From positions 80,888-144,887 of the IMG/VR virus record IMGVR_UViG_3300042691_015370: 64,000 bases of DNA; one strand, given 5' to 3'. The DNA comes from a virus. Positions 1-64,000 of this stretch are shown piece by piece. Under the pieces are notes generated by a model. That model made no database searches and had not been told where the DNA came from. It saw nothing but the letters and a program-made list of their open reading frames with translations. Both the position numbers and the translations under genes were made by a program. Position 1 is the first letter of the stretch. Every line of letters begins with the position of its first letter.

Positions 1-3000
1 GCTTAGCGATAGGAGCAATACTTGACAAGAACTCAACCTGAGAAGCTACGTCAACACCAGACTCTGAAGCTACTGCCGTAAGCTTGTTGCCAATAAGCTC
101 ATTGCTCTCTCCGAAAGAGAGGCCAATCGCAATAGCCTGATCACTCAGAGTCTTGGTCGGCAAGTCTGCGACAACCGCAAGCTTCGCTGCGGCTTCTCGC
201 TGCTCCTTAACCAACTCTTCGCCCGAAATCGACCTATCACCAGCACCCTTAATCGTTTCTCCCAAAAATGCGCCTCTAATAGAGATCTCCATTTTTGCGA
301 TCTCATCAGCGCCGACACCAGTTTCCTTCGAAAGATCAACGATAGCCTGTTTAATGCCATCAATCTTGCCCTTAGCGTCTTCACCAAATGTTTGCGCTAG
401 CTGCGAGTCAAGGCGTGCTAGCGCAAACTTGAGTTCTTCAGCTTCCTTGAGAGCGCCAACAAGACCAGCCCCAACACCAAACAAAAGCATAGAGGGCAAA
501 GCATACTTCATACTTTGAATTGCGCCCTCACCAAACCAACCGCCCAAGCTGTCATCGCCTCGCACAGCTTGGCGGAACGCCGTAAACCGACTTGGCTTAC
601 CATTATTGCCATAAAAACGACCGCCACCGCCGTACCCACCATAGCCGCCATAGCCGCCACCGCCGCCGTATCCACCACCCATTCCGCCACCAGCAGCAGT
701 GACAGGATCTGACAAACGACCAGTTCTTCTAAACTCTTCATCAAGAATTTCTTGATCAGAAAGGTTAAAGCTCTTCTTTAATCTTTCGTACTGAGCGGCA
801 GCTTGAGCTTGTTGTTGAGCAACATCTTCTGGGCTACCAGCACCGGGACTGAACGCCTGACCCAGAGCGCCGTATGCTCTTGTAGCTGCCTTCGCTCTTC
901 TCTCTTGCCACCTAGCAGCACCCTCGTCTGCACTCAGTTCACCTGAAACGACGTCATCCCAAATGTCGGCACTCTTGCCCTCTGGGAACAGTCCTCTGCG
1001 AGCAGCAGCTTTTTGTCTTGGGGTTAAGGCTTCCCAATTACCATCACTCAAGTTACGCGCAGCCTGACGCTGGTCAGCAGCGAACTTGGCCTTACGGGCA
1101 GCAGCGTCAGACTCGGCTTTACGATCAGCATCTGCCGTTTCATTTTCGGCCCGAGCACGACGACGTTGCTCTGCTTTCTCCTGTCGCCGTTTTTCGTTCG
1201 CTTCGGCAGCCGCAGCAATAGCGGCTAGACGATCAGCTTCAGTGGCAGGACCGACAAAAGGAGTGCCACCACCATCAATAACATTAGTACCTGCACCCAG
1301 TGCTCTGCGCTCTGCGAGTCTAGCTCTTCTTGCTTCAATATATGGGTCTACTGGAGGTAGAGCAAGAGGCTGTCGTGGCCCATAAAGCGGAATTGGCACA
1401 CCAGTACCCGGAATGTCGGTACCAATCATTAACTCTCTAGCAGAGAAGCGGCGCTGTTCAGGGGTAACTCCCGGCCCCAAGGCAAGAGGTGTTGCAGATC
1501 TACCGAGTGCCTCAGCAGCGGTTGCAGCAGCATCAGTGCCCACAGCAACTGCATGCATCTCAAGAGCCGCCGTGTCCGCAAGGAGAGCTAGCCTCAGTTC
1601 TGATGCAGTAGCTGTAAGGGAATCTAATTCACTGACAAGAACGGCTCCAGAGACTCCCGTGGCAGTAGTACGAGATCTTGCTACTTCATTAGCTCTTGTG
1701 AAAATAGCGATCTGTTCTGGTGTGGCTTCTCCCGAAGCAACTAGGGGTCGCAATTCAGCAAAGTACTCACTTGGAGATAGCTTTGACTGACTCGTTGGGA
1801 ACAGTGCGTCGGGACCACTTAGTCTGTCACCTCTACCAACAATAATCCCCTGATCTTCAAGGATCTGGCGATAAGCTGGATCTAGACCCAGCATATTCTC
1901 CATACGATGCTGAGCTTCGTGCAGGGCTGTAGCCGGTCCAGCGCCGAGAGTTGCTGCACCAGCAGCACCAACCTCACGACTCGTGCCTCCACTAGCTACC
2001 CAATCGTCAACACCAGCAATCATCTCTGAGTTCATTACCCAGCGACCATCACCCGTCATTGCCCCTAGACGGCCACGGAACTCATCGCTTAGTTCTGAAA
2101 CAACCTCGGTTCTTAGATCACCCAGCAGGTTAGGTGCCCCTGCTTGCATAGAACGCATGTATGCTTCAATACCAGATGCGCTACCCAAAATGTCAGGACG
2201 ACGAGGGGTGCTATAAGCGTCAGAACCGGGACCAAGCTCTGGCGGGCGCTTGCCTTCTTGACTTCTGCGAAGTTCTTCCTCTACCTGCTGACTAATTACC
2301 TCTGCACTTGGCATAAGGCTAACTTGTCTTGGGCTTGGCCCATAAATGGTGCGGTAACCATCATTTCCATAGTAATGAGACAACTTACTGGTGCCCGTCA
2401 GGCCCCAGTTTTGAGACACCGCCTCTGTGTCGTAAAGCGATCCGTAGCTTCCAGACTTAGCATCTAGCCATTCATTATAGGCTCTAATCATCCTTTGTCG
2501 AGTACGAAGCGAGTGATCATATATGTTGTCACGGAACCCTTCAATCCACTGTACATCACCCTCGTCCTCAAGCTGCATTTGAACGAAGTTGATAGCATCA
2601 GAAGATTGGGTTTTACGGTATCTATTGGGACGACTGAATGCTGTCTCACCAGAACCAAGCTCGCCCCTGAAAGGTGGTGGGAAGAGTTCGCTATATGAGA
2701 AGGCTCCCCTGAAGGGTGGTGGCTGTGTTCTGTAGCTTGGCAGTGGCGGAGGAATAGGTCCAGTGTAAGGTGGTAGTCCCCAACCGGGGCCTGAGTATTC
2801 GGGACGAGTAACTCCGGGCAGAGAACCAGTATAAGGAGGCGGTGTTAAAGCTTGCTTATTAGCATCCCATTGAGCTTCAAAGATCTTGTACTGAGCCTCG
2901 TCGTCGGTCAAAATGCCACGACGAATCATGCGCTCAATACTTGCGGCCGCTGTTACACTAGAATCACGAAGCCGCTCCAAAGACTCTCGCAAATTGGCAG

Positions 3001-6000
3001 GTACCTCAAGCCGACCAGCAGCTAGCCTCTGCTTTTCTGTCCATTCGCTACTATCATCAACGTCGGAACCAGCAAACAGCTTGTTCCACATGATGTCTTT
3101 GACACGCTTCTGTTGAGCAATCTGCTCGGCAGTGCCACGACCAACATCGTAACCAATAACCTCTGCACTAGGTACAGGGCTAAAACGAGATACCCGTCTT
3201 GGAGAAGGACCAATAACGTTACCATATAGATCATAAGAAAGACCTATAGTACTACCGCCTAGCCCTTCACGAGCCAATCTTTCTTGAATTGCTCCTTGTC
3301 GCTGACGGCTTCTAGGGAAAGCTTCTGCAATTTCTGCACCCGGCTTATTCTCTGTTAGCATGAAGGGCAATGCAGCGTCTTCTATAGCCTGCATGGCAAG
3401 GAAGTTCATGTAGTCAGAAGACTGCGGCCTATTCGGAGTGCTGAAGATAGTGCGGCCCGTGCCTAGAGCAAGCTGCTCACGCACGAAGGAGTCAGTATCA
3501 AGACCATACAGCCAGTCTTTAAGCTCCCTGTTACGAGGACTCTTGCTCAAAACTTGTCCGAAGATATCACCCTCATTGCGAGAAACAACATCACGAACAT
3601 TCCGAGCAGCCAAGCTTGGACTACCGCCTCTACCCAATTCTGAGTAAAGATCAATGAGAGTAAATCCAGCCCTAGGATCGTACATAAAGTTACTAGCTGA
3701 ACCAGTGTCTGGACTAAGGCCCCGCATTCCAACCGCAATCAGAGATTGCAGCATGGCTCGTACCTGAACGATCTCAGGCACAATACCCTTACCCTGCCCA
3801 AGAGCCATACCGGGCGCTAGGCGAGTAATCGGGTGACCGAGCTTATCGACAGCAGCAAGTTGCTCAACACCCGGAATGCCGATTACTTGCTGTAACCCTC
3901 TAGTACGCTCTAGTAGTCGAGCATCTGCAACTTCTGGGAACTCTCCAGTACCCTCATACAGCATCTCATAAATTGAGGGGTTCTCTGGCAGCGGCTCACG
4001 CCAAACATAAGAAGATTTGCCTGCTTTGAATCCATAGGCAGCAGCCTGTGACCCAATACCAATGGGTGAACCAAGAATCTTGCCACGATAAGCGAGAGCC
4101 AACTCTTTATCAAGAGCGGCGCGTTCTTTCGATCTGGCTAGCTGCGCAGCAAGACGTGACTGAGAGGGATCACTGTATTGAGTTGAGGCACCGGGCAGTG
4201 CAAGACGTTCAGCAACACTGCGAGAAATAAGGGGAGTCGCAAGAGCTTGAGCTTCAACCAAAAGAGCCTGAGCTTCAGGACCATCAAGTCTACGCAGTCG
4301 TTGAGCGAGGTCCAAAGAGGCTTGCGGCACTCCCCTTATTTCTCTAACAGATTGGGCAGCATTTTCTACATTACCAAGAGCTTTTTCGACCAAACCGCGC
4401 TTACTGTATTGACGAGGCAACATATCAAGCTGATAGTCAATAGATGTAAATCCTCTATCGCCCGTAGTGTCGTAGAGAACATTCTTCCAATGACCGTCGC
4501 CATGGATACCCCGCAAACCCAAAGCCGCTTGAGTCCTGAAAAGCGCAAGAATCTCATCCTTAGTGGGGATGTTTCCGAAATACGTTCCCTCGTTTTGTCT
4601 ATCAACTATTTGCTTAATAGTTTGGCCGGGGGCACGACGAGTAATTGGCCTACCATCACTAACGGCAACCAACTGCTCCGCACCCGGAATTCCAATAGCC
4701 GCCTTAAGACTATCTAGTCTAGAATAGATGTTTGGATTTAGCCTTCTGATATCTCTTCTTGCAACATACTCTTGCGAACCCGCAGCAAAACCATAGGCGG
4801 AACTGTTCATACCAGTACCCAACGCCTCTTGGGTTAAGTTTCCACCTCTCAATATTTCATTTAGTGCCAAGCGATCAGACGAACGTTGCAGTTGTGTTAT
4901 GAGACGAGCATTAGAAGGAGTACTGTAAGCGTCACGCGGCATGCCAATAGCGAGGCGCTCATCTCTGGCCCAACGTTTTTCAAGATTGAGTTCACGAGAA
5001 CCCATTGCCATAGCTTGCTTATGAAGCTTATTGAAGTCCAGTGCCATACCACCAAACTGTTGGCGTAGCGGCTCATACGCTTGAGTGAACCAAGCACGGG
5101 TAAAATCATTGGACATCTGCGGGAAGGCAAGCTCAGTGGCTGCGACTTCGGCCGTCAATTCATATGGAGTTGCTCTAGAGTAGTTGCTTGGTACAAATCC
5201 TGTACCACCAACAAGACTTCTTCTAGACTGATCTTCAAACGGTGCGCCGGTCCATCTACCGCCAATGTCCGCAATTAACTGTTTACGGTTTTGTGGCACG
5301 GGCAGGAAATGTCCAGCCTCATGAGCAAACAAGGTGCCAAACAAACCTCTACCAACAAGTGCGTTTTCATTATTAACACTCTTGGGCTGTAAACCGCCGA
5401 AAAGACGACTACGAACACCCATAAATCTAGGAGCAAACCCAGACTCACCGAGCATCCTGCCATACTGCCTTTCCCAAGGACTATTAGCATCGGAAGCTAC
5501 CCTAACGCCCAAGGCACCGAACTTTGCTACACCAGAACCAAAGCGGCTATCATAGTCAGCCATCATGGAAGCCAAAACAGGCATTGGAGCATTGGCAAAT
5601 GGCCGTCTTAGCTGCGTAAGGTCAGTGCCCTTCTTGAGGATATCGGTATTAAAAGTACCATTGAATACGCTATTAAGCGCATCAAGACTTGTTTGGTTAA
5701 TACTTCGAGATACACGCGTTCTACGGGGACCGACATCATCAAACGATGGGAAGGGCTGGATAGGGGCGAACCGGCTCGTTTGAGAAAAGGCTTGAGGGTA
5801 CAAGAACTTAGCGGCAGAAACCGCTTCACGCTCACTGCTAAAGTTTGGAATAATCTTCGCAGCTTCACCGAGTGGATTAAAATTACCTGCACTAGAGAGC
5901 ATTGCATCAACAAGTGCTGGCGCATTTCTAAGAGACTTAGCCCTAGCACGAGATGCCATAAACTGCGTCGGTCCATGCCATTGCTCAATAGATGGATCAA

Positions 6001-8110
6001 CAAGAGCTTCTAGTTTGGGTAGAATCTCTCGGTACTCACGAGTCCGCTGTAGCTGTTGCTCAAGACGTTGCGAGATTGTGCCCGATCGTGGCGTCGAATA
6101 AGCGGTCTGCCCCGCACCAAGCGCTGGGATGCCAAGGTCAGCCAAAGGATCATTTGAACGAGCTTGAAGAGCTAGACGAGCACCCTTGCTAATAAGTCCA
6201 GCGTCACCAAGCTTGGTAATGTCAGCTTCCCAGATACGGCCAGAGTAGAACTTATCACCAGAGAGTCTACCGTCTAGCAATCTACCGGGCTGCACCATAC
6301 GTGCAACACCGGCGTTTGCAAATCTCTCCCATAGCGCATTAGCCTGCAATGACACAACATTATCAGACCTTGCCGTAGTAACGCCAAGCCCTGACATCAG
6401 CCTTAGCATACTATCAATGTACATCCCAGAGCCAAGACCACGACCCCGAGCGCTCGCATCAAGTGAACTTAATGCAACACTAGCAGTTGATGGTTGCCGT
6501 ACATTTGGAACATTCCAGTCAATAAAGCCACGGGCAGAATCACCGGGCTGTCCAAAGTTGTAGTTAAAGGATAGTGGAACGGTAGAATTCTGTAGCGGTG
6601 AACTATAAGCATTTCTGCCGGGAGTCAATTGACGGGACTGTCGTGCAACGTTCTGTAGAGCATTCTCCTGCTGCCAACGATTGAAAGCAATGTCGGCAGG
6701 AGTTATAACCTGACCAGAGCCAGTTGTTACTACCTGTGGTCCACCGATACGTTCACCAAACGTTCTTTGAGACAGTGAAGTGGAGGGAACATACTGAGGC
6801 AAAGCAAATGTCTGCCGATACGGCAAAGCCCCAGCTTGAGATGCTGGGGCTAGCGAAGCAGAACCGGTTGGTAGACCAGAAACCGCTGCCGCCTTGCGCT
6901 CCAGAGCATCGATCAGACCCTGCTCTGCTGCGGCGAAACGACCGTAGCTACCAGTCAGAACAGAGGTTTGTCGATCTAGGGCACGGGACTTGCTCTGAAG
7001 GGCACGAATCAGTACCTGTTCCTCAAGAGCAAGTTGACTGCCAGTATTTCCATAACCCGGCTTTGCTGGCTCAGTGGCGGGGGCTGTCGGAACCGCCCTA
7101 AGTACAGGCTGGACAGGAATAGCAATAGCAAGCTGAGCAGACTGACGCTCTTCTCTGCGACGATCTACGAGCGCCTGAGGTGCCACTGGAGCGGGGATCG
7201 CCACCATGGCGGGTTGCTGCACAGAGGTCGCAATAGGACGTGGCAGAGCGGGCTGTGAAGCCTGTACTGATGGGGTGGGAAGTTGACGTGGCCCGCCGAC
7301 AGCAACGGCCAGAACCTGATTATAGGCACGAGCAACTCTATCCCTCGTACTCTGGGCAGCAAACCTGTTGGCCGCAACAATCTCTTTCTGAGAACGAATG
7401 ACCTGATTCTGGAATGCATTGGTCTGCTCCAGCAGAGCCGTGTACTGACGTGCCTGTGCAGTCTGTCCACGGAGAATGCTTTCAAGATCCTTGTTGTACC
7501 GATCAGTGATAGCTGAACTGGTCAGTACCGGAGCGGCAGCGGCGACGTTTCTCGTCACCGACGAAGTTGTAGACGCTATGGCAATAAGGCTGGCTTCTCT
7601 GTCGAGCCGCTGATTGAAGACCTTGGAGATATCCTCAATACGAATGTTGTCCAGTACGGCAAAAAGTTGCTGTGACTTCTGAGTGAAAGCTGAAGAGAAG
7701 ACTCGTTCAATTTCTGCCTGTTGCTGTGGGGCAAAGAAGTTGAAGCCACGAATCTGTTGTTTCAGCTTGTCAAAGTAGAGATCACCGAACCTGTTCAGAT
7801 CCTGAATCTGGCGACCGATGACACGAGATGATGCAGCAAGCTGAGCCTGCATAAGCGCAGCAACACGGCCCTGTGCGGCCATGAGTTCACGCATCTCACC
7901 TCGTGAGGTGGCAATCGCAGATGTCGCAATAGTATTAGGTGATCCTAGTGCTGCAAGAGTTGTGGGGGGAGCGAGTTCCCCGGCAACACCACCAGCACCC
8001 CCTAGGGCACCGGCCTCAAGCGCACGCAACGAGTTGGCAGTCTCACGAACGCCTCTCTGAATGCCAGAGGTATCAAGATCTACACTAATAAGCCAGCGAT
8101 CTTCTGCCAT
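1..8110 (-). CDS. Giant tape measure protein with polyvalent enzyme-like modules (C-terminus beyond window)
   Basis: At least 2,703 codons stay open from ATG 8110 (GAGGAAAT just upstream) to the left edge, so the C-terminus is missing. Residues ~1-495 are helical and Ala/Gln-rich. Seven linkers resembling LGxGxxAYSTPxR sit near Y502, 671, 1062, 1312, 1556 (F), 1825 (F) and 1966. Between them I read a GNAT-like module (RGLGSG at 557-562), a zincin-like module (HEAGH 930-934, E988), kinase-like modules (HGDGHWKN 1203-1210, ID at 1224-1225; degenerate copy D1468, N1473, D1486), a repeated Pro-rich pair, and a second HExxH module (HEAQH 2064-2068, E2115). A basic coiled coil and Gly-rich stretch (~2474-2503) lead into a tape-measure core resembling the TP901/TIGR01760 family from ~2520. 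It follows the frameshifted chaperone, as tape measures do. The tape-measure call is firm; the enzyme folds are motif-level inferences. Confidence 0.9.
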   Translation of the reverse strand, partial: MAEDRWLISVDLDTSGIQRGVRETANSLRALEAGALGGAGGVAGELAPPTTLAALGSPNTIATSAIATSRGEMRELMAAQGRVAALMQAQLAASSRVIGRQIQDLNRFGDLYFDKLKQQIRGFNFFAPQQQAEIERVFSSAFTQKSQQLFAVLDNIRIEDISKVFNQRLDREASLIAIASTTSSVTRNVAAAAPVLTSSAITDRYNKDLESILRGQTAQARQYTALLEQTNAFQNQVIRSQKEIVAANRFAAQSTRDRVARAYNQVLAVAVGGPRQLPTPSVQASQPALPRPIATSVQQPAMVAIPAPVAPQALVDRRREERQSAQLAIAIPVQPVLRAVPTAPATEPAKPGYGNTGSQLALEEQVLIRALQSKSRALDRQTSVLTGSYGRFAAAEQGLIDALERKAAAVSGLPTGSASLAPASQAGALPYRQTFALPQYVPSTSLSQRTFGERIGGPQVVTTGSGQVITPADIAFNRWQQENALQNVARQSRQLTPGRNAYSSPLQNSTVPLSFNYNFGQPGDSARGFIDWNVPNVRQPSTASVALSSLDASARGRGLGSGMYIDSMLRLMSGLGVTTARSDNVVSLQANALWERFANAGVARMVQPGRLLDGRLSGDKFYSGRIWEADITKLGDAGLISKGARLALQARSNDPLADLGIPALGAGQTAYSTPRSGTISQRLEQQLQRTREYREILPKLEALVDPSIEQWHGPTQFMASRARAKSLRNAPALVDAMLSSAGNFNPLGEAAKIIPNFSSEREAVSAAKFLYPQAFSQTSRFAPIQPFPSFDDVGPRRTRVSRSINQTSLDALNSVFNGTFNTDILKKGTDLTQLRRPFANAPMPVLASMMADYDSRFGSGVAKFGALGVRVASDANSPWERQYGRMLGESGFAPRFMGVRSRLFGGLQPKSVNNENALVGRGLFGTLFAHEAGHFLPVPQNRKQLIADIGGRWTGAPFEDQSRRSLVGGTGFVPSNYSRATPYELTAEVAATELAFPQMSNDFTRAWFTQAYEPLRQQFGGMALDFNKLHKQAMAMGSRELNLEKRWARDERLAIGMPRDAYSTPSNARLITQLQRSSDRLALNEILRGGNLTQEALGTGMNSSAYGFAAGSQEYVARRDIRRLNPNIYSRLDSLKAAIGIPGAEQLVAVSDGRPITRRAPGQTIKQIVDRQNEGTYFGNIPTKDEILALFRTQAALGLRGIHGDGHWKNVLYDTTGDRGFTSIDYQLDMLPRQYSKRGLVEKALGNVENAAQSVREIRGVPQASLDLAQRLRRLDGPEAQALLVEAQALATPLISRSVAERLALPGASTQYSDPSQSRLAAQLARSKERAALDKELALAYRGKILGSPIGIGSQAAAYGFKAGKSSYVWREPLPENPSIYEMLYEGTGEFPEVADARLLERTRGLQQVIGIPGVEQLAAVDKLGHPITRLAPGMALGQGKGIVPEIVQVRAMLQSLIAVGMRGLSPDTGSASNFMYDPRAGFTLIDLYSELGRGGSPSLAARNVRDVVSRNEGDIFGQVLSKSPRNRELKDWLYGLDTDSFVREQLALGTGRTIFSTPNRPQSSDYMNFLAMQAIEDAALPFMLTENKPGAEIAEAFPRSRQRQGAIQERLAREGLGGSTIGLSYDLYGNVIGPSPRRVSRFSPVPSAEVIGYDVGRGTAEQIAQQKRVKDIMWNKLFAGSDVDDSSEWTEKQRLAAGRLEVPANLRESLERLRDSSVTAAASIERMIRRGILTDDEAQYKIFEAQWDANKQALTPPPYTGSLPGVTRPEYSGPGWGLPPYTGPIPPPLPSYRTQPPPFRGAFSYSELFPPPFRGELGSGETAFSRPNRYRKTQSSDAINFVQMQLEDEGDVQWIEGFRDNIYDHSLRTRQRMIRAYNEWLDAKSGSYGSLYDTEAVSQNWGLTGTSKLSHYYGNDGYRTIYGPSPRQVSLMPSAEVISQQVEEELRRSQEGKRPPELGPGSDAYSTPRRPDILGSASGIEAYMRSMQAGAPNLLGDLRTEVVSELSDEFRGRLGAMTGDGRWVMNSEMIAGVDDWVASGGTSREVGAAGAATLGAGPATALHEAQHRMENMLGLDPAYRQILEDQGIIVGRGDRLSGPDALFPTSQSKLSPSEYFAELRPLVASGEATPEQIAIFTRANEVARSRTTATGVSGAVLVSELDSLTATASELRLALLADTAALEMHAVAVGTDAAATAAEALGRSATPLALGPGVTPEQRRFSARELMIGTDIPGTGVPIPLYGPRQPLALPPVDPYIEARRARLAERRALGAGTNVIDGGGTPFVGPATEADRLAAIAAAAEANEKRRQEKAEQRRRARAENETADADRKAESDAAARKAKFAADQRQAARNLSDGNWEALTPRQKAAARRGLFPEGKSADIWDDVVSGELSADEGAARWQERRAKAATRAYGALGQAFSPGAGSPEDVAQQQAQAAAQYERLKKSFNLSDQEILDEEFRRTGRLSDPVTAAGGGMGGGYGGGGGYGGYGGYGGGGRFYGNNGKPSRFTAFRQAVRGDDSLGGWFGEGAIQSMKYALPSMLLFGVGAGLVGALKEAEELKFALARLDSQLAQTFGEDAKGKIDGIKQAIVDLSKETGVGADEIAKMEISIRGAFLGETIKGAGDRSISGEELVKEQREAAAKLAVVADLPTKTLSDQAIAIGLSFGESNELIGNKLTAVASESGVDVASQVEFLSSIAPIAK

Positions 8111-8159
8111 ATTTCCTCGCTCTTAACGCACCTGCACTCTAAACCTTAACGGCTAGAGC

Positions 8160-9280
8160 TTACTTAAATCTAGCAGCATATGCATTTTCTTCCCAGTCGG
8201 CAGGATCTGACGAAGACTGAGAACTGCTGCCACTAGAGTACTTCTCTTCCCTCTTCTGTTTCATGATCTTGAAATGTGTATCAAGCTCATGGTCGAGATG
8301 CCACTTCCAATGTTCCGGCATCTCATCCTCAGCCAAATTCTCTTGCCACGACAAGATTCTCAAAGCATGATCAATAGTCAGCATAAGGTCCGCTGGGACG
8401 CTCTCAACATTGAATCCCTGTGGAAACAGGGTTTGAACGCCACCAGCGGCCTTAGCTACCGAGACAAGTTTTAGAAACTGAGGATCTCCGCTCAGTCTTT
8501 TCCCTCTACTGGATCAGCAGTCATCTCGTTGTACTCGGTCAACAGACGATTCAGAACCTTGGCATCAAGTGCGTCAACTTCGCTGCGATCAAGGAAATAC
8601 TGCTCTTTATGATTCTCTGGATCACGTACAGCATAGAAAACCTGCCAGCGAGAGAACTCATTGACCCAAGCAAAGTCAGCCTCAGCGTCAATAGCGCGCT
8701 CAAGAGTCTTGGCGCTCAGTTCGTCATCGGAGAAATGCGTGAACTCAAGACGAATGTTTTCCTTGTCCTCTTCAGTTGCCTCGTTCACCTGATCAGTGAA
8801 CTTCACAAGCTCGTTGTAGACCCGAACTGCCTCTTCGTCCTCTGGGTCAGTGGCGTACTTGTCGTTTAGCCCCTCGTTCCAAGCGGTCTGGAGAGACTTG
8901 AGATAGTCGTTGTCAGACCAAGCAGGCTCATCAGCAAGGCGAGCCTCATTGGAGGCATAAGCTTCCTGAACCTTGGGTGCCATCAGGAACTCAATCATAG
9001 AGTCACGATCCTTGACACCAAGATCTTCTAGCTGCTCACGGAACACAGCTACCTGACGAGGGTCCGATTCAGGATTCTGCTTGAGGGCAAGAAGCTTAGC
9101 CCTAGCACCGGTAGCAGAGTCAGCGGCGTCACGCTGCTGAATGGGCGACAGCTTTGAAAGCCAAACAACAATAGGCTCATCAGTGCCGTCATCAAACGTA
9201 AGTTCCTTGCCGACTACATAGAGATCCGTCAACCGACGACGGGTAGGGGCAATAACTTCCTTAGTGGTGGTCTTAGCCAT
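8160..9280 (-). CDS. Tail assembly chaperone, -1 frameshifted long form
   Basis: A -1 slip at the heptamer at 8498-8504 joins the 262-aa chaperone frame to an open frame that runs on to the stop at 8160, giving about 373 aa. After the slip the reading is EGK then RLSGDPQF and onward through LTIDHALRILSW to a Ser-rich tail ending AARFK. The added part includes WKWHLDHELDTHF and KKQREEK-like charged helices. This G/GT-type arrangement is well established before tape measure genes; the long form normally bridges tube subunits to the tape measure. The extension has no good independent start. Confidence 0.85.
8492..9280 (-). CDS. Tail assembly chaperone, short (non-shifted) form
   Basis: 262 aa. 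ATG 9280 is preceded by AGGAG seven bases upstream; a longer in-frame start at 9358 lacks such a site. The protein is acidic and mostly helical, between the tail tube and tape measure genes. In siphoviruses this slot encodes the chaperone that coats the tape measure during tail assembly. The stop lies directly after a GGGAAAA slippery heptamer, which produces the longer form. No sequence family was recognised from residues alone; the call rests on gene order and the frameshift signal. Confidence 0.85.
   Translation of the reverse strand: MAKTTTKEVIAPTRRRLTDLYVVGKELTFDDGTDEPIVVWLSKLSPIQQRDAADSATGARAKLLALKQNPESDPRQVAVFREQLEDLGVKDRDSMIEFLMAPKVQEAYASNEARLADEPAWSDNDYLKSLQTAWNEGLNDKYATDPEDEEAVRVYNELVKFTDQVNEATEEDKENIRLEFTHFSDDELSAKTLERAIDAEADFAWVNEFSRWQVFYAVRDPENHKEQYFLDRSEVDALDAKVLNRLLTEYNEMTADPVEGKD
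8498..8504 (-). promoter_or_regulatory. Programmed -1 frameshift slippery heptamer GGGAAAA
   Basis: On the minus strand the codons read GAG GGA AAA GAC TGA, so the heptamer is phased G GGA AAA, the canonical X XXY YYZ register. The zero frame stops six bases after it. The -1 frame is open for more than 100 codons. The position just upstream of the tape measure gene matches the conserved chaperone frameshift of long-tailed phages. I did not identify a certain downstream pseudoknot. Confidence 0.88.
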
Positions 9281-9360
9281 ATAAACTCCTATATCCAATA
9301 CCGTATCATCACGGTAACATACCAAACGACCTGAAAAAGTTAACGGAGCAAGTCCCACAC

Positions 9361-9391
9361 AAATTGAAAAGGCGGGGCATGTAGCCCCGCC
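9361..9391 (-). terminator. Rho-independent terminator after the tail tube gene
   Basis: GGCGGGGC and GCCCCGCC form a perfect 8-bp stem around a 5-base loop (9371-9391). On the minus strand it is followed by TTTTCAATTT. It sits 28 bases past the tail tube stop and before the chaperone gene, so it should cut transcription between the abundant tube protein and the chaperone and tape measure genes. Confidence 0.85.
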
Positions 9392-9418
9392 AATCCAACA
9401 ACAAATTGTCAGTTACGA

Positions 9419-10762
9419 TCAGACACGCTCACCGTTGTAAACCTTGAGCAGACCCTGATCAGACGAGAAGTTGAGAGTAGTCTCAAGCTTGGTCTGAACC
9501 CGACCCTGCATACCGGGAACTTGGAAGCGAGCATCCTCGACGTATAGCGTCTTGAGACGGCCACCATCGGGGTTGTTGATCTGGACCTCCATGGGCAGTG
9601 GCACTGACGTGTCCGGGCCGATGATCTCGTCAACGGGCTTGCCGGTCACGTAAGCAATCTTCTGCCACAGGTCAGCGGGATCGATTGGCTTAACACCAAT
9701 TGAACCAGCAACGTCAGGGGTATCGTAGTCCATTGCTACGTAGTGAGGGTTACCGAATTCCTCGTCCTGCTCTAGCTGCACTGACCAGTTAACCTCAGCC
9801 GACTGTACACCAGTGAGGCGAACCTCGGTGGGGGTGCCGTCAACGTCAGGCCAGATCACTACGTCGATGTCCTTGGGACGGATAGCGGCGGGCTTGACTG
9901 AAACGCCCTGATGGACGAGGTTGCCACCAGCGGTGCCACCAGTTGGGTTGGTACCATCACCTAGGGTGCCGGGGTTGTAGTTCTCGACGTTGACGTCAGT
10001 TGAACCGTAAACGATACGGATAACGTTGTACTGACCCTCGCCGGTGCCCTGTGGGTACTCGGAAACATTGTTCACCCAGACGGTGCCGTTTGCAGCATCT
10101 GAGTAACCGTCGTTACCGCCGTTGTTGTGGTATAGACGCTTGTAAGCACCATTGCTGGTGTTCACGAGCACGACACACATGGCGTAAACGCTGTCGCCAC
10201 CATCGTTGTAAAGAATGGGGGTGTGCTCTAGCTGAATCTTGTCACCTACTAGACCATTACCACCAGTGTATGCCTCTTCATGGTAGAAGGGCTGACCGGG
10301 GATGTAGTAGATGGAGTCACCACGAAGGGTGAAGCTCTGAGCAGCATTCTGACGTAGACCAAATCGGTACGAAGCCCGCTCTAGGGTCAGGTAAGGAACC
10401 GCAAGACCCTTAACAATGTCGAACTGGTTACGACGGGACTTGAAGGGGGAGATCACGTCAATCGGAACGTGGTTCGCAAAATCGATCTCATTCGTACCAG
10501 CAACGAAGCCGGGGTCGTCAGAGTGAGCGAAAGTAGTGGGGTCCTCATTGGTGAGGATGCACTCAAACTCGGTGGTCATATCGAACGACTCAAGGTCGAA
10601 CGAAAGATCAGGAATGTCTCGCACGGTTGCGACACTGTTCCAGTTACCAAGCTCGTAAATCTTCTCTTCAGGGATATTAAGGTTACCGGGACCACCGCTC
10701 TGAATACGGTCGATCACATAACCATTAATATCATGTAGAATAGCACCTGCTTTAATAGCCAC
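9419..10762 (-). CDS. Major tail (tube) protein
   Basis: 447 aa, GTG start at 10762 with GGAGG six bases upstream. It is a beta-rich protein in the tube position, directly before the frameshifted chaperone and flanked by its own terminator, as expected for a high-copy structural gene. The N-terminal stretch YVIDRIQSGGPGNLNIPEEK (residues ~15-34) recurs in an unlinked plus-strand protein at 48368-48880. The C-terminal third includes an EVNWSVQLEQDEEFG strand pattern typical of tube subunits with added domains. At 447 aa it is longer than many tube proteins, suggesting a surface-exposed extra domain in the middle. Assignment is by context and fold pattern. Confidence 0.8.
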   Translation of the reverse strand: MAIKAGAILHDINGYVIDRIQSGGPGNLNIPEEKIYELGNWNSVATVRDIPDLSFDLESFDMTTEFECILTNEDPTTFAHSDDPGFVAGTNEIDFANHVPIDVISPFKSRRNQFDIVKGLAVPYLTLERASYRFGLRQNAAQSFTLRGDSIYYIPGQPFYHEEAYTGGNGLVGDKIQLEHTPILYNDGGDSVYAMCVVLVNTSNGAYKRLYHNNGGNDGYSDAANGTVWVNNVSEYPQGTGEGQYNVIRIVYGSTDVNVENYNPGTLGDGTNPTGGTAGGNLVHQGVSVKPAAIRPKDIDVVIWPDVDGTPTEVRLTGVQSAEVNWSVQLEQDEEFGNPHYVAMDYDTPDVAGSIGVKPIDPADLWQKIAYVTGKPVDEIIGPDTSVPLPMEVQINNPDGGRLKTLYVEDARFQVPGMQGRVQTKLETTLNFSSDQGLLKVYNGERV

Positions 10763-10894
10763 AGTAAGCCTCCAAAATATTAGTCATGTTTGTTTGCCCT
10801 AACCTACTGTGTCAGCAGGCCGTATAAAATCTTATACACCACTACCTCTAGGTGTATCCTAAAGTAGTAACGGTGGGCTTAAGGACTAATAAAG
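10763..10894 (-). promoter_or_regulatory. Structured intergenic region upstream of the tail tube gene
   Basis: This 132-base gap is long for the otherwise tight minus operon. On the minus strand it holds an inverted repeat ATACACC...GGTGTAT, then GTATAA-GATT-TTATAC (perfect 6-bp arms), then the GGAGG of the tube gene. The A/T-rich arms include TATAAG, which could be a -10 box. It may be a terminator/promoter pair giving the tube gene separate transcription. Seen: the repeats. Inferred: the function. Confidence 0.4.
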
Positions 10895-12037
10895 TTAGAG
10901 GCCAAAGTCTGAAGCAAGGGAACCAAACTGTCGTGAAGTAAGGCCCCATTGGCGAAGAAGTGTGGCGAATTCGCCTCTACTCATAGCGTCTGGATCGCCA
11001 CCACTCTCAAGGAAGGCTTGCGGCGATGATGTATCAAGACTACCAGCAGCACCCGTAAACACCTTCGCGGGAGGTGTAGCAGTAGGAGCAATCTCAAACT
11101 GACCTCTACGCTCAGCAACAGCCTTTCCTGCCTTATTGGCTTTTCTGCGCCATTCATCAAGGATCTTGCTAACCTCTTGACCGTAACGGTTATTTAGGTG
11201 TCGAGCACCCTCATCAATAAAGCGGGTACCGACAATACCCTTAGACTTTCTTCTTTCAAAGCCAAGAGTAGTAAAGGGCGGAATGACATACAAAGCACTA
11301 CGTCTCGCTAAGGATGGCGAGAAAGCGCCAGTATATCCATCACGAATAGACTTAAAGTTACCCCAAGATGTAGCCACATGCGCTTTAGACCAAATGCCTC
11401 TAGCACCCGAACCCGGAGAAAGCTGAGGAACCATGAAGCCCTTGGATGGCTTAAAGCTATTGAAGTTGACATTTGTCTTTGTTGGATAACCCGGACGAGT
11501 TCCGAACTTCATATTGCCCCAAGTGGGCGTTGGCGTGGTCGCTGGCTTTGCGCCGAAGTTCAGTCGATACCACTGCTTGGCAGACTCATCTAGAATTTTC
11601 TTGTTCGGAAAATAAATACCATGAGCATCATGTTCTACAAGACTTTCACTCTGCAAAGCCTTGAGCATTGCCTTATTCGAAAAACGACGCAACTTGCCCG
11701 GATCATCCCAACGATACGACTTTCTATCGGCTCGTTGCGTTCTTTTGTAGGCTCTTACAATTTTGTCCTGAATTTCATCAGCAAGCTTGGCATGCATCTC
11801 TTCAAAAGCAGCATCAGTAGCCTCTTCTTGACCAATCACCTTAACCCAAGTGTACAAACCCTCATAAAGACGATTGTACACCTGATCAGAAACTTTTAGA
11901 CCTACCTGAATGCGAACATCCCTAAGAAGTCGCTCACTAGCTTGGCGAGCATAAAGGTATCCAAGGTACTGAGATTCACCCTGAGAAACGAATCGACCAC
12001 CTTCGTTTCTGCCCCTATTACTCCAGCCTGTAGCCAT
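10895..12037 (-). CDS. Unrecognised virion-region protein
   Basis: 380 aa, ATG at 12037 overlapping the upstream stop as TAATG, so translation is probably coupled. The protein is basic, with an N-terminal helical half, a Pro/Gly/Asn-rich middle and an EWRRKANKAGKAVAERR helix near residue 300. No catalytic motif or known family was recognised. It lies between a fibre gene with its small partner and the tail tube, so a minor tail or tail-completion role is plausible. Confidence 0.7.
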   Translation of the reverse strand: MATGWSNRGRNEGGRFVSQGESQYLGYLYARQASERLLRDVRIQVGLKVSDQVYNRLYEGLYTWVKVIGQEEATDAAFEEMHAKLADEIQDKIVRAYKRTQRADRKSYRWDDPGKLRRFSNKAMLKALQSESLVEHDAHGIYFPNKKILDESAKQWYRLNFGAKPATTPTPTWGNMKFGTRPGYPTKTNVNFNSFKPSKGFMVPQLSPGSGARGIWSKAHVATSWGNFKSIRDGYTGAFSPSLARRSALYVIPPFTTLGFERRKSKGIVGTRFIDEGARHLNNRYGQEVSKILDEWRRKANKAGKAVAERRGQFEIAPTATPPAKVFTGAAGSLDTSSPQAFLESGGDPDAMSRGEFATLLRQWGLTSRQFGSLASDFGL

Positions 12038-12294
12038 TACGACCTACTTAAGTTCGCTATCTGCTCAGCAAGTTCATCAAATCTGTCCATGAACTCTTCA
12101 TTCCAGATAACGTCTGAATCTGAGATCAGATCAAAAGCTGTATCGCAAAGCTCATTGATTTGGTCGAGAATCTCTTTGCGAAGCTTGTGAGCAGTCTCAG
12201 GAGGCAAGTAGTGATCACACTCTCGTTCTTTGAAGCTCAACAGTGTCGCAATAGCTCTGTCTCTTCGTTTTCCTAAAAAAGCCTTCTTATCCAT
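12037..12294 (-). CDS. Small helical protein of unknown function
   Basis: 85 aa, starting MDKKAFLGKRRD, with AAAAGG-type purines upstream. It begins 17 bases after the large fibre gene ends and overlaps the next start by one base. Strongly charged and predicted all-helical (LRKEILDQINELCDT, FMDRFDELAEQIANL). It could be a chaperone or partner of its neighbours; nothing in the sequence proves a role. Confidence 0.7.
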   Translation of the reverse strand: MDKKAFLGKRRDRAIATLLSFKERECDHYLPPETAHKLRKEILDQINELCDTAFDLISDSDVIWNEEFMDRFDELAEQIANLSRS

Positions 12295-12311
12295 CTTGTT
12301 TCCTTTTTCTG

Positions 12312-14852
12312 TTAAGGTACATATACACTTGTGACATCCCAGTCGCTTCCATTTGATGTCACCTCCAAATTTGTTCCAACAGCAGTAATTTCGTAATCGG
12401 CAGCACCATCCACCGTCTCTCCCGATTGAGCATCAAGCCTCACAACTCCCCCAGTTGCGGCCACCCTCACTTTGATCGATCGACCGGGGCAAACGGTTGC
12501 ACTTGGTAATTGAAGAACTAGTGTTGTCAGAGCAGTGTCTACAGTGATGTAGTCACCGGCAGAAACGTCATAGCCCGCACTCACTGTGACAGCGTTTGAT
12601 GGACTGCCACTCAGGATGGAGTAGGAACCAACATAGGCACCCTGACCGTTCGTAGCGACAATGGCGCCACCACCGATAGCATTCCAACCCCCGGCAATCC
12701 ACACACCGTCAGCCGTATCAAAATGCTCAGTCATCACAACTGCACCGTTGTGGATGGTGAGTAGACTCAGATCGTCCAGAACGAGCACACAAAACGTTCC
12801 GGTCTGAGCGTTGATAGCAACATTTGTAGTGGTTCCGTTGGCGTTGAGCACGCTCAGGTTATTGCCCACCACATCTGTGGCGATCCAGTCAGGACGATAG
12901 GACCGGGAGACACCTTCACCACCCGTGATGCCAGTGCGTCCCGACGGGCCTGCGACGGGTGTCATGCCGCGCTGCGTTGGGTCACCATACAGTCGAAACA
13001 AAGCACAGTACGCCCAGCGGGTGCCGGTGTAGCTAACATGATCGTAGTTGCCAATATCGGTATCGAGCATAGAGCCGAAACCAGTCGCACGAGTTGCCGG
13101 GGCGTTCAGATGCAACGTCCAGACCCCACCATTGCCATCACTGTTATTGAGGATGGTCAAATTTTGACCATCCTCAATAGCTTGACCACCGACATGGGTG
13201 GCGGTCCCGTCGAGCGGGAAGTCGGGGTCAAACGTGACGTACTTAGAGACATGCAGATGAGGCACAACAGGTGTGACCGGATGGTAGCGGTTCAGTCTGT
13301 TCTCTAGTGTATCAATACTACTTTCAATCTCAGACAAATCGATAATGGGAAGTATTTGCTCAAAGCTACTGTACCCCAGCGTAGCACCACCAATCAGATA
13401 CAGCCAAGCCACCGAAGAGCCAAGACCGGGTGCAAGCTCGAACTTTGACACCAGCCACAGACCAGCGTCAGAAGTGTTCCATGAGCGGACCTTGACGAAA
13501 GCCCCATCACCGACATGCTCAAACAGGCCGCTTGACTGACCAGAAATCTCATCGGGATTCGCTCCGAGCACGGCCAGCAAACGCGCATTGCCAACAGTAG
13601 GCAGTCCGCTGAACATACCAACAGTCCACACACCCTGAAAGAAGGACCCACCAAAATCAGCCTCTGGATTACCAGAGATGAAAGCTACTCGCATAGATCC
13701 AGCACGCTCAGCAACTTCATCAACCGCCTCAGGCAGCGTATCTGCATTCAGTCCCGAGGCAGTGTTGTCGTAGGGGTAAACCTGAGTCGTAAAGTTGCAG
13801 TCCATTCCATCGTTGGCAGTAAAAATGATGGAGTTGCCGTACTTGTCGCCAGAGCCAACATGGACAGGAGTGCCAGTAAAGAGAGAGTCAGCTTCCCAGC
13901 GGCCATTCAACTGATGCACCCTATGGAAGTAGATGTCTCCGGGTTCAACTGACGATCCCCCGAAATCATCAACCTCAAGATAGGTGGGGTGATTCGTGCC
14001 GTTGGGTTGAACTTCGAACACTTCCCAGAAGCCATTGTGAGCCTCAGTTGGCTGCCCACCAAGACCAGCGACTCTGGGAGCAGTGAGTTCGATGCCATCA
14101 ATATCAGATACGGCAGGAAGTCTCACGTCATCGGGGTCACCAGCAGCATGAGCCAGAAGCGCATCCCCATCAGTTCCATCATGATACCCAGCGGTAATAG
14201 AAGGAATGGGTCGTCGCTTCTCGACGCTGAAAGTAGTTACATCATCTACGACACTGACATCCAGCCCATATCCGGCAACAAGCTGGGAGCCAATAACTGC
14301 CTCCCTGACAAAGAGCGTGGCAGGTGCAGTGGGGTCCAAGGGATTGTTGTTCATACCAAAGAACGTGGCTGTAGCCTCAGCATAAAGGGAAGCCACAACT
14401 TGTTCACCGCCAAGCACCGGGATTCTCTCGCATGGACCAGATGCAGTGATTCTCCACAATCCAGCGCTTGGACCAGACAGTGACAACACAGTCACCCCAA
14501 CACCCATCGACCTTGGGACGTTGGCAGCCTCGACCGTAACTCCATCAAGGCTCAGAAGATCAACTTCAGTAAAGTTGCCACCAACCAAATCAACGTCTGC
14601 ACCAACAATGCCATTGGCGACAAGATGACCACCAGAACCAGAGCCACCAGAGCCATCACCCGAAATACTGGGAAGTTCCGACCAAGTAGAAGAACCGTCC
14701 CCAATCTTCAGCGTTGCTGTGTCTTCGTCATAGCCAGCCCTACCACGAGCAAGCACCTTGTCGTTGGCCTCCCATTCGGCGGTCGTGCGGACTATTACCC
14801 CCGGTCCCGGTGGTCCCTGAACTCCATCTGTGACTACAACAACTCTACTCAT
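12312..14852 (-). CDS. Large tail fibre / receptor-binding protein with tropism-determinant-like N-terminus
   Basis: 846 aa; ATG 14852 overlaps the previous stop as TGATG. A short collagen patch (GPPGPG) is followed by RTTAEWEANDKVLARG and GYDEDTATLKIGDGSSTW. This is the pattern of the N-terminal attachment domain found on many phage fibres (Mtd-N-like: RxTxxxW...G..GYdtdTgxlKiGDGxt.W). The rest is Gly/Thr/Val-rich beta structure with repeated 'GGVWTLHL / GLWLVSKF / GLWRITAS' strands, suggesting repeated beta-sandwich or beta-prism modules. The C-terminal ~90 residues look like a trimerisation tip. It is one of three fibres in a row and probably contacts the cell envelope. Confidence 0.8.
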   Translation of the reverse strand: MSRVVVVTDGVQGPPGPGVIVRTTAEWEANDKVLARGRAGYDEDTATLKIGDGSSTWSELPSISGDGSGGSGSGGHLVANGIVGADVDLVGGNFTEVDLLSLDGVTVEAANVPRSMGVGVTVLSLSGPSAGLWRITASGPCERIPVLGGEQVVASLYAEATATFFGMNNNPLDPTAPATLFVREAVIGSQLVAGYGLDVSVVDDVTTFSVEKRRPIPSITAGYHDGTDGDALLAHAAGDPDDVRLPAVSDIDGIELTAPRVAGLGGQPTEAHNGFWEVFEVQPNGTNHPTYLEVDDFGGSSVEPGDIYFHRVHQLNGRWEADSLFTGTPVHVGSGDKYGNSIIFTANDGMDCNFTTQVYPYDNTASGLNADTLPEAVDEVAERAGSMRVAFISGNPEADFGGSFFQGVWTVGMFSGLPTVGNARLLAVLGANPDEISGQSSGLFEHVGDGAFVKVRSWNTSDAGLWLVSKFELAPGLGSSVAWLYLIGGATLGYSSFEQILPIIDLSEIESSIDTLENRLNRYHPVTPVVPHLHVSKYVTFDPDFPLDGTATHVGGQAIEDGQNLTILNNSDGNGGVWTLHLNAPATRATGFGSMLDTDIGNYDHVSYTGTRWAYCALFRLYGDPTQRGMTPVAGPSGRTGITGGEGVSRSYRPDWIATDVVGNNLSVLNANGTTTNVAINAQTGTFCVLVLDDLSLLTIHNGAVVMTEHFDTADGVWIAGGWNAIGGGAIVATNGQGAYVGSYSILSGSPSNAVTVSAGYDVSAGDYITVDTALTTLVLQLPSATVCPGRSIKVRVAATGGVVRLDAQSGETVDGAADYEITAVGTNLEVTSNGSDWDVTSVYVP

Positions 14853-15055
14853 CACACACCTTCTTCTTCAAATACACTTGGATCTACATAATACGTAGGC
14901 TCTATAACCTCGTAAGCGCCTAAAGTTCCTTCTGGAATAAGATCCTTCATCGATGCCGGAATCCCATGTAATATAACGCCACATTGATTCGCAATTGCTG
15001 TTTCACGCACCGCATTAGATGTTGGTAATGGTTCATTCGTAATCCAGAATTTCAT
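14852..15055 (-). CDS. Small protein between two fibre genes
   Basis: 67 aa, coupled at both ends (ATGA with the upstream fibre, TGATG with the downstream one). It begins MKFWITNEPLPTSNAVR and ends in an acidic tail. Small ORFs sandwiched between phage fibre genes are often fibre assembly helpers or tip subunits, but no family was recognised here. Confidence 0.65.
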   Translation of the reverse strand: MKFWITNEPLPTSNAVRETAIANQCGVILHGIPASMKDLIPEGTLGAYEVIEPTYYVDPSVFEEEGV

Positions 15056-17436
15056 GATGCCCCCAGAAGAACAAGCGTATTACCAGCAGAACCATTTGTT
15101 CCAGCAGTTCCAGTTCCGCGACCAGATGCTCCAGTTCCACCATTTACCTGAAGTGTGAACGAGTGCGAAGTAGAACCAGTAATTAAAGCAATGAATCCAC
15201 CACCACCACCAGCCCCACCACCGGTATTGTTATTGTCAGCCGTCCGCTGCGCGCCATCGCCGCCGTTGGCCCTGATAGTGCCACTCCCAGCTACTTCACG
15301 GGCCTTGATGAACAAGAAGCCACCCCCGGCGCCGCCACCGCCGCCAAGCGCAGAGCCATTACCACCACCCGACCCGCCGCCGCGACCCGCACAAACAATG
15401 AGAGGCGAAGCCGAGTTACGAGAGAAAACGATACCTTGCTCCAGCATAACGACATGCGACCTCAACGCCGCTTCCGTGGTTGACGACAAGGTTGCAGCAA
15501 CACCTGAGCCACCACCTGAGCCACTAGATCCCGAACCACCAGTTCCTCCTGCACCACCGAAGGCAATAATATTGCCATTCAAAGGATTGGTGGTTGGTGA
15601 TCCGGCAACACCAGCAGTGCTTGTTCCTGTGCCACCCGCTGCGCTGTTGGTACCTGTACCGGGGGCAGCTATAAAGCTTCCGCCAGTCACACCGCTGGCA
15701 CTGCCGCCGTTGGCGCTAATGGTGCCATTTACAGTCAAAGTTCCTGACACATAGATAATCCCATGGACCGTCAACACGACGCCCGGATCAATGGTCAAGT
15801 TACGATAGTGTTTGATACCATTGCCAGTGTAAAAGTTCGAAGTAATGGTGGTATCAACAGCAATAGTAACATCACCATCAGCACCAGTTCCAAAAGCCAC
15901 CGATGGACCAACTGCGCCATCTACGCCATCTACGCCATCAGCGCCATCAGCGCCATCAGCACCGGCTGGGCCGGGATCTCCTTGAATGCCCTGAATGCCC
16001 TGTAAACCTTGCGGGCCAATCAAAGAAACACCACTGGGCCAAACTCCAGCAGCCTTAGGTCCAAACAGATAGTTAGTATCTGTTCTTATGTAGAAATCAC
16101 CGTCTACTCCTTGAGTTGTGGGATCAACCGTTCCGTGTAGAACAGTCTTGCCGTCAACTCCGTTCGCACCTGCTGCGCCATCTGCGCCAGCGGGACCGGG
16201 GTCGCCCTGTGGCCCCTGTGCGCCATCTGCGCCAGCGGGTCCCTGAATGCCCTGTATACCCTGAATACCTTGGATGCCCTGAATACCCTGTTCTCCCTGT
16301 GGTCCCTCGGGACCAATCAGAGGAAGGCCCGCAGGCCAAATTCCAGAAGCTTTAGGGCCAAATAGTGTACTCGTATCAGTCCTAATGTAGAAGTCTCCAT
16401 CAACTCCTTCGGTCGTAGGATCAACTGTACCATTCAGAACAGTTTTACCATCTACACCATCTACACCATCTACACCATCGTTGCCGGGTGGGCCTTGTTC
16501 GCCAGTAGCACCAGCAGGGCCGGGATCTCCTTGTATCCCCTGTATTCCCTGTTCGCCCTGAATACCTTGAGTTCCTTGTATACCTTGCTCTCCCTGAGCG
16601 CCTTGAGGACCAACTAAAGAAGCAAGCCAATCCTGCTCAGTCCCAACAAAACCATTGGCAACAGCAACCTCGTAAGCCGATAGACCATCGTCTCCGTCTA
16701 TTCCCGGCTCACCTTGTATGCCCTGTACGCCGGGATCGCCTTGAGGACCGGGATCGCCTTGTGCGCCATCATTACCCGGTGGACCGGGATCACCGGGTAA
16801 GCCGGGTTCTCCCTGTGGTCCCTGCTCTCCCTGTGGACCTATAAGAGATACCCCAGCAGGCCACACGTCAGCAGCTTTGGGACCAAAGATAGTACTAGTA
16901 TCAGTGCGGATATAGAAATCCCCATCTATACCCTCTGTAGTTGGATCTACTGTGCCACTCAGAAAACCGCCGCCACTACCACCAGACGGACTAACGTTTA
17001 TGACACGCCAAACTCCAACATAACGAAGCAAAATAATGGCGGTGCCGTTAGGAACGACCAACTCTGTGACCATCTCGTTGCTGACGTTAAAGATCACCTC
17101 GTCATTCTCATGAGGAATGACAGTCAAGTCGTCCATCCATGCAGAGATCACAAATGCCTGTGGGGTTTCGGGCTGAGTACTGATCTCTGGGAGATTAATC
17201 GTGCCTGTGCCACCGACAACACCATCTGTAGCAGCAAGCGTAACTGTATCTCCCATAAGAGTTTGTTCTGAAGGCAGGAACAATGCCTCACCGGGTGGAC
17301 CGGGGTCGCCCTGTGGGCCGGGATCGCCGGGGTCACCGGGAGCACCAGCAGGACCGGGAGGACCCTGTTCACCGTTGACAAACACCTCAACCGGCGATTC
17401 CGTAGGTATGACGACGACTACTGTTTCATCAGACAT
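15052..17436 (-). CDS. Collagen-like tail fibre with glycine-rich C-terminal domain
   Basis: 794 aa. Residues ~23-50, ~200-320, ~365-425 and ~475-515 are Gly-X-Y collagen repeats (GPPGPAG, GDPGPQG, GIQGIQG, GADGADG). A ~30-residue unit with DPTTEG.DGDFYIRTDT.FGPKA occurs three times (around residues 160, 337 and 435), separating the collagen segments. From ~520 there is a beta domain (TVHGIIYVSGTLTVNGTIS), then very Gly-rich loops resembling polyglycine-type phage adhesin tips. The antisense Pro-rich open frame over 15155-15754 is a shadow of this Gly-rich part. Likely a trimeric host-contact fibre. Confidence 0.85.
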   Translation of the reverse strand: MSDETVVVVIPTESPVEVFVNGEQGPPGPAGAPGDPGDPGPQGDPGPPGEALFLPSEQTLMGDTVTLAATDGVVGGTGTINLPEISTQPETPQAFVISAWMDDLTVIPHENDEVIFNVSNEMVTELVVPNGTAIILLRYVGVWRVINVSPSGGSGGGFLSGTVDPTTEGIDGDFYIRTDTSTIFGPKAADVWPAGVSLIGPQGEQGPQGEPGLPGDPGPPGNDGAQGDPGPQGDPGVQGIQGEPGIDGDDGLSAYEVAVANGFVGTEQDWLASLVGPQGAQGEQGIQGTQGIQGEQGIQGIQGDPGPAGATGEQGPPGNDGVDGVDGVDGKTVLNGTVDPTTEGVDGDFYIRTDTSTLFGPKASGIWPAGLPLIGPEGPQGEQGIQGIQGIQGIQGIQGPAGADGAQGPQGDPGPAGADGAAGANGVDGKTVLHGTVDPTTQGVDGDFYIRTDTNYLFGPKAAGVWPSGVSLIGPQGLQGIQGIQGDPGPAGADGADGADGVDGVDGAVGPSVAFGTGADGDVTIAVDTTITSNFYTGNGIKHYRNLTIDPGVVLTVHGIIYVSGTLTVNGTISANGGSASGVTGGSFIAAPGTGTNSAAGGTGTSTAGVAGSPTTNPLNGNIIAFGGAGGTGGSGSSGSGGGSGVAATLSSTTEAALRSHVVMLEQGIVFSRNSASPLIVCAGRGGGSGGGNGSALGGGGGAGGGFLFIKAREVAGSGTIRANGGDGAQRTADNNNTGGGAGGGGGFIALITGSTSHSFTLQVNGGTGASGRGTGTAGTNGSAGNTLVLLGAS

Positions 17437-18337
17437 ACTCGTACTCCATCAAAACACCCAAGGACTGACCGAAGTTCTGAAGCACCAACTGAGTCCAAGG
17501 AGAAGCGTCCAAAGCTTGACCAGAAGAATGATTGTAACGATAACGCTCCACTAAGCCAGCAGTACCCATTGTCGTGTTCACGGCCCTTGTAGCAGCCCTA
17601 AAGCTACGCAATGTAACAGAGCCAGCGTTCTGCCCCTGATGCATCAAAAGGTAACGACCGGGCTGAAGGGTGACAGGGGTAATTGTTTGTCTCTTAGGGC
17701 CAGTGCTGCTGATAGTCAGATTGGCCTGAGCTAGCACAGCGCCAGTTGGTTGGTTACGGGTATCGGCAGCGATGATCCCAACTCTCAGGGTTGTTTCAGA
17801 TCCAGTAAATACAACCTCAGTATCAAAGGCTTTGACGGAAATGGGGGCATCTACTTCAAAACTGTTGAATGATCTGTAAGTACCAGCCGTCATGGTACTT
17901 ACTGCATACACATTTGTTGTTGGTAAGCCCAACAGGTCAGTAGATCCAGTTCTAGGCATGCCTCTAGCGAACGTGCCACCATCATTACCATCAGCACCCG
18001 GAGGACCTTGTAGGTCATCTAATAGAACTAGATTCTCCCAGTCAGGATCTCCTACTAATCGCCATTTGATGTAAGTAGCATCAGCAGATAGCTCAACCTC
18101 TCGCCCATCAGCACCATCAGCACCGTTGATGCCAGCTTGCCCATCTGCGCCTCTTGGGCCGGGGGAAACTACGCCGATAACAATGGTTTTCTCATCCTGA
18201 GCTACAGGAATCGGCACCTCTTCATCATCTGGCAATTCTTCTAACGATGTACCAACAGCGCCAGAAGGAAAGAGAAACTCATCCTCGTCTTCTACGATAA
18301 TAACTGTGTTGTCTTCATTAGGGTTCACATCAACCAT
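17429..18337 (-). CDS. Short collagen-like fibre protein with beta-sandwich tip
   Basis: 302 aa; AAGGGG five bases before ATG 18337. The first ~65 residues are acidic (VIIVEDEDEF), followed by two short collagen blocks (GPRGADGQAG, GPPGADGNDG). Residues ~140-302 form a beta-rich domain with TLRVGIIAADTRNQPTG and PGRYLLMHQGQNAG, typical of carbohydrate-binding-like sandwiches on fibres. Overlaps the next fibre start by 8 bases. Function inferred from architecture and neighbours. Confidence 0.75.
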   Translation of the reverse strand: MVDVNPNEDNTVIIVEDEDEFLFPSGAVGTSLEELPDDEEVPIPVAQDEKTIVIGVVSPGPRGADGQAGINGADGADGREVELSADATYIKWRLVGDPDWENLVLLDDLQGPPGADGNDGGTFARGMPRTGSTDLLGLPTTNVYAVSTMTAGTYRSFNSFEVDAPISVKAFDTEVVFTGSETTLRVGIIAADTRNQPTGAVLAQANLTISSTGPKRQTITPVTLQPGRYLLMHQGQNAGSVTLRSFRAATRAVNTTMGTAGLVERYRYNHSSGQALDASPWTQLVLQNFGQSLGVLMEYEYV

Positions 18338-18346
18338 CAGAACCCC

Positions 18347-18727
18347 TTATCTCGTTATTTCGCCAGTAACCTTAAACTTACCCTCTAGCGGACAGTCAAC
18401 ATCTCCACCCGGACTAACAATCTCAATATCCCATAAGTAGGAACCAATAGGGAAAGTGGAGGTAAATTCATCAGAAATGAACAAGCTCAAGGTAGCAGTC
18501 TCTGTATCAATCGTAATAGTACCATATGCGCCAGATACTGGAGGATTCTCCACATACTCTGTCTTGAGTTCAACTAACACATCTTCTGCGTCAATGTTTG
18601 CACGAACCTGCATACGAGCCGTGAAGCCAGTAAAGTCCCATAGATTATCGTGACGAGTCTTAAACGTAAACTGCTTGCGGAAAGTAGTTCCAGCTTTGCA
18701 TTTGAGATCATACTTTGATGTATCCAT
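18347..18727 (-). CDS. BppU-N-like beta-sandwich structural protein
   Basis: 126 aa from ATG 18727, which overlaps the upstream stop as TAATG behind GGGAGG; a longer in-frame start (18772) has no such support. The layout DLKCKAGTTFRKQF, then LTG-like DFTGFTARMQVR, then TFPIGSYLWDIEIVSPGG, matches the small beta-sandwich common in phage baseplate/upper-fibre proteins (substrate YDLE..G....l.G.f.V). Probably anchors or decorates the fibres encoded next. Confidence 0.7.
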   Translation of the reverse strand: MDTSKYDLKCKAGTTFRKQFTFKTRHDNLWDFTGFTARMQVRANIDAEDVLVELKTEYVENPPVSGAYGTITIDTETATLSLFISDEFTSTFPIGSYLWDIEIVSPGGDVDCPLEGKFKVTGEITR

Positions 18728-19089
18728 TACGCCTCCCAAGCTGGTGTGGCTACGATCAGATCTCCAACCCAACGGTCACCGGGAGTAGCATCCTGAGGAA
18801 CTGAGATGTAGTACTCGTTTACAACATTGCTGGTGTTGCGTTCTGTTTCAGTAATCTTGTAGACGCTATCTGCTGGAGATACCAGATCATTCTCAATGAC
18901 CTCAACTTCCCACTTCCCTGTTGAGTCCGTCTCAGTTTGATACGTTCCCTTCAGCATGGCTTCGCCCTCAGTGTGGAGGGCAACGGCTGAAACATCAGTG
19001 TCCCAAGAAAGCGTGACAGCGACGTCAAAATCATCTTGATAGCTGCCACCGGCAGGCTTTTTGATAGTGTTGAAAATCGTCACAGCCAT
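18727..19089 (-). CDS. Small beta-rich virion protein
   Basis: 120 aa, MAVTIFNTIKKPAGGSYQDD start, a pure beta pattern (WEVEVIENDLVSPADSVYKI, NEYYISVPQDATPGDRWVGD). It overlaps the BppU-like gene downstream and sits two bases after the upstream gene. Similar small beta proteins accompany phage fibre modules; a spacer or attachment role is likely but unproven. Confidence 0.65.
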   Translation of the reverse strand: MAVTIFNTIKKPAGGSYQDDFDVAVTLSWDTDVSAVALHTEGEAMLKGTYQTETDSTGKWEVEVIENDLVSPADSVYKITETERNTSNVVNEYYISVPQDATPGDRWVGDLIVATPAWEA

Positions 19090-19091
19090 AG

Positions 19092-19610
19092 TCAGTCCCT
19101 GTCATCCCGGTAAGTGTCAATAATATCAACGGCAATGGTCCACCAATACTTATTGAAGCTCAGGTCCCAACTGCGATTCTTCATTACTTCAAAATCCTCG
19201 AAATCGCAACGGAAAAGGAATGAGTCATCAACTCCGAGATCCAATACTTCAAAGCTCGTATCATCATAAATATCTGTAAACTTCCCCCGGATTAGATCAT
19301 AAATGTCTCCAGTCAGGTGCTGACCAACAGCATTATTTTCAGCAAACACCTCAATGAAGGCATTGATCGTATTCTCTTGCAGGCTCCAGTCTTGGCCCAT
19401 ACCCATCTCTTCAAAAGAGAAATCTTCAATCATGACGCCAATAAGGTTAGGGGTAACTTCTTCAGAAGGCTCAACTTGATCAGCAATAATTCTGACAGTC
19501 TTGTGAGGGCGTCCAGCATCAAACCAACCAAGAGTGTCAAGCCCTTCTTCGATATGGCGCTTCAGATTGTCTTTAATTAACCGCTGTCGTTTACCACCTA
19601 CGTAAGCCAT
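19092..19610 (-). CDS. Tail terminator-like / tail completion protein
   Basis: 172 aa. Starts MAYVGGKRQRLIKDN with an N-terminal helix followed by alternating strands (KTVRIIADQVEPSEEV, NTINAFIEVFAENNAVGQHL, WWTIAVDIIDTYRDD). The helix-plus-beta layout and the position right after two head-tail adaptors match tail terminator proteins, which cap the tail tube. No exact family signature was recognised, so this is an order-based call. Confidence 0.55.
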   Translation of the reverse strand: MAYVGGKRQRLIKDNLKRHIEEGLDTLGWFDAGRPHKTVRIIADQVEPSEEVTPNLIGVMIEDFSFEEMGMGQDWSLQENTINAFIEVFAENNAVGQHLTGDIYDLIRGKFTDIYDDTSFEVLDLGVDDSFLFRCDFEDFEVMKNRSWDLSFNKYWWTIAVDIIDTYRDDRD

Positions 19611-19625
19611 AACTCACCCTTGTCC

Positions 19626-20081
19626 TTATGATTCATCGATCGCCGTAAGCCATACACGATAAATCGTGACAGGTCCCAAACCCAACGGTGGCTCCACGAA
19701 ATCTATTACGTAAGTGTTTCCACCAATTTTCGCCTGCGTTGCGCCATCAATCTCTGGAAAGTGTGTGTCCAAAATCGTGACAACTACACGAGGATTCTCA
19801 AACTGACCAATGGCCGTACCATCTGGACGACGGTTCGAAAACTCAACGGCTGCGGGAATCTGCACATCATCGTGCTCTTCTACAGAAGTTGGCACAGCAG
19901 TGAAGTCGTAAGGATTGCCCTTCTCGTCAGCTTTTGTGAAGGTGCGTTCTACGGGCCACTGAAAGGTGATGCGCTCAGACTCTGCCAATGGCAGAGCCAT
20001 CTCCATGGTCGAAGTAATGGCAGAGCGGAAAGCGTCTGCATCAAAGCCCGTCAAGAAGTTCGGATCAGTGGGATTAGCCAT
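19626..20081 (-). CDS. Head-tail stopper-like protein
   Basis: 151 aa, coupled to the upstream gene by TGATG at 20081. Mixed helix then beta (ITFQWPVERTFTKADEKGNP, NPRVVVTILDTHFPEIDG, YVIDFVEPPLGLGPVTIYRVW). The small beta-barrel character and position second after the capsid fit the head completion/stopper class. Assignment from gene order, moderate confidence. Confidence 0.55.
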   Translation of the reverse strand: MANPTDPNFLTGFDADAFRSAITSTMEMALPLAESERITFQWPVERTFTKADEKGNPYDFTAVPTSVEEHDDVQIPAAVEFSNRRPDGTAIGQFENPRVVVTILDTHFPEIDGATQAKIGGNTYVIDFVEPPLGLGPVTIYRVWLTAIDES

Positions 20082-20581
20082 CAGTTAGTCCAGAAGTCCA
20101 TAAGCCCGTCACGCATCGCATAGTCCCGCTGACGGATCGAATCCACATAGATGGTGGAAACCCCATTGAGGGCCGAGAGACGCTCTAGGATGTCGTCACG
20201 CTGCTTTAGGAGAGAATCCAGCAGAGCCTTCAGTACCCCAGCGGACTGCTCAGTCTCGTACTCGACCGGGCCAGCCTTCGCCTTGAAGCGTGTCTTAATC
20301 TGCATAAGGTCGTTTTGCACTTTGTGCAGACCGCAGTAGAAGATCACAATTTGCTGAAGATCACGTCCAAAGGTTGCGGAGCCAGTGAGTGGCGAAACGA
20401 CACCATCCTCATTGCACGTAAATCCACTGATCAAACCATCGTTATATGCCATCCAAAATGCTGTCTTCAGACGACTAATCCACTCATCATCACTAACAGC
20501 ATCATAGAAATCGGCTTGGCCGGGGGCTGTAAGAGAGATAGCGAGATCTGGGATCAATTCAGAAAGATCTACGTTCGCCAT
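20081..20581 (-). CDS. Head-tail connector adaptor
   Basis: 166 aa; GGAGG five bases before ATG 20581. Largely helical (WISRLKTAFWMAYNDG, LKALLDSLLKQRDDILERLS), the usual character of portal-docking adaptors (gp6/gp15-like). It follows the capsid block and overlaps the stopper candidate. Function inferred from fold pattern and order. Confidence 0.55.
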   Translation of the reverse strand: MANVDLSELIPDLAISLTAPGQADFYDAVSDDEWISRLKTAFWMAYNDGLISGFTCNEDGVVSPLTGSATFGRDLQQIVIFYCGLHKVQNDLMQIKTRFKAKAGPVEYETEQSAGVLKALLDSLLKQRDDILERLSALNGVSTIYVDSIRQRDYAMRDGLMDFWTN

Positions 20582-20629
20582 GATTGCCTCCTATCGCATT
20601 AGAACGACATCCGGGGCAAAATTTCAAAC

Positions 20630-21172
20630 TCAGAAATCTACGTTACTAAAGCTCGTATTCTTCATCGGAGCGGGCGCAACAGCAGTCTGAGTGACCTCAA
20701 CTACATCCACGTTGCCACGAACCTCTGCCAGACGTGCCTCAATAGCCTTGTACTGAGCCATGGTCACATTTAGGCCAGACTCTTCTTCCTTTGCCATCTC
20801 GTTCATACGGGAAAGTGCAATGGCATTAGTGATCGTACCAAGACGGTTCTTGAACGCAGCGCCCTTGAGCTTGAAGATGTCACGCATGTCATCCTCAGAA
20901 AGAAGATTGGGATTGTTGGCAATCTCCTGATAATCCTCAGCAGTGTCAACAAGACGCACAGGCGTCAGAGTTCCATTCATGAACAGATCCTTGTCAGGCG
21001 AGGCAGCACGATCCTGATTGATCTGGCGTTCCTCGGTAGTAATCAGCACCTTTGCACCGGAACGAACCGGGGTGTGCTTCAGCTTGTTGGTGTGGGGGTC
21101 AATGGTTTGAATCCAGACCTCGCCAGCACCGGCATTAGTCCAAGTTTCCTTGTCAGTCTTGCTATCAGACAT
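20630..21172 (-). CDS. Unrecognised head-region protein
   Basis: 180 aa, ATG 21172 with GGAGAT upstream. Begins MSDSKTDKETWTNAGAGEVW, has a small beta part (VWIQTIDPHTNKLKHTPV, SGAKVLITTEERQIN) and a C-terminal helix (NVTMAQYKAIEARLAEVRG). It is the first gene after the capsid terminator and before the connector proteins. May be a minor head or neck protein; no motif decides it. Confidence 0.65.
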   Translation of the reverse strand: MSDSKTDKETWTNAGAGEVWIQTIDPHTNKLKHTPVRSGAKVLITTEERQINQDRAASPDKDLFMNGTLTPVRLVDTAEDYQEIANNPNLLSEDDMRDIFKLKGAAFKNRLGTITNAIALSRMNEMAKEEESGLNVTMAQYKAIEARLAEVRGNVDVVEVTQTAVAPAPMKNTSFSNVDF

Positions 21173-21237
21173 AAAAATCTCCTATCGTCCTTTAATCATC
21201 ATACACCATCCGCAGGTGCATTAAACACAAAAAACAC

Positions 21238-21272
21238 AATGGGGAAGAAGGCCGAAGCCTCCTTCCCCATTT
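21238..21272 (-). terminator. Rho-independent terminator after the capsid gene
   Basis: AATGGGGAAGAAGGC and GCCTCCTTCCCCATT form a nearly perfect stem (one bulge) around a short loop. On the minus strand it is followed by GTGTTTTTTG. It lies 20 bases beyond the capsid stop, so it should limit read-through from the highly expressed capsid gene into the connector and tail genes. Confidence 0.85.
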
Positions 21273-21291
21273 ACGTGCCACCTAACTCTTA

Positions 21292-22236
21292 TCAGAGAGA
21301 GGTATCGACAATGCGGCGAAGCCGGTCGGGACGATGAACAACGCCACCGAACTCCTTCTTGCCTAGGAAGTGCCAGTACCAGTTGTCTTCCTCAACGAAT
21401 TCCTTCGTCTTCATGCCGCCCCAGAAGGCGAACTTAGAAGCGTCGGTTGACATGACGTACATCTCGTTGTCGGGGAAGAACGGTACATCGTTCTCATCGG
21501 TGTAGTTCGTGAGCGAAACGATGTTCGCACCACGGTACGTACCGAGTAGACCACGGCGCACCATTTCCTCGTTGGTAGCAGGCAGGAAGCCTGAACCATT
21601 GTAGGAAGAACCGAGTAGCTCATCCATGATCTGCTCAGTCATCGTGGGGCGACCAAGGATGGTCACGTTACGAGTCTTGGAAGCGTCACGAACGCCAGCG
21701 AGAGCGGCGTTTAGCTGAGCTAGCGACACGCCTGACCCAGAAACGTAGCTGGGGCTGGAGTTGTCGGGGATAGCGGCTTGGAACAGAGATAGAACACGCT
21801 GGTTAACCATTGCGTCCATGCGCTGAATTGCTAGGTCAACTAGAGTAGTCGCAGTCTCTGCGAAGTTAGTCTCTAGCTTCTCTTCGAACTCAGTTACGTG
21901 GAAACCAATGATGTCACGGGGAATCTCCATGACCTCACTGTGTAGCGTGCTAGCCTCAATGTAACCACCACGAGCAAGCCAGAAAGCCTTCAGGCCACGA
22001 GTCTCTTTCACGAATGAACGACCGGTGAATGGAAGGTTCTCTACCTCAGCCATAAGCGCTAGCAGGTTCTCATGCTGGAAACCCTCATAGATGGTTTCCG
22101 TCATCTCCTGAGCACGCTCACGACGCCAAGTGGGGTTATCGAAGTTCTGAGCAGCCTCTTCGTTCAGAAGCTGTACCTTCTTGCGGAGGGCTTCAAGCTC
22201 AGGATCAGTTTTACCGTATAGTTTAATGCTTGACAT
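21292..22236 (-). CDS. Major capsid protein (HK97-fold)
   Basis: 314 aa. The sequence follows the HK97-like layout: N-terminal helical arm, an E-loop region (LPFTGRSFVKETRGLKAFW), a long spine helix (AETATTLVDLAIQRMDAMVNQRV), then VTILGRPTMTEQIMDELL and a P-domain beta sheet ending FGGVVHRPDRLRRIVD. It sits after scaffold and decoration candidates and before its own terminator. No protein delta domain is included because a separate scaffold gene precedes it. Confidence 0.85.
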   Translation of the reverse strand: MSSIKLYGKTDPELEALRKKVQLLNEEAAQNFDNPTWRRERAQEMTETIYEGFQHENLLALMAEVENLPFTGRSFVKETRGLKAFWLARGGYIEASTLHSEVMEIPRDIIGFHVTEFEEKLETNFAETATTLVDLAIQRMDAMVNQRVLSLFQAAIPDNSSPSYVSGSGVSLAQLNAALAGVRDASKTRNVTILGRPTMTEQIMDELLGSSYNGSGFLPATNEEMVRRGLLGTYRGANIVSLTNYTDENDVPFFPDNEMYVMSTDASKFAFWGGMKTKEFVEEDNWYWHFLGKKEFGGVVHRPDRLRRIVDTSL

Positions 22237-22252
22237 TTTAGTTAACCCCCTC

Positions 22253-22810
22253 TCAGAAGTTCAGGCGAGCTTCAACTTCGCCAGTAGTAGTGTTAACAGC
22301 GGTTACGATGAGCCATGCGTTAGCGGCAGTCTCAGTCTTGGCCCAGTACCCATCAGTGTCGTTACCAACACCGGGGGTAAGGAAATCGCCAACCTCGACA
22401 CCAACAGTGGCGCCAACCTCATCAACCATTGTGCGAGCAGCAGGGTAACCAGTTCTCACTAGGAACCCAGTATCCTCGGTGTTCTTAAAGGCAACCTTGA
22501 CAGTGGTACCATTTACGACCTGAACAGCCTTCCCAGCGGGAGCGGTGTCGAAGTCGGAGTAGGTGTTCTCTGCGGGGTCTACGCCAGTGAACTGGATATG
22601 CTCAAATACTAGAATACCGCCAGTGCCGGGAGCAGGCTTAGCCTGAGCACCGGTAGCAAGCTCAACACCTAGACGACCGAGATCGTCAGTGTCACCACTT
22701 AGAACAACAGGGGCACCAATTGGCTGGGCCGTGTCGTCTAGGTAGTAGCGACCTGCACGTTCACCCTGACGAGGTGTTACACGAAATTCGAAATTACGAC
22801 CGTATGACAT
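22253..22810 (-). CDS. Capsid decoration / stabilisation protein candidate
   Basis: 185 aa, AGGAGG nine bases before ATG 22810. A beta-rich, Gly/Thr/Val-rich protein (GILVFEHIQFTGVDP, VQVVNGTTVKVAFKN, AWLIVTAVNTTTGEVEARL) located between scaffold and capsid, the usual place of head decoration proteins. No family-defining motif, so the call is positional. Confidence 0.6.
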   Translation of the reverse strand: MSYGRNFEFRVTPRQGERAGRYYLDDTAQPIGAPVVLSGDTDDLGRLGVELATGAQAKPAPGTGGILVFEHIQFTGVDPAENTYSDFDTAPAGKAVQVVNGTTVKVAFKNTEDTGFLVRTGYPAARTMVDEVGATVGVEVGDFLTPGVGNDTDGYWAKTETAANAWLIVTAVNTTTGEVEARLNF

Positions 22811-22833
22811 TGTGGAATCCTCCTTTCAGGGGA

Positions 22834-23535
22834 TCAGTTAAGGGTACGAACGTCAACGCCAGCGTTGCGCGCACCAAATACATCGGCAGCAACGGACTTA
22901 TTGCCGTTGGACTGCTCACGAACATTGCTCATAGCCGTCTCACGCGGGATCGCTGGATTAGCGTCACCCTCGTGGGAAGCGGCAGTAGAAACCTTGAGAT
23001 CTTCGATGTAAGAATCGAATTCCTCATCGGACATTGCGACAAAGGCATCAAGGCGATCCTCAATACGCTCATCACTCATAGAGGTCTGGTCCTTGACAGC
23101 AGCACGCCGAGCCTCTCTACGAGCCTCTAGCTCAGCAGCTTCGGCCTTGGCAGTTTCCTCGGCCTCAAGGTACGCAACAAGATCGTTGTAGCGCTTCTCG
23201 GCATCGGAAACACGAATCTCAGCCTTGTCAAGCTCAGCCTGTAGCTTCTCAATCTCTGTCTTGGCCTCGGCCTCATCGGCCTCATCCTTCAGAGCCTGAA
23301 TCTGCGCTTCTAGGTCAGCGACCTTGGCTTCGGCATCTGCGCTGGCGGTGGCAACAGCCTCCTGCACCGCAGTGTTGAACTCATCTTCGGTAAAAGTCTT
23401 CATGTCACCCCCTCCAGTGGAGTTATCGTCATCTAAAGATAGATTGGGATTGCAGTGGGGACATCCCTCTGCATCGTGTTCAGCGCCTTCCGGCTTCTCT
23501 GCCAACCACTTGTCATGAAGTTCTTTGAGGTTCAT
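22834..23535 (-). CDS. Scaffolding protein with N-terminal Zn-like extension and internal start
   Basis: 233 aa. Residues ~60-165 are a long Ala/Glu/Lys coiled coil, the hallmark of capsid scaffolds, followed by a disordered basic tail. The first 44 residues contain HDAEGCPHCNPN, a CxxC/His cluster that could bind zinc. An internal in-frame ATG at 23403 (MKTFTEDEF) has GGAGGGGG immediately upstream, stronger than the site at 23535, so a shorter scaffold of 189 aa may be made too. Lies between the protease and decoration candidates. Confidence 0.75.
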   Translation of the reverse strand: MNLKELHDKWLAEKPEGAEHDAEGCPHCNPNLSLDDDNSTGGGDMKTFTEDEFNTAVQEAVATASADAEAKVADLEAQIQALKDEADEAEAKTEIEKLQAELDKAEIRVSDAEKRYNDLVAYLEAEETAKAEAAELEARREARRAAVKDQTSMSDERIEDRLDAFVAMSDEEFDSYIEDLKVSTAASHEGDANPAIPRETAMSNVREQSNGNKSVAADVFGARNAGVDVRTLN

Positions 23536-23585
23536 AGGGAAATCCTTTAGTCGCTGAACTAAGTATCGTCAGTGTGAAATATGAA

Positions 23586-24350
23586 TTAAGTAACCGGCTG
23601 GTCTTTAAATGTTCTTTCAATGATTTTGAACATCATCATTTCCCACTCTTGGGGAGAAAGGTCAGGCGATTCACTTGCAATAGATGTCACTAACTTATGC
23701 TTTTCTTCATCAGAAATAAGCTGCGATAGCTCATTTACTGAGGCGTTCTTCCAACCGGGGCGATCAGGCGGATAGATCAGAGCACCGCCCAAAAACAGCG
23801 GCTTGTTAAGCTGACGGCTTGATTCACGGGAGAGAATGTGGTCGCAATAAGTCTCAGACATCGGACCCGCATAATCGAACTCCTGCCCACAACCATTGGG
23901 GCCTGCGCAAGTAACTGACTCAGCCACACACTCCATGCTCTGGTACAAAGCGCCAACACCGTGAGCAGCTTCAACCATGGCAAGCTCATCTGGGAAGTAG
24001 TACTTCCAGAAGGCACCAACCGTCTCGACATAAGGATTGGCATCAGCGTAATCTGGGTAGATCAACTCGGAGCTAACAATGGTGCCAACGATGGAGCGTG
24101 ACTTGTGAGCAAGATTCATTGGCGTATGACTGATGGAGTACTGACTCTCTCGCAGATCCTCCAAGGACCACTGCTGACCGTTGCTATTGGCGTTATCTGC
24201 CTCTACATAAGAACCAACGATCCAGCGAATGGCCGGGTTCTTGACGATATGCTTTGAAGCCCACTCAGATGCAGTGTCACGATCAAGGTCGATCAATCTC
24301 ACGGGTGCGCTAACAAATAATGAATTCTTGCCCTCAGTAAAAACGGTCAT
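23586..24350 (-). CDS. Capsid maturation protease candidate
   Basis: 254 aa. The position between portal and scaffold is that of prohead proteases. Features consistent with a serine protease: NLAHKSRSIVGTIVSSE (His followed by G.I strand) around residue 79 and YQSMECV around residue 137, where Ser could be the nucleophile. A Cys/His cluster (C..NGCG...YCDHI, residues ~147-172) follows and is unusual for this class. The C-terminal third is helical. Fold assignment is inferred; catalytic residues need structural confirmation. Confidence 0.6.
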   Translation of the reverse strand: MTVFTEGKNSLFVSAPVRLIDLDRDTASEWASKHIVKNPAIRWIVGSYVEADNANSNGQQWSLEDLRESQYSISHTPMNLAHKSRSIVGTIVSSELIYPDYADANPYVETVGAFWKYYFPDELAMVEAAHGVGALYQSMECVAESVTCAGPNGCGQEFDYAGPMSETYCDHILSRESSRQLNKPLFLGGALIYPPDRPGWKNASVNELSQLISDEEKHKLVTSIASESPDLSPQEWEMMMFKIIERTFKDQPVT

Positions 24351-24376
24351 GATCGCTCCTTACGCTCTAGCTAACG

Positions 24377-26011
24377 TCAGCCTCTGTTCTTTTTTGAATC
24401 TGGTCGGCCCTTGGTATCAGGGTTCGGCTTGTTTGAATCAGCGTTGCGACCGCCACCATTACTGTTGCCTCCACCAGTGTTACCACCCGTCTTGCCGTCA
24501 ACCGGCGAATCGAATGGCACATGCACTGGAGTGAAGATATCATCATAATACTTAGCTTCACGCTGACGCTTGATAGCCTCGTCCGACTGAATGATGTCAA
24601 GCTCAGCGAGCACGGTGGTACGAGAAACCTCGCCCATACCACGAAGGTCAAGCAAGAACTGAGCAATATTGGGATCGAAGTCGAGCGCAATACGTCGCGG
24701 GTAGAACGCCATCCGTGGTGGTGACTTCAGCTTGGGATTCATCTTGAAAACTTCCGCAAAGACGTGGTTCATGAACGAATCACGAATTTGGTCACGACGA
24801 GCCTCCATCGAAGAAGCAACAACTCGCATCAACTTGATCGAATCGTCACTCGCAGTGCCAGACGAGTAATTGCCGGTAGAAAGAATCTGGAACATGCGAG
24901 AAGTGATGCGAGAATCAATGCCGTTGTACTTCTCAGCAGACAGGTAATCCAAGTCTGGAGTGATGATCTCAATCTCAAGCCTGTGATCAGACACGATAAT
25001 AGGAATGCGAGAGGTGGTCTTAACCTCGTTAGCTACCTGTTGTAGCTCTGCTGCCTGCGCTGGTCGAGAGTCATCACCCTTCTTGACCAGAATGATCGCA
25101 TTCGTGCTACCAAGGATTGTGGCACGATCCATCTCACGTAGAAGGTGCTTCAGGTCTAGAAGCTCAAAGACGGACTCCATACGCACATCAGCAAAACGCC
25201 GGTAGCTGGGTCGAGTGGAGGTAATCCGCCAGACGTTACGGGGATTTAGTAGGTATGTACGACCATCAAGATCTGACTCACCTGTGATGTCAGCAATAAG
25301 TTTTCTCTCATTCTTGTGATCATCGTCTTCAATAGGGTACCTAGCGCTAATAAGCTGACTAACCACAAGATCAGAAGAGTTGTCACCAGCAAGAACATTG
25401 TCAAATTCACGCACTTCACTACGATCAGCAAGGTATACTAGCTTTTCTTGACCAAACATGAAGTTGCCAACAGGAACAACTTTCAGAGGATCTAGGTACG
25501 TCACCCCAATAGGAACAGTCAAAGCGCCAAACTGCTTGCGGCTGCCAGTCGCCTTGAACTGCTTCTTCTGATACAACACTGCGGGGTATGCCTGAGAGAT
25601 GGTGAAAACTTCACGCCAGCCTTCTCGCAGACGCTCAGAAAGATCAATCTCATCGATAATCTGATTCCAGATATCTTCCTCAAGCTCATCATCGCATTCC
25701 ATGTTGATGCGCTTGAATGCTAGTTGCTCAGTGGTTTCAACGACACTAGAAATAACATCGTCAGTACGTACTGCATCGGCAGCTAGCCTGAACTTGTCAA
25801 AAATGTTGTCTGGCGACACCCACTTATCTCTGTTGAAGATAGTACCCTTACGGGTCGCTCCCTGACGAGACTGTGACCACTTACGCAGTGTGGCGATCTC
25901 AGGAGCCTGACTTTCAATTGCCTGCCTGATATCTTCAGTTGAAACTTCGGTATCATTGATGATAGCAATACCATATTCTGGATCGTATTCTATCTCTGAG
26001 CCTTCTGCCAT
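24377..26011 (-). CDS. Portal protein
   Basis: 544 aa from ATG 26011, two bases after the upstream stop with GAAGGG before it; an upstream in-frame ATG (26035) would overlap that gene. Portal-like features: an N-terminal segment DKWVSPDNIFDKFRLAAD, a middle region with ATILGSTNAIILVKKGDD, the long crown/stem helices (DSIKLMRVVASSMEARRDQI), and a Gly/Asn-rich disordered C-terminus. Located directly after the terminase and followed by protease and scaffold genes, the standard order. Forms the dodecameric vertex through which DNA is packaged. Confidence 0.85.
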   Translation of the reverse strand: MAEGSEIEYDPEYGIAIINDTEVSTEDIRQAIESQAPEIATLRKWSQSRQGATRKGTIFNRDKWVSPDNIFDKFRLAADAVRTDDVISSVVETTEQLAFKRINMECDDELEEDIWNQIIDEIDLSERLREGWREVFTISQAYPAVLYQKKQFKATGSRKQFGALTVPIGVTYLDPLKVVPVGNFMFGQEKLVYLADRSEVREFDNVLAGDNSSDLVVSQLISARYPIEDDDHKNERKLIADITGESDLDGRTYLLNPRNVWRITSTRPSYRRFADVRMESVFELLDLKHLLREMDRATILGSTNAIILVKKGDDSRPAQAAELQQVANEVKTTSRIPIIVSDHRLEIEIITPDLDYLSAEKYNGIDSRITSRMFQILSTGNYSSGTASDDSIKLMRVVASSMEARRDQIRDSFMNHVFAEVFKMNPKLKSPPRMAFYPRRIALDFDPNIAQFLLDLRGMGEVSRTTVLAELDIIQSDEAIKRQREAKYYDDIFTPVHVPFDSPVDGKTGGNTGGGNSNGGGRNADSNKPNPDTKGRPDSKKNRG

Positions 26012-26013
26012 GG

Positions 26014-26316
26014 TCAACCCTTCGCCATATCCCACTCATCTTTAACGAGTGTGCCCATTCTGGACCAAATCTTGTCTTGAAAAACACATTCGTTGAGGAA
26101 CGGTATAATTTCTTCGTATCGGAAATCTTTAGCTTTTCGACTTTCTTTAGGAGCCATTGCTGAACTCATAAACCTTGCACGCACCGAGAACGCTGAGATC
26201 ATGGGGAGAATTTCTTTGGGATCTTGAATGTCTTGAAAAGTCCACATTTTCTCAAGATAACCCATCAATTCCTCTCTCCAAGCCACAATTGTCTCGTCCA
26301 AACTTCTGGTTGTCAT
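26014..26316 (-). CDS. Small protein between terminase and portal
   Basis: 100 aa from ATG 26316 (GGAG seven bases upstream); a TTG three bases earlier is less likely. All-helical with charged residues (TIVAWREELMGYLEKMW, FRYEEIIPFLNECVFQDKIW). It overlaps the end of the small Zn protein gene and abuts the portal. Not recognised. Confidence 0.65.
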   Translation of the reverse strand: MTTRSLDETIVAWREELMGYLEKMWTFQDIQDPKEILPMISAFSVRARFMSSAMAPKESRKAKDFRYEEIIPFLNECVFQDKIWSRMGTLVKDEWDMAKG

Positions 26317-26615
26317 CAATTATCTCCAACGGTAACGTCTTTAGGACTGTAAAAATCAATAAGCTCATCGACATCAAGGATGATGTTCCCACCTTCTGTG
26401 ACAAAACCCTTGAATCTCACGACCATCATATCACTATTGGTCTTGACGACGACGTTAACGACGGCTGCATGGGCAAAGTGTTCGTCGCAGAGCACGACAC
26501 TGAGTTTCTTAAAGGGGTCGATTCGCAGCAGACCGTCCTCGCCGCAAATGAAGCACTTACAAAAAGACCATTGGTGGGGGCTTCCAGATATCTTCTTTGC
26601 TTTTAACAAATTCAT
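26316..26615 (-). CDS. Small zinc-ribbon-like protein overlapping the terminase end
   Basis: About 99 aa if ATG 26615 is used; that start lies inside the terminase gene, so the frames overlap by ~59 bases. Cysteines are spaced CKCFIC...VVLCDEHFAH, a zinc-ribbon/knuckle-like cluster, followed by beta strands (AAVVNVVVKTNSDMMVV, GGNIILDVDELIDF). The start is uncertain, because the upstream purines are weak. The conserved-looking C-terminal 80 residues support a real gene. Confidence 0.55.
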   Translation of the reverse strand: MNLLKAKKISGSPHQWSFCKCFICGEDGLLRIDPFKKLSVVLCDEHFAHAAVVNVVVKTNSDMMVVRFKGFVTEGGNIILDVDELIDFYSPKDVTVGDN

Positions 26616-28245
26616 TAATCGCTTCTTGCTGGTACGCAAGAACAGCCATACGGCACGCATCAAGAGTGTGGAATTGCCCTGCGCTGTATAGCTTTTTGCG
26701 ACCGTAAGCGTCCAAAGCCGATTTAGAATAGGTCCAAGTTTGGCCCTGAAACTCTCCAATAATCGATTTGTCATATGGGAGAATAAGTCGATACTGGTCC
26801 ACCATACCTCTGAGAACATCGGTACTCCATTCTAGAACGTTGCGCTTAATGGCTGCCTCTTCCCATCCGTTTGGATCGTTTTCATCGATTTTGACACCAT
26901 CGTCAAACTCAGCGATTACCTTCTCAGAAAAGTTGTAGCCCTTTATTCTTGGGACAATGTGCTTAATCTCTGGTCGCTTACGGGCCATATTCTGAACCTG
27001 CTGGAACAGAGGAAAGCCTGCCCCGGTCGCATCAATAGCAAAGGCTCGTGGCCTATACAGATCAAGCAAATGAATAATTGCATCTGCCTGATCATCGGTT
27101 GCAACCTTCTTCAAAAGAATTCTTGCCAGCAACTTCAGCTTTGTGGGATTCTTGCCCTGCGGGGCTTCTGCAAATACGACAATGGATGATGGAGCAAGTG
27201 TCCAACCAACGTCCATGCCAATCCAAAAGTTCTCATACTTTAAATGACTACCGGGCATATCCAACAATTGCTCAATACACTCAACGTCACGCACCATAGA
27301 CTCATCAATAGATGGACTAACATACTCATTAAGGTTAAAGTCGCTACTGGTGTCGATATCTACATTTTCCATCAATCGGTAAAGAACAAAGATGGGTGAG
27401 TTCTGGTCACCCGGCAGACCATAGATATTACGGCGATAGTCAACAGCATCTGTTGAGCCACCATACTCACGGATATTGCGCTCTCGTTCAGCATCGTTCC
27501 AAGTAGGGCGATACATAGCTGGAAGTGCGTGAACTTTCCAGCCAGAGTCAGGCTGACAGCGCTCATCGAACCCACCACCAACACCTCTGGTCACGCCGTG
27601 AGCACGCCACCTTGCACGAGCGTCACCTTCCTTCAGTGTCGGTGCAATTTCAGCCCATGCCTGTTCGGGCCAGTCAGAAGCCTCATCCATCTCCAGCCAA
27701 ATGGGGTGAGTACCTTTGATGCCCTTACCGTCACGCTGTGGAATACGACCCATGATACGTGCGCCATTGGCAAAGTTGATCATGAATGGCCGATGCTTAA
27801 TGCCACCTCTGCCCTTGGATACCATCTCACGAGCCAACCGACAGTTCGTATACAGCGTCTCAACGTTATCGGTCACAGCATCCAAGTGGACACCCTCAGG
27901 AGCGGTAATAATCATCTCACCCCCGGGGTGGAGAAAGGGAAACGCAAAGGTTCGAAGCTTGATCGACAACGACTTACCAACCGAACGACTAGCTCGGTCG
28001 ATCTGTAGCTTGTCGTCACAACGCCACCACGCCCACTGAAACGGCCAAGCCCGGAAGCAGCCATCACCGGGCTGGAAAGTCATCTCGCCCTGTTCGTTCA
28101 GGACAGGTTCGCCATTTTCGTCAAGAATTGGTTCTGTCTTAGTATCATCAATAAAGGCAAACTCAGCCTGATCCAGACCAGACTCATCAGACAAGATTGC
28201 CCACAAGTAGCACTCTTCTTCCGATAAAGCTTCGTAGACAGCCAT
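26557..28245 (-). CDS. terL: Terminase large subunit
   Basis: 562 aa. N-terminal ATPase with a Walker-A-type SRSVGKS (K90) and Walker B WLEMDEAS (residues 182-189). C-terminal RNase H-like nuclease with FWIGMDVGWT and FAIDATGAG carrying catalytic aspartates, and LDACRMA near the end. Starts one base after the small-subunit candidate ends, which is typical packaging-operon spacing. The motor translocates DNA through the portal and cuts it. The Walker A is slightly atypical (SRSVGKS rather than GxxxxGKT), which is common in phage terminases. Confidence 0.92.
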   Translation of the reverse strand: MAVYEALSEEECYLWAILSDESGLDQAEFAFIDDTKTEPILDENGEPVLNEQGEMTFQPGDGCFRAWPFQWAWWRCDDKLQIDRASRSVGKSLSIKLRTFAFPFLHPGGEMIITAPEGVHLDAVTDNVETLYTNCRLAREMVSKGRGGIKHRPFMINFANGARIMGRIPQRDGKGIKGTHPIWLEMDEASDWPEQAWAEIAPTLKEGDARARWRAHGVTRGVGGGFDERCQPDSGWKVHALPAMYRPTWNDAERERNIREYGGSTDAVDYRRNIYGLPGDQNSPIFVLYRLMENVDIDTSSDFNLNEYVSPSIDESMVRDVECIEQLLDMPGSHLKYENFWIGMDVGWTLAPSSIVVFAEAPQGKNPTKLKLLARILLKKVATDDQADAIIHLLDLYRPRAFAIDATGAGFPLFQQVQNMARKRPEIKHIVPRIKGYNFSEKVIAEFDDGVKIDENDPNGWEEAAIKRNVLEWSTDVLRGMVDQYRLILPYDKSIIGEFQGQTWTYSKSALDAYGRKKLYSAGQFHTLDACRMAVLAYQQEAINEFVKSKEDIWKPPPMVFL

Positions 28246-28246
28246 G

Positions 28247-28765
28247 TCATTGCACCTTTGAAAACTTCAGATACCATGCAGTAGCAGTTTCAGGAGAATC
28301 ACGTAACAACGAGTCTATCACAACAATCGTCTTAGCAATCCTATATTCAATAAAGAAGGACGGATGCTTCTTGAATGCATGAGCAATCTTTTCCATCGTC
28401 TCAAACGAAGGATGGGCATCACCTTGGAGCAAGCGCTGAACATAGGACTTTCCGAGTCCGGTCTTGGCGGCGATTCCTCTGATAGAAAAACCTTGTGTCA
28501 TGTAACGGAACGTCTCATGAAAATCGAACTCAGAGAAGTCCTCGTCACTGACACGAGCCAACCGCTGCAAGGCTTCGGCACGATCAAGAGTCGGGCGTTT
28601 ACCCGGCCTTGAACCACGACTGCCAGATTTCAAAACATCGCCCAACAGACGTGCAAAGATGTCCGAGTCTTGGCGCAAAAGATCAGACCAGTTGACATCC
28701 ACAACCTCTGGATACTGTGACGTGATGCGTCTGTACTTTTCCTCCCAAGGAATCTTCTTAGCCAT
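28247..28765 (-). CDS. HTH DNA-binding protein next to terminase (small subunit or regulator)
   Basis: 172 aa from ATG 28765, overlapping the upstream gene by 8 bases; a longer frame upstream lacks support. Residues ~92-131 (FSIRGIAAKTGLGKSYVQRL, then PSFETMEKIAHAF) match an XRE/Cro-type helix-turn-helix. The preceding region is basic (SRGSRPGKRP). Being immediately before terL, it may recognise the packaging site, or regulate the late operon. Two small-subunit-like genes lie side by side, so which one is the true small terminase is open. Confidence 0.65.
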   Translation of the reverse strand: MAKKIPWEEKYRRITSQYPEVVDVNWSDLLRQDSDIFARLLGDVLKSGSRGSRPGKRPTLDRAEALQRLARVSDEDFSEFDFHETFRYMTQGFSIRGIAAKTGLGKSYVQRLLQGDAHPSFETMEKIAHAFKKHPSFFIEYRIAKTIVVIDSLLRDSPETATAWYLKFSKVQ

Positions 28766-29420
28766 TAATCTCTGTCCTAATCCAATATTGCTGATTTTCA
28801 CGGAGAGCAGCATCGATCTCGTCAAACTCTTTGAACTGGTCTTTCAGCCAACCAACAATGTCTTCCAAGTTCGCATTAAACTCTTTGCGCTCAGCCGCAT
28901 TGGAGTTCTCATATAGAGTGATTAAACCACGCAGTTCCATCAAAATGGTAATAGCACGCACAGCTTGCTTGTTACGAGTAATGCCCCATTCCTTCGCTCT
29001 TACTCCAAGATTCTTGACATAATCAGCTACAGACTCACCCTGATCCTTGTCACGAGTAGCCTTGTCGATACCCAAGTCTTTCTTGATTCCACGAATCTCT
29101 CGGGAAAAGATGTCTAGTGACTTCTGTAATTCATTAGCATTAATCTTACGACCCTTGTAATCCTCACCCATCGTCAGCCATTGACTAGCCCGGTAGGCAG
29201 CAATTTCAAAGGTAAGAATACGATCAAGTTCCAAAAGATCAGAAATGTTCTTGAAACTATTATCCTGACGGTATCGATCAGCGATGCGGTTATAGTGCTC
29301 TAATTCATCAATGGTCATCAATGTGACCTTGGCACCGGATGGAGATGTAACTTCAAAAGACTCTTCATCATCAGCTTCATCTTCATCCATGATGTTACCG
29401 ATGTTGAAATCCTGATTCAT
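28758..29420 (-). CDS. Terminase small subunit candidate (P27-like)
   Basis: 220 aa, AAAGGAA six bases before ATG 29420. Acidic N-terminus then helices; DRILTFEIAAYRASQWLTMG, KSLDIFSREIRGIKKDLGID and KATRDK match the P27-type small-subunit layout (helical core ending LGL/LGI...R). First gene of the packaging module and overlapping the HTH gene by 8 bases. Small subunits bind the packaging start and activate the motor. Confidence 0.6.
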   Translation of the reverse strand: MNQDFNIGNIMDEDEADDEESFEVTSPSGAKVTLMTIDELEHYNRIADRYRQDNSFKNISDLLELDRILTFEIAAYRASQWLTMGEDYKGRKINANELQKSLDIFSREIRGIKKDLGIDKATRDKDQGESVADYVKNLGVRAKEWGITRNKQAVRAITILMELRGLITLYENSNAAERKEFNANLEDIVGWLKDQFKEFDEIDAALRENQQYWIRTEING

Positions 29421-29473
29421 AGGGTTCCTTTCGTCTCAAAGATCTGTATCGGAATGAGGGACATTTAATTGAC

Positions 29474-30508
29474 CTAAAGATTGCTCATAACGTCCAGATA
29501 AACCGATTTGAGACTCTGCCAAGAATGCTCTTGTGCCCATTGATCAGCCCACTGAGAATACTCAATAACCTTGTCAGGATTTCCCCTTAACCAAAGAATC
29601 TTTTCGGCAATATCTCTAGGATCAGATTCCCAAACATCAATGGTATTGCGGGTTTCAATCGTCTTTATTTTGTGTGCAGGTACTCGCAATTCTTCAGGCA
29701 CCCAAAAAGTCTGAGGGGAACAATCAGACACGATAATGGGCATACCACACGACAAAGCTTCTTGAATAGGAAGACACAAGCCACCAAACTTCCTAGGAAA
29801 AAGAAACACATCTCCCGATTCATACAGTTCGGCTGGAGAATCAACTGCACCTACGGTGAACTTAATATTGCGCTTGTTGCGAATGTCTCGGATGGGACGC
29901 TGAGATCTAATGTTGAGAGTTATATTCTCATCGATGTAGTCCATTGCTTTGGCTGACAAGACCGTTCCATTACGGTCCTCCATTGCAACAGTACCAGCCG
30001 TATGCAGAAGTGAACCGAGACTGGTTCGTGGCTTGTAGGGAAACATCTCTCTATCAACTGGCACAGGCAAAAGCTGAACATTGCGTCCGGGCAGTTGTTC
30101 TCTCACGGTGTCGAGGTACCAAGGAGAGGGAGCGGCAAACAGATCAGGCTCAGGTAATGAGTTCCTGCTGTAGTCAAGGAACTCAAAATTGAATTGCAGA
30201 ACCGTCTTTACAGAAAGTTCTCTAGCTCTTTCAAAGAGCCAATAGTTATATGGCGTCTCACAGGTAAAGACAACATCAAGGTCACGCAAGAAATCCTCAA
30301 TCACCGGATCACTCTGAACTGTCAGATCTGGATAAAGTCGATCATTCCACATCTGAGCACCGGGATACAAAGACATCACCGGCTTGCGACGAGAGTGTCG
30401 TGACAGGTCAACAACCAAGGTCTTAGATGGCTGTAGGTGCCGCCAAAGGGCGTGAGTCTGAACCGACAGACCGGTGAAATCTGCCCGAGCTATGAGTCCG
30501 ATTCTCAT
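29474..30508 (-). CDS. Glycosyltransferase, GT-B fold (GT4-like)
   Basis: 344 aa from ATG 30508, coupled (ATGA) to the methyltransferase upstream. Begins MRIGLIARADFTGLSVQTHA, a Rossmann-like N-domain, and has LFPRKFGGLCLPIQEALSCG around residue 270, the GT4 EX7E-type nucleotide-sugar region (here with Gln-Glu). Cytoplasmic transfer of a sugar from a nucleotide donor is expected. It closes an eight-gene sugar/methyl cluster between the nuclease and packaging genes. Confidence 0.8.
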   Translation of the reverse strand: MRIGLIARADFTGLSVQTHALWRHLQPSKTLVVDLSRHSRRKPVMSLYPGAQMWNDRLYPDLTVQSDPVIEDFLRDLDVVFTCETPYNYWLFERARELSVKTVLQFNFEFLDYSRNSLPEPDLFAAPSPWYLDTVREQLPGRNVQLLPVPVDREMFPYKPRTSLGSLLHTAGTVAMEDRNGTVLSAKAMDYIDENITLNIRSQRPIRDIRNKRNIKFTVGAVDSPAELYESGDVFLFPRKFGGLCLPIQEALSCGMPIIVSDCSPQTFWVPEELRVPAHKIKTIETRNTIDVWESDPRDIAEKILWLRGNPDKVIEYSQWADQWAQEHSWQSLKSVYLDVMSNL

Positions 30509-31026
30509 ACCTTTACCGCCCAACACAGAATGTTCGGATGAGCGTTAACCTGCATACTCTCTACCTCAAAACCAACTTCTTTCAGATACCACTTAAGAGT
30601 ACCCTGATCAAAAAGAGCATAGTGAGAATTGAAACGCCAACTTGCCTTGTCCTGAATGTAGTCTTGGTCATACTGACCACCCATCAAAATCCAAGCCAAC
30701 GAAACAAGCGGCAATGGATCTAGATCGCTTCTAGTTCCGATTCTGCCTCTCATGTATCTCTTGATAGCCTCAGTTGCCTCAGGGACCTGAATGTAAATGC
30801 GAGCACCTTTTACCATAACTCTGTGCCACTCAGTGAGAGCAGCCTTTGTGTCACGATAAGAAATGTGCTCAAGTACGTCCACAACTTTCATCTCAGTGAC
30901 AGTGTTTGCCCTCAGCGGAAGCTCTAGGGCATCAGCCACAAGATCGGGAGACTGTGCGACATCAATGTCGAGATGCAAGTCATAAAGTGGATCTGGATTT
31001 TTGCCGGAACCTAGTTCTACTTTCAA
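30505..31026 (-). CDS. SAM-dependent methyltransferase (class I)
   Basis: 173 aa, ATG 31026 overlapping the previous stop (ATGA). VELGSGKNPDP is the SAM-binding motif I, LDIDVAQSPDLVADALELPL gives the acidic loop and motif after it, and VVDVLEHI plus WHRVMVKGARIYIQVPE are the usual later motifs. Placed among glycosyltransferases, it likely methylates a sugar or lipid-like acceptor. Confidence 0.85.
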   Translation of the reverse strand: MKVELGSGKNPDPLYDLHLDIDVAQSPDLVADALELPLRANTVTEMKVVDVLEHISYRDTKAALTEWHRVMVKGARIYIQVPEATEAIKRYMRGRIGTRSDLDPLPLVSLAWILMGGQYDQDYIQDKASWRFNSHYALFDQGTLKWYLKEVGFEVESMQVNAHPNILCWAVKV

Positions 31027-31703
31027 TACCTTATCCCATAAATCATGCCACCTGTAGATGGTCTACCCAAAACTTCCAGATGACCCCATTCAGCAATAGT
31101 TGTCAACATATGACCGAAACGTGCTTCAAAATTTGGAATATCGCTGACATCTGGGCCGTGAAATTCCATCACAAGGCGACGAACCCCACTAAGCGAAGAA
31201 GCGTCAATACTGTCAAAGCAGTCGTACTCCCCGCCCTCAATGTCCATCTTCAAAACAGCAATCTCACTAAACTGTCTAAGGACGTCAGCAAACGACTCGA
31301 CAGCAAAGTCATTGCCCTCTACAACGTATCCAGAACCTGAAGCAACTTCGTTGTTGGTTATACTACCATAACCACTAGCAAAGCCTAAGGCAACATTTCG
31401 AGCTTCTACCGGCACAAGACGAGTGTTCTCCTGCAATTGCTTGAAATTACTAGCTTCAGGCTCAAATGCCACGACCTTTTTAGCGCCAGCAATACCTGCC
31501 CAAAGGGAGAAGGCTCCGATATTTGCTCCCACGTCCAGAACAATTCCGCCAATGACATGATCTGAATGCATTCTGTACACATTCTCACGCCAGACCTCAT
31601 CAACAACAATGTCATCATCGGTATTGGGTCGAATTAAGATTTTAGCAGAACGACCCTCTTGATCCAGAAGATGAACCAAACCAGACTGACCTCTATAGCT
31701 CAT
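31023..31703 (-). CDS. FkbM-family methyltransferase
   Basis: 226 aa from ATG 31703, which overlaps the previous gene end; the longer open frame to 31823 would run far into it. VLDVGANIGAFSLWAGIAGA is a clear SAM motif and VVAFEPEASNFKQLQEN, VLKMDIEGGEYDCF are characteristic FkbM motifs. O-methylation of sugars is the typical activity. A second methyltransferase in the island suggests a methylated glycan end-product. Confidence 0.85.
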   Translation of the reverse strand: MSYRGQSGLVHLLDQEGRSAKILIRPNTDDDIVVDEVWRENVYRMHSDHVIGGIVLDVGANIGAFSLWAGIAGAKKVVAFEPEASNFKQLQENTRLVPVEARNVALGFASGYGSITNNEVASGSGYVVEGNDFAVESFADVLRQFSEIAVLKMDIEGGEYDCFDSIDASSLSGVRRLVMEFHGPDVSDIPNFEARFGHMLTTIAEWGHLEVLGRPSTGGMIYGIRY

Positions 31704-32643
31704 AGCCCATAACTCCAAAAGCTTGAATGAGACGTTCTGTATACGTGCAGTTAGCACGAACAAAAGCCTGACCAGTAGCAGCGATCCGCTTTCGCTCAGC
31801 ATCATCTTCAACGTACTGATCAATGAGCGACTTCAATCCTGTAAAATCGCCATAATCATAAAGCCTCAGGTGTTCGCCATCAACAAACTCTTCTTCCAAG
31901 CCAGTAATTCGTGGATGAATGAGAAATCCTCCACGACCGACCGTTTCATAAACCCGGTCTGACCAGTAGTAGGGCTTCTTGAAACCGGGGCATAGAGTAT
32001 CACCAACAACAACCTTAGCTGAGGCGTAAAGATCATTGAGGTCTTGACCTCGGACCAAGGACTCAGGATGGCCGTGCTTCACGTAGCGATCCTTGTAAGT
32101 CTTGCTCAGCCATTGGTGTAGCTTGTTTCTATAGGGCCATTCCTTGTGATAGCCGTGAACTGAGCCGACGAAAGCCACATCAGAAGCTAAACTCTCACGA
32201 TAGTTACCCGGCACACACTCAGCCTTCAGTACACCCGGCTTAATGTAGTAATGATTAATGCCAAGTGACTCAAATCTCTTAGCTGACGCAGGATCACCGT
32301 CTGGTGTGAACACGTAACCAGTTGACCAGAATGGATCACCGTGCAAGGTTGACTCACGCTTAATGCCTAGGTACAAGTCCAGATGATATGAAGCAGTCTT
32401 GATACCGTCAGACTCAAGGCGTCTAAAGGTGTCGATCAAAAAAGGCTTATCCTTGACACCCCATGTTCTCGTGTACAACAACACGTCAGCACCAAATCTT
32501 TTAACGGTGCGGCCGAGTTTCGGAAGGTCTAATTGGTCTTCCTGAAGTGGTGCAACCTCAACACCAAGACTTTCTAAAGTCTTTTGAATATGAACTTCTG
32601 TGCAAAATGATTCTCGGAAATTACCGATATAGGCAACCTTCAT
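31693..32643 (-). CDS. Glycosyltransferase, CgeB-like (GT-B)
   Basis: 316 aa. MKVAYIGNFRESFCTEVHIQ start, then a Rossmann-like N-domain, and VVVGDTLCPGFKKPYYWSDR, VYETVGRGGFLIHPRITGLE near residues 215-255, matching the CgeB / spore-maturation-type glycosyltransferase C-domain. Nine bases separate it from the upstream GT2 gene and it overlaps the FkbM gene start by 11 bases. Confidence 0.7.
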   Translation of the reverse strand: MKVAYIGNFRESFCTEVHIQKTLESLGVEVAPLQEDQLDLPKLGRTVKRFGADVLLYTRTWGVKDKPFLIDTFRRLESDGIKTASYHLDLYLGIKRESTLHGDPFWSTGYVFTPDGDPASAKRFESLGINHYYIKPGVLKAECVPGNYRESLASDVAFVGSVHGYHKEWPYRNKLHQWLSKTYKDRYVKHGHPESLVRGQDLNDLYASAKVVVGDTLCPGFKKPYYWSDRVYETVGRGGFLIHPRITGLEEEFVDGEHLRLYDYGDFTGLKSLIDQYVEDDAERKRIAATGQAFVRANCTYTERLIQAFGVMGYEL

Positions 32644-32651
32644 TCTACTTC

Positions 32652-33260
32652 CTATCTCTTCACCAGATTTCGGTACCGTGCATACTTTGTGGCAACATAC
32701 CGATACGTTTTGCGATGCAAATCAACTTGCGAATTACGTCCCTCGTTCACGCCTACAATATACACAACACCCTCGCACTCAACTATGCGACTTCCTGCAA
32801 TATAAAGACGTAGAAACATATCCCAGTCCTCAAGAACTGGTAATGTGTCATCAAATTGCCCGTCAGTCATGAAGTCAACGAGTCTCATTGATGTTCCGAT
32901 AACCAAACAATTGGTTCGAAAAAAATCTTTGGTTTGAATAAAACAAGCGCTCTCGTCAAATGAGCCGTCCGGGTACATGCCGAGTGTCTGTGGCTTGTAG
33001 AGAATCTTCTCGTTGAGATCAACGTAGTTATCAAGATTATCAAAAAAGCTTTTGTCTAAACGGTCGTCAGCATCAAGAAAGGTCACAATGTCGGTATCTA
33101 GCTTTGCTGCACCAGCATTGCGGGCCTGAGCAAGAGATGATCCGTGTTCGGTAACGATCATGTCCGCACCCGCTTCCATGGCTGAGTGTGCAGCAATCTC
33201 AGCCCTGTCGGCCCAAGACTTGTCGCCAAAAGTTCCAATTACGACACCAAAGCTAGCCAT
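32652..33260 (-). CDS. Glycosyltransferase family 2
   Basis: 202 aa. A GT-A fold with the nucleotide-binding DxD-type motif TFLDADDRL (residues ~59-67), a VVIGTFGDKSWADRAEIAAH start, and an LEDWDMFLRLYIAG acceptor-side motif. It overlaps the next upstream gene by eight bases. Expected to transfer a sugar within the phage glycan pathway. Confidence 0.85.
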   Translation of the reverse strand: MASFGVVIGTFGDKSWADRAEIAAHSAMEAGADMIVTEHGSSLAQARNAGAAKLDTDIVTFLDADDRLDKSFFDNLDNYVDLNEKILYKPQTLGMYPDGSFDESACFIQTKDFFRTNCLVIGTSMRLVDFMTDGQFDDTLPVLEDWDMFLRLYIAGSRIVECEGVVYIVGVNEGRNSQVDLHRKTYRYVATKYARYRNLVKR

Positions 33261-33987
33261 TGATTACCCAATCTGGAACATTACCTTCATATTGTTTGAG
33301 AACGGGTCTACGTATTATAGACATAATATGATTATTGTTATGACCGTGGTTCTTTAGATTAGCGTAGCGATCATATTTGATTTTCCTATCCTCTTCACGA
33401 GCATAGCCAAAATGCATCAGATTGATGTTGTTTGTTCTGAAAGGGTCAAGCTTTGCATACGTTGGAGCCGAGCCACAGCCCATCGCCTTCATATTCCAGC
33501 GGCCATTAGGCTGGTACTTGAACAACCGACTCGCTTTGATCTTGTTCCACAGGCCGTCATTTCGATAAAAGCACTTACTGTCGATGATGTCCCAAATCTC
33601 ATCCACCTTCATCTTTACTACGATATAGTCAAGATACTCAGCAAGCTCAATGGTCGAGTGAAGAGCCTTGCGTGGATCACCTTCTTGACTGACGAGAAAT
33701 TCGTCGGCATCAATGGCAAAAACCCAATCTTGTTCATTTGGCTTCATGGCCTCTTCAAAGGCTTGCCACGCAGCGAAACGAAATTCGCCCTCATGGTCCA
33801 TGAAGGTTTCTGACCCAGCGTCTCGCACCAATACACCATAGTCCGAGCAGATCTGAACGGTGTTGTCAGTCGAATGGTCATTAAATAGGAAAAGACCATC
33901 AAATATATCTTGATGGTGCTCAATAAACTCTTTCAAATATCTATGCTCTTCGTTCTTGGCAACAACTAAGCCGTAGACATTAGTCAT
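33253..33987 (-). CDS. Glycosyltransferase (GT2/GT92-like)
   Basis: 244 aa from ATG 33987; an 18-base longer start at 34005 is possible. VYGLVVAKNEEHRYLKEFIE, FLFNDHSTDNTVQI and WVFAIDADEFLV (DxD-like) are typical of GT2 and GT92-type transferases. It overlaps both flanking transferase genes by eight bases, so it is translated as part of one operon. Confidence 0.8.
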   Translation of the reverse strand: MTNVYGLVVAKNEEHRYLKEFIEHHQDIFDGLFLFNDHSTDNTVQICSDYGVLVRDAGSETFMDHEGEFRFAAWQAFEEAMKPNEQDWVFAIDADEFLVSQEGDPRKALHSTIELAEYLDYIVVKMKVDEIWDIIDSKCFYRNDGLWNKIKASRLFKYQPNGRWNMKAMGCGSAPTYAKLDPFRTNNINLMHFGYAREEDRKIKYDRYANLKNHGHNNNHIMSIIRRPVLKQYEGNVPDWVING

Positions 33988-34765
33988 GTTCAATACCCCA
34001 GTCATCCATCAGTTCACGGAAGAGTAGCCGTGACAATTTCAGATGATTATGACCAGTCTGACCAATTGTACGATGCCACTCATGAACCATTTCGGCACCC
34101 TGATCGCCAACATGAAATACCTTGTAGCCAAACTTAGGCATCGCATAACAAACAGCAGTATCCTCATAATACAGGAAGTGCTCTGGCATAGCACCCTTGG
34201 CGTTCGGCCAATGCTTGCGGAACACTGGATCGTTCATAATCGCATTCCATGCTTCCCGGCGAATTATCATGGCCGACCCAATCACCATGACGACTTCAAG
34301 TACATCTCTGTACTCACCACGATCAGTTTTGGACCAACCACGATGCTTCGGCTTGGCATGAGTGCCAATAATACCGGCAGCAGTAAACTTACGAGGTGCT
34401 TTGGCTCTGGAGTACTGAAGTGGTCCAACAACCCCCACATCGGGGTTACTGTCCATAAAGCTGATACACCTATCTATACAGGCGTCATTGACGAAATAGG
34501 TATCGGAGTTGAACAGACCGATATACCGTGACTCGGTGAGACTGGCGCCCAAATTGCAGGCTTTTGCGTAACCGAGATTGGCTTTTACCGGGAGAACCGT
34601 CACGCTGTCAGGGAGACTGAGGCTATGGACCTGATCGGTTGACTCGTTGTCGATAACCACAACCTCCGAAGATGCGGTTGGCCGGTACTGGTCATAGGAG
34701 GACAGGAACCGATCGATCATCGGGTACGTATGATAATTGACAACTACCATAGAAATATCAAGCAT
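33980..34765 (-). CDS. Glycosyltransferase family 2 (rhamnosyltransferase-like)
   Basis: 261 aa. MVVVNYHTYPMIDRFLSSYD, VVVIDNESTDQ, NLGYAKACNLGASLT and IGLFNSDTYF give a complete GT2 signature with the N-S-D motif; EHFLYYEDTAVCYAMPKFGY matches the rhamnosyl/galactofuranosyl-type C-terminal E/D-x-x-C motif. Overlaps by one base with the upstream transferase. Likely adds a sugar to a growing surface or virion glycan. Confidence 0.87.
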   Translation of the reverse strand: MLDISMVVVNYHTYPMIDRFLSSYDQYRPTASSEVVVIDNESTDQVHSLSLPDSVTVLPVKANLGYAKACNLGASLTESRYIGLFNSDTYFVNDACIDRCISFMDSNPDVGVVGPLQYSRAKAPRKFTAAGIIGTHAKPKHRGWSKTDRGEYRDVLEVVMVIGSAMIIRREAWNAIMNDPVFRKHWPNAKGAMPEHFLYYEDTAVCYAMPKFGYKVFHVGDQGAEMVHEWHRTIGQTGHNHLKLSRLLFRELMDDWGIEHD

Positions 34766-35484
34766 CAGAAACCCACCCTTTTGTCAACGCCGTTCAGCAT
34801 AGCTGGGTGCATCACATGCTTGTTACAAACTCGACCGTCCCAATACAAAGTGCCGCCAGCTTTCTGGATCTCTAGTGACCAACCAAGGTCTTCACCTCTG
34901 CGATTGTAAACATAGTCAATCGCATAAGCATTTCTTGTCATCAAATATCCACCGATCAAAATATCAACTTTGACAAGCTGATTGAGATTCTCACGCTTGA
35001 ACATGGTGCCACGATGTGGGCCAACCCACTTACCCATATTGGGATGCAAAGTACTATGCCGAGACACAAAGCACTTGGACCCAATGGCCCAAGCATCCGG
35101 CTTTTCCTCTACAGCAGAAAGCAAAGTCTTAATACCGTCTGGATGCAGCAACACATCAGAGTCAAGGCTGAAAAAGTAATCGGGCGATAGATTACGAACT
35201 TCGCCAAGCAATTCATTGCGTAGATTGACCATCTCGTAGTAGCGGTCGTTGCTCCAGCGATGATCGCCGTCACGACCAGTGAAGACTGAGTAAAAGAAGG
35301 TGACCTTGAGGTCAGTAAGCAAAGCGACAGTATCTGCATCGTCCGGGTGAACATTGCAAATGACCTCTGGTACGACACCGGCCTTCTCGCCAGCAGTCAT
35401 CAGATGCTCGTACCACTTGTCAAGAATCCAGTTTCTTCCCGCCTCGGGATTGCCGACAAGAGGGCATCCAACCAGAAGCCTCAT
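34765..35484 (-). CDS. Glycosyltransferase-like protein (GT-A type)
   Basis: 239 aa from ATG 35484, coupled (ATGA) to the nuclease upstream; the longer frame to 35541 lacks support. DYFFSLDSDVLLHPDGI is a DxD-type metal/nucleotide motif, and LVGCPLVGNPEAGRNWILDK with later GGTLYWDGRVCNKHVMHP match glycosyltransferase-like proteins. First sugar gene of the eight-gene island. Confidence 0.7.
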   Translation of the reverse strand: MRLLVGCPLVGNPEAGRNWILDKWYEHLMTAGEKAGVVPEVICNVHPDDADTVALLTDLKVTFFYSVFTGRDGDHRWSNDRYYEMVNLRNELLGEVRNLSPDYFFSLDSDVLLHPDGIKTLLSAVEEKPDAWAIGSKCFVSRHSTLHPNMGKWVGPHRGTMFKRENLNQLVKVDILIGGYLMTRNAYAIDYVYNRRGEDLGWSLEIQKAGGTLYWDGRVCNKHVMHPAMLNGVDKRVGF

Positions 35485-35843
35485 AGATACCCAGCCTTCT
35501 TCATGAGTTCCATAAAGAGTTCCATCGGCATCATTGCCCACCAGTCTTCTGGCCTTGGCTTACCCTTGGGACGTACAGCGATGAATCCCATTTCTGAACG
35601 TGCATTGACCATCTCAGATTCAAGCTCACGAACCCAAGCAGGGATATCAAGAGCAGCACCGGATTTAACTTCGACACAGACGTTCCATCTACGGTCAGGA
35701 GCAGCCCAACCTGCAATATCGCCTTGATCAAAGCGACCCTTAAGGTGGCGGCGCTCGGCATTTGCGATCCCTTTGCTGATCAGGTACTGGACGTACTTTT
35801 CTTCTGTCTCAGCGCCCTTACTTTTGGCTGTCGATGGCTTCAT
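35481..35843 (-). CDS. PD-(D/E)xK nuclease (Holliday-junction-resolvase-like)
   Basis: 120 aa. Motif order KGAETEEKYVQYLISKG (N-terminal Glu), FDQGDIAGW (catalytic Asp) and VCVEVKSGAALDIPAWVREL (E-x-K) is the PD-(D/E)xK core. Small proteins of this form in phages resolve branched DNA before packaging. Overlaps the upstream gene by 26 bases and couples to the glycosyltransferase. Confidence 0.75.
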   Translation of the reverse strand: MKPSTAKSKGAETEEKYVQYLISKGIANAERRHLKGRFDQGDIAGWAAPDRRWNVCVEVKSGAALDIPAWVRELESEMVNARSEMGFIAVRPKGKPRPEDWWAMMPMELFMELMKKAGYL

Positions 35844-36222
35844 CCTCTAGCTCCATTTGCGCCATCATTTCACGCAGATCCTCAGAAGCTTCCTTCAGCT
35901 TGAAGGAAGTGACCTTCTCTGCGTGTTTGACATCGCTCTCAATGTTCGTCTTAGTGATTCTGAAATGGACATCCAAAGTGTCGCCCTCACTAAACGTAAA
36001 AGCGGACGGAAGCCATTCGTCTACATTATCATACATAGCTTCAAGAGCGAACTTAATACGAGAAGCAATGAGTTGACGAACAAGTGGTTCCATGTCTTTG
36101 TAAATCTCCTTAGAGTTCTGAACCTGCATGAACAGAGCTACACGGTCAAGCCAATAGGGGACCGGCTCAAGTTTGCGGTACGAAATTTGGGTCTGGACAC
36201 CGGCGAATTCGTGAACTGTCAC
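35818..36222 (-). CDS. Unrecognised protein with possible leaderless GTG start
   Basis: 134 aa, MTVHEFAGVQTQISYRK start. Mixed helices and strands, acidic C-terminus overlapping the nuclease gene by 26 bases. Only a GTG (36222) is available; no Shine-Dalgarno sequence precedes it and TACAAT ends six bases upstream, which suggests a leaderless message. It is the first gene after a strong terminator and may head the late minus operon. Function unknown. Confidence 0.7.
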   Translation of the reverse strand: MTVHEFAGVQTQISYRKLEPVPYWLDRVALFMQVQNSKEIYKDMEPLVRQLIASRIKFALEAMYDNVDEWLPSAFTFSEGDTLDVHFRITKTNIESDVKHAEKVTSFKLKEASEDLREMMAQMELEDEAIDSQK

Positions 36223-36228
36223 CCATAC

Positions 36229-36234
36229 ATTGTA
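36229..36234 (-). promoter_or_regulatory. Candidate -10 box (TACAAT) giving a leaderless transcript
   Basis: On the minus strand TACAAT is followed by exactly six bases and then the GTG start at 36222, so transcription would begin at or next to the start codon. No convincing -35 hexamer was found at 16-18 bases. The region lies just downstream of a terminator, a logical place for a late promoter. Confidence 0.4.
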
Positions 36235-36247
36235 AACGGTTCAGTGA

Positions 36248-36296
36248 CACAAAAAACCTAAAAGGGGAGGCCCGGAAACCCGGAACCTCCCCTTTT
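36248..36296 (-). terminator. Strong bidirectional-looking terminator
   Basis: AAAAGGGGAGG and CCTCCCCTTTT form an 11-bp perfect stem (36260-36296) with a C/G-rich loop. On the minus strand it is followed by AGGTTTTTTG. It separates the RNR/sigma transcription unit from the late minus operon starting at 36222. Confidence 0.88.
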
Positions 36297-36312
36297 GCTG
36301 CGCCTCGGTCGC

Positions 36313-36693
36313 TCAAACTGATTGCAGAAAATCAGAAAGCCTTACTGTTGCTTTAGTTCCCGCACGAGTGTTGATCTTCACTACAAACTTCAGCCCCATC
36401 ATCAACATATAAGAAGTGCTTAGCTTGTTAATAAAGTCTGATGGAGCAAAATCAACAACATACAACCACTGAGAATTAAGGCCACGCATTCTGTCAACAT
36501 CATGAACATATTTGTCATTGGGTGATGTCATGTAAGGTCTGCATGCGGGAGCGCCGAATTTGGAACAGAAGAGGCGAGTGCTTACCCCATCCCAAATTGC
36601 TTCACAAGGGTTCCACCGCTCATTGTATCTACTATATGAGCGTGGATCAAAAAACGGCTCAGCTAACTGGATATCTGAAGGATCAGAGATCAT
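36313..36693 (-). CDS. Unrecognised protein
   Basis: 126 aa from ATG 36693 (AGAGGG upstream), overlapping the previous gene by 11 bases; a longer frame to 36738 is not supported. WNPCEAIWDGVSTRLFCSKF and GAPACRPYMTSPNDKYVHDV contain several Cys/His residues but no clear metal motif. Last gene before a strong terminator. Confidence 0.6.
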   Translation of the reverse strand: MISDPSDIQLAEPFFDPRSYSRYNERWNPCEAIWDGVSTRLFCSKFGAPACRPYMTSPNDKYVHDVDRMRGLNSQWLYVVDFAPSDFINKLSTSYMLMMGLKFVVKINTRAGTKATVRLSDFLQSV

Positions 36694-37033
36694 CCCAACC
36701 CTCTTCCCACTCCTTCTTCGCCCGACGAGCTTCCTCACGGAGCATCTCTAGCTCAGTAGGTACGATCTGTTCGAACTCCTGCTTGGCTTCGAACTCTTCT
36801 GGACGCAGGACACGATCAGACCAAGCCACGTTACCGACACGAAGCGTCATTACGAGGAAAAAGTCGGCCTTCCCCTCACGGAGAACCTCATCGATATCAA
36901 CATCTGGAGACATAATCTCCATTTCCTGACCCGGTGCCGGTACTGCGCCAACCTGAGCAGACATGGCGTAGAGGCCAATCTTTTCAAACGCAGCCTTGGA
37001 TTCATCCAGAAGATTGTAAAAGTCGAAAGCCAT
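36683..37033 (-). CDS. Unrecognised acidic protein with leaderless start
   Basis: 116 aa from ATG 37033; the 184-residue open frame above it continues into the winged-helix gene and is not needed. MAFDFYNLLDESKAAFEKIG start, then acidic, partly beta sequence and a C-terminal coiled coil (LEMLREEARRAKKEWEEG). No Shine-Dalgarno site precedes it; a strong -10 TATACT ends six bases before ATG, so translation is probably from a leaderless message. Confidence 0.65.
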   Translation of the reverse strand: MAFDFYNLLDESKAAFEKIGLYAMSAQVGAVPAPGQEMEIMSPDVDIDEVLREGKADFFLVMTLRVGNVAWSDRVLRPEEFEAKQEFEQIVPTELEMLREEARRAKKEWEEGWDDL

Positions 37034-37039
37034 GAGGGG

Positions 37040-37069
37040 AGTATACCGAAATTTCGCCTTGCGAGTCAA
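37040..37069 (-). promoter_or_regulatory. Strong sigma-A-type promoter
   Basis: On the minus strand TTGACT (37064-37069) and TATACT (37040-37045) are separated by 18 bases, close to the ideal vegetative promoter. Six bases later comes ATG 37033, so the transcript should start at the codon itself. It lies inside the end of the winged-helix gene and would drive the two short downstream genes up to the terminator at 36.26 kb. Confidence 0.8.
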
Positions 37070-37329
37070 GCGTCTCGCTGAGCGGCCATGTACTCCTTGC
37101 GGAGCGCCCGGAAACGGTCCCACGGAATCTTGTCTGGATCGTAGAGGCAGACCCATTTGTGGCGGATCTTCTCCACCATCCCTAGGTCCACAAACTCCTT
37201 CATGATGCCAGACAGTCTCTGATACGACATACCCCACTCTTTGGCAATCTCACCCTGTTTGATAGCAATCACATTGTTCTGATCGCACTTGGAGTACAGG
37301 TAACGATAGAGGGATTCTCTATCATACAT
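37066..37329 (-). CDS. Winged helix-turn-helix DNA-binding protein
   Basis: 87 aa. The layout YLYSKCDQNNVIAIKQGEIA, KEWGMSYQRLSGIMKEFVDL, GMVEKIRHKWVCLYDPD is a typical wHTH (first helices, recognition helix, beta wing). It starts nine bases after the RNR stop, so it is probably co-transcribed with it. May regulate the adjacent promoter at 37.04-37.07 kb or another phage promoter. Confidence 0.8.
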   Translation of the reverse strand: MYDRESLYRYLYSKCDQNNVIAIKQGEIAKEWGMSYQRLSGIMKEFVDLGMVEKIRHKWVCLYDPDKIPWDRFRALRKEYMAAQRDA

Positions 37330-37337
37330 TTGTCACC

Positions 37338-39365
37338 TCAAATAATTGAACAGACGTCCGAATCGCAGAACTTGTCGCCCTCGGCCTCAATACCAACCTT
37401 GTACAGATTGCCAAGAGACTTGTAGGACTTCATCTTCTTTTCGATTTCCTTCTCGGTTAGATCCAGCTTCTCGTATGGCTGCTGAGGATATGTAGCCTCT
37501 TCACCCAATGGAAGGAACGACACACCCTTGAACTGACCATCCTTGGAAGCAAGTAGTGGCAGAAGCTGATCAGCCTCATCCGGCAAGAATGTGATAGTTG
37601 CAGATACCTGATTATCAGCCCAGTAGCGCTGCATCATCGCCGCAAGCTCTGCCTTTTCCCAAATGGTTACGTTACGCTCATCACGAACATCTGGACCCTT
37701 CGTGATAAAAGTAGCGACCACAGTGTTTTCTGGATCTCCCTGTGCAGGTTCGATATCATAGCCAGCCTTCTTTAGATGCTCTACAATAGGGTTGTTGACT
37801 GAATAGCGGACACGCCGAATGTAATGACCTGAAGCTGTGGGCCAGTGAACACCCGGAGTGACACCAGCAACGAGCGACACCGTACCTGAAGGCTTGATGG
37901 AAGTCTTCTTGATCGACTCACGTACAGCCAGCCACTCAGAGTACTTCTGGTCACGATGCTCAATGAACTTGTAGCCCTCATCGGCCCATGAACGAAGCTC
38001 AGCCCAGCCCTTGGTTTCCACGAACTGTGCAAGACCAGAGATGGAACATCCGATACGACGGTTACGGGCCATGACCTCGTTGGAGTCAGCCCACTTGGTC
38101 GGGAGCAGCGTCACAGCCTTGCCGTAGAGGTAAGCGTGCTTGAGCGACTCTCTGAAATCCTCATAATCCGAGTGCTTGCTCGGGAAAACCTCAACGAGAG
38201 TACATAGCTCCTTGTCCTCCAGCGACTGCTCAAGGCAAGGGTTACCGCCAGCTACACGCCAATCCTTGTCGTTACGAGGATCAACAAGGCGACCATGGCT
38301 GCGAGCAAGATCCAACCACATGAACCCCGGCTCACCATTTGTCAGAATACCGTCCACCATGGGACCATAGTTATCCCCTTCGCTGACGAAGACAGAGTTG
38401 TTGGAGTTCCAAGCCCACCCGGTGTCAGGGTCGGTGCGCTCAGCGTTCTCGGGAAGGTTCCAGTTCTTGGCATTTACATAGTCGGTATCAGTTGGGTCAC
38501 CGAAGCAGATTTGGGCTGAACGTCTGGCTCCACCGGCCACTACCGCTTTACCGATCTTGTTCATGATATCCAGAATGTCTCTGGAGGTGATGAGTTCACC
38601 CTCTCTCTTCCCTAGCTGGGAACAAAGGCTCTCATGTAATGTCATCAGTGGACCGGGACCGGAGGCCCTCCCGCCGAATCTTTTCAGTCTACTCCCAGCA
38701 GGACGCACTTCCGAGTAATCAAACTCTACCGTTGGACGATTCTTGAAAAAGTACGACTCTAGTAGTTTTCCGACCGACTCAGCCCACCCTTCACGGTTAT
38801 CGGGCACCACAAAGACCTCTACCTTGTCTGGATTAGGCTCATGTAGCGTTATATTGCCCTCTCCCTTGAGATCGTAGCCTACCCCTACTCCCCACATGGA
38901 CATCTCCATCATGCGTGTAAAGGGCAGTGTGGCTTCCTCAGCGGAATGTGAGGAAAGCTTGGCTGTAGAGAGAAAAGCGCAATTCTGAAGAGCCGACGAA
39001 TGTTGCTCTTCGTGTACGATTGGGCGTCCCATGTGTTGTAGTCCCCGACCGGGTGGCATCCACTTGAAGTGGTACATGCGATCGTAGGCATCTTTGGCTG
39101 AGGCGAGAGCTTTGAAGTCGTTCCATGGGGTGCGGTTACGTTTGCAGTGATCTTTGAGGATACTGTAGTAACCTTCGATGCATCTACGGACTGTTTCGTG
39201 CCAGCGTTCTTTGGTTCCGTCTTCTTTGAGGGCAGAGTATTTGTCTACATAGATGAGTTCTGACAGAGATTGTCCCCCGCCGATAGGAAATCCCCAATCT
39301 GGTGTCTTTTCTGCGTATCCTTCGATGAATGTATCGGGTAGTCGGAATGAGAGCAGATCAGACAT
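37338..39365 (-). CDS. Adenosylcobalamin-dependent (class II) ribonucleotide reductase, monomeric type
   Basis: 675 aa, GGAGG five bases before ATG 39365. ALQNCAFLSTAKL (redox Cys), GGNPCLEQSLEDKELCTL (thiyl-radical Cys and second redox Cys region) and a C-terminal FCDSDVCSII (relay Cys pair) are present. TIKPSGTVSLVAGVTPG matches the active-site loop. The monomeric B12-dependent RTPR layout lacks an ATP cone and needs no small subunit; it reduces ribonucleotides for phage DNA synthesis. The host must supply cobalamin, as no B12 gene is seen here. Confidence 0.93.
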   Translation of the reverse strand: MSDLLSFRLPDTFIEGYAEKTPDWGFPIGGGQSLSELIYVDKYSALKEDGTKERWHETVRRCIEGYYSILKDHCKRNRTPWNDFKALASAKDAYDRMYHFKWMPPGRGLQHMGRPIVHEEQHSSALQNCAFLSTAKLSSHSAEEATLPFTRMMEMSMWGVGVGYDLKGEGNITLHEPNPDKVEVFVVPDNREGWAESVGKLLESYFFKNRPTVEFDYSEVRPAGSRLKRFGGRASGPGPLMTLHESLCSQLGKREGELITSRDILDIMNKIGKAVVAGGARRSAQICFGDPTDTDYVNAKNWNLPENAERTDPDTGWAWNSNNSVFVSEGDNYGPMVDGILTNGEPGFMWLDLARSHGRLVDPRNDKDWRVAGGNPCLEQSLEDKELCTLVEVFPSKHSDYEDFRESLKHAYLYGKAVTLLPTKWADSNEVMARNRRIGCSISGLAQFVETKGWAELRSWADEGYKFIEHRDQKYSEWLAVRESIKKTSIKPSGTVSLVAGVTPGVHWPTASGHYIRRVRYSVNNPIVEHLKKAGYDIEPAQGDPENTVVATFITKGPDVRDERNVTIWEKAELAAMMQRYWADNQVSATITFLPDEADQLLPLLASKDGQFKGVSFLPLGEEATYPQQPYEKLDLTEKEIEKKMKSYKSLGNLYKVGIEAEGDKFCDSDVCSII

Positions 39366-39452
39366 GGTGCCTCCAGAAAGGGCGTGAGCTTTGACTAAAT
39401 AAGGAACGGCCGAGAGAGGTTGAATTTTAACAGACCTCTTTTTTGTGAAAAG

Positions 39453-39617
39453 TTAAGGGTGCCGGGGATCTGGCAGAACTTGCGACTCTCGCATCGCTTT
39501 CTTGCAACCAGCCTTCATGCGAGAAGGATGCACCCAATACGGCAAGTCTGGGCGAATCTTGTCATCCAACCAGACACCTTTATGGCAAGCGGAACAAAGC
39601 CCATACTTGACCGTCAT
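39453..39617 (-). CDS. Small Cys-containing protein
   Basis: 54 aa (below usual ORF cut-offs). ATG 39617 overlaps the previous stop as ATGA. Reads MTVKYGLCSACHKGVW and then DDKIRPDLPYWVHPSRMKAG, with CSAC plus a later Cys (residue ~40). The coupling and composition support a real gene; it may bind zinc. Upstream of the RNR gene with an AGAGGT/ACCTCT hairpin between. Confidence 0.6.
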   Translation of the reverse strand: MTVKYGLCSACHKGVWLDDKIRPDLPYWVHPSRMKAGCKKAMRESQVLPDPRHP

Positions 39618-39853
39618 CTTCTTGCTAACCGCTCAGATCGTCTCTTTGCCACATTGATAACATCGGCATACTGTGCTTTTAGCATGTCTACATCATCTTT
39701 GCTGACATTGTTCACTTCTAAAATGCCGCGACCTTTGTCATCACGGATAGAAATGACCCTTAAGTCCTCTTTCAGAGGAATGCGAGGATTGTAATGAGTT
39801 ATCGAACATACATCGTTGGCTTCAATGTATGAATTAGCAATCTTAACGAGCAT
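39614..39853 (-). CDS. Small unrecognised protein
   Basis: 79 aa, ATG 39853 overlapping the upstream gene by 11 bases. Beta strands (LRVISIRDDKGRGILEVNN) followed by a basic C-terminal helix (NVAKRRSERLARR). Part of a tightly coupled run of small genes downstream of the sigma factor. No function assigned. Confidence 0.6.
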   Translation of the reverse strand: MLVKIANSYIEANDVCSITHYNPRIPLKEDLRVISIRDDKGRGILEVNNVSKDDVDMLKAQYADVINVAKRRSERLARR

Positions 39854-40088
39854 CGATCGTTACCTTGTAGCCGATTTCATCAAGAATAAGATTCAACAAA
39901 TCCTGCATCTCCACAGGAGTATCGAACTGACGAGTCCACATCAAGGTGTTATCACTTGTCCTGATGTCCAATACACATCTTTCCCCCGGAAGTAGTGTAT
40001 ATCGATCCCGCCCAATAGTATGAGCGTACATAAAAGCAATAAAATCTGGATTGATCAGAACGTCATCTAACTTAATGAACCTTCTCAT
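39843..40088 (-). CDS. Small unrecognised protein
   Basis: 81 aa from ATG 40088 (ATGA overlap with the sigma gene stop); a longer start to 40106 would lie inside that gene. MRRFIKLDDVLINPDFIAF start, and later a helix EMQDLLNLILDEIG. It overlaps the next gene by 11 bases. Possibly an anti-sigma or sigma partner given the coupling, but this is only a guess from position. Confidence 0.55.
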   Translation of the reverse strand: MRRFIKLDDVLINPDFIAFMYAHTIGRDRYTLLPGERCVLDIRTSDNTLMWTRQFDTPVEMQDLLNLILDEIGYKVTIDAR

Positions 40089-40816
40089 GCTAAACAATGC
40101 TCCCAAATACTAGAAAGGGCTGAAGTGTGGATCTGGCAGGTACGTGATTCAGTAACACCCATGAGATCGCCAATCTCACGTAAAGAAAGATCTTGTACAT
40201 AGTACAGGCTGAGGACGGTGCGGGATTCGTCGTTCATTTCACCGAACGCGGCGATCAGCTTACCTTTAATCTCAGAATAATCCTCAGTGACAACGTTTTG
40301 ATCTGGAATGATGTCTGAAAGAGAGAACTTAGTTCCATTGATGTTTACAAGGTCATCTAAGTTGGACATAGTGGCAGAAGAGGTTTCCCCGGCGATCTGA
40401 TACACCTCTTCAACATCCCACCCCAAAAGCTGTGCCACTTCTTCTTTGGTTGGTTCTCTGTTGAGTTCGGAAGAAAGTTTCTGTGTGGCCTTTTCGACCT
40501 CTTTGGACTTTGACCTCAGTGATCTGGGTGCCCAGTCTGCTCCACGAAGCTTGTCGAGGATTTCGCCCCTGATTCTGAAAGAGGCATAGGTTTCAAACTT
40601 GTAGCCGAATGAGTTATCAAACTTTGTGATCGCATCAATGAGTCCAAACATTCCGTCTGAGATGAGATCATCAAGCTCAATGTGTTTCGGAAGCTGTTTT
40701 GCAATAGACTTGGCATTCGCAACAACGATAGGCTCATATGCTACCATGATCTTACCCATCAACTCTTTGGATGGGTTTTCTCTATACTGGTTCAGTAGAT
40801 CTGCTCTGTCATTCAT
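40085..40816 (-). CDS. RNA polymerase sigma factor, FliA/WhiG-type
   Basis: 243 aa from ATG 40816 (ATGA with the upstream stop; a 4-codon longer start exists). Region 2 is clear: YEPIVVANAKSIAKQLPKHI, ELDDLISDGMFGLIDAITKF, then FETYASFRIRGEILDKLRGA. Region 3 (PTKEEVAQLLGWDVEEVYQ) and region 4 (LSLREIGDLMGVTESRTCQI) follow. This group-3 sigma layout is known for redirecting host RNA polymerase to a distinct promoter set, so it is the best candidate for switching on late phage genes. Confidence 0.92.
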   Translation of the reverse strand: MNDRADLLNQYRENPSKELMGKIMVAYEPIVVANAKSIAKQLPKHIELDDLISDGMFGLIDAITKFDNSFGYKFETYASFRIRGEILDKLRGADWAPRSLRSKSKEVEKATQKLSSELNREPTKEEVAQLLGWDVEEVYQIAGETSSATMSNLDDLVNINGTKFSLSDIIPDQNVVTEDYSEIKGKLIAAFGEMNDESRTVLSLYYVQDLSLREIGDLMGVTESRTCQIHTSALSSIWEHCLA

Positions 40817-41019
40817 TTGACAGTCCATGCCTTGTAAAAGTACCTAGAACTACCATCAAATGGAAAGGCATCACCATTCGGATACATTTCCAAATGGTCT
40901 TTAGTGTAGTCAAGTACACATAGGTCTGCATCATGACGAGAAGCAAAAACGCCTAGGACTGAAAGTCCATCGTCATAGCCACCATCTCGAAAAACTAGAT
41001 AAACTTCTTCACCCTTCAT
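40813..41019 (-). CDS. Small unrecognised protein
   Basis: 68 aa from ATG 41019 (AGAGGT upstream), overlapping the previous gene by 11 bases. Beta-rich: MKGEEVYLVFRDGGYDDGLS, VLGVFASRHDADLCVLDY, FYKAWTVK. Small phage-typical 'modulates-like' fold; no family recognised. Coupled to the sigma gene. Confidence 0.6.
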   Translation of the reverse strand: MKGEEVYLVFRDGGYDDGLSVLGVFASRHDADLCVLDYTKDHLEMYPNGDAFPFDGSSRYFYKAWTVK

Positions 41020-41278
41020 TAAATACCTCTTTTTGTACACGTTCCAAAAGTTCACGAGCAGTGTCCATATAAAGACCATGATCCAAGGCTTCGTTGATAG
41101 CTTCACGAAGCTCTTGCTTATGCAACGAATCTATTAATTTTTCAGCTTCATTAGGAAGAATAATATGACCTTCTAACCTTAAAGAAATGCTTTCTTCAGG
41201 TATCCATGTATCTAAATACCAATCCATACTATCTTCGTTGATGATAAGAGCAAGTATTTCTTCAGCAGTAATAGTCAT
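41009..41278 (-). CDS. Small acidic helical protein
   Basis: 89 aa from the second ATG (41278), five bases behind GGAGG; ATG 41281 is three bases earlier. Acidic and helical (TAEEILALIINEDSMDW, HKQELREAINEALDHG, LLERVQKEVFNEG). Coupled to the HNH gene stop. Not recognised. Confidence 0.6.
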   Translation of the reverse strand: MTITAEEILALIINEDSMDWYLDTWIPEESISLRLEGHIILPNEAEKLIDSLHKQELREAINEALDHGLYMDTARELLERVQKEVFNEG

Positions 41279-41646
41279 CATTTCCTCCAAGCCTTAATTT
41301 TCTTTCGTGCTCTGATTTTCTTATCGTTGGCTAGTCGATTCAACTGACGCTGAGTGAGAATTTCAGGCTCTTGCTTAGATCTATTCATGGCAAGAAATTC
41401 ATTTGCAAATTCCTGTAAACTTAGATCTTCAAAATCCTTGTGCATCTGATGTAACGCAATGTGACAACTATCACACAATGGAACCAAGTCTTCAAACCTC
41501 TCATCGCCAAGTCTATCATATGTTGCATGATGTAAATGCAAAGATTCCTTTGAACCACAAGATCTACACACCTTAGGATGAGCACGCCAAAATGCACTCT
41601 TCTTTCTTTTCCACTTGTCTGATTTGATATAAGTGGCGTAATCCAT
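41278..41646 (-). CDS. HNH endonuclease
   Basis: 122 aa. CRSCGSKESLHLHHATYDRL and LVPLCDSCHIALHQ contain the zinc CxxC pairs and the HH.../H core of the HNH fold. The N-terminus DKWKRKKSAFWRAHPKVC is basic. Free-standing HNH nucleases in phages assist packaging or act as homing enzymes. It is the first gene of the leftward operon, beside the structured plus-strand leader. Confidence 0.87.
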   Translation of the reverse strand: MDYATYIKSDKWKRKKSAFWRAHPKVCRSCGSKESLHLHHATYDRLGDERFEDLVPLCDSCHIALHQMHKDFEDLSLQEFANEFLAMNRSKQEPEILTQRQLNRLANDKKIRARKKIKAWRK

Positions 41647-42148
41647 GAAAACCCGCTCTTAAGTTTTGGCCGAGTTTGGGCTTGGTAAAATCTGGCTCGT
41701 TCATCATAACTCAAGGAGATCGCTGCCAGAAGATAACCGGGCAAGGCCCGATGACATTAACAGCAAGGCTCTGAATGGGTGGGTTCATCCGTTATCGATA
41801 CCTGAGAAGAAATTCCCTAACGAGGACTAGCTGTGTTGCTGCGATCGAAAGACCAGTATACCAGCCTCAACAGGGTGTGAGTAGAAGGCTCACCGAAGGC
41901 GCTGTACCGGCAGTTAAACCGGGGAGGATGATGATCTAAGAGATTAGATCATTGGTGTTCTAGAGTTACTTGTCCTAACCAGATATTGGGAGTTAGGCCC
42001 ATAGAGATCCACTGAGATGATCTCAACTCTTTCCCTTCTCAGGCGAAAGGGAAGGAACCTCTATGCCAAAAACAAGATTCTCTCCTTTAACTTAAGAGGC
42101 GACCGTTATTTGGTAAAGTACGACGGTCGCTCGACGGAGAAGCAGCAC
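41647..42148 (+). ncRNA. Structured non-coding leader / RNA candidate upstream of the phosphoesterase
   Basis: About 500 bases without a convincing gene but rich in hairpins: CGGGC-AAG-GCCCG near 41738, GTGAG/CTCAC near 41878, CCGG/CCGG near 41907, ATGATCTAA-GAGA-TTAGATCAT (9-bp stem, GNRA-like loop, near 41930), CCTAAC/GTTAGG near 41975, GAGATC/GATCTC near 42005, TTCCCTT/AAGGGAA near 42031, and GCGACCGT/ACGGTCGC near 42101. A possible -10 (TAAAAT near 41686) could start it. It may be a 5' regulatory leader or a free ncRNA. No known riboswitch or intron was matched. Confidence 0.5.
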
Positions 42149-43501
42149 ATGACAGCACCCAAGGGAGTTTCAGACCACCCAGCCAGAGAACAGATGGAAG
42201 CGATTTGGCGTGAAGGTGGTCGAGCCAAAGAGATTGTTGAATGGCTGGAAGCTGAAGGCTTGCCGGTTTTGAAGCAGACAACAATCGCTCGCTACGGTCA
42301 GCGATACTGGACCGAGAAGTTCAAAATCAACGTCAACCCAGTACATTCCGAAGATCTCTCGTACATGATTGACGAGATTGAACAAGCCGGTCTTGGCAAG
42401 GTGACAAAGATTGGCTTCTCCAAGAAGAGATACCCCGGCTGGGACAAAGAAGACGGTGTATCAATTCCTGTAGAGAAAGAATCTGTCTCTCAGACAATTG
42501 AAGTGGTGCCGCAGAACATTCCGCAGTTCGATCTCGGCACAGTTGGAAGTTTCAAGATCAAGGTTACGAAAGCGGATCGTGAACCCAAAGCGACGGGTTT
42601 CAAAACCATGATCGTGATTCCAGACCAGCAGTTTGGATATCATCTTGATGTAGATGGTGAGCGAACGACGACTCACGACGAAGCTGCCATCGATGTTGTG
42701 TATCAAGTCATAGGATACATGCAACAGAAATATGGGGTTGACACAATAGTGAATCTGGGAGATGCTCTGGACCTCCCCGGATTCTCCAACCACCGCTCGG
42801 CTCCCGGCTTCATGGGACCGGCTCCTGTGCAGCTAGCTATCGACCGCTACACAACCGAGGTTGCGATCCAGCGGGAACTTGCGCCAGATGCCGATATCAT
42901 CGCCTTCTTCGGCAACCACGAGGATCGCCTGAACAACTCGCTCGTTGACAAGCTACCCGGTTTGCACGGGATTTCCCGAGGCAACGAACGACGCCCAGTT
43001 TTGTCCATAGCGAGTTTATGTCGATTTGACGAGTACGACATCACAGCCATCGACACCTATCCAGATGGCGAGTACTGGGCGAATGACTACCTGCGATTTG
43101 TGCATGGTAGCGTTGTCTCATCTGCACTCGGTGGAACCGCTGCGAAGTATCTAGCCAAGTCGCACGTTTCAACCGTGTACGGCCACATTCACCGACAAGA
43201 GTTCCTGATGGCTCAGGTTGAAAATCGTGACAACACAACCATTTTTGCTGGCTCACCGGGATGCCTGTGTCGTCTAGATGGTGTTCTGCCATCATCTCGC
43301 ACAGGAGTCTCACCAAGAGGCGGTCAGGCCGGTATAGCAAGGGAAAAGTGGCAGCACGGTCTGTTCATTATCAACTATGAACCAGAAGGCCAGCAGAGAG
43401 CTTTTTGTAGTCCTCTTTTTATCAATAACGGCGCAACCGTTCTAGATAATAGACTATTCACCGCTACCGTTACACCCAACGGACAAGCTCTCAAGAACTG
43501 A
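42149..43501 (+). CDS. Metallophosphoesterase (calcineurin-like) with N-terminal helical domain
   Basis: 450 aa from ATG 42149 (GGAG nine bases before); an upstream ATG at 42017 lies in the structured leader. The N-terminal ~90 residues look like an HTH (REQMEAIWREGGRAKEIVEW). Then IPDQQFGYHLD (~158), NLGDALD (~201), FGNHED (~253) and VYGHIHR (~343) form the dinuclear metal centre of the family. First gene of the rightward block. Substrate unknown; nucleotide or nucleic-acid phosphodiesters are likely. Confidence 0.85.
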   Translation: MTAPKGVSDHPAREQMEAIWREGGRAKEIVEWLEAEGLPVLKQTTIARYGQRYWTEKFKINVNPVHSEDLSYMIDEIEQAGLGKVTKIGFSKKRYPGWDKEDGVSIPVEKESVSQTIEVVPQNIPQFDLGTVGSFKIKVTKADREPKATGFKTMIVIPDQQFGYHLDVDGERTTTHDEAAIDVVYQVIGYMQQKYGVDTIVNLGDALDLPGFSNHRSAPGFMGPAPVQLAIDRYTTEVAIQRELAPDADIIAFFGNHEDRLNNSLVDKLPGLHGISRGNERRPVLSIASLCRFDEYDITAIDTYPDGEYWANDYLRFVHGSVVSSALGGTAAKYLAKSHVSTVYGHIHRQEFLMAQVENRDNTTIFAGSPGCLCRLDGVLPSSRTGVSPRGGQAGIAREKWQHGLFIINYEPEGQQRAFCSPLFINNGATVLDNRLFTATVTPNGQALKN

Positions 43502-43508
43502 GGTCGTT

Positions 43509-43784
43509 ATGGAAGATCTAGAACCAGAAGACGATCAATATCCAGAAGATGACATGATCACAGAAATGCCAGATCTTCAGATCATCACACTTGTATTCGA
43601 CAATAGTACGGGCGACATCCCAAGTCTTGATCTCGGTAACGTAAGTCCGTTTGTGGCGATCACTCTGCTACAATCGGCAATAAATACCTTGGAGATGTTG
43701 ATTCCGCCAGTCGATGTGAGCTATAAAGGGCGGGTCGTCTGTTCCTCGTCATTTGAGATCATTGATGATGATTGTGACGACTAA
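43509..43784 (+). CDS. Small acidic protein
   Basis: 91 aa, GAGGT five bases before ATG 43509, seven bases after the phosphoesterase. Very acidic at both ends (EDLEPEDDQYPEDDM, IIDDDCDD) with a beta strand middle (LQIITLVFDNSTGD). Probably co-transcribed with the phosphoesterase; could be a partner or DNA mimic, which is speculation. Confidence 0.6.
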   Translation: MEDLEPEDDQYPEDDMITEMPDLQIITLVFDNSTGDIPSLDLGNVSPFVAITLLQSAINTLEMLIPPVDVSYKGRVVCSSSFEIIDDDCDD

Positions 43785-43790
43785 ATAAAT

Positions 43791-43826
43791 GAGTTGCATA
43801 CAACCGATATTGTAAGTATGCAACTC
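43791..43826. terminator. Perfect 11-bp hairpin after the acidic gene
   Basis: GAGTTGCATAC and GTATGCAACTC are perfect arms around a 14-base loop. It lies seven bases past the stop at 43784 between convergent genes, so it may end the plus-strand message, but no U-run follows. It could instead be an operator or a stability hairpin. Confidence 0.5.
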
Positions 43827-43970
43827 AACCACGACTATATTATATTGGGCAAAAAGGGAAGCTAACCGGAAATTCTCCTAGAAACCATCAGGCAGATGGG
43901 GGACAGGAATTGGAAGGAACTGAGCAAACTTTTTAGCCGTTGTAACGATATTTTTTAATTGCATGAACCC

Positions 43971-44004
43971 CGAAGCCCCGGCACCTTTACTAGTCGGGGC
44001 TTCG
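43971..44004. terminator. GC-rich 10-bp hairpin beyond the small zinc gene
   Basis: CGAAGCCCCG pairs perfectly with CGGGGCTTCG around a 14-base loop, six bases after the minus-strand stop at 44010. There is no clear U-run on either side, though TTTTTTAATT lies upstream on the plus strand. Likely a convergent-strand terminator for 44.0-44.9 kb. Confidence 0.55.
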
Positions 44005-44009
44005 GGCGT

Positions 44010-44180
44010 TTAGAGCCACTGATTAGCTTGCTCTGCCTCTTCGAAGCGATCCTGATGCGTATAGAGATCGTTCCAGCAGTCAACACACAGACCGGGTGTC
44101 TTTGACATGGCGTAATCAATCTCGCCACACTCCAAGCAACACTCGTCTTCATCTAACCAATCTTCAAAATCTCTAGCCAC
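44010..44180 (-). CDS. Small zinc-ribbon-like protein
   Basis: 56 aa, too short for usual cut-offs. GTG 44180 is preceded by AGGAAGGG. DECCLECGEIDYAMSKTPGL and CVDCWNDLYTHQDRFEE show CxxC...CxxC spacing typical of small zinc ribbons. First-in-place upstream of the 10-bp hairpin; next gene upstream ends 12 bases earlier. Likely a nucleic-acid- or protein-binding accessory. Confidence 0.65.
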   Translation of the reverse strand: MARDFEDWLDEDECCLECGEIDYAMSKTPGLCVDCWNDLYTHQDRFEEAEQANQWL

Positions 44181-44192
44181 CTCAGGCCCTTC

Positions 44193-44591
44193 CTATAAAC
44201 GAATGAGTAAAGCGGTGTCATCAAGAGCACCTGCTTCAGTCTCCAGAACGTAGGAGTACGCCTCTGGAGAGAAAAGTGGCTGATCGTATCCAGCCTGATA
44301 GGTTCCTCGTTTGATCAAGGAACCATCGTGGCGGTACCAGCCAATATCAAGATCCATCATCATGTTGTTCATGGTGAATGGAGTGTAAGATGGACGCTCG
44401 TAGACAAAGAGCATCCCGTCAAGATCAATGTAAGCAATGTCATTCAAACCCATTGCTCGTTCTTGTGCAGAGATGGCAACATAGACCTCTAGTATTCTTC
44501 CATCAACCAGAGGCAAGTCTATGACGTTTTTATTGAGAAGAATGTTCGCCGTCTCTGTGAGGGCATTCATTCTAGATTGCCAATCGCTCAT
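44193..44591 (-). CDS. DUF192-like protein
   Basis: 132 aa. VAISAQERAMGLNDIAYIDL, DGMLFVYERPSYTPFTMNNM and MMDLDIGWYRHDGSLIKRG follow the DUF192 layout (Q..RGLm.R, GMLFvf, MknT.mpLDi.fid). Cytoplasmic here, no signal peptide. Function of DUF192 is unsettled. Coupled by ATGA to the upstream gene. Confidence 0.7.
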   Translation of the reverse strand: MSDWQSRMNALTETANILLNKNVIDLPLVDGRILEVYVAISAQERAMGLNDIAYIDLDGMLFVYERPSYTPFTMNNMMMDLDIGWYRHDGSLIKRGTYQAGYDQPLFSPEAYSYVLETEAGALDDTALLIRL

Positions 44592-44878
44592 GATATCGTA
44601 TCGTCACTGCGGACAAGCGAATACAATTGATCCTCATCCTGAAAAAGCATGACATTTATACCATCATCAACAATCAACGCATGATTGTCGGCAAAGACAA
44701 GCGAGTCCTCTAACTCGTCATCACGATTTGGTTTCATCATCATATGATGCAATGATAATATGAAGTCACAATCGCATGATTGAGGGTCCGTTTTGGAGAA
44801 ACGTACATCCGTTCCACACTTGAAACAGAAGAAACTGACTCCATCGTCTTCTTCTAACGTTAACTCTTCGCTAACCAT
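44588..44878 (-). CDS. Small Cys-rich, Met-rich unrecognised protein
   Basis: 96 aa. FFCFKCGTDVRFSKTDPQSC and DCDF give a CxxC...CxC cluster; later SLHHMMMKPNRDDE. Starts a short three-gene minus unit embedded in the plus block, with a 200-base divergent region on its right. Possibly zinc-binding. Confidence 0.6.
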   Translation of the reverse strand: MVSEELTLEEDDGVSFFCFKCGTDVRFSKTDPQSCDCDFILSLHHMMMKPNRDDELEDSLVFADNHALIVDDGINVMLFQDEDQLYSLVRSDDTIS

Positions 44879-45075
44879 CCCATTATTGTACTAGACCGCC
44901 AAACTTGTAGAAGTTAAGGAATTCTGAACCACGTTTGGACAAATGTCACAAGGGACCACTTGACTTTCGGTAGCTAATTTTGAGAGAATGGAAAAGTTCC
45001 ACCGATCGGGTCATATCCACCCGGCATGGGGGTAGTGGATCAGGAGGGCCAACGTCCACAACCAAAGGAAGAAAA
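44879..45075. promoter_or_regulatory. Divergent intergenic region with candidate plus promoter
   Basis: Between the minus unit and the winged-helix gene. On the plus strand TTGACT (44960-44965) is followed after 18 bases by GAGAAT (44984-44989), a weak -10; GGAAG precedes GTG 45076. The rest is AT-rich near 44890 then G-rich with GGGGGTAG. The divergent layout beside a DNA-binding protein gene suggests autoregulation. Confidence 0.4.
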
Positions 45076-45465
45076 GTGAACTCAACGCTCAAGAAACAGC
45101 GTTCAACTCAATTTGAGATGGAGTGTCGAAGGAAGCACGTCTTAGAGCGGCTTCAGGAAGGACCAAAGTCCATCCAAGATTTGTTTGGTGATACTGAATG
45201 GTCATACTCACAGGCCATCATCACCATTCGTAAAATGGTTCAAGATCACGAGATCTACCAAACTGGCAAAAATGGCAGAGAGGTCATTTACGCCATTCGT
45301 GAAGGCGACGAATTCTCATACCCCGACTTTGAGAAACTGTCCCAGCACATCTCTCAGGGAGATACCGCAAGGATTGTAGGACTCCACTTGCTGGAAAACG
45401 ACGGTTTCAAGATTGACATTCGTTTTCCAAACGGTGATGAAGTCGAAGCTTTGCTAGTATCATAA
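45076..45465 (+). CDS. Winged-helix DNA-binding protein
   Basis: 129 aa from GTG 45076 (AAAGGAAG upstream); the longer frame from 44980 overlaps the promoter region. RRKHVLERLQEGPKSIQDLF, EWSYSQAIITIRKMVQDHEI and REVIYAIREG match a winged helix-turn-helix. The C-terminal domain (AALRIVGLHLLENDGFKIDI-like strands) may sense a ligand or dimerise. It has its own terminator and divergent promoter, typical of a regulator. Confidence 0.7.
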   Translation: MNSTLKKQRSTQFEMECRRKHVLERLQEGPKSIQDLFGDTEWSYSQAIITIRKMVQDHEIYQTGKNGREVIYAIREGDEFSYPDFEKLSQHISQGDTARIVGLHLLENDGFKIDIRFPNGDEVEALLVS

Positions 45466-45485
45466 ACAATCAAGCCTTCCTCCCC

Positions 45486-45518
45486 AAAAGGACCCTGCCA
45501 TTGCGGTGGGGTCCTTTT
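45486..45518 (+). terminator. Rho-independent terminator
   Basis: AAAAGGACCC and GGGTCCTTTT make a perfect 10-bp stem around a 13-base loop. The downstream arm supplies a U-run (TTTT) on the plus strand. It is 20 bases past the winged-helix gene stop. Confidence 0.88.
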
Positions 45519-45557
45519 GTGTGTATGGCTGTCCGTAAATCCATAGAGGTATTTGCT

Positions 45558-45950
45558 ATGGACTTTTGGGGTTGTGAGTTTGTTGAAGAGAATGCCGAAC
45601 GTCTGGTGCCACAGTTCGCCAGCGGAATTGTGGACCTTGAAATGGATCTGCTAGGGCAAATTGTTGACACTAGGTACATCAGAGAAATAGCAATCAAGGA
45701 TGCTGAACAGATACAGGCACTCACGGCAGACATTGCTCGTCGGGGGATTCTGAATCCGGGCCTGCTGATTTATGACGATAAGAAGGTTCGGCTCAAGGAC
45801 GGTAACCACAGGTACGTCGCAGCCAAAAACCTCCAACTACGAACGTTCCCGGTGACGCTGGTACGAACCTCAAACATTCAGGCTCCCGGTGCCTCGCTGG
45901 AATTCGTCCTCCACTACCTCCTAACTTGCCGTCACCCGAAGCTTTGCTAA
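45558..45950 (+). CDS. ParB-like nuclease-domain protein
   Basis: 130 aa from ATG 45558 (GAGG eight bases before); 45525 is an alternative start. DLLGQIVDTRYIREIAIKDA, EQIQALTADIARRGILNPGL and VRLKDGNHRYVAAKNL contain the ParB/Srx core, with the GNHRY phosphate-binding motif. Single-domain forms in phages act in DNA binding or nucleotide-dependent switching; no HTH is attached. Confidence 0.8.
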   Translation: MDFWGCEFVEENAERLVPQFASGIVDLEMDLLGQIVDTRYIREIAIKDAEQIQALTADIARRGILNPGLLIYDDKKVRLKDGNHRYVAAKNLQLRTFPVTLVRTSNIQAPGASLEFVLHYLLTCRHPKLC

Positions 45951-45983
45951 ACTTGTCGCAACTACGACAAGCGGAGGGCCGGG

Positions 45984-46235
45984 ATGGTCGCCAGAAAAGG
46001 GAAAGAGTCTCCTTACCAGCCAAGCGGTGAGGTAGATCGTATTATCTCTTTAGGGGGAGGAACGTATGCCTACGTGTTTGACGCAAATGGTAAGACACAT
46101 CACCTGCGACGTGACTCCGATGCAATGGTTGCTGTCTGTAGAGAGGCTGATGCTGCAATGGGAGGCCGAATTAGCGCACAGCTTACGAGAATGGGTTGGA
46201 CAGATGTTGTGGAGAGAATGAGCGAAGATGGCTGA
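45984..46235 (+). CDS. Small unrecognised protein
   Basis: 83 aa, GGAGG before ATG 45984. A basic N-terminus, then beta pattern GEVDRIISLGGGTYAYVFDA and helix AVCREADAAMGG. Overlaps the next gene by eight bases, so the two are likely made together. Confidence 0.6.
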   Translation: MVARKGKESPYQPSGEVDRIISLGGGTYAYVFDANGKTHHLRRDSDAMVAVCREADAAMGGRISAQLTRMGWTDVVERMSEDG

Positions 46236-46407
46236 CGAACCAGAGTACGTTGACACAATCTATCTCATTGAGCACGATGGTGATAACTTCCCGGCAACTG
46301 GTGATCAGGTATTAGCGTATATGACAAATGCACAGGATCTGAGTGGCTGCAAGGTTTCACGCTGGGAATATGATGCAGTATCTGAAACTTGGGATTGCCT
46401 TTCATGA
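46228..46407 (+). CDS. Small protein coupled to dCMP deaminase
   Basis: 59 aa, ATG 46228 inside the previous gene end, and its stop overlaps the deaminase start (ATGA). MADEPEYVDTIYLIEHDGDN and later SRWEYDAVSETWDC. The double coupling supports a real gene. Function unknown. Confidence 0.6.
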   Translation: MADEPEYVDTIYLIEHDGDNFPATGDQVLAYMTNAQDLSGCKVSRWEYDAVSETWDCLS

Positions 46408-46883
46408 TCACCAAGAAGGACAAGCAGTGGCTACAAATGTGTGTAGCTGGTGCTCGCATATTCTCTACATGCGCTAAGGCACAGTTTATGTGCATAATTG
46501 TTGACGAGCAGGGCCGCATTGCTGGCAGTGGCTACAATGGTGTACCGTCAGGTATGCTGCACTGCAAAGATGGTGGGTGTCCACGTTACCTGAATGACGT
46601 ACCATCCGGCACACCATATGATTATGGTGATGGTCTATGCTTTTCGGGCCATGCAGAACAGAATGCACTCGCTCACGCAGACGGGTCCCGTTACAAGGGA
46701 GCGACTCTGTATGTGAATGGTAGACCATGCCTTACGTGCGCAAAGATGATTGCTTGTTCCGGTATCTATCGGATTGTTATCCTTGATGAAAAGGATCGTC
46801 TACATACCGACATCATGTCCGACTTTTTAACCACAGCCAATGTTGAATTGCTTACCATCTCTCCAGAGGAACTAAATGACTGA
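46404..46883 (+). CDS. Deoxycytidylate deaminase (dCMP deaminase)
   Basis: 159 aa from ATG 46404 (ATGA with the previous stop). The zinc site is GHAEQNAL (~83) and PCLTCAKMI (~107). HCKDGGCPRYLNDVPSGTPY resembles the extra zinc/allosteric region of phage dCMP deaminases. It turns dCMP to dUMP, the substrate for the ThyX gene that follows. Confidence 0.9.
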   Translation: MITKKDKQWLQMCVAGARIFSTCAKAQFMCIIVDEQGRIAGSGYNGVPSGMLHCKDGGCPRYLNDVPSGTPYDYGDGLCFSGHAEQNALAHADGSRYKGATLYVNGRPCLTCAKMIACSGIYRIVILDEKDRLHTDIMSDFLTTANVELLTISPEELND

Positions 46884-47595
46884 AGTAACCTTCCGTGACG
46901 ACGTAACTGTTGAGCTTATCTCAAACGTCGGTGGAGACGCCTCTGTCGTTGCTTCGGCACGAGTCTCGACCGAGGGACTGGAATCCGTTTCCTATCTCTC
47001 AGAGGGCGAGAAAGAGGGCAAGGGACTCATCAACTTTCTGATGCGCAACCGTCATGGCACTCCCTTTGAGCACAATTCCTTTACCTTCCTAGTCTCTGCT
47101 CCTATCTTTGTTTTTCGTGAGTTCCATCGCCATCGTATTGGCTGGTCGTACAATGAAGAGTCTGGGCGTTACAAGGAGCTAGATCCAGTCTTCTATATCC
47201 CCAATCGTGAGCGCAACCTCATTCAGACAGGCAAGACTGGTGACTACAACTTTGAGCAGGGTCCTCCTGAGCTTTCAGAGTGGCTACAGCTTGACATGGC
47301 CGAAGACTGCTTCTATCTGTACAACAAGTACGAGGAACGCCTGAAGCGTGGTGTAGCCAAGGAAGTTGCCCGTATGACACTTCCGGTGAACATCTACTCG
47401 TCCATGTATGCTACCTGTAATGCTCGCAGCCTGATGGCCTTCCTGAGTCTTAGAACCGAACGCGAAGACGCAACCTACCCTTCGAAGCCTCAGCGTGAGA
47501 TTGCGATGGTTGCAGAGAAGTTTGAGTTCAAGTTCAATGAACTGATGCCGTTGGTCGCAGAGGCATTTAACGCAAATGGAAGAGTCTGTCCATGA
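46876..47595 (+). CDS. thyX: FAD-dependent thymidylate synthase ThyX
   Basis: 239 aa. RHRIGWSYNEESGRY is the ThyX signature (RHRxxSxNExSxR); FREFHRHRIG and NRHGTPFEHNSFTF are typical neighbours and RSLMAFLSLRT follows near the end. It makes dTMP from dUMP using methylenetetrahydrofolate and reduced FAD. Overlaps the deaminase by eight bases and the next membrane gene by ATGA, forming a thymidylate operon. Confidence 0.94.
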   Translation: MTEVTFRDDVTVELISNVGGDASVVASARVSTEGLESVSYLSEGEKEGKGLINFLMRNRHGTPFEHNSFTFLVSAPIFVFREFHRHRIGWSYNEESGRYKELDPVFYIPNRERNLIQTGKTGDYNFEQGPPELSEWLQLDMAEDCFYLYNKYEERLKRGVAKEVARMTLPVNIYSSMYATCNARSLMAFLSLRTEREDATYPSKPQREIAMVAEKFEFKFNELMPLVAEAFNANGRVCP

Positions 47596-47753
47596 AATGG
47601 TTGTTTGAATCTAAGTTTTCTTGGTACCAAGTTTTGAGTGTTATTTTGGCCGTCACGATATTTGACCAGTATTTGGTACAACTTGCCTTTGTTATTGTAG
47701 CTAGTATGCTTGGAATCTACCTAGAGAATCGATATGTCGAATCCAGACGATGA
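47592..47753 (+). CDS. Small membrane protein
   Basis: 53 aa, too short for usual cut-offs; ATG 47592 overlaps the ThyX stop. Residues ~14-45 are hydrophobic (WYQVLSVILAVTIFDQYLV, QLAFVIVASMLGIYL), giving one or two membrane helices with a basic tail. Its C-terminal 20 bases overlap the next gene. Possibly an inner-membrane accessory or holin-like protein; unproven. Confidence 0.55.
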   Translation: MKWLFESKFSWYQVLSVILAVTIFDQYLVQLAFVIVASMLGIYLENRYVESRR

Positions 47754-47919
47754 ATTGTTCTTGTTAGATGAAGAAGATATTGTCGAAAGAAAAGCGCAAT
47801 TAGCGGCAATTCAGAACACTGAAAAGCTGCGACAAGAGCAAGTTGCTAAACAAGATAAGCGTATAGCAAAGAAACAGCAGCAGAAGAAATGGCATAAACC
47901 TAAAAGACGGAGAATCTAA
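47734..47919 (+). CDS. Small basic coiled-coil protein
   Basis: 61 aa. Acidic start (DDELFLLDEEDIVER), then basic Gln/Lys helices (EKLRQEQVAKQDKRIAKKQQ). Overlaps the previous gene by 20 bases and shares TAATG with the deformylase. Probably real because of the coupling. Nucleic-acid binding is plausible from the basic tail. Confidence 0.55.
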   Translation: MSNPDDELFLLDEEDIVERKAQLAAIQNTEKLRQEQVAKQDKRIAKKQQQKKWHKPKRRRI

Positions 47920-48368
47920 TGGGCCTAGTAACGTTAAATGGACCTAAGGGGCGGGGCCTACGACAGCAGACCAACGTAGTGACCGACATCGAAACTCAAG
48001 TCAAGCCTTATCTTGATGAGGCGATCCATATTCTCAAAAGAGAAGATGGCGTCGGTTTAGCTGCTCCACAGATAGGAATTCCTTACGCTTGGTACGTTGA
48101 CAAGCTAAGTGTCCCCTACATTAATCCACAAATTATAGAGTCTTCGGACGAGACATCTGTATTTGAGGGCTGCCTCTCCGTTCCCGAGCGCTGGTACTCC
48201 ACTCAGCGTTATGGTAAAATCACTCTCCGGTTCACCAACCTCGACGGAAACGAAGAGATTCTACGGTTCTCTGGCCTGAGTGCATGGGTGGCTCAGCATG
48301 AGTGTGATCACCTCAGCGGTGTCTTGGTTTGTGACCATGGAGAGCGTGTGTACAAAGGTGAATCATAA
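47919..48368 (+). CDS. def: Peptide deformylase
   Basis: 149 aa with the three deformylase motifs: GVGLAAPQIG (~45), EGCLSVP (~86) and HECDHLSG (~126), the metal ligands being the Cys of motif 2 and the two His of motif 3. Removes formyl groups from nascent proteins. Phage deformylases of this length are well known, often with photosystem or virion proteins. TAATG links it to the following gene. Confidence 0.92.
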   Translation: MGLVTLNGPKGRGLRQQTNVVTDIETQVKPYLDEAIHILKREDGVGLAAPQIGIPYAWYVDKLSVPYINPQIIESSDETSVFEGCLSVPERWYSTQRYGKITLRFTNLDGNEEILRFSGLSAWVAQHECDHLSGVLVCDHGERVYKGES

Positions 48369-48880
48369 TGCCGATCAATGGCGGAAAAACATTTATCAAT
48401 ATGGGTCAGTACGTTGTTGATCGTATTCAAACATCTGGACCGGGTGCTCTCAACATACCAGACGAGAAGATCATAGGATGGGGAAATAGGGGAGTATTTG
48501 CTGAAACCTACGAATTCGTTGACCCAAAAATCCCTAGATTCGATTATCCCTACGTCCACTTAAATTTCCTCAACGCACTTGCTAATGAGATGCGTAAAAT
48601 GTACACATCTCGCGATTTTGCATTCGTTGGCACAAACCAACTGATGGAATTCATTTTGGACCTTATGCCAACTAGCGGTGCATATATCCCCAAGCAAGGT
48701 TTTCAGCAACCTCAATACGTTGGCAATGATCTTTTTTTAGGTTTTTATAGAGGCGTAGGACTTTATACCACATCTGATCCGAACCATGGCTCTAAGGTTA
48801 TGACTGTGATGGAGATGAAATTTGATCCACCGTCAAGGAAAGAGTTGGTGCGAGTGCGATTTGAGAGACTTAGCCCTTAG
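48368..48880 (+). CDS. Protein sharing the tail tube N-terminus
   Basis: 170 aa. Residues ~14-35 (GQYVVDRIQTSGPGALNIPD) closely match the tail tube protein at 9419-10762 (GYVIDRIQSGGPGNLNIPEE). After that the sequences diverge: here KMYTSRDFAFVGTNQLMEFI and VMTVMEMKFDPPSRKELVRV follow. It could be a truncated tube paralogue, a tail-tube partner or a decoy for tail assembly. It ends overlapping a convergent gene by four bases. Confidence 0.65.
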   Translation: MPINGGKTFINMGQYVVDRIQTSGPGALNIPDEKIIGWGNRGVFAETYEFVDPKIPRFDYPYVHLNFLNALANEMRKMYTSRDFAFVGTNQLMEFILDLMPTSGAYIPKQGFQQPQYVGNDLFLGFYRGVGLYTTSDPNHGSKVMTVMEMKFDPPSRKELVRVRFERLSP

Positions 48881-50136
48881 TCTTCTAACAAACTAGAGAC
48901 TAGTTCCGCAATAGGTGAACGCTCGGATCTTGTGAGTGTAACGTGGGCAAACAGATGCTCCCCGGCCAGCGACGAGATTACTGAAGTAATTCCATCATAC
49001 TTTCCCACACGCAGGTTGTCGCGTTGTGCTACATCGTGAGTTAAAACGATCTTGGAGTTACTGCCGATCCGGCTCATGGCTGTCAGAAGTACCATTTTCT
49101 CCAAGTTCTGCGCCTCGTCCACGATGACGTAGGAATCGGTAAGGGTTCGGCCCCTTATGTGCGTAAGAGGAAGCACTTCCAGCAGTTCCCGCTCAACTAC
49201 TTCTTCAATGACGTTTTCGCCACAGATAGACTCCAAAGCATCGAAAACTGCGGCTGCCCATGGCGACATTTTCTCTTCTGCTGTCCCCGGTAGGAAGCCA
49301 AGATCTTGTCCACCAACAGCGTACAATGGCCGAAACACAACCACTCTACGGTGCATTCTGCGCTCCAAAACGGACTCCAGACCCGCAGCTAGAGCAAGAA
49401 CACTCTTGCCAGTACCTGCTGCACCACCAATGGACACAATGCCAATATCAGGGTCCATGAGTGCGTCGAGTGCGAATTTCTGCTCTGCGCTACGTCCACG
49501 AAGATCAAACACCTGTCGATCCTTGACGTGGATTATCTGTTCTCCACGCTTACGTGCAAGTGCAGAGCCATATGGTGATTTCGTGATCAGATATGTGTTT
49601 TCTGGGATGTGTAGAGTGGTTTCGTCAGTCGGAATGCACTCGTAGTCGTATAAGTCATTCAGTTGATTGTCTGAGACAGCGATTTCGGCCCATCCACTCC
49701 AGTTATCGACCATTTTGTCGGGCTGATAGTCGTCTGTTTGCACGCCTGCTACTGAAGCCTTCAGTCGTAGCGGCAAATCCTTGGTCAGTAGGGTGACATC
49801 ATCGGTTTTTGCAAGATTTGACGCTACTGCAAGGATTTTGTTGTCATTAGTGGGTTCTTTGAACGCATTTGGCAGTTCAGAGTCAAAAATGTTGTTTATT
49901 TCGACTCTAATGGACCCATTTGCACTATTTTTGACTTTTTGCGTGATATTTTGACTTTTTCGGCACTTTTCGAGCGTTTTTAGTGCATTTCGGGCTGCAA
50001 ATCCCAGTTCTGGATGGTTTCGCTTGGCTTCTAGCTCGGTTATTACTATCAAAGGTATAACCAAATCCTTATCCTTTAGGCGCTCAAACGCCTTAGGGTC
50101 AGACAATAACACCGACGTATCAAGCACATATACCAT
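48877..50136 (-). CDS. PIN-PhoH fusion protein (PhoH2-like)
   Basis: 419 aa. The N-terminal PIN domain (MVYVLDTSVLLSDPKAFERL, VIPLIVITELEAKRN, LLTKDLPLRLKAS) is followed by a PhoH ATPase with Walker A SIGGAAGTGKSVLAL (~240) and Walker B SYVIVDEAQN (~330). PhoH2 proteins combine RNase and helicase activity. It is transcribed against the plus block and its gene end overlaps the tail-tube-like gene by four bases. Confidence 0.87.
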   Translation of the reverse strand: MVYVLDTSVLLSDPKAFERLKDKDLVIPLIVITELEAKRNHPELGFAARNALKTLEKCRKSQNITQKVKNSANGSIRVEINNIFDSELPNAFKEPTNDNKILAVASNLAKTDDVTLLTKDLPLRLKASVAGVQTDDYQPDKMVDNWSGWAEIAVSDNQLNDLYDYECIPTDETTLHIPENTYLITKSPYGSALARKRGEQIIHVKDRQVFDLRGRSAEQKFALDALMDPDIGIVSIGGAAGTGKSVLALAAGLESVLERRMHRRVVVFRPLYAVGGQDLGFLPGTAEEKMSPWAAAVFDALESICGENVIEEVVERELLEVLPLTHIRGRTLTDSYVIVDEAQNLEKMVLLTAMSRIGSNSKIVLTHDVAQRDNLRVGKYDGITSVISSLAGEHLFAHVTLTRSERSPIAELVSSLLED

Positions 50137-50242
50137 GCGATAAGCCCTTCAATAGATTGTCCTTTAGCTATCGACTTTACTTTTGAACATTTGAATCGGT
50201 TTTTTCGGATGTCGATGAGATAGGGCATGAAAGGAGTGCGAT
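50137..50242. promoter_or_regulatory. Divergent AT-rich gap between PhoH and membrane gene
   Basis: 106 bases of low-GC sequence between two divergent starts. The plus strand ends with AAAGGAG eight bases before ATG 50243. Runs such as TTTTTTCGG and TTGAACATTTGAA (an imperfect palindrome) may hold both promoters, but no confident -35/-10 pair was identified. Confidence 0.3.
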
Positions 50243-50545
50243 ATGTCTGAAGTTTTTGACAACGAGCCAAATCGGCTAGTTTCTGGCGTCGGTACCTCTA
50301 TTGTACGAACTCTGGTGCCTGTTGTGGTTGGTTCAGTTCTAGCTGCTCTTGCCTCTGTCGGGCTAGATCTTCCTGAAGGTCTGGTAACTGAGGTTGTAGC
50401 TGCTGTGATTATCACCCTCTACTACGCTGCTGTTCGTGTTCTAGAAGAGCATGTCTCGCCTGCTTGGGGTTGGCTACTCGGTGTTGCCAAGGTTCCCAAG
50501 TACGATGAGCTTGGTCCCGGCACTGGTTACGATCCACATTCGTAA
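50243..50545 (+). CDS. Small membrane protein (holin-like)
   Basis: 100 aa. Two hydrophobic stretches, around 21-40 (RTLVPVVVGSVLAALASV) and 50-66 (VTEVVAAVIITLYYAAVRV), with a Gly-rich polar tail. Short distance to the endolysin on the opposite strand, and its own strong terminator, fit a holin/antiholin role. Membrane helices are seen; the holin role is inferred. Confidence 0.6.
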   Translation: MSEVFDNEPNRLVSGVGTSIVRTLVPVVVGSVLAALASVGLDLPEGLVTEVVAAVIITLYYAAVRVLEEHVSPAWGWLLGVAKVPKYDELGPGTGYDPHS

Positions 50546-50563
50546 GTAAAAGTCCATAGCAAT

Positions 50564-50602
50564 GCGAAAGGCCCGTGAGCATCTAGCTTACGGGCCTTTC
50601 GC
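50564..50602. terminator. Strong bidirectional terminator between convergent genes
   Basis: GCGAAAGGCCCGTGAGC pairs with GCTTACGGGCCTTTCGC (one G-U pair) around a five-base loop, a 17-bp stem. Runs of A/T on both sides allow termination in either direction. It separates the membrane gene (plus) from the endolysin (minus). Confidence 0.85.
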
Positions 50603-50715
50603 TGTGTTGGGCTTAAATTGCTTTCTACGAAGACTTTAGGTATTGAGCTATGGTGGTAGCCAAACGGTCTAGAGGTGCGCTGAGAGGGCCATGTGGAGCG
50701 TCTCAGAGGATTCTG

Positions 50716-51468
50716 TCACTTACCGTCCCGAATGTTCTGAAGATTGGCACACAGCCACCACTTCGTGCTATCACCAACGACACCAACCGGATCAAGAATC
50801 TTCAAACCCAGCTTCTTGCAGTTCTGCTGAAAACCAGCAACGTGCATGAACGTCACTGGGCCATAAATACCATCAACCACGATCCCAGCATTTTGTATAA
50901 TGTTCAGCGACTGCTGAAGAAGCTTTATGTCCTCATTCCAAGACTTGTTGTTGAGTGGCGTTCTCACATTCTGCATCTTGGGAAGTAGAATACCTGCATT
51001 CCAGCGGCGAATAGCATTCCAGTCAGGTACAGCAGGTGCCGGTGGACGCACAACTTGCTGCACACGAGCACGAGTCAGTCTACGAGCCGCATCCCATGTA
51101 AGTTCGATATGCACATGATCCGTGTGAGGATTAACACCTGTATAGGCTGCACCTCTTGGATAGCGAGCACTGTAAATGCGTCTATTCCAGATGATCATCT
51201 GAATACCAAGGGTACCAACATGAGGCAGTAGAGCCTGTACTAGTCGAGTACCTGCTGGATTACCAACACCAGAGAACCCAACGTCAAGCGCACGACCCTC
51301 GCCATGCACTGAACGGTTCGTGCTGCCACGAACGCTACGGCAATTGTAAATACCATAGTTGCGAGCACCCTGACGAAAATCATGAACAGCCCAATCCATC
51401 AAAGCCTGTGCTCCGGGCTGAGTTCTACCGGTGCAAGCACCAGCGGCAGTGTATGCGGGCCAACTCAT
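50716..51468 (-). CDS. Endolysin: peptidase domain plus peptidoglycan-binding domain
   Basis: 250 aa. N-terminal metallopeptidase-like domain with HGEGRALDVG (~55) and HTDHVHIE (~116), a D-Ala/L-Ala peptidase-type zinc site. A Pro-rich hinge leads to a C-terminal PG_binding_1 domain (LQQSLNIIQNAGIVVDGIYG, VTFMHVAGFQQN). It cleaves peptidoglycan at the end of infection. Coupled by ATGA to a small acidic gene. Confidence 0.87.
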   Translation of the reverse strand: MSWPAYTAAGACTGRTQPGAQALMDWAVHDFRQGARNYGIYNCRSVRGSTNRSVHGEGRALDVGFSGVGNPAGTRLVQALLPHVGTLGIQMIIWNRRIYSARYPRGAAYTGVNPHTDHVHIELTWDAARRLTRARVQQVVRPPAPAVPDWNAIRRWNAGILLPKMQNVRTPLNNKSWNEDIKLLQQSLNIIQNAGIVVDGIYGPVTFMHVAGFQQNCKKLGLKILDPVGVVGDSTKWWLCANLQNIRDGK

Positions 51469-51611
51469 GACTGCTCACCACCCTCATCCTCGTCATCCTC
51501 AAACGGTGGAGGGGTAGGGCAACCTACGTCATCTGCACGATACGGAGCATACCTTTTAGAAGGGAAAAGCTTGTTCAGTCCCTTGCCTATGAACGAATCG
51601 TCAATAGCCAT
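51465..51611 (-). CDS. Small acidic protein coupled to the endolysin
   Basis: 48 aa from ATG 51611 (AAGGA upstream); stop overlaps the endolysin ATG. IDDSFIGKGLNKLFPSKRYA then an acidic tail (PFEDDEDEGGEQ). The coupling to the lysis gene is the best support. Could regulate or chaperone the endolysin; unproven. Confidence 0.55.
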   Translation of the reverse strand: MAIDDSFIGKGLNKLFPSKRYAPYRADDVGCPTPPPFEDDEDEGGEQS

Positions 51612-51665
51612 ATCCTGAGTCCTTTCATTCAGTTGCTTAACGACGACTGAAGAAAAGAATTGGAC

Positions 51666-52625
51666 TCAGTACTTGACCTGTGTTGCAACGCAAGCTGCAA
51701 TTTGTGGAGGTCTTGAACTTGTTGGAAGTAAAATGTTGCCAGTGGCGTCCACATTGGTGACATTGCAGTTGAAGTATGGACCACCAACAAAGAGCCAGTA
51801 GTTACGAGTGAAGCCAATCTCCATACCTGACACTCGGTAATTGGAGACTGCACGAGTCGAGAACGGCTCAATGTTCAAAGCCCACCAGAATGCTCCAGAA
51901 ACCTTCCCGCCAGTGACCGTTACCCGATCCGAACTGACATTGGAGATACCAGATCGTCCAAGGCAACGAGCATCTAAGTTTGTTATGGTGATATTAGAGC
52001 CAGCATCCAAAAGCGTTACGCCATCGCCCCACACGTCCCGCACCACGGCATTCTCAATCACAATGTTTCCAGCCTTGTTTTTGACATAAAATGCCGCTTG
52101 CTCTTCGGAAGCCGCCGCCCACTGCGAGTAGGTTTGTCCAATAGAAGCTGGGTTATAGGGAAGAGTGTTGGTCCACCAGCATGGGTTAGTGCCGGTGATC
52201 CTTGCATTCCTGATAGTTACGCCAGACTGCTCCATCATGATGAAAGGAGTGGTGTTGGCTGTTGGGATGATGTTTCTCACAAAAGAGCCATTGGTCCCAA
52301 AAGTAATGGTAGAGTTTGCTGGAGGCTTTAGCATTCCATTAACAATATACTGACGATCAACGAACAAAGAGCCATCATTGAGATCTGCTTGCAATGCGGC
52401 AGTTGAGTCAGTGCCAGCAATTGGAACTGTTGTTGATGGGGTTGTCGTTGTAGTTGTGCTTGTCGTCGTAGTGGTCGTGGTGCGAGGACGCCTAGCATCT
52501 GCTGTGGGTGCTGGTTGACAACTAGCCAGTAGCACCAATAGCCCTAAAATAAGTACACTTATGGTCAATAGGGTAATCAGATTGCTAGGCGTTACCTGAG
52601 CGCTGCGTTGATCTCTTGCTTTCAC
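51666..52625 (-). CDS. Phage-encoded lipoprotein with Thr-rich linker and beta-helix domain
   Basis: 319 aa from GTG 52625 (overlaps the previous stop). Residues 16-35 are hydrophobic and end in the lipobox LASC36, so it should be exported and lipidated. A Thr/Pro-rich linker (TTTTTTTSTTTTTTPSTTVP, ~50-69) follows. Residues ~75-319 repeat short beta strands with N/V/I/G ladders (ITITNLDARCLGRSGISNVS), a right-handed beta-helix pattern. Unusual for a virion protein; a surface or superinfection-exclusion lipoprotein is likely. Confidence 0.75.
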   Translation of the reverse strand: MKARDQRSAQVTPSNLITLLTISVLILGLLVLLASCQPAPTADARRPRTTTTTTTSTTTTTTPSTTVPIAGTDSTAALQADLNDGSLFVDRQYIVNGMLKPPANSTITFGTNGSFVRNIIPTANTTPFIMMEQSGVTIRNARITGTNPCWWTNTLPYNPASIGQTYSQWAAASEEQAAFYVKNKAGNIVIENAVVRDVWGDGVTLLDAGSNITITNLDARCLGRSGISNVSSDRVTVTGGKVSGAFWWALNIEPFSTRAVSNYRVSGMEIGFTRNYWLFVGGPYFNCNVTNVDATGNILLPTSSRPPQIAACVATQVKY

Positions 52626-53629
52626 TGAGCTATCACCTCGAAATCGCTCAGCATCAATCCCATTCGTCCAATGGGACCAATGTTGCCATCACCCTGATCC
52701 CAGCGGCGATCCTGTGTAAGTTCAATTCCAGCAGGACCAGTACGAGCACCCTTACCACGAGTACGGTCACCGATCATCATGCCGAACTCATGCAGAGCTT
52801 GAGCTACGATCCGGGCAGCAGTGCCGGGAGCAAAACGCTGCACAACCTCTGCCTTTAAGCGCAACCGCTCACCAGCACGACAGGGGTGACCAACCCAGTC
52901 ACCATCAGTGCCACGAGCATACCCAACCTTTTCGGGAGCATAGTTCGGCAGCACTGCAAAGATCATATGGTCGATTCGACCCTTCTGAATCTCTTCCCAG
53001 CGCGCAACGAGAGGGAATTTGGGTACGTTTGCGGCCACAACACCCATTGGCTGGCCGGGAGCGTCCCATGGCTTGTTGCAATCCCAACGCTCAATACCAC
53101 GACCGCCACCATCGTAACCACACACCCAGTCACACTGACCGAATGTCTTCAGGCGGTTGAATGGCGAGCTATTCAGCACAATGGCTTCCCAGAGGATCTT
53201 ACTTTCCTCGTTCCAAGCAATGCAATGCATGTCGAACGAATTGGTGGGATCGCCACCACGACGCACCAGATTGGGAAGTGGAACCCGAGTGATCGGGAAC
53301 TTGGGGGTAAACCAGTTCCAAGTAATGGGCCTCGACATATCCCATACCTTGGTCAATGGCGTTGCATTGTTGATGATGTTGAAGGGCATGCCATAGCTGA
53401 CGCCCTCCCATGGAGCATTGCCAGCGTCAGCATCAATTGGAAGATCATAATCTGACAGAGACAACGCATTGGTGCGCTCTGTGTCAACAGGCTCTGAAAG
53501 GAGGTCGTGCTGCCAGAAAGAATCAATGTTGCCCCACGGTACGACCTTTAGGTCTGGCATGGTCGGAACAGGCCACTTCGACCAATCCAAAGCGTATTGT
53601 GAATCTGCTTGCTGAACGGTTGATGGCAT
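52622..53629 (-). CDS. Unrecognised large beta-rich protein (minor tail candidate)
   Basis: 335 aa. Many Trp and Asp/Asn-rich beta stretches (WFTPKFPITRVPLPNLVRRG, CDWVCGYDGGGRGIERWD, HMIFAVLPNYAPEKVG). No catalytic motif was recognised, although the Trp/Asn pattern resembles carbohydrate-active beta proteins. Sits upstream of the lipoprotein and downstream of a small beta gene, in an operon with the endolysin. Confidence 0.6.
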   Translation of the reverse strand: MPSTVQQADSQYALDWSKWPVPTMPDLKVVPWGNIDSFWQHDLLSEPVDTERTNALSLSDYDLPIDADAGNAPWEGVSYGMPFNIINNATPLTKVWDMSRPITWNWFTPKFPITRVPLPNLVRRGGDPTNSFDMHCIAWNEESKILWEAIVLNSSPFNRLKTFGQCDWVCGYDGGGRGIERWDCNKPWDAPGQPMGVVAANVPKFPLVARWEEIQKGRIDHMIFAVLPNYAPEKVGYARGTDGDWVGHPCRAGERLRLKAEVVQRFAPGTAARIVAQALHEFGMMIGDRTRGKGARTGPAGIELTQDRRWDQGDGNIGPIGRMGLMLSDFEVIAQ

Positions 53630-53631
53630 TA

Positions 53632-54069
53632 TCAGTCTCTCTTCTTCTTTGTTGAGCCAATTACTGTCATTACGGGAGCATTTTGAGGGAAGAATGTCAT
53701 CGGCGTGCCGTCCGGTAGTTCAACAAGCCCATCACCTTGAGCACCGCCATAACCAGCAGGATGCAGCAGCAAAACTGCTCGCCACTCATAGTTGCCATCT
53801 AGGTTCATGTCAGTTCGAATCACGTTGATGTCAGCAACCGCTGCCCAAGGATCAGTCCAAGTATCTGGATCATTGATGTCGCTTGGTCCAATAACCTTTG
53901 GCTGTGCCTGAATCGAAAGAATCTCAGTAAAACCAAAATCCTCTGGTTCAAGAATTACGCCACCAACAGTATAAGGTCCCTCAACTCCAGTGACCTCAAC
54001 GATTTTGATCTGATTACCACTGGAATCACGCAGATCTGATGCAAGAATTGTATTGAATGTAATAGCCAT
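53632..54069 (-). CDS. Small beta-rich virion-like protein
   Basis: 145 aa, AGGAG six bases before ATG 54069. Beta pattern with a DPDTWTDPWAAVADINVIRT segment and a basic C-terminus (STKKKRD). Two bases upstream of the 335-aa protein gene. Probably a minor tail or fibre component; unproven. Confidence 0.6.
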   Translation of the reverse strand: MAITFNTILASDLRDSSGNQIKIVEVTGVEGPYTVGGVILEPEDFGFTEILSIQAQPKVIGPSDINDPDTWTDPWAAVADINVIRTDMNLDGNYEWRAVLLLHPAGYGGAQGDGLVELPDGTPMTFFPQNAPVMTVIGSTKKKRD

Positions 54070-54078
54070 ATCAAACTC

Positions 54079-54180
54079 CTAAAGCTTTCGGTTGTTGTAG
54101 AGCCAGATGATCCCAGCAATAGCAGCAATAGTCACAATCACATCACTGACAACATCCAACCAAAGTACGAGCATAACCAT
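54079..54180 (-). CDS. Tiny hydrophobic membrane ORF candidate
   Basis: 33 aa if ATG 54180 (or 54174) is used. MVMLVLWLDVVSDVIVTIAA then IAGIIWLYNNRKL is a single membrane helix. No good ribosome site and a second ATG six bases in make it uncertain. It ends nine bases before the next gene's strong AGGAG. Could be a lysis-associated transmembrane peptide. Confidence 0.3.
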   Translation of the reverse strand: MVMLVLWLDVVSDVIVTIAAIAGIIWLYNNRKL

Positions 54181-54203
54181 ACAACGACAGCAAAACTGTT
54201 GAT

Positions 54204-54413
54204 TCAATCCTCGTACTCAACAACAGTGTCGAAGCCACCATCTACTTGCCGAACCTCAATGATGGTTGCCTCAAACTCTTCCCCGTCCATCTCAACAGTC
54301 ACGATCTTGCCCACCTGTTCCTTCAGCACCTTGCGCAGAATCTTGTCCCGAGCATGCTGAGGTAGTAAAGGGATGTGTGGTAGGTCTAATGGGAAGTGCG
54401 TTTTGATTCTCAT
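54204..54413 (-). CDS. Small basic/acidic protein, first of the lysis operon
   Basis: 69 aa from ATG 54413; the 156-residue frame above it is unlikely coding. LPQHARDKILRKVLKEQVGK and VTVEMDGEEFEATIIEVRQV. A weak TAACAT lies five bases before the start, so it may be leaderless. It begins the minus operon 54.4-50.7 kb; function unknown. Confidence 0.55.
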   Translation of the reverse strand: MRIKTHFPLDLPHIPLLPQHARDKILRKVLKEQVGKIVTVEMDGEEFEATIIEVRQVDGGFDTVVEYED

Positions 54414-54429
54414 ACACCATGTTACGGGC

Positions 54430-54535
54430 CAACATGCAAGAAATTGCATATATGCAAGCAATAATGTGAAAAATTGCAGTGATATTGCAGGATTCACACC
54501 AAAATTGCGACAAACAAAGAGTTGGAATGCAATAC
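54430..54535. repeat. Cluster of TTGCA/TGCAA repeats in an AT-rich segment
   Basis: Seven occurrences of a 5-7 bp motif: atgcaag (54434), attgcat (54443), atgcaag (54452), aattgcag (54472), attgcag (54484), aattgcga (54503) and aatgcaat (54526). The spacing is irregular (9-20 bases). Such iteron-like AT-rich clusters occur at replication origins or operators. The sequence lies exactly at the change from AT-rich to GC-rich DNA. Confidence 0.45.
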
Positions 54536-55437
54536 TTTGCCAGTGGGCAGCAGGCAATACCGCCCAGTCCCTAGTAAACACGGGGTTCGGCCCCGGGGGG
54601 TGGTGCGACGGGTCGATCCGGGGTACATTGGTGTTGTCCCCGCCGCCGAGGTGAGCGGGGGGGGGGAGCGGCAAGGCTCCCCGAACATAGGCACTTGACT
54701 GCTACGCTTAGGCGTGTCATGCTCGTGTCGTACAAGGGAGTATCGGTCCCGCCTAACAGGCCGCACCGTTAACCATCGGCAGTGCTAGTTCTGAACAGCT
54801 AGCGTGTCAGTCCACCGGGCATCCCTCATAGCCAACCTCGCTATCCTGCGATTCTGGTCCTGCCGTGGCAGGTGCATAGTCTCCCCACCTAGAGTGGCGA
54901 CGAGTGCGAACCGGACCCCAACGTGGTGCAAGCTAGATAGTCGCCCCTGTGACGAGAGGTATTGGCACGCTTCCCCTAGCGTGAAGTCTGTCCCCATGCG
55001 ACAGGTATGGACTGATGCTAGGTACGCCGTAAAGGAAGTGTGAGCTAGTGCGACGGGGAGCCTACCTAGGTAGTGCGCCACAATAGGAGCTAGCGTCATC
55101 GGTTAGGGACGGCCCGGTAAGAACGGGGTGCTACTGAGAACGGTGTGGGTATGTGTCGGACCCACGGGTGACTGGACAGTGCAACGTCAGGGACGGCCAC
55201 GGACGACTGAGTGCGAAGCCTGCCCGGAAACCAACCTAAGTGTAAGAGCGCCTAAAGCTTACCGCAACCCTAACCTACGCCCAGAGTCGAGAGACTAGGG
55301 CTTAGCAAGTGTGCCCGCTGGGCCGACCGTGCAACTGCACTCCAGAACGCTTGCTACGCCGGTCCTCCTAAGGCTCGACGTCTGCTCTGGGCGCCATGCG
55401 ACAGAGGTTCGCAGTAGCTAGCACATGGAGGACCATC
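54536..55437. other. GC-rich, hairpin-rich non-coding tract
   Basis: About 900 bases without a supportable gene: open frames on both strands are shadows. Perfect stems include CGGGG/CCCCG (54581-54595), CCCCGC/GCGGGG (54638-54660), GGGGAGC/GCTCCCC (~54663-54682), CCTGCC/GGCAGG (~54862), GGCGAC/GTCGCC (~54896-54946), CACGCT/AGCGTG (~54967-54984) and CTGTC/GACAG (~54988-55004). A run of ten G lies at 54657-54666. A TTGACT...CATGCT promoter-like pair is near 54692. The tract may be a long ncRNA, an origin or a packaging region. Confidence 0.5.
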
Positions 55438-55842
55438 GTGTCCGAGAACACCGCAATCACCCCCGAGATGGCGCAGGCCGAGATCGACCGGCGTGCCGCC
55501 AACAAGGCCGCCAAGGCAGCGGCCCGCAAGCAGGGTGCCAAGAAGTTCACCCGCATCGCCGCCACCGACCCGGTGCTCATGGCCCTGTCGGGTGAGCAGT
55601 TGGACCTGCTCGTCAAGCCCGCCGAGGCCCAGCCCGAGGTGCCCACCATCAAGACCGCCCCGGCGTGGAACGAGCCGGGTGTGCGGGGTGGCGACCCGGT
55701 GAAGCGCAACCGGGCGCTGCTGGCCGACAAGCTGGTGGGTGCCGACTCCAAGGGCACCCCGGCGTGGTGGGACGCCTACCGCTCGACCAAGGACATGACC
55801 TTGGACGAGTTGGGTGTGGCGCTCGGGTTCATCACCGCCTGA
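55438..55842 (+). CDS. Unrecognised basic protein, first of the right arm
   Basis: 134 aa from GTG 55438 (GGAGG eight bases before); frames starting upstream lack sites. Basic, Ala-rich N-terminus (AANKAAKAAARKQGAKKF), then a polar core ending TLDELGVALGFITA. First gene of the GC-rich plus arm. Codon use is strongly C-ending, unlike the left region. Function unknown. Confidence 0.65.
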   Translation: MSENTAITPEMAQAEIDRRAANKAAKAAARKQGAKKFTRIAATDPVLMALSGEQLDLLVKPAEAQPEVPTIKTAPAWNEPGVRGGDPVKRNRALLADKLVGADSKGTPAWWDAYRSTKDMTLDELGVALGFITA

Positions 55843-55850
55843 GATGCCAA

Positions 55851-55877
55851 GTCCTGAGCATGACTGAAACTGCTCGC
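55851..55877 (+). promoter_or_regulatory. Repeat element copy 1 (TCCTGAGCATGAC...TGCTC)
   Basis: TCCTGAGCATGAC then GAAACTGCTC. GAGCA and TGCTC are inverted about a 10-base spacer. A TACACC/CTAGGGT-like -10 follows 12-18 bases later, then GAAAGG and ATG 55942. Six copies of this element lie only in the GC-rich arm's gaps. Confidence 0.6.
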
Positions 55878-55941
55878 CCCTACACCTAGGGTGTGGTGCT
55901 TCGATGCACGCTAGGGGGCCACCTGCGAGAAAGGTACATGC

Positions 55942-56139
55942 ATGAGCAAGCCCGTCCCGCCACCGCCACCCACACGGCGCAACGTGTTCTCCCCGACCGA
56001 CCGTGACCCCAAGGTCACCCGTACCCGCACGGCCTACACCGTGGACCGTACCAGCCGCCCCGGTGTGGTGACCCGCTCGCACACCGAGGGCAAGCTGACC
56101 CGGCGTGAGTTGGAGCGCATGATGAAGTACCGGGGCTGA
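55942..56139 (+). CDS. Small Pro/Arg-rich protein
   Basis: 65 aa, GAAAGG eight bases upstream. MSKPVPPPPPTRRNVFSPTD then basic residues (RTAYTVDRTSRPGVVTRSH). Disordered-looking, nucleic-acid-binding in character. Not recognised. Confidence 0.6.
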   Translation: MSKPVPPPPPTRRNVFSPTDRDPKVTRTRTAYTVDRTSRPGVVTRSHTEGKLTRRELERMMKYRG

Positions 56140-56185
56140 GATCACACACCGGGCAAACGTCCATAAGACCAGCTTGGAGGCTGAG

Positions 56186-56530
56186 TTGAGCAAGCGCACC
56201 TACAACTACATGGCACCCCGTGCCCTGCGAGCGAACATGCGATCCCGCTCCAAGACCGAAGATCCGATGCACGATCCCCGCAAGCACGAGCGTCGGGTGG
56301 AGCAGATCCCGTCCGAGTACCGCACCCTGCCCGGATCACCGCAGCACATCGTGTCGAACATGCCCGCAGTGTCGAGTGTGCTGGGCATGATGGGTGAGAA
56401 GCAGGCCCGCTACCGGGTCGAGAAGGACAACAAGCGCACCGAGTACGTCGGTCGCACCTCCAAGCTCCCCGAGTGTGGGCCGAGCGCCCGCAAGTCCGAC
56501 AACCACCGAGCCGCAGCAGACGGGAAGTGA
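56186..56530 (+). CDS. Unrecognised basic protein
   Basis: 114 aa from TTG 56186, five bases behind GGAGG; a longer TTG start at 56174 is less likely. MAPRALRANMRSRSKTEDPM and KQARYRVEKDNKRTEYVGR are basic. Runs into the next gene with a two-base gap. Function unknown. Confidence 0.55.
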   Translation: MSKRTYNYMAPRALRANMRSRSKTEDPMHDPRKHERRVEQIPSEYRTLPGSPQHIVSNMPAVSSVLGMMGEKQARYRVEKDNKRTEYVGRTSKLPECGPSARKSDNHRAAADGK

Positions 56531-56532
56531 CC

Positions 56533-56736
56533 ATGAACGAGCGCAACCGACGAACCACCAAGCCACGCCCAGCACGACCCACCATCGTCTACCGCATCGG
56601 TGGCATCAGGTGGGTGCCATGCACGCAGACCGAGGCCGAGTGGTACTACCACGCCGCCGAGGGTCAGGTGTACCCCAACGTGTGCTACCCAGTCATGCAC
56701 AAGGGGCACGCTGTCATGCCAGTCCGTCCACTCTAG
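56533..56736 (+). CDS. Small basic protein
   Basis: 67 aa, ATG two bases after the previous stop. MNERNRRTTKPRPARPTIVY then RIGGIRWVPCTQTEAEWYYH with an aromatic cluster. Not recognised. Confidence 0.55.
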   Translation: MNERNRRTTKPRPARPTIVYRIGGIRWVPCTQTEAEWYYHAAEGQVYPNVCYPVMHKGHAVMPVRPL

Positions 56737-56751
56737 CGAGAGGCTAGTCCC

Positions 56752-57054
56752 ATGACCGAGACAGTCAACGGTCGTCCCGTCAAGAACTTCGTCGCCATGT
56801 TCGTCCCGCTCAGCATCTGTGCCTTGCCCGAGGAAATGGGCCTCAAGGGCACGGGTGTGCAGATCCCCGGCTTCACCCATGAGGGCATGACCGTGGAGCC
56901 ACACCTCGTGACCGAGGTGATGGAGGGTCACAACTGCGTGACCGTGGAACCGGGTCGCAAGGCCCACATCTTCGCAACCCGTGCAGAGGCGGAAGCCTTC
57001 GTAGAAGCACAGACAGTCCGCAAGTCGGGCTGGATGGTCCTTCCCCGTACCTAG
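56752..57054 (+). CDS. Unrecognised protein
   Basis: 100 aa, GAGAGG seven bases before ATG. FVAMFVPLSICALPEEMGLK, TRAEAEAFVEAQTVRKSGWM; mixed beta. Followed by AGGAGG for the next small gene. Not recognised. Confidence 0.6.
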   Translation: MTETVNGRPVKNFVAMFVPLSICALPEEMGLKGTGVQIPGFTHEGMTVEPHLVTEVMEGHNCVTVEPGRKAHIFATRAEAEAFVEAQTVRKSGWMVLPRT

Positions 57055-57068
57055 GAGGTACACACATC

Positions 57069-57218
57069 ATGACCAACCCCACCAAGACCAAGCACGTCGT
57101 CCGTACCAAGACCCACATGCAGGCGTTCAGCGACGAGCGTGACCGCCGCATCGTGGACTGGGTGCTGACCGCCGAGTCCGAGGACTGGGAAGCCTCCCAG
57201 TCCCAGCCCATCGACTGA
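57069..57218 (+). CDS. Small protein
   Basis: 49 aa, below usual cut-offs, with AGGAGG upstream. MTNPTKTKHVVRTKTHMQAF then an acidic helix (SEDWEASQSQPID). Last gene before a ~690-base gap containing repeat elements and tRNA-like structures. Confidence 0.5.
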   Translation: MTNPTKTKHVVRTKTHMQAFSDERDRRIVDWVLTAESEDWEASQSQPID

Positions 57219-57279
57219 CCACAGCTACCTTGCCAGTGTGCAAGGGGTGTGGTGAGAGGAACGAGATGTTCACTACACA

Positions 57280-57312
57280 GTCCTGAGCAGGACACGAAAC
57301 TGACTCAACGAT
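57280..57312 (+). promoter_or_regulatory. Repeat element copy 2
   Basis: GTCCTGAGCAGGAC then ACGAAACTGACTCA. The first part is a perfect 6-bp palindrome (GTCCTG/CAGGAC). The downstream half-site is TGACTCA instead of TGCTC, showing the arms vary together. Confidence 0.6.
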
Positions 57313-57385
57313 GCCACACTGTACCGGGTCGTCCGGGCAGGAGATGGACGAGCGGCTGGCCGCACGCACAGCGTTTACATGAATG

Positions 57386-57428
57386 GTCCTGAGTAAGACT
57401 TTAAACATCTGCTCACATAGCCCTAGCA
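57386..57428 (+). promoter_or_regulatory. Repeat element copy 3
   Basis: GGTCCTGAGTAAGACTTTAA then ACATCTGCTCACATAG. The left arm reads GAGTA, the right TGCTC (T-G pair allowed). A TAGCCCTAG-like -10 lies ~17 bases after the AAGACT hexamer. Confidence 0.55.
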
Positions 57429-57446
57429 CACAGTTGCAGAGGGAAT

Positions 57447-57490
57447 GGCACTGAGCAATGCCACACAAATTGCTCCCGCAACGTAGGTGC
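57447..57490 (+). promoter_or_regulatory. Repeat element copy 4 (compensated arms)
   Basis: GGCACTGAGCAATGCC then ACACAAATTGCTC. Here the usual GTC/GAC arms are replaced by GGCA/TGCC, and GAGCAAT pairs perfectly with ATTGCTC over a 9-base spacer. Such compensatory changes support base pairing or dimer binding as the selected feature. Confidence 0.55.
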
Positions 57491-57520
57491 TACGGCAACT
57501 TGGAGTGTGAGTGATAGCTG

Positions 57521-57560
57521 GTCCTGAGTATGACGTAAACTGCTCCGCTAGGGTGACGTG
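57521..57560 (+). promoter_or_regulatory. Repeat element copy 5
   Basis: GTCCTGAGTATGACGTAAAC then TGCTCCGCTAGGGTGACG. GAGTA pairs with TGCTC (one G-U). A CTAGGGT lies 8 bases after the right arm, as in copy 1. Confidence 0.58.
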
Positions 57561-57604
57561 TTATATCACCCCCGAGGCTACGGACGGTAAGCCGTGGCAA
57601 ACGT

Positions 57605-57696
57605 TTGTAAAGGTAGCCACCCAAGGGGCCTTAGTCAAGGGTGTAGCCAAACCGCTACTAGCAGGCTGGTGTCGTAAGTCAGCCCTACCTTTACAA
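57605..57696 (+). ncRNA. tRNA-like cloverleaf candidate
   Basis: The outer stem TTGTAAAGGTAG/CTACCTTTACAA is a perfect 12-bp acceptor-like stem. Inside are three hairpins: CCTT/AAGG (D-arm-like, 57629-57640), GTAGC/GCTAC with a six-base CAAACC loop (57643-57658), and GGCTG/CAGCC (57664-57684) that abuts the acceptor directly, as a tRNA T-arm does. No CCA, no canonical anticodon loop, and the T-loop is 11 bases. It may be a degenerate tRNA or a new tRNA-like RNA. Confidence 0.5.
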
Positions 57697-57767
57697 CCAC
57701 ACCATCGTATGGTGTGTCTAGTAAGCGTAACAAGGAATCGGTAGCGTCCCCGCACCCTCCGGGTGTG

Positions 57768-57862
57768 AAGAAGGGTGGGCTGATCCCTGACCGGAGTTCA
57801 CGCAGCAACCGTGCTGGTGCCGGGGTGAAGGACAGCGGGCTAGGTTCGACTCCAGCCTTCTT
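57768..57862 (+). ncRNA. tRNA-like candidate with T-arm-like 3' part
   Basis: AAGAAGG/CCTTCTT acceptor-like arms (57768-57774 and 57856-57862). The internal GGTTCGACTCC matches the T-loop consensus, with stems GGCT.GG/CC.AGCC carrying one bulged A. A CAGCA/TGCTG hairpin is in the middle. No CCA end and no resolvable anticodon loop. Suggestive only. Confidence 0.4.
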
Positions 57863-57908
57863 GTTGCGCTTATTAGCTACACCAACCAAGCCCATGAGAG
57901 GGATTTGC

Positions 57909-58190
57909 ATGCCCATGCCCGAGATGCCCAACCGCCGAGACAGTGCCTTCCGTAGCCTGTCACCCACCGAGTCCTGCACGCAGAAGGTCCACACCACGGG
58001 TGTGCAGTGGGTCTACAAGTTCGACAACGGGTGGGGCGCATCCATCATCACCGATGGCTCCGGGTGTCAGATGGGGCTGTTTGAGGTGGCTCCCATCGAC
58101 CCCAAGAACGGGTTGGATGACATGGGTGTGCGGGGCTACCTGACCGCAGCCGATGTCATCGACTACCTGCGAGACATCGCCACCCGCTGA
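57909..58190 (+). CDS. Unrecognised protein
   Basis: 93 aa from ATG 57909 (GAGAGGG upstream); frames starting at 57714 run through the tRNA-like region. MPEMPNRRDSAFRSLSPTES, KVHTTGVQWVYKFDNGWGAS, LTAADVIDYLRDIATR. Beta then helix. Not recognised. Confidence 0.6.
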   Translation: MPMPEMPNRRDSAFRSLSPTESCTQKVHTTGVQWVYKFDNGWGASIITDGSGCQMGLFEVAPIDPKNGLDDMGVRGYLTAADVIDYLRDIATR

Positions 58191-58348
58191 ACGCAAGAAC
58201 GTCAGTCTGGCTGGATTGATCCCCGGACCTGACAACGTGTGGGTCTAGCACTAGGTAAGAATTGTTGGCCTCGTTTAGAGTGTTTGAGCCGCAATCGCCC
58301 ACACAACCATCGCAAGTTCCCAACCCGCCTTTAAGGAGGCACCCAGCA

Positions 58349-58609
58349 ATGACCACCATCACCACCCTGACCACCTACACCGCCATCTTCGCCGTGGGCG
58401 ACCACAAGCTGCCCATCAAGGTGGCCGCTGCCAACCGAGGTGAGGCGACCAACCTCGCCCGCAAGATCCTGCGGGAGCGCATCGGTGACCCCACCTACGG
58501 CAACTTCCCGATCTCGGTCGTGGAGCAGCCCGTGAAGGTGGGTGCCCGTGCCATCGCCACCAACCCCACGGTGGTGAAGCGCAAGGTGCGTACCCGCACC
58601 CAGAGCTAG
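58349..58609 (+). CDS. Unrecognised basic beta protein
   Basis: 86 aa, AAGGAGG ten bases before ATG 58349. TAIFAVGDHKLPIKVAAANR, GEATNLARKILRERIGDP, VVKRKVRTRTQS. Basic C-terminus. Not recognised. Confidence 0.6.
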   Translation: MTTITTLTTYTAIFAVGDHKLPIKVAAANRGEATNLARKILRERIGDPTYGNFPISVVEQPVKVGARAIATNPTVVKRKVRTRTQS

Positions 58610-58656
58610 TTCCCTAGCTAACCAACCCAACCAACCACGACGCCACAGGAGGCAAC

Positions 58657-58884
58657 GTGAGCAACACTCCCATCCGTACCGTGACGGTCAAGCCCCTCGC
58701 TCTCAAGCAGGAGCAGGGCCGTCGCCGCAACAACAAGTCCCGCCCCGCAGGCGAGAAGGTCCGCACCAAGGCGTACTACCTCGCTGCCTTCAGCAAGTCC
58801 GAGATGGATGCGCTGGTGGCCGGTGAGACTGTGACCAAGACCTACAAGTCCGGTCGCACCGAGAGCTACGTGCTCGCCAAGTGA
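58657..58884 (+). CDS. Small basic protein
   Basis: 75 aa from GTG 58657 (AGGAGG upstream). NTPIRTVTVKPLALKQEQGR, RRNNKSRPAGEKVRTKAYYL, ESYVLAK. Likely nucleic-acid binding by charge. Followed by a repeat element and the tRNA block. Confidence 0.6.
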   Translation: MSNTPIRTVTVKPLALKQEQGRRRNNKSRPAGEKVRTKAYYLAAFSKSEMDALVAGETVTKTYKSGRTESYVLAK

Positions 58885-58890
58885 GTTACC

Positions 58891-58936
58891 GTCCTGAGCA
58901 TGACGTTAAACTACTCAACGGTCTAACATAGCCACC
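58891..58936 (+). promoter_or_regulatory. Repeat element copy 6
   Basis: GTCCTGAGCATGACGTTAAA then CTACTCAACGGTCTAACATAG. GAGCA pairs with TACTC (one mismatch). ATGACG and TAACAT are 18 bases apart, which could be -35/-10 boxes of a promoter for the tRNA region. It is the best promoter-like copy. Confidence 0.6.
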
Positions 58937-59058
58937 TAAACATGAGTCCAAATGCGGCAGTTTGGGAAAGCAAAGTATGTTCGGCCCCCGGTGGTGAGCA
59001 AGCAATCCGGCGCTAAGCTATTAGCGATAGTGCGACTAGTGACCACAAATAGCATGAA

Positions 59059-59139
59059 CGGTTAGGTAAGTAGGCAGACGTGAATGCGCTTGGGGGTGTT
59101 ACAGCCGTCAAGAAGCGGGTTAAACTCCCGCCTAACCGT
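59059..59139 (+). ncRNA. tRNA-like element upstream of tRNA-Trp
   Basis: CGGTTAG (59059-59065) and CTAACCG (59132-59138) form a perfect 7-bp acceptor, extended outward by near-identical bases (ATGAA...TTTCAT). The T-arm GCGGG-TTAAACT-CCCGC (59115-59131) is perfect and abuts the acceptor. GGCAGACG is D-arm-like (as in Leu tRNAs). The anticodon arm could not be resolved and there is no CCA. It starts six bases before the tRNA-Trp candidate. Confidence 0.5.
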
Positions 59140-59144
59140 TTCAT

Positions 59145-59218
59145 GCGGGTAAGCGTAGGCTGTGCCGGTCAGATTCCAAACCTGTACCGCTGGGGTTCGA
59201 TTCCCTGTACCCGTGCCA
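59145..59218 (+). tRNA. tRNA-Trp (anticodon CCA) candidate
   Basis: 74 bases including an encoded CCA. Acceptor GCGGGTA/TACCCGT (one G-U). T-arm TGGGG-TTCGATT-CCCTG with the TTCGATT loop. Anticodon loop TTCCAAA (T33, CCA34-36, A37) on an imperfect stem with two mismatches. The D-arm is short (GCG/TGC). Discriminator G. The anticodon would read UGG. Mismatches in the anticodon stem lower confidence; it may be a weak or degenerate tRNA. Confidence 0.6.
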
Positions 59219-59242
59219 CACGACACCCTTTAAGGAGGGATG

Positions 59243-59401
59243 ATGAGCAAGCCCAAGAGCAACGTCCCTCCCACACCGAGGGCAGACCCCCGCATGTGGC
59301 GGGTCAACCAGCGTGCAGTCAAGCACGCCATCCAGCCCAAGAAGAACGACCGCAACGCTTGCCGCAAGAACAAGGGCAGGCGCAACCGAGAGGACTACTG
59401 A
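59243..59401 (+). CDS. Small basic protein
   Basis: 52 aa from ATG 59243 (AAGGAGG, four bases; ATG 59240 also possible). SKPKSNVPPTPRADPRMWRV then NQRAVKHAIQPKKNDRNACR. Overlaps the next gene by one base (TGATG). Basic, likely nucleic-acid binding. Confidence 0.55.
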   Translation: MSKPKSNVPPTPRADPRMWRVNQRAVKHAIQPKKNDRNACRKNKGRRNREDY

Positions 59402-59595
59402 TGAGCAAGCCGATGGGCTGGGCCACCACCACGACAAAGTTCATCCACCGCAATGGCGTGGTGGAACTTCGCTCCGACGACCCCACTGCCACCGTGTGTA
59501 GTGAGTGTGGACGTGGCTGGGACGACAGCGTGTCCACCGCAACGACGCCCGCACCCGCTGGCCGGTGTCCCTTTGAGTACGAGCACGGAAGGTAA
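59401..59595 (+). CDS. Small zinc-ribbon-like protein
   Basis: 64 aa. MSKPMGWATTTTKFIHRNGV, VELRSDDPTATVCSECGRGW with CSECG and a later single Cys near the end (GRCPFEYEHGR). Small zinc-binding phage proteins of this kind are common. Three bases before the phosphoesterase gene. Confidence 0.6.
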   Translation: MSKPMGWATTTTKFIHRNGVVELRSDDPTATVCSECGRGWDDSVSTATTPAPAGRCPFEYEHGR

Positions 59596-59598
59596 GTC

Positions 59599-60144
59599 AT
59601 GGCTGACATCTTCGCAACCGCAGACCTACACCTTGGGCATGACTTCGTAGGCTGTGGTATCCGTGGCTTCGACACGGTGCAGGACCACGACGACTACATC
59701 ACCCATGTGTGGAACAGCACCATCCGTCCCCGTGACGAGGTGTGGTTCCTTGGTGACTTCCGCATGGGACAGTGCTCACAGGAGCGTGCCCGTAGCATCT
59801 TCCACTCACTGCATGGGATCAAGCACATGGTGCGTGGCAACCATGACCCCAAGTGGGTGACTGAGCTAGGGTGGAGCAGCGTGCATGACCTTGTGCGCCG
59901 CAAGCTGAACGGTCACACCTACATCATGTGCCACTACCCGATGCTGACGTGGCCCAATGCACACCACGGATCGTGGCACCTGCACGGACACTCGCACGGG
60001 AACCTGAACGCACCTGAGTCCACACGTATGGACGTGGGCATCGACTGCCACCCTGAGCGTCGGCCTTTCTCCATTGACGAGATCGAAGCCATCCTGTCCA
60101 CCCGTACCTACGACTTCGTAGACCACCACACCGACGACGACTAG
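59599..60144 (+). CDS. Metallophosphoesterase (calcineurin-like)
   Basis: 181 aa with all motifs: ADLHLGH (D9, H11), FLGDF (D53), RGNHD (N81, H82), CHYP (H112) and HGHSHG (~131). Single-domain phosphoesterase often found near phage RNA-repair and tRNA genes. Ninth base after its stop begins the next gene. Substrate unknown; cyclic nucleotide or RNA phosphates fit the family. Confidence 0.88.
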   Translation: MADIFATADLHLGHDFVGCGIRGFDTVQDHDDYITHVWNSTIRPRDEVWFLGDFRMGQCSQERARSIFHSLHGIKHMVRGNHDPKWVTELGWSSVHDLVRRKLNGHTYIMCHYPMLTWPNAHHGSWHLHGHSHGNLNAPESTRMDVGIDCHPERRPFSIDEIEAILSTRTYDFVDHHTDDD

Positions 60145-60152
60145 GAGTCATC

Positions 60153-60458
60153 ATGTTCTGGCTAGCCTCAGTGTCCAGCAACAGCAGCGACGACGGCTTG
60201 CAGGGTCCGTACAACACCCTGACCGAAGCGGCCGAGGATCGCATCGTCGCTGCACAGGTAGTGGTGAACGACAACGGCCACATCGTCAAGGACGACACAT
60301 GGTTGTGGGACTGGGAGCGCAACACTGGCTCTGCGTCCTACGCATGGAGAATGCTCCACGGTGAGGGCGAGTGGGTCGCTCGTCACAACAAGTTCGGCAC
60401 AGGCTGGCAGAGCCACAACCCTGTGCTCCCGCCCGGACACTACAAGGATGGCCGATGA
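60153..60458 (+). CDS. Unrecognised protein
   Basis: 101 aa. MFWLASVSSNSSDDGLQGPY, TWLWDWERNTGSASYAWRML; Trp-rich. Coupled by ATGA to the next gene. Not recognised. Confidence 0.6.
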   Translation: MFWLASVSSNSSDDGLQGPYNTLTEAAEDRIVAAQVVVNDNGHIVKDDTWLWDWERNTGSASYAWRMLHGEGEWVARHNKFGTGWQSHNPVLPPGHYKDGR

Positions 60459-60640
60459 GGATTGAGTACGTGTCATCCGTAAGCGAGGGCATGGTGCGGT
60501 TCTACCGTTCGGATGATGGCTACGAGGGTTTCCATTTCATGTCCCTCTCGTCATTCAGGGAGTACCTCGCACAAGAACGAGCAAGTCTCGACAAGCTAGA
60601 GACAGAGCTAGCTGAACTCATGGAGGACGAAGATGTTTGA
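60455..60640 (+). CDS. Small unrecognised protein
   Basis: 61 aa from ATG 60455. MRIEYVSSVSEGMVRFYRSD, FREYLAQERASLDKLETELA: beta start then helix. Overlaps its neighbours. Not recognised. Confidence 0.55.
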   Translation: MRIEYVSSVSEGMVRFYRSDDGYEGFHFMSLSSFREYLAQERASLDKLETELAELMEDEDV

Positions 60641-60935
60641 TTGCCTGCACATCGACAACCACAACGTCCCGCTCTGCGGGGCCGCTGGCTTCGACCGTGA
60701 CATGGTTGTGGCCGAGGCGACCTTCACCGAGAATCCCTACGGGGACCGTCGGTGCTGGGAGTGTGCCAGCATCATCGGAGTAGACCTGACTCCTACCCTG
60801 CCCACCATCGACCCGGAGGATGACTACGAGGGTGACGACACTGCCGAGGCTCTGCGGCATGACCGTCTAAGCTCAGAGTTCTGTGGATTCTGTGCCACCC
60901 GCCACCACCCCAACCAGCCCTGTCAGGAGGACTGA
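60633..60935 (+). CDS. Cys-rich small protein
   Basis: 100 aa. Two Cys/His clusters: FDCLHIDNHNVPLCG near the start and EFCGFCATRHHPNQPC at the end, with CWEC in the middle. Zinc binding is likely. Overlaps the previous stop by 8 bases. Confidence 0.6.
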   Translation: MFDCLHIDNHNVPLCGAAGFDRDMVVAEATFTENPYGDRRCWECASIIGVDLTPTLPTIDPEDDYEGDDTAEALRHDRLSSEFCGFCATRHHPNQPCQED

Positions 60936-60936
60936 T

Positions 60937-61122
60937 ATGTGGATCACCATGGGCACCAAGTTCAGCGACCCCGCTGATGAGAGCATCGTCTGGGAAGTCA
61001 ACCCCGGCTCGGTGTTCGATGACGACACCTTCCAAGCAGAACTGATCGCCGGTCCTGAGGGCAGGCTCGGTGAGATGACGCTGTTCACCCGTGCAGACAT
61101 CGAAGCGGGACTGTTGCCATGA
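60937..61122 (+). CDS. Small unrecognised protein
   Basis: 61 aa from ATG 60937 (AGGAGG upstream). MWITMGTKFSDPADESIVWE, FDDDTFQAELIAGPEG, TRADIEAGLLP. Coupled to the next gene by ATGA. Not recognised. Confidence 0.55.
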   Translation: MWITMGTKFSDPADESIVWEVNPGSVFDDDTFQAELIAGPEGRLGEMTLFTRADIEAGLLP

Positions 61123-61313
61123 GTGAGCGTCAGTTCACAGACCGTCAGTTGATCGTCAAGCTGCTTGACGAGAACCTCAAAGCCCTACACCCGAGTCGTG
61201 GCAAGGAGAACGCACGACTGGTGCGCCTTGTGTGTGAGGAAATCGGTGCCTGTGAGGACGATTTCTTGGCACGACACATCAAGCGAGACAAGAAGGCATG
61301 GGGCCTTGACTGA
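61119..61313 (+). CDS. Small basic helical protein
   Basis: 64 aa, ATGA-coupled. SERQFTDRQLIVKLLDENLK, RGKENARLVRLVCEEIGACE. Helical and basic. Not recognised. Confidence 0.55.
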   Translation: MSERQFTDRQLIVKLLDENLKALHPSRGKENARLVRLVCEEIGACEDDFLARHIKRDKKAWGLD

Positions 61314-61482
61314 GGACAAGGTGTTCTTCTACGTCGTGCGGCACTTGGGCAAGGACGGACATGAGGTGTATGTGGGACCGTTCGACTACAAGTTCCAAGC
61401 ACGCAAGTACCTGCTAGACGAAACTGGTTCACCGAACGGTGGGCTAGTGATCCTCGTACTGACACCCAAGGACAGCAAGTGA
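61306..61482 (+). CDS. Small beta protein
   Basis: 58 aa from TTG 61306 (overlaps the previous stop); GTG 61321 behind GAGG is the alternative. MTEDKVFFYVVRHLGKDGHE, VYVGPFDYKFQARKYLLDET. Beta-alpha pattern. Coupled by GTGA to the next gene. Not recognised. Confidence 0.5.
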   Translation: MTEDKVFFYVVRHLGKDGHEVYVGPFDYKFQARKYLLDETGSPNGGLVILVLTPKDSK

Positions 61483-61748
61483 GAACACACGTCGAAGTGC
61501 GGCCCACGATGCAGCAGACCATCGACATCACAAGGGCACAGGATCACGCATGGGGTGTGGGTTCATGGGGTGCTGGTGAGTTCTGGGGCATCATCCTGAA
61601 GAATCTGGATGGCAAGTTCGATGTCCAGATCAACAACAACATGGGCATCCATCCCTTGATGGGTCAGACGAGTACCTTGGAGAATGCCAAAGCTATGATC
61701 CGCAAGCATATTGAGTTCGCTGTCCACTGCACACCTGAGAGAGACTGA
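61479..61748 (+). CDS. Small unrecognised protein
   Basis: 89 aa from GTG 61479. RTHVEVRPTMQQTIDITRAQ, AWGVGSWGAGEFWGIILKN, DGKFDVQINNNMGIHP. Trp-rich beta. Not recognised. Confidence 0.55.
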   Translation: MRTHVEVRPTMQQTIDITRAQDHAWGVGSWGAGEFWGIILKNLDGKFDVQINNNMGIHPLMGQTSTLENAKAMIRKHIEFAVHCTPERD

Positions 61749-61965
61749 CATTCCTACCGCAACTGTCGGTGTCGTAGACGTAGAGCTACGAGAGATGAGC
61801 AAGGGCCACTACGTTGTGGTGGTCGCACACAGCAAGTTCGGCTTGCTGTACGAGATCCAGATTGACGAGTTCGACAAAGACTCACTGGTGCAGGGCATCG
61901 AAATCGAATGCATCGACCGGATCAACAACGTGTCGCTAGACATCAACACCTTGGAGGATGTGTGA
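61711..61965 (+). CDS. Small beta protein, start uncertain
   Basis: Up to 84 aa from TTG 61711, or ~56 aa from ATG 61795. The segment TVGVVDVELREMSKGHYVVV spanning that ATG looks like a beta hairpin, which argues for a start upstream of it. FGLLYEIQIDEFDKDSLVQG, NVSLDINTLEDV follow. GTGA overlap with the next gene. Not recognised. Confidence 0.45.
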   Translation: MSSLSTAHLRETDIPTATVGVVDVELREMSKGHYVVVVAHSKFGLLYEIQIDEFDKDSLVQGIEIECIDRINNVSLDINTLEDV

Positions 61966-62138
61966 GTTCTGGGGGATACTGGTCGGTTGACTGGTATTGG
62001 CAGAGAGTCAAGGCAATGCGAGAGGCGGCAAACCTTTCGTGCCCTGACTTGCCCGACCATTGGGAGCCGATGGAACGACTCGCTTACCGTAGTGGGTGGC
62101 AGGACGCAATGAAGAAGGTCAAGGAGGCAGGCAAGTGA
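61962..62138 (+). CDS. Small protein
   Basis: 58 aa from GTG 61962. SSGGYWSVDWYWQRVKAMRE, LPDHWEPMERLAYRSGWQDA. Trp-rich helix pair. GTGA-coupled to the next gene. Not recognised. Confidence 0.55.
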   Translation: MSSGGYWSVDWYWQRVKAMREAANLSCPDLPDHWEPMERLAYRSGWQDAMKKVKEAGK

Positions 62139-62323
62139 GTGACGTGCGATACATGCGGGTGGTTGGTCAGTGTGACAACACCACCTTCACCAAGCGACTG
62201 CTGACCTGTGGCACTGATGAGCAGACGCTGAACCTGCTCAACGACAGTTACCCCGGTGTCCACTTCTTTCAGGTGCTGGAGTGTGCAGAGTTGGGTGACC
62301 ACATCATCAAGTTCGTAGACTGA
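62135..62323 (+). CDS. Small unrecognised protein
   Basis: 62 aa from GTG 62135. SDVRYMRVVGQCDNTTFTKR, LNLLNDSYPGVHFFQVLECA. Beta-alpha. Not recognised. Confidence 0.55.
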   Translation: MSDVRYMRVVGQCDNTTFTKRLLTCGTDEQTLNLLNDSYPGVHFFQVLECAELGDHIIKFVD

Positions 62324-62333
62324 GGGAGAACAC

Positions 62334-62561
62334 ATGGCCGGTACCCTGAACACGATGCCCTTCTACGTCCAGCGTGAGTTGCTGGGCCGAGACTGGCACG
62401 AGTGCGTGTCTCAGCGTGACCTGAGGATGGTGTCGAACTACCGCAAGGTTGAGAACCGACGCACCCGTGCGCAGACCAAGCAGGCACTGCGACAGGAGCG
62501 TTACGACGATTTGCCCACACACTCCACGGCCCGAGGTTCGGCGCTGTGGCTGGCCTACTGA
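62334..62561 (+). CDS. Small basic protein
   Basis: 75 aa with GAGGGAG upstream. AGTLNTMPFYVQRELLGRDW, RKVENRRTRAQTKQALRQER. Basic helix, likely nucleic-acid binding. Precedes the Fic gene. Confidence 0.6.
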   Translation: MAGTLNTMPFYVQRELLGRDWHECVSQRDLRMVSNYRKVENRRTRAQTKQALRQERYDDLPTHSTARGSALWLAY

Positions 62562-62571
62562 GAGGTTGACG

Positions 62572-63057
62572 ATGGATCTGATCGACTACATCTACGACGA
62601 GTGCCAGCGTCAGCATGTTGGAAACTACGGCGACTTTGCTACTGGCTGGCAGATCGCCAGAGATCGTGAAAGTGTCGGTTCTTGGCAGGAATTCGCAATC
62701 TTTGTCATGAGGATTGCAAGGGCAGTGGATTACGCCAACCTTTACCGTCCCGGTGAGGGTGAGAATCTGCGTACTTCACACGTTGGCTTCATGCACGGTG
62801 GCTCTGCTGCCCCTGCTGGCGAGGTTCGTGAACGGTTCGACCGCTGGTGCGAGTTCACTCACGAGTGGTTGCGAGATTGGGGGCCAATGGTTGATGGCTT
62901 GCAGCCCCCATACGAGATTGACTCTCTCATCAAGCAGTTGCTCGACATCCACCCGTGGGCCGATGGCAATGGTCGCACTGCAAGTATCCTTCGCAACTGG
63001 ATGCTGAGACAACTCGATGATCCCGAGCCGCTACCGTTTTACTACGGAGATACCTGA
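62572..63057 (+). CDS. Fic-domain protein (AMPylase-like)
   Basis: 161 aa from ATG 62572 (GAGAGG six bases upstream). IHPWADGNGRTASIL matches the Fic motif HPFxxGNGRxxR (H127, D131, N133, R135), but the last Arg is Ser138, which may weaken nucleotide binding. The long preceding helices (SLIKQLLDIHPW) suit the fold. Fic proteins usually AMPylate a target and are common in toxins. Overlaps the cREC gene start by one base (TGATG). Confidence 0.8.
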   Translation: MDLIDYIYDECQRQHVGNYGDFATGWQIARDRESVGSWQEFAIFVMRIARAVDYANLYRPGEGENLRTSHVGFMHGGSAAPAGEVRERFDRWCEFTHEWLRDWGPMVDGLQPPYEIDSLIKQLLDIHPWADGNGRTASILRNWMLRQLDDPEPLPFYYGDT

Positions 63058-63449
63058 TGATCCTCGTGATTGATGACGAGCGCACGTTCGCTCAAGACCC
63101 AAACCTTGTTGGTTACGTTGATTGGGTGTATGCCCGCACGTCCGACGAGGGAATCGTTGCCATCGTCAAGGCATGGACCAACTACGCCCTGCACTATGGG
63201 AACATGGTCGATCTGTACCTTGACCACGATCTTGGTGAGGGTGACACGATCATGCCGGTCGTAGACTTCCTGTATGTGGCCGGAAGGCAGTCAGGTATCA
63301 TGAATCCATCTGACATGGTACGCCCACCGCAGTTCATCAGCAACATCTTCATTCATTCGCAGAACCCTACTGCGGGTGATACGATCATCCCCCTGCTCTC
63401 CCCCCTTTACAGTAACGTGCAGCGCATCCCGCTGCCCAAGCTTGTGTGA
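63057..63449 (+). CDS. Cyclic-phosphate-processing receiver (cREC)-domain protein
   Basis: 130 aa. ILVIDDERTF (D6/D7), VDLYLDHDLGEGDT (D56, D58) and SNIFIHSQNPTAGDT (H100) give a receiver-like core with the extra His motif of cREC proteins, predicted to process 2',3'-cyclic phosphates on RNA. No HTH or kinase partner is attached. One base overlap with the Fic gene suggests they are made together. Confidence 0.8.
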   Translation: MILVIDDERTFAQDPNLVGYVDWVYARTSDEGIVAIVKAWTNYALHYGNMVDLYLDHDLGEGDTIMPVVDFLYVAGRQSGIMNPSDMVRPPQFISNIFIHSQNPTAGDTIIPLLSPLYSNVQRIPLPKLV

Positions 63450-63456
63450 GGTAACC

Positions 63457-63687
63457 ATGCAACTAACCGTTGATCTCTACATCACGGACCCGTTTGACGA
63501 AGTGCAGACTCCGTGGCAGATAGAGTGGAACTATGGCAGTAAGATCGCTGCCGTCCGGTGTCGTCAGCCCTACATGGAGTGGCCGGTCGAGTTGGAGATT
63601 TCTCCCTTTGCTACGCTCGCTGGTGTGAAGCAGACGCTGACGCTGGTGTTGCGTACCCATGTTCGTGACCTGACAGGAATCGGTTGA
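63457..63687 (+). CDS. Small unrecognised protein
   Basis: 76 aa. MQLTVDLYITDPFDEVQTPW, RQPYMEWPVELEISPFATLA, TLTLVLRTHVRDLTG: beta-rich. Last Cys-poor gene before the membrane gene. Not recognised. Confidence 0.55.
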   Translation: MQLTVDLYITDPFDEVQTPWQIEWNYGSKIAAVRCRQPYMEWPVELEISPFATLAGVKQTLTLVLRTHVRDLTGIG

Positions 63688-63893
63688 TGACTCCACGCAC
63701 TGAGAGTGTGATGATCCGTTGCTTGCAAACCTTCATGGCTTTGGTCATCGTAGGCTTTGTTGGCAACTTCGTGTACGAGGCGCACAAGATGTTCACCAAG
63801 GGTGACAACGTTGGTGGATGGATGGCTCTAGGAGTGGCGGCAGTGTTTGTCGCCATCGGAGTGCTGGGTTGGCTGGCACAGGAGGATGACTAA
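63687..63893 (+). CDS. Small membrane protein
   Basis: 68 aa from ATG 63687 (TGATG). Two hydrophobic stretches: MALVIVGFVGNFVYEA and GWMALGVAAVFVAIGVLGWL. Acidic end (AQEDD). Membrane helices visible; role unknown. Confidence 0.6.
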   Translation: MTPRTESVMIRCLQTFMALVIVGFVGNFVYEAHKMFTKGDNVGGWMALGVAAVFVAIGVLGWLAQEDD

Positions 63894-64000
63894 TGGCTAA
63901 GCAGAGTTTGGTTGAGTCCTTTGAGGACTGTTACGGCGTGAAGCTTCCCACCTGTCGGGAAGTGTGCCCTGAGTGTGACGGATACGGTGAGTATGTGCAT
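63893..64000 (+). CDS. Truncated Cys-rich protein at the window edge
   Basis: At least 36 codons, open to the right edge. MAKQSLVESFEDCYGVKLPT then CREVCPECDGYGEY. The CxxC and CPECDGYG resemble zinc ribbons of DnaJ or primase type. TAATG coupling with the membrane gene. Confidence 0.5.
   Translation, partial: MAKQSLVESFEDCYGVKLPTCREVCPECDGYGEYVH

What the first reader, a model, noticed from the sequence alone, without database searches (positions are those of the whole stretch)
55851..58936. Six-copy inverted repeat confined to the GC-rich arm
Copies at 55851, 57280, 57386, 57447, 57521 and 58891 share TCCTGAGYA-n-AAAC-n-TGCTC. The arms covary (GTC/GAC in most, GGCA/TGCC and GAGCAAT/ATTGCTC in copy 4), so pairing or dimer binding is selected. 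They lie only in gene gaps and may be phage-specific promoters or operators for a repressor/antirepressor network.
Basis: seen in the sequence. Interest (0 to 1): 0.8.

Follow-up and report, generated by a model that had tools for sequence, protein, structure and literature searches.

The report
Widespread phage RNA pseudoknot between genes
The six repeats are copies of a small RNA knot (about 27 letters) that turns up between genes in hundreds of unrelated phages and matches no catalogued RNA family; it probably acts as a physical roadblock that limits how far phage messages are degraded.

Summary
The six copies are real, all on one strand, and beyond chance. They are not simple inverted repeats. 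Each holds two interleaved helices: P1 (NGTC/GACN) and P2 (GAGYA/TGCTC), which is an H-type RNA pseudoknot. In public virus contigs, bacterial assemblies and named phages I found 577 sites in 432 loci. Both stems change in a compensatory way, whereas loop L1 (CU) and the end of loop L3 (AAAC) are nearly invariant even when left free in the search. That rules out a DNA operator or promoter as the main reading. Rfam 15 has no match. The element lies in gene gaps, after a same-strand CDS in 92% of viral sites, most often 5-6 nt past the stop codon, and often 3-13 nt before a tRNA or tmRNA. Neighbouring genes belong to no common family, so it is generic. The closest known element is the 'coremin' exonuclease-blocking RNA of RNA viruses, whose stem and spacer the window copy at 58890 repeats exactly; loop and second hairpin differ, so it is not a member. 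Best explanation: a mechanical roadblock at cistron ends, most likely against 5'-to-3' exonucleases such as RNase J. A 3'-end protector or a ribosome barrier is not excluded.

The parts
55850..55875 (+). Pseudoknot copy 1: P1 55850-55853/55862-55865 (AGTC/GACT), L1 CT, P2 55856-55860/55871-55875 (GAGCA/TGCTC), L3 GAAAC; 7 nt after the stop of CDS ending 55842
57280..57306 (+). Copy 2 (variant): P1 GTC/GAC 57280-57282/57291-57293; P2 GAGCAG 57285-57290 with CTG-A-CTC 57300-57306 (bulged A)
57385..57414 (+). Copy 3 (variant): P1 GGTC/GACT; L3 TTAAAC plus ATC; P2 GAGTA/TGCTC 57391-57395/57410-57414
57447..57475 (+). Copy 4 (variant): P1 GGCA/TGCC 57447-57450/57459-57462; P2 GAGCAA/TTGCTC 57453-57458/57470-57475; L3 ACACAAA, no AAAC before P2
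57521..57545 (+). Copy 5: P1 GTC/GAC 57521-57523/57532-57534; P2 GAGTA/TGCTC 57526-57530/57541-57545; L3 with AAAC
58890..58916 (+). Copy 6: P1 CGTC/GACG 58890-58893/58902-58905; L3 TTAAAC; P2 GAGCA/TACTC (one C-A mismatch); 5 nt after the stop of CDS ending 58884. GUCC...GACGUUAAACUAC repeats the plant-virus coremin stem and spacer.
   Evidence: PMC10520033
55396..55842 (+). CDS directly upstream of copy 1 (no PHROG match)
58657..58884 (+). CDS directly upstream of copy 6 (no PHROG match)

Best explanation
Each copy is a compact H-type RNA pseudoknot in the phage mRNA: a free-sequence P1 closed by C-G, a CU loop expected to cross P2's deep groove, a 5-bp P2, and an L3 ending in (U)AAAC (structure shown by comparative sequence). 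It is placed at the edge of cistrons as a portable mechanical roadblock. A 5'-to-3' exoribonuclease, in most hosts RNase J, follows the last ribosome through a cistron, meets the knot just past the stop codon and stalls, so the next cistron, tRNA or tmRNA on the polycistronic RNA is spared (inferred). It therefore works like an exoribonuclease-resistant RNA (xrRNA) of RNA viruses. The structure is near certain, the roadblock role is probable, and the direction and the enzyme are inferred.
For: Both stems covary: 8 of 9 pairs show changes on both sides, 84 doubly changed cells against 23 in shuffles, and pairing falls from 90% to 26-46% when slid. Loops are invariant when left free: CU 170/177, AAAC 169/177. 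Copy 6 repeats the BNYVV coremin stem and spacer GUCC..GACGUUAAACUAC; coremin stalls Xrn1 and scanning ribosomes (PMC10520033). A viral xrRNA blocks B. subtilis RNase J1 in vitro (PMC5760640). Sites lie between co-directional genes (318 of 434) or before tRNA/tmRNA (46). Flanking genes share no dominant family. In named phages, 43 of 51 records have hosts in lineages known to carry RNase J (host grouping; RNase J content of those lineages from general knowledge); 0 hits in 28 Gb of E. coli genomes; the reversed query hits nothing. RNase J is full length in 39 of 50 motif-bearing assemblies. Three Firmicutes phages (D6E, phiEF-1.1, Javan271) carry it just before the scaffold and capsid genes.
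Against: Bacteroidota phages (crAss cr7_1, cr124_1) carry it although 0 of 61 Bacteroidota genomes have RNase J over the cut-off. In wide gaps the knot sits near the upstream stop (48) more often than near the next start (17), which a downstream protector would not need. In several bacterial loci only a terminator follows. The coremin loop rule (YGAD/YGNNAD) and the following hairpin hp2 are not met. No exonuclease assay exists for this element.
Confidence: 0.42

Rival explanations
1. 3'-end protector: the same knot stops 3'-to-5' exonucleases (PNPase, RNase R), so the upstream message survives after the RNA is cut downstream, for example by RNase P at the 5' end of a following tRNA.
For: Upstream element is a same-strand CDS in 398 of 434 sites (92%) while the downstream element varies; 43 sites follow a CDS directly and precede a tRNA/tmRNA, and of all 46 tRNA/tmRNA-preceding sites 30 are within 3-13 nt, but only 8 sites follow an RNA gene. 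Spacing from the stop codon has a floor at 4-5 nt and a mode of 5-6 nt.
Against: PNPase and RNase R are also present in enterobacteria and pseudomonads (general knowledge), yet no such phage carries the motif. An ordinary GC hairpin would serve. The closest known element blocks from the 5' side.
Confidence: 0.22
2. Ribosome barrier: the knot stands flush against the terminating ribosome and stops post-termination ribosomes from sliding into the next gene's start region, a tRNA or a terminator.
For: Stop-to-P1 distance of 5-6 nt is that of structures held at the mRNA entry channel (general knowledge of recoding pseudoknots); UAA is enriched, 70% against about 55%. Coremin blocks scanning ribosomes in vitro (PMC10520033).
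Against: About a third of same-strand sites are 30 nt or more past the called stop. Absence from gamma-proteobacterial phages is unexplained. Four window copies lie away from a stop in a non-coding cluster.
Confidence: 0.17
3. Self-cleaving ribozyme or processing site that separates cistrons and frees tRNA leaders.
For: Invariant loops with free stems are typical of ribozymes; it occurs in tRNA arrays and one motif-bearing phage contig also has a pistol ribozyme.
Against: No match to any Rfam ribozyme at the motif; the conserved nucleotides (CU, one G, AAAC and the closing C-G) are few for a catalytic core; no cleavage data.
Confidence: 0.09
4. DNA operators or promoters, or a recoding signal at the stop codon.
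For: Repeated in gaps on one strand; sits just after stop codons.
Against: Compensatory change in both stems; found over unrelated phages and hosts. Reading frames after the stop are not longer in a way that suggests readthrough, and UAA is preferred.
Confidence: 0.03

Closest known systems
Coremin / xrRNA_C of benyviruses, cucumoviruses and others (GUCCGAAGACGUUAAACUAC; PMC10520033)
   Same: Short P1 closed by C-G, pyrimidine first in the loop, spacer UUAAACU; copy 6 shares GUCC..GACGUUAAACUAC; found at the start of 3' UTRs and in intergenic gaps.
   Different: Loop is 8 nt (CUGAGYAn) with G at loop position 3; its GAGYA pairs with UGCUC downstream, where coremin has a separate hairpin hp2; found in DNA phages, while the paper searched only RNA viruses and does not mention phage or bacteria.
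STAXI RNA motif (RF01728; PMC2864571)
   Same: A simple pseudoknot, repeated, near genes that include ssDNA-binding proteins.
   Different: Tandem repeats with UUCG loops, Enterobacteriales; no Rfam match here.
PreQ1-I type riboswitch and frameshifting H-type pseudoknots
   Same: Same knot topology and size with an A-rich L3 (from general knowledge).
   Different: No gene-family association, no recoded frame, different conserved loops.
ToxI-type antitoxin RNAs and phage mimics (PMC3475682)
   Same: Small pseudoknots used in phage biology.
   Different: ToxI is a tandem array next to a toxin gene (general knowledge); here mostly single copies at many gene boundaries.

Membership tests
xrRNA_C (coremin) | 4-bp hp1 with a C-G top pair | tested here: met
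   Top pair C-G in 207 of 210 unique sites; 3-6 bp P1
xrRNA_C (coremin) | Loop consensus YGAD or YGNNAD, G at loop position 2 | tested here: not met
   Loop is CUGAGYAn; CU in 170 of 177 with loops free; rule from PMC10520033
xrRNA_C (coremin) | Spacer GUUAAACUAC-like after hp1 | tested here: met
   AAAC before P2 in 169 of 177; copy 6 identical over GACGUUAAACUAC
xrRNA_C (coremin) | A second hairpin (hp2) directly after the spacer | tested here: not met
   The position is taken by the 3' strand of P2, which pairs back into the P1 loop with covariation
xrRNA_C (coremin) | Stalls a 5'-to-3' exoribonuclease | not testable with these tools
   Needs an in vitro digestion
H-type RNA pseudoknot | Two interleaved helices supported by covariation | tested here: met
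   8 of 9 pairs with double changes, 89.9% paired, 0/500 shuffles as high on the covariation score
Known Rfam family | Score over a family's cut-off at the motif | tested here: not met
   no overlapping match
DNA operator or promoter | Conserved bases recognised in both half-sites | tested here: not met
   Stem bases exchange freely while pairing is kept
Recoding pseudoknot | Open frame continuing past the stop or shift site | tested here: not met
   Open codons after the stop similar to other ORFs (median 14 against 8 in frame; fewer in the other frames), UAA preferred

The most novel reading that the evidence does not exclude
DNA phages across many bacterial phyla share a dedicated exoribonuclease-resistant RNA element, the prokaryotic counterpart of flavivirus and plant-virus xrRNAs, which divides polycistronic phage mRNA into separately protected segments.
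Probability: 0.35. Interest if true: 0.93.

Novelty: new variant of a known kind. Interest (0 to 1): 0.8.

Why it matters
A 27-nt RNA element with this much covariation, present in hundreds of phages and matching no Rfam family, is a new handle on how phages control message stability. xrRNAs are known from RNA viruses; a phage version would show that DNA phages use the same trick against bacterial nucleases. It would also give a portable part for setting expression within operons.

Tried and rejected
Single inverted repeat or operator: rejected by covariation in two interleaved helices. Rfam at gathering and at E up to 10: no family at the motif. Riboswitch for one pathway: rejected, neighbours share no dominant family. 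Readthrough or frameshift: rejected. Intrinsic terminator: only 97 of 494 sites have TTTT within 12 nt. Strict dependence on RNase J: not supported, because of Bacteroidota. Random 440-470-nt queries to estimate host background gave only 5 and 9 records, too few to use, but nearly all in annotated CDS, unlike the motif hits. Plasmid hits lie in integrase genes where shown and the Xanthomonas phage hit is antisense inside a CDS: both taken as chance. Thermodynamic folding without pseudoknots is uninformative.

Full report
Observation. The six copies are present where stated, all on the + strand and in gene gaps. The whole 144,887-base virus record gives 5 forward and 0 reverse strict matches, with 0 for the backward pattern. 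The remaining 81 kb of the record has none. In shuffles of 54.4-64 kb the paired form appears 0.2 times on average (maximum 2) against 5 of the six copies found by the same rule.

Anatomy. They are two different helices that interleave: P1 (for example 58890-58893 with 58902-58905) and P2 (58896-58900 with 58912-58916). The order is P1, CU, P2, one base, P1', L3 ending AAAC, P2'. This is an H-type pseudoknot. Copies 1, 5 and 6 fit best; copies 2-4, in the non-coding cluster 57280-57475, are variants (bulge, 3-nt insertion, no AAAC).

Relatives. One bacterial-genome scan gave 105 stretches. In all, 577 structurally complete sites were found in 432 loci.

Covariation. With P1 left free, the base triplet before CTGAG is GTC in 248 of 424 sites; of the 176 others, 160 restore pairing with a different partner (GAC/GTC, ATC/GAT, CAC/GTG, CTC/GAG, TTC/GAA and more). 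Some of these loci came from scans with GAC fixed, which inflates GTC but not the pairing of the others. In 210 unique sites, P1 pairs 2-4 are 98-100% paired against 55-98% in shuffles; the outermost pair is 70% against 41%. With P2 left free, 31 of 37 sites without GAGYA keep at least 4 of 5 pairs (GGACA/TGTCC, GGTCA/TGACC, GAATA/TGTTC and others). On a 53-sequence alignment, 89.9% of cells pair, 8 of 9 pairs show changes on both sides, and slid versions pair 26-46%. With both loops left free, L1 is CU in 170 of 177 and L3 ends AAAC in 169 of 177. Free stems plus invariant loops mean selection on an RNA fold.

Context. Of 434 viral sites with both neighbours, 318 lie between co-directional CDS, 43 between a CDS and a tRNA or tmRNA, 37 in convergent gaps and 18 in divergent gaps; the upstream neighbour is a same-strand CDS in 398. 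My ORF caller is simple, so the convergent and divergent counts are rough. In the named phages read, the knot follows a same-strand gene and precedes another where one is annotated: cyanophages S-CRM01 (before gp32, and in a tRNA array), S-SM2 and S-EIVl; Roseobacter SIO1; Lentibacter ICBM3; Paracoccus ParMal1; Corynebacterium phi673; Mycobacterium Labelle; Microbacterium Count; Arthrobacter Molivia (ssb, knot, tRNA-Gly); Lactobacillus phiEF-1.1, Streptococcus Javan271 and D6E (all before scaffold and capsid genes); Moorella MTATph1; Nostoc NMeng1; crAss cr7_1 before primase; and two Microviridae. Among sites within 12 nt of a stop, the stop-to-P1 distance is 5 nt in 53, 6 in 37, and never under 4. 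Flanking genes fall in many families, none dominant.

Mechanism. The position and the lack of gene specificity point to a generic roadblock. The shared core with coremin (C-G closing pair, pyrimidine, UUAAACU spacer) points to exoribonuclease blocking, and a flavivirus xrRNA stops B. subtilis RNase J1 in vitro (PMC5760640). Host distribution agrees in part: 43 of 51 named-phage records have hosts in Firmicutes, Actinobacteria, cyanobacteria or alpha-proteobacteria (RNase J presence in these lineages is general knowledge); E. coli genomes have none; a reversed query finds none in phages; 39 of 50 motif-bearing assemblies have full RNase J. But 2 crAss phages carry it and 0 of 61 Bacteroidota genomes pass the RNase J cut-off, so RNase J cannot be the only target. 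The anchoring to the upstream stop (48 against 17 in wide gaps) suits a 3'-end protector or ribosome barrier better. I therefore hold the roadblock idea as probable and its direction as open.

Novelty. No Rfam 15 family matches. Ten searches of the open PMC library found no report of it in phages; that library lacks most subscription papers and preprints. Membership in xrRNA_C fails on two tested features (loop rule, hp2), so it is filed as a new variant of a known kind, not as a coremin.

Noticed in passing
window 54400-64000: G+C jumps from about 0.48 to 0.56-0.61 at the right end, with a 900-base apparently non-coding stretch at 54500-55400; the motif is confined to this arm.
   Followed up: no
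window 59054-59142 and 59146-59220: Two tRNA-like sequences (acceptor-like ends, T-loop-like GTTAAAC or GTTCGATTC) that ARAGORN does not call.
   Followed up: no
L255, L286, L325, L327 (Clostridia): Loci with the motif also hold a DUF2800 RNA (RF02960); in L255 the motif lies immediately 5' of it (motif 2983-3006, RNA 2824-2981, - strand).
   Followed up: partly
L066 7895-8148: The motif sits 6 nt before a phage-encoded tmRNA; a related contig (L053) also encodes a tmRNA.
   Followed up: partly
L160 733-785 (-): Pistol ribozyme in a phage contig that also carries the motif.
   Followed up: no
L262, L281, L287, L307, L313, L326, L330 (Deltaproteobacteria and related): Motif with conserved flanks (gatacgctg ... 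atcag), often not after a same-strand CDS: perhaps part of a longer bacterial RNA.
   Followed up: no
L273 5482-5536, L321: In Lachnospiraceae assemblies the motif lies between an FKBP-domain gene and an MBOAT gene, apparently chromosomal rather than phage (L273 only; L321 by similar layout).
   Followed up: no

What the first reader, a model, noticed from the sequence alone, without database searches (positions are those of the whole stretch)
57605..59218. Row of tRNA-like cloverleaf structures beside one tRNA-Trp
Three elements (57605-57696, 57768-57862, 59059-59139) have acceptor-like stems and T-arm-like hairpins that abut the acceptor, and the first has two further internal hairpins. All lack a normal anticodon loop or CCA. 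Only 59145-59218 resembles a full tRNA. They might be decayed tRNAs, decoys for tRNA-cutting defence nucleases, or a new RNA class.
Basis: seen in the sequence. Interest (0 to 1): 0.75.

Follow-up and report, generated by a model that had tools for sequence, protein, structure and literature searches.

The report
Phage tRNA-like RNAs and pseudoknot markers
A non-coding stretch of a phage genome holds a row of broken or altered tRNA-like RNAs and, among them, five copies of a tiny knotted RNA that turns out to be conserved in hundreds of phage and bacterial sequences, typically five bases after a stop codon or just before a tRNA; neither the Rfam library nor the papers searched list it.

Summary
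The observation largely holds. 59057-59140 (E3) has a perfect 5-bp T-arm abutting a 9-10-bp acceptor-like stem (1 of 3000 shuffles of the non-coding tracts has one). 59145-59218 (E4) is a sub-threshold tRNA-Trp(CCA) (Rfam 21.7 bits, cut-off 29). 57605-57696 (E1) has the window's longest perfect long-loop stem (12 bp) but no T-loop. 57768-57863 (E2) has a canonical T-loop on an imperfect stem. Folding energy of the block is not unusual. Similar odd tRNA-like elements occur in Nostoc, E. coli and Erwinia phages.

The stronger result lies between them: five copies of a 26-nt H-type pseudoknot, NNNC-CU-NNNYA-N-GNNN-NN-AAAC-URNNN. At least 119 IMG/VR contigs hold it. The compensated stem variant is in at least 120, the broken variant in none of 2.9 million. 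It starts 5 nt after the upstream stop codon (sharp peak) and ends 4-14 nt before phage tRNAs (26 of 27 close cases). Rfam does not hold it. I think it marks and guards RNA ends at gene and tRNA borders (inferred). The tRNA-likes are best read as altered or decaying phage tRNAs; their function is unproven.

The parts
55850..55875 (+). pseudoknot copy 1 (AGTC-CT-GAGCA-T-GACT-GAAAC-TGCTC), 7 nt after the TGA of ORF 55396-55842
57280..57306 (+). pseudoknot copy 2 (GTCCTGAGCAGGACACGAAACTGACTC); one bulge in the second stem
57385..57414 (+). pseudoknot copy 3 (GGTCCTGAGTAAGACTTTAAACATCTGCTC)
57412..57511 (+). structured unit closed by CTCACA/TGTGAG, overlapping the end of copy 3; holds an off-consensus pseudoknot at 57446-57475 (TGGCA-CT-GAGCAA-TGCCA-CACAAA-TTGCTC)
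   Evidence: z -2.6
57520..57545 (+). pseudoknot copy 4 (GGTCCTGAGTATGACGTAAACTGCTC), 59 nt before E1
57605..57696 (+). E1: four-way, cloverleaf-like fold with a 12-bp closing stem; runs into ACCA; no T-loop
57768..57863 (+). E2: degenerate tRNA-like element; acceptor AAGAAGG/CCTTCTT, T-loop GGTTCGACTCC on a bulged stem
58657..58884 (+). 75-aa ORF whose TGA lies exactly 5 nt before pseudoknot copy 5
58890..58916 (+). pseudoknot copy 5 (CGTC-CT-GAGCA-T-GACG-TTAAAC-TACTC)
59057..59140 (+). E3: tRNA-like element with perfect T-arm (GCGGG-TTAAACT-CCCGC) on a 9-10-bp acceptor-like stem, extended outside by GCATGA/TCATGC; interior not tRNA-like
59145..59218 (+). E4: degenerate tRNA-Trp (anticodon loop TTCCAAA, encoded GCCA end), abnormal D-arm and 3-bp anticodon stem
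   Evidence: RF00005, 21.7 bits, below cut-off; ARAGORN negative

Best explanation
The two tracts 57219-57900 and 58886-59240 are, most likely, a transcribed phage tRNA cassette made of two kinds of parts. (1) Shown: a row of tRNA-like RNAs with a mostly intact acceptor/T-arm half (E3 perfect, E4 weak, E2 damaged; E1 only cloverleaf-like) and altered D/anticodon halves. Inferred: they are phage tRNAs that no longer decode, kept for a time because the acceptor/T half is still cut by RNase P and 3'-end enzymes, or simply decaying. (2) Shown: a repeated 26-nt H-type pseudoknot, proven as RNA by natural compensatory changes in very many phages, placed just outside a ribosome that sits on the preceding stop codon and just before tRNAs or the next gene. 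Inferred mechanism: it is a border element that guards the mRNA end. When the tRNA behind it is cut out (or the mRNA is cut or ends there), the pseudoknot is left near the new 3' end of the upstream message and stops 3'-to-5' exonucleases; the spacing of 5 nt or more lets it stay folded while a ribosome terminates.
For: Pseudoknot is real: at least 119 contigs for GTC..GAC, at least 120 for the compensated GAC..GTC, 0 for the broken GAC..GAC. The first stem pair, unconstrained by the search, is Watson-Crick in 91 of 123 against 34 expected (maximum 55 in 10,000 permutations), and the next base pair outward is not paired; independent set 68 of 109 against 29. 97.7% of cells pair, 49 double changes against 11 shuffled (on 24 hand-picked variants). 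Position: 7 of 171 copies inside a long same-strand ORF; stop-to-pseudoknot distance peaks at 5 nt (45 at 5, 22 at 6, 15 at 7, two at 0-3), repeated in an independent set; copy 5 of the window is exactly 5 nt. tRNAs: 27 of 208 phage tRNAs have a copy ending within 60 nt upstream (26 at 4-14 nt) against 1.4 at random, and only 2 downstream; the upstream bias fits guarding the end left by RNase P. tRNA-likes: E3 statistics, E4, and non-canonical acceptor/T-arm elements beside the pseudoknot in Nostoc phage NMeng1, phiEcoM-GJ1 relatives and Erwinia Calisson; 10 on the gene strand, 0 on the other, 0.017 expected, though two of the ten are ordinary or near-ordinary tRNAs.
Against: No transcript or decay data. 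In siphoviruses of Lactobacillus, Staphylococcus and Anoxybacillus the element sits before the scaffold and capsid genes, which fits a guard of the downstream 5' end at least as well. Three of the five copies in the window are not next to a stop codon and lie 59 nt or more from the nearest tRNA-like element. The hugging of stop codons may partly reflect compact genomes. The tRNA-like search selects for intact acceptor/T-arms, so it cannot itself show that this half is preferentially kept. E1 has no T-loop. Many of the tRNA-linked copies are before tRNA-Asp in probably related phages, so they are not all independent.
Confidence: 0.4

Rival explanations
1. The tRNA-likes are plain relics: phage tRNAs drifting after loss of selection, with no function.
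For: E4 and E2 have damage in all arms, T-stem included. The block is not energetically special. At one site in Erwinia phages different tRNA-like modules replace one another (Leu-like in Fifi44, Trp-like in Aioli), as expected of a tRNA cassette with turnover.
Against: E3 combines a perfect T-arm with a lengthened acceptor stem, and E1 a 12-bp perfect stem, which decay would not produce. Five E. coli phages keep the odd 90-nt element nearly unchanged, with the acceptor pair only switching between G-U and G-C.
Confidence: 0.35
2. The tRNA-likes are decoys or resistant substitutes against tRNA-cutting defence nucleases.
For: Phage tRNAs with altered anticodon loops are proposed to resist anticodon nucleases (PMC10264068), and phage tRNAs let phages evade retrons (PMC11555353). 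Here the anticodon half is what is altered. Trp-like forms with an intact CCA anticodon loop occur here (E4) and in Erwinia phage Aioli.
Against: The cited work concerns working tRNAs with small loop changes, not missing anticodon arms. A decoy for an anticodon nuclease should keep the anticodon arm, and E1-E3 do not. No target nuclease is known here.
Confidence: 0.12
3. The pseudoknot is a 5' roadblock: it stops 5'-to-3' decay (RNase J) or stabilises the 5' end of the downstream cistron.
For: Its place before scaffold and capsid genes, which need high expression, in several phages. Many hosts are of groups known to have RNase J (own knowledge).
Against: A variant with a weaker first stem occurs in E. 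coli and Erwinia phages, whose hosts lack RNase J (own knowledge). Cellular copies are followed by a terminator, with no co-directional gene next in several loci. The position is set from the upstream stop codon.
Confidence: 0.22
4. The pseudoknot stimulates stop-codon readthrough or frameshifting, as the viral pseudoknots placed several nucleotides behind a recoding site do.
For: The 5-9-nt spacing is the classic recoding spacing (own knowledge; general statement in PMC3835772).
Against: After the stop the frame is open for a median of only 14 codons, and several cases have a second in-frame stop in the spacer. It also occurs before tRNAs and inside non-coding tracts.
Confidence: 0.05
5. The pseudoknot is a self-cleaving ribozyme that separates tRNAs and cistrons, as theta ribozymes do.
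For: Fixed loop letters (CU, AAAC) beyond the stems, wide spread, and closeness to tRNAs. Theta ribozymes process phage tRNAs (PMC10879173).
Against: 26 nt with two stems is smaller than any known natural self-cleaving ribozyme (own knowledge). It is upstream of tRNAs, where RNase P acts, whereas theta ribozymes have their cleavage site at the tRNA 3' end (PMC10879173). No Rfam ribozyme match in the window.
Confidence: 0.07
6. The pseudoknot mimics a type III antitoxin RNA (ToxI-like pseudoknot) and soaks up host endoribonucleases.
For: Type III antitoxins are small pseudoknots, and a phage can escape by mimicking them (own knowledge).
Against: Single dispersed copies rather than tandem arrays; one shared consensus across phyla; also present in cellular genomes beside unrelated genes; no match to Rfam families.
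Confidence: 0.03

Closest known systems
Phage-encoded tRNAs (Rfam RF00005)
   Same: E4 aligns over the whole model at 21.7 bits; E3 has a perfect T-arm/acceptor; the same genome has four ordinary tRNAs
   Different: E4 is below the cut-off and the others are not matched; D and anticodon arms abnormal; acceptor stems of E1 and E3 longer than 7 bp
Theta (HDV-like) ribozymes of gut phages (PMC10879173)
   Same: small pseudoknotted phage RNAs beside tRNAs
   Different: theta is a nested double pseudoknot with its cleavage site at the tRNA 3' end; this is a single 26-nt H-type pseudoknot on the 5' side of tRNAs and after stop codons
Recoding pseudoknots of RNA viruses (e.g. luteovirus frameshift pseudoknot)
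   Same: compact H-type pseudoknot, two-nucleotide first loop, A-rich third loop, 5-9-nt spacing from a ribosome stop (comparison from own knowledge)
   Different: no open frame behind the stop codon; used between genes and before tRNAs
DUF2800 RNA (Rfam RF02960)
   Same: in two clostridial loci the pseudoknot lies 1-2 nt before this RNA
   Different: not part of the Rfam model; the pseudoknot occurs without it elsewhere
Type III antitoxin RNAs (ToxI)
   Same: small H-type pseudoknot (own knowledge)
   Different: no tandem array and one cross-phylum consensus; toxin neighbours were not searched for

Membership tests
tRNA (E4, 59145-59218) | score over the Rfam RF00005 gathering cut-off | tested here: not met
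   21.7 bits against 29; ARAGORN none
tRNA (E4) | T-arm with T-loop abutting a 7-bp acceptor | tested here: met
   7 acceptor pairs (one G-U), T-stem 3 Watson-Crick plus 2 G-U, loop TTCGATT
tRNA (E3, 59057-59140) | T-arm with T-loop abutting a 7-bp acceptor | tested here: met
   5 + 7 Watson-Crick pairs, loop TTAAACT; 1 of 3000 shuffles; but the acceptor-like stem is 9-10 bp
tRNA (E3) | D-arm and 7-nt anticodon loop on a 5-bp stem | tested here: not met
   no such arm in the predicted folds; ARAGORN and Rfam negative
tRNA (E1, 57605-57696) | T-loop motif and 7-bp acceptor | tested here: not met
   12-bp stem, 9-11-nt loop without the T-loop motif
tRNA (E2, 57768-57863) | 5-bp T-stem with T-loop | tested here: inconclusive
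   T-loop TTCGACT present, stem 4 bp with a bulged A; not found by the strict descriptor
H-type pseudoknot RNA | two crossing stems supported by compensatory change | tested here: met
Theta / HDV-like ribozyme | nested double pseudoknot with P1, P2, P3 and catalytic C | tested here: not met
   only two stems in 26 nt; no Rfam match in the window
Theta / HDV-like ribozyme | self-cleavage | not testable with these tools
   needs in-vitro transcription
Recoding (readthrough) pseudoknot | open frame continuing past the stop | tested here: not met
Known Rfam family | match to any of 4227 models | tested here: not met
Exonuclease-blocking RNA | stops an exoribonuclease | not testable with these tools
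   needs in-vitro digestion
Type III antitoxin (ToxI-like) | tandem repeats beside a ToxN-family gene | tested here: inconclusive
   copies are dispersed, not tandem; toxin genes were not searched

The most novel reading that the evidence does not exclude
The 26-nt pseudoknot is an unrecognised, cross-phylum cis-acting RNA class of bacteria and their phages that marks the place where a ribosome stops and protects or processes RNA ends there. Phage tRNA cassettes such as this one are built from such markers plus non-decoding tRNA-like RNAs.
Probability: 0.45. Interest if true: 0.88.

Novelty: new variant of a known kind. Interest (0 to 1): 0.72.

Why it matters
Very few RNA elements are shared by phages of so many host groups (the hits include Caudoviricetes of Firmicutes, Actinobacteria, Cyanobacteria, Alpha- and Gammaproteobacteria, a Microviridae genome, and cellular contigs of many phyla). 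An element whose position is tied both to the terminating ribosome and to tRNA borders would give a direct handle on how phage polycistronic RNAs are cut, protected and balanced, a question with few universal signals known. It is short, so stem-breaking and stem-restoring mutants are easy to make. The tRNA-likes add to the open question why phages carry tRNAs that cannot decode.

Tried and rejected
Close relatives of the window: none by megablast; only a phosphoesterase match by blastn; terminase relatives are 12-25-kb fragments without this region; three neighbouring genes gave no relative. So covariation of E1-E3 could not be tested on orthologues. Folding energy as evidence: rejected, because the non-coding block is no more stable than coding DNA. 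Readthrough by the pseudoknot: rejected. Promoter reading of the repeated element: rejected, because both stems covary. Hammerhead, theta and other known families: no match. Conserved micro-ORF as an attenuator: not supported, since a terminator and often an opposite-strand gene follow.

Full report
What was checked. The window is part (80888-144887) of a 144,887-base virus record. The finding lies in two non-coding tracts, about 57219-57900 and 58886-59240, between small genes on the + strand. The virus encodes ribonucleotide reductase, a terminase-like protein, PhoH and ThyX. It has four ordinary tRNAs elsewhere, plus one odd one at 14190.

The tRNA-like row. E4 (59145-59218) matches the tRNA model over its full length, but with 21.7 bits it stays below the 29-bit cut-off, and ARAGORN does not call it. 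Its anticodon loop TTCCAAA (CCA, Trp) and GCCA end are intact. The D-arm is short, and by inspection the anticodon stem has three pairs. E3 (59057-59140) has a perfect T-arm and a 9-10-bp acceptor-like stem. The strict descriptor (five Watson-Crick T-stem pairs, T-loop motif, abutting 7-bp acceptor) finds only E3 in the window; 0.04 are expected on both strands, and 1 of 3000 shuffles of the non-coding DNA has one. E1 is closed by the longest perfect long-loop stem of the window and branches into hairpins, but lacks a T-loop. E2 has a canonical T-loop on a bulged stem. Energies are unremarkable, so the case for structure rests on the motif statistics, not on stability.

The pseudoknot. Reading the tracts by eye showed a repeated string, GTCCTGAG.A.GAC..AAAC..CTC, present five times in the window and nowhere else in this genome. 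Aligning the hits showed that the base before GTC complements the base after GAC. That pair was not part of the search pattern. It is Watson-Crick in 91 of 123 distinct cases against 34 expected under permutation, while the next position out is not paired, so the first stem is exactly four pairs. A descriptor scan of the fetched loci found dozens of further copies with both stems rewritten and with loop letters CU and AAAC kept: 158 hits with CU in the first loop against 5-24 for any other dinucleotide. The cleanest test used the whole collection: the compensated first stem GAC..GTC gives at least 120 stretches, the broken GAC..GAC gives none. On 24 hand-picked variants 97.7% of cells pair, with 49 double changes against 11 in shuffles. 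Rfam 15 has no family for it.

Where it sits. Only 7 of 171 strict copies lie inside a long same-strand ORF. The distance from the upstream stop codon to the pseudoknot peaks sharply at 5 nt and is almost never 0-3; an independent set of 109 copies repeats this. Copy 5 of the window is exactly 5 nt behind the stop of ORF 58657-58884. From general knowledge of ribosome geometry, a structure 5 nt behind a stop codon in the A site stands at the mRNA entry. Readthrough is not supported. Among 208 tRNAs on these phage contigs, 27 have a copy ending within 60 nt upstream, 26 of them at 4-14 nt; random placement gives 1.4, and only 2 have one downstream. In annotated phages it lies between genes: before scaffold/capsid genes in Lactobacillus, Staphylococcus, Anoxybacillus and thermophile phages, before a DNA primase in a crAss-like phage, after VP4 in a Microviridae genome, and before tRNA-Gln in a mycobacteriophage. 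In genome contigs 91 stretches were found across many phyla, including Saccharibacteria, Deltaproteobacteria, Actinobacteria and Clostridia.

The two kinds together. Nostoc phage NMeng1 has the pseudoknot 5 nt before an annotated pseudo-tRNA with perfect acceptor and T-arm. E. coli phages of the phiEcoM-GJ1 group and Erwinia phages have non-coding blocks of about 1 kb with the pseudoknot (first stem weaker) and odd tRNA-like elements: a 90-nt form annotated 'may contain an intron', a 69-nt Leu-like form and a 69-nt Trp-like form that replace each other at one site, and others. These meet the strict descriptor on the gene strand only (10 against 0; expected 0.017). One of those ten is an ordinary tRNA-Gln and three of the GJ1-type are called by ARAGORN as tRNA-Leu. 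The descriptor requires an intact acceptor and T-arm, so the lack of other arms among the hits is partly selected.

Interpretation. What is shown: a conserved pseudoknot RNA, its placement, and a row of tRNA-derived or tRNA-like elements in this phage with counterparts in others. What is inferred: that the pseudoknot guards the RNA ends made at stop codons, tRNA borders and terminators, and that the tRNA-likes are altered or decaying phage tRNAs whose acceptor/T half may still serve processing. The upstream bias at tRNAs and the tie to stop codons favour a 3'-end guard; the place before capsid genes favours a 5' guard. Experiments that separate the two are given. Decoy function for the tRNA-likes (related work: PMC10264068, PMC11555353) stays possible but unsupported. 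The nearest published case of a small phage RNA tied to tRNAs is the theta ribozyme (PMC10879173), which differs in architecture and side.

Limits. Scans stop at about 120 rows, so abundances are lower bounds. Related contigs are not independent events. There is no expression evidence. Prior description in papers outside the open library cannot be excluded.

Noticed in passing
L182:4000-4060, L213, L226, L228 and about 20 other genome-contig loci: A conserved micro-ORF with a strong Shine-Dalgarno, reading like M(K)RFMIPRVAHCxxGCxxxS or MRWMFPHATHC..., lies directly before the pseudoknot in Deltaproteobacteria, Actinobacteria and KSB1, often with the stop codon inside or next to the pseudoknot and a terminator behind it.
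   Followed up: partly
L178:2824-3008 (-) and L204: The pseudoknot lies 1-2 nt before a DUF2800 RNA (RF02960), which precedes a DUF2800 gene; the Rfam model may miss its 5' part.
   Followed up: partly
L122, L120, L039, L127, L194, L234 and others: In a minority of copies (17 of 109 in one set) a run of five or more T follows the pseudoknot at once, as if it served as a terminator stem.
   Followed up: no
L015:14190-14270 (same genome): Fifth tRNA call of the genome (34 bits, missed by ARAGORN): perfect acceptor and T-arm, but the interior is one long arm rather than D and anticodon arms.
   Followed up: partly
L139:2530-2710 (Mycobacterium phage Labelle): Between pseudoknot and tRNA-Gln lies about 180 nt that can be closed by a GGAAGCGGGAA/TTCCCGCTTCC stem.
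   Followed up: no
Genome-contig hits L169, L177, L188, L191, L192, L195, L198, L202, L208, L231, L235: Saccharibacteria and similar contigs are over-represented among the cellular hits; most of these copies lie 5-10 nt behind the stop of a small ORF of about 95-140 codons.
   Followed up: partly
window 57412-57511: The closing stem of this unit shares CTC with the end of pseudoknot copy 3, so the two folds exclude each other; this could be a switch or chance.
   Followed up: no
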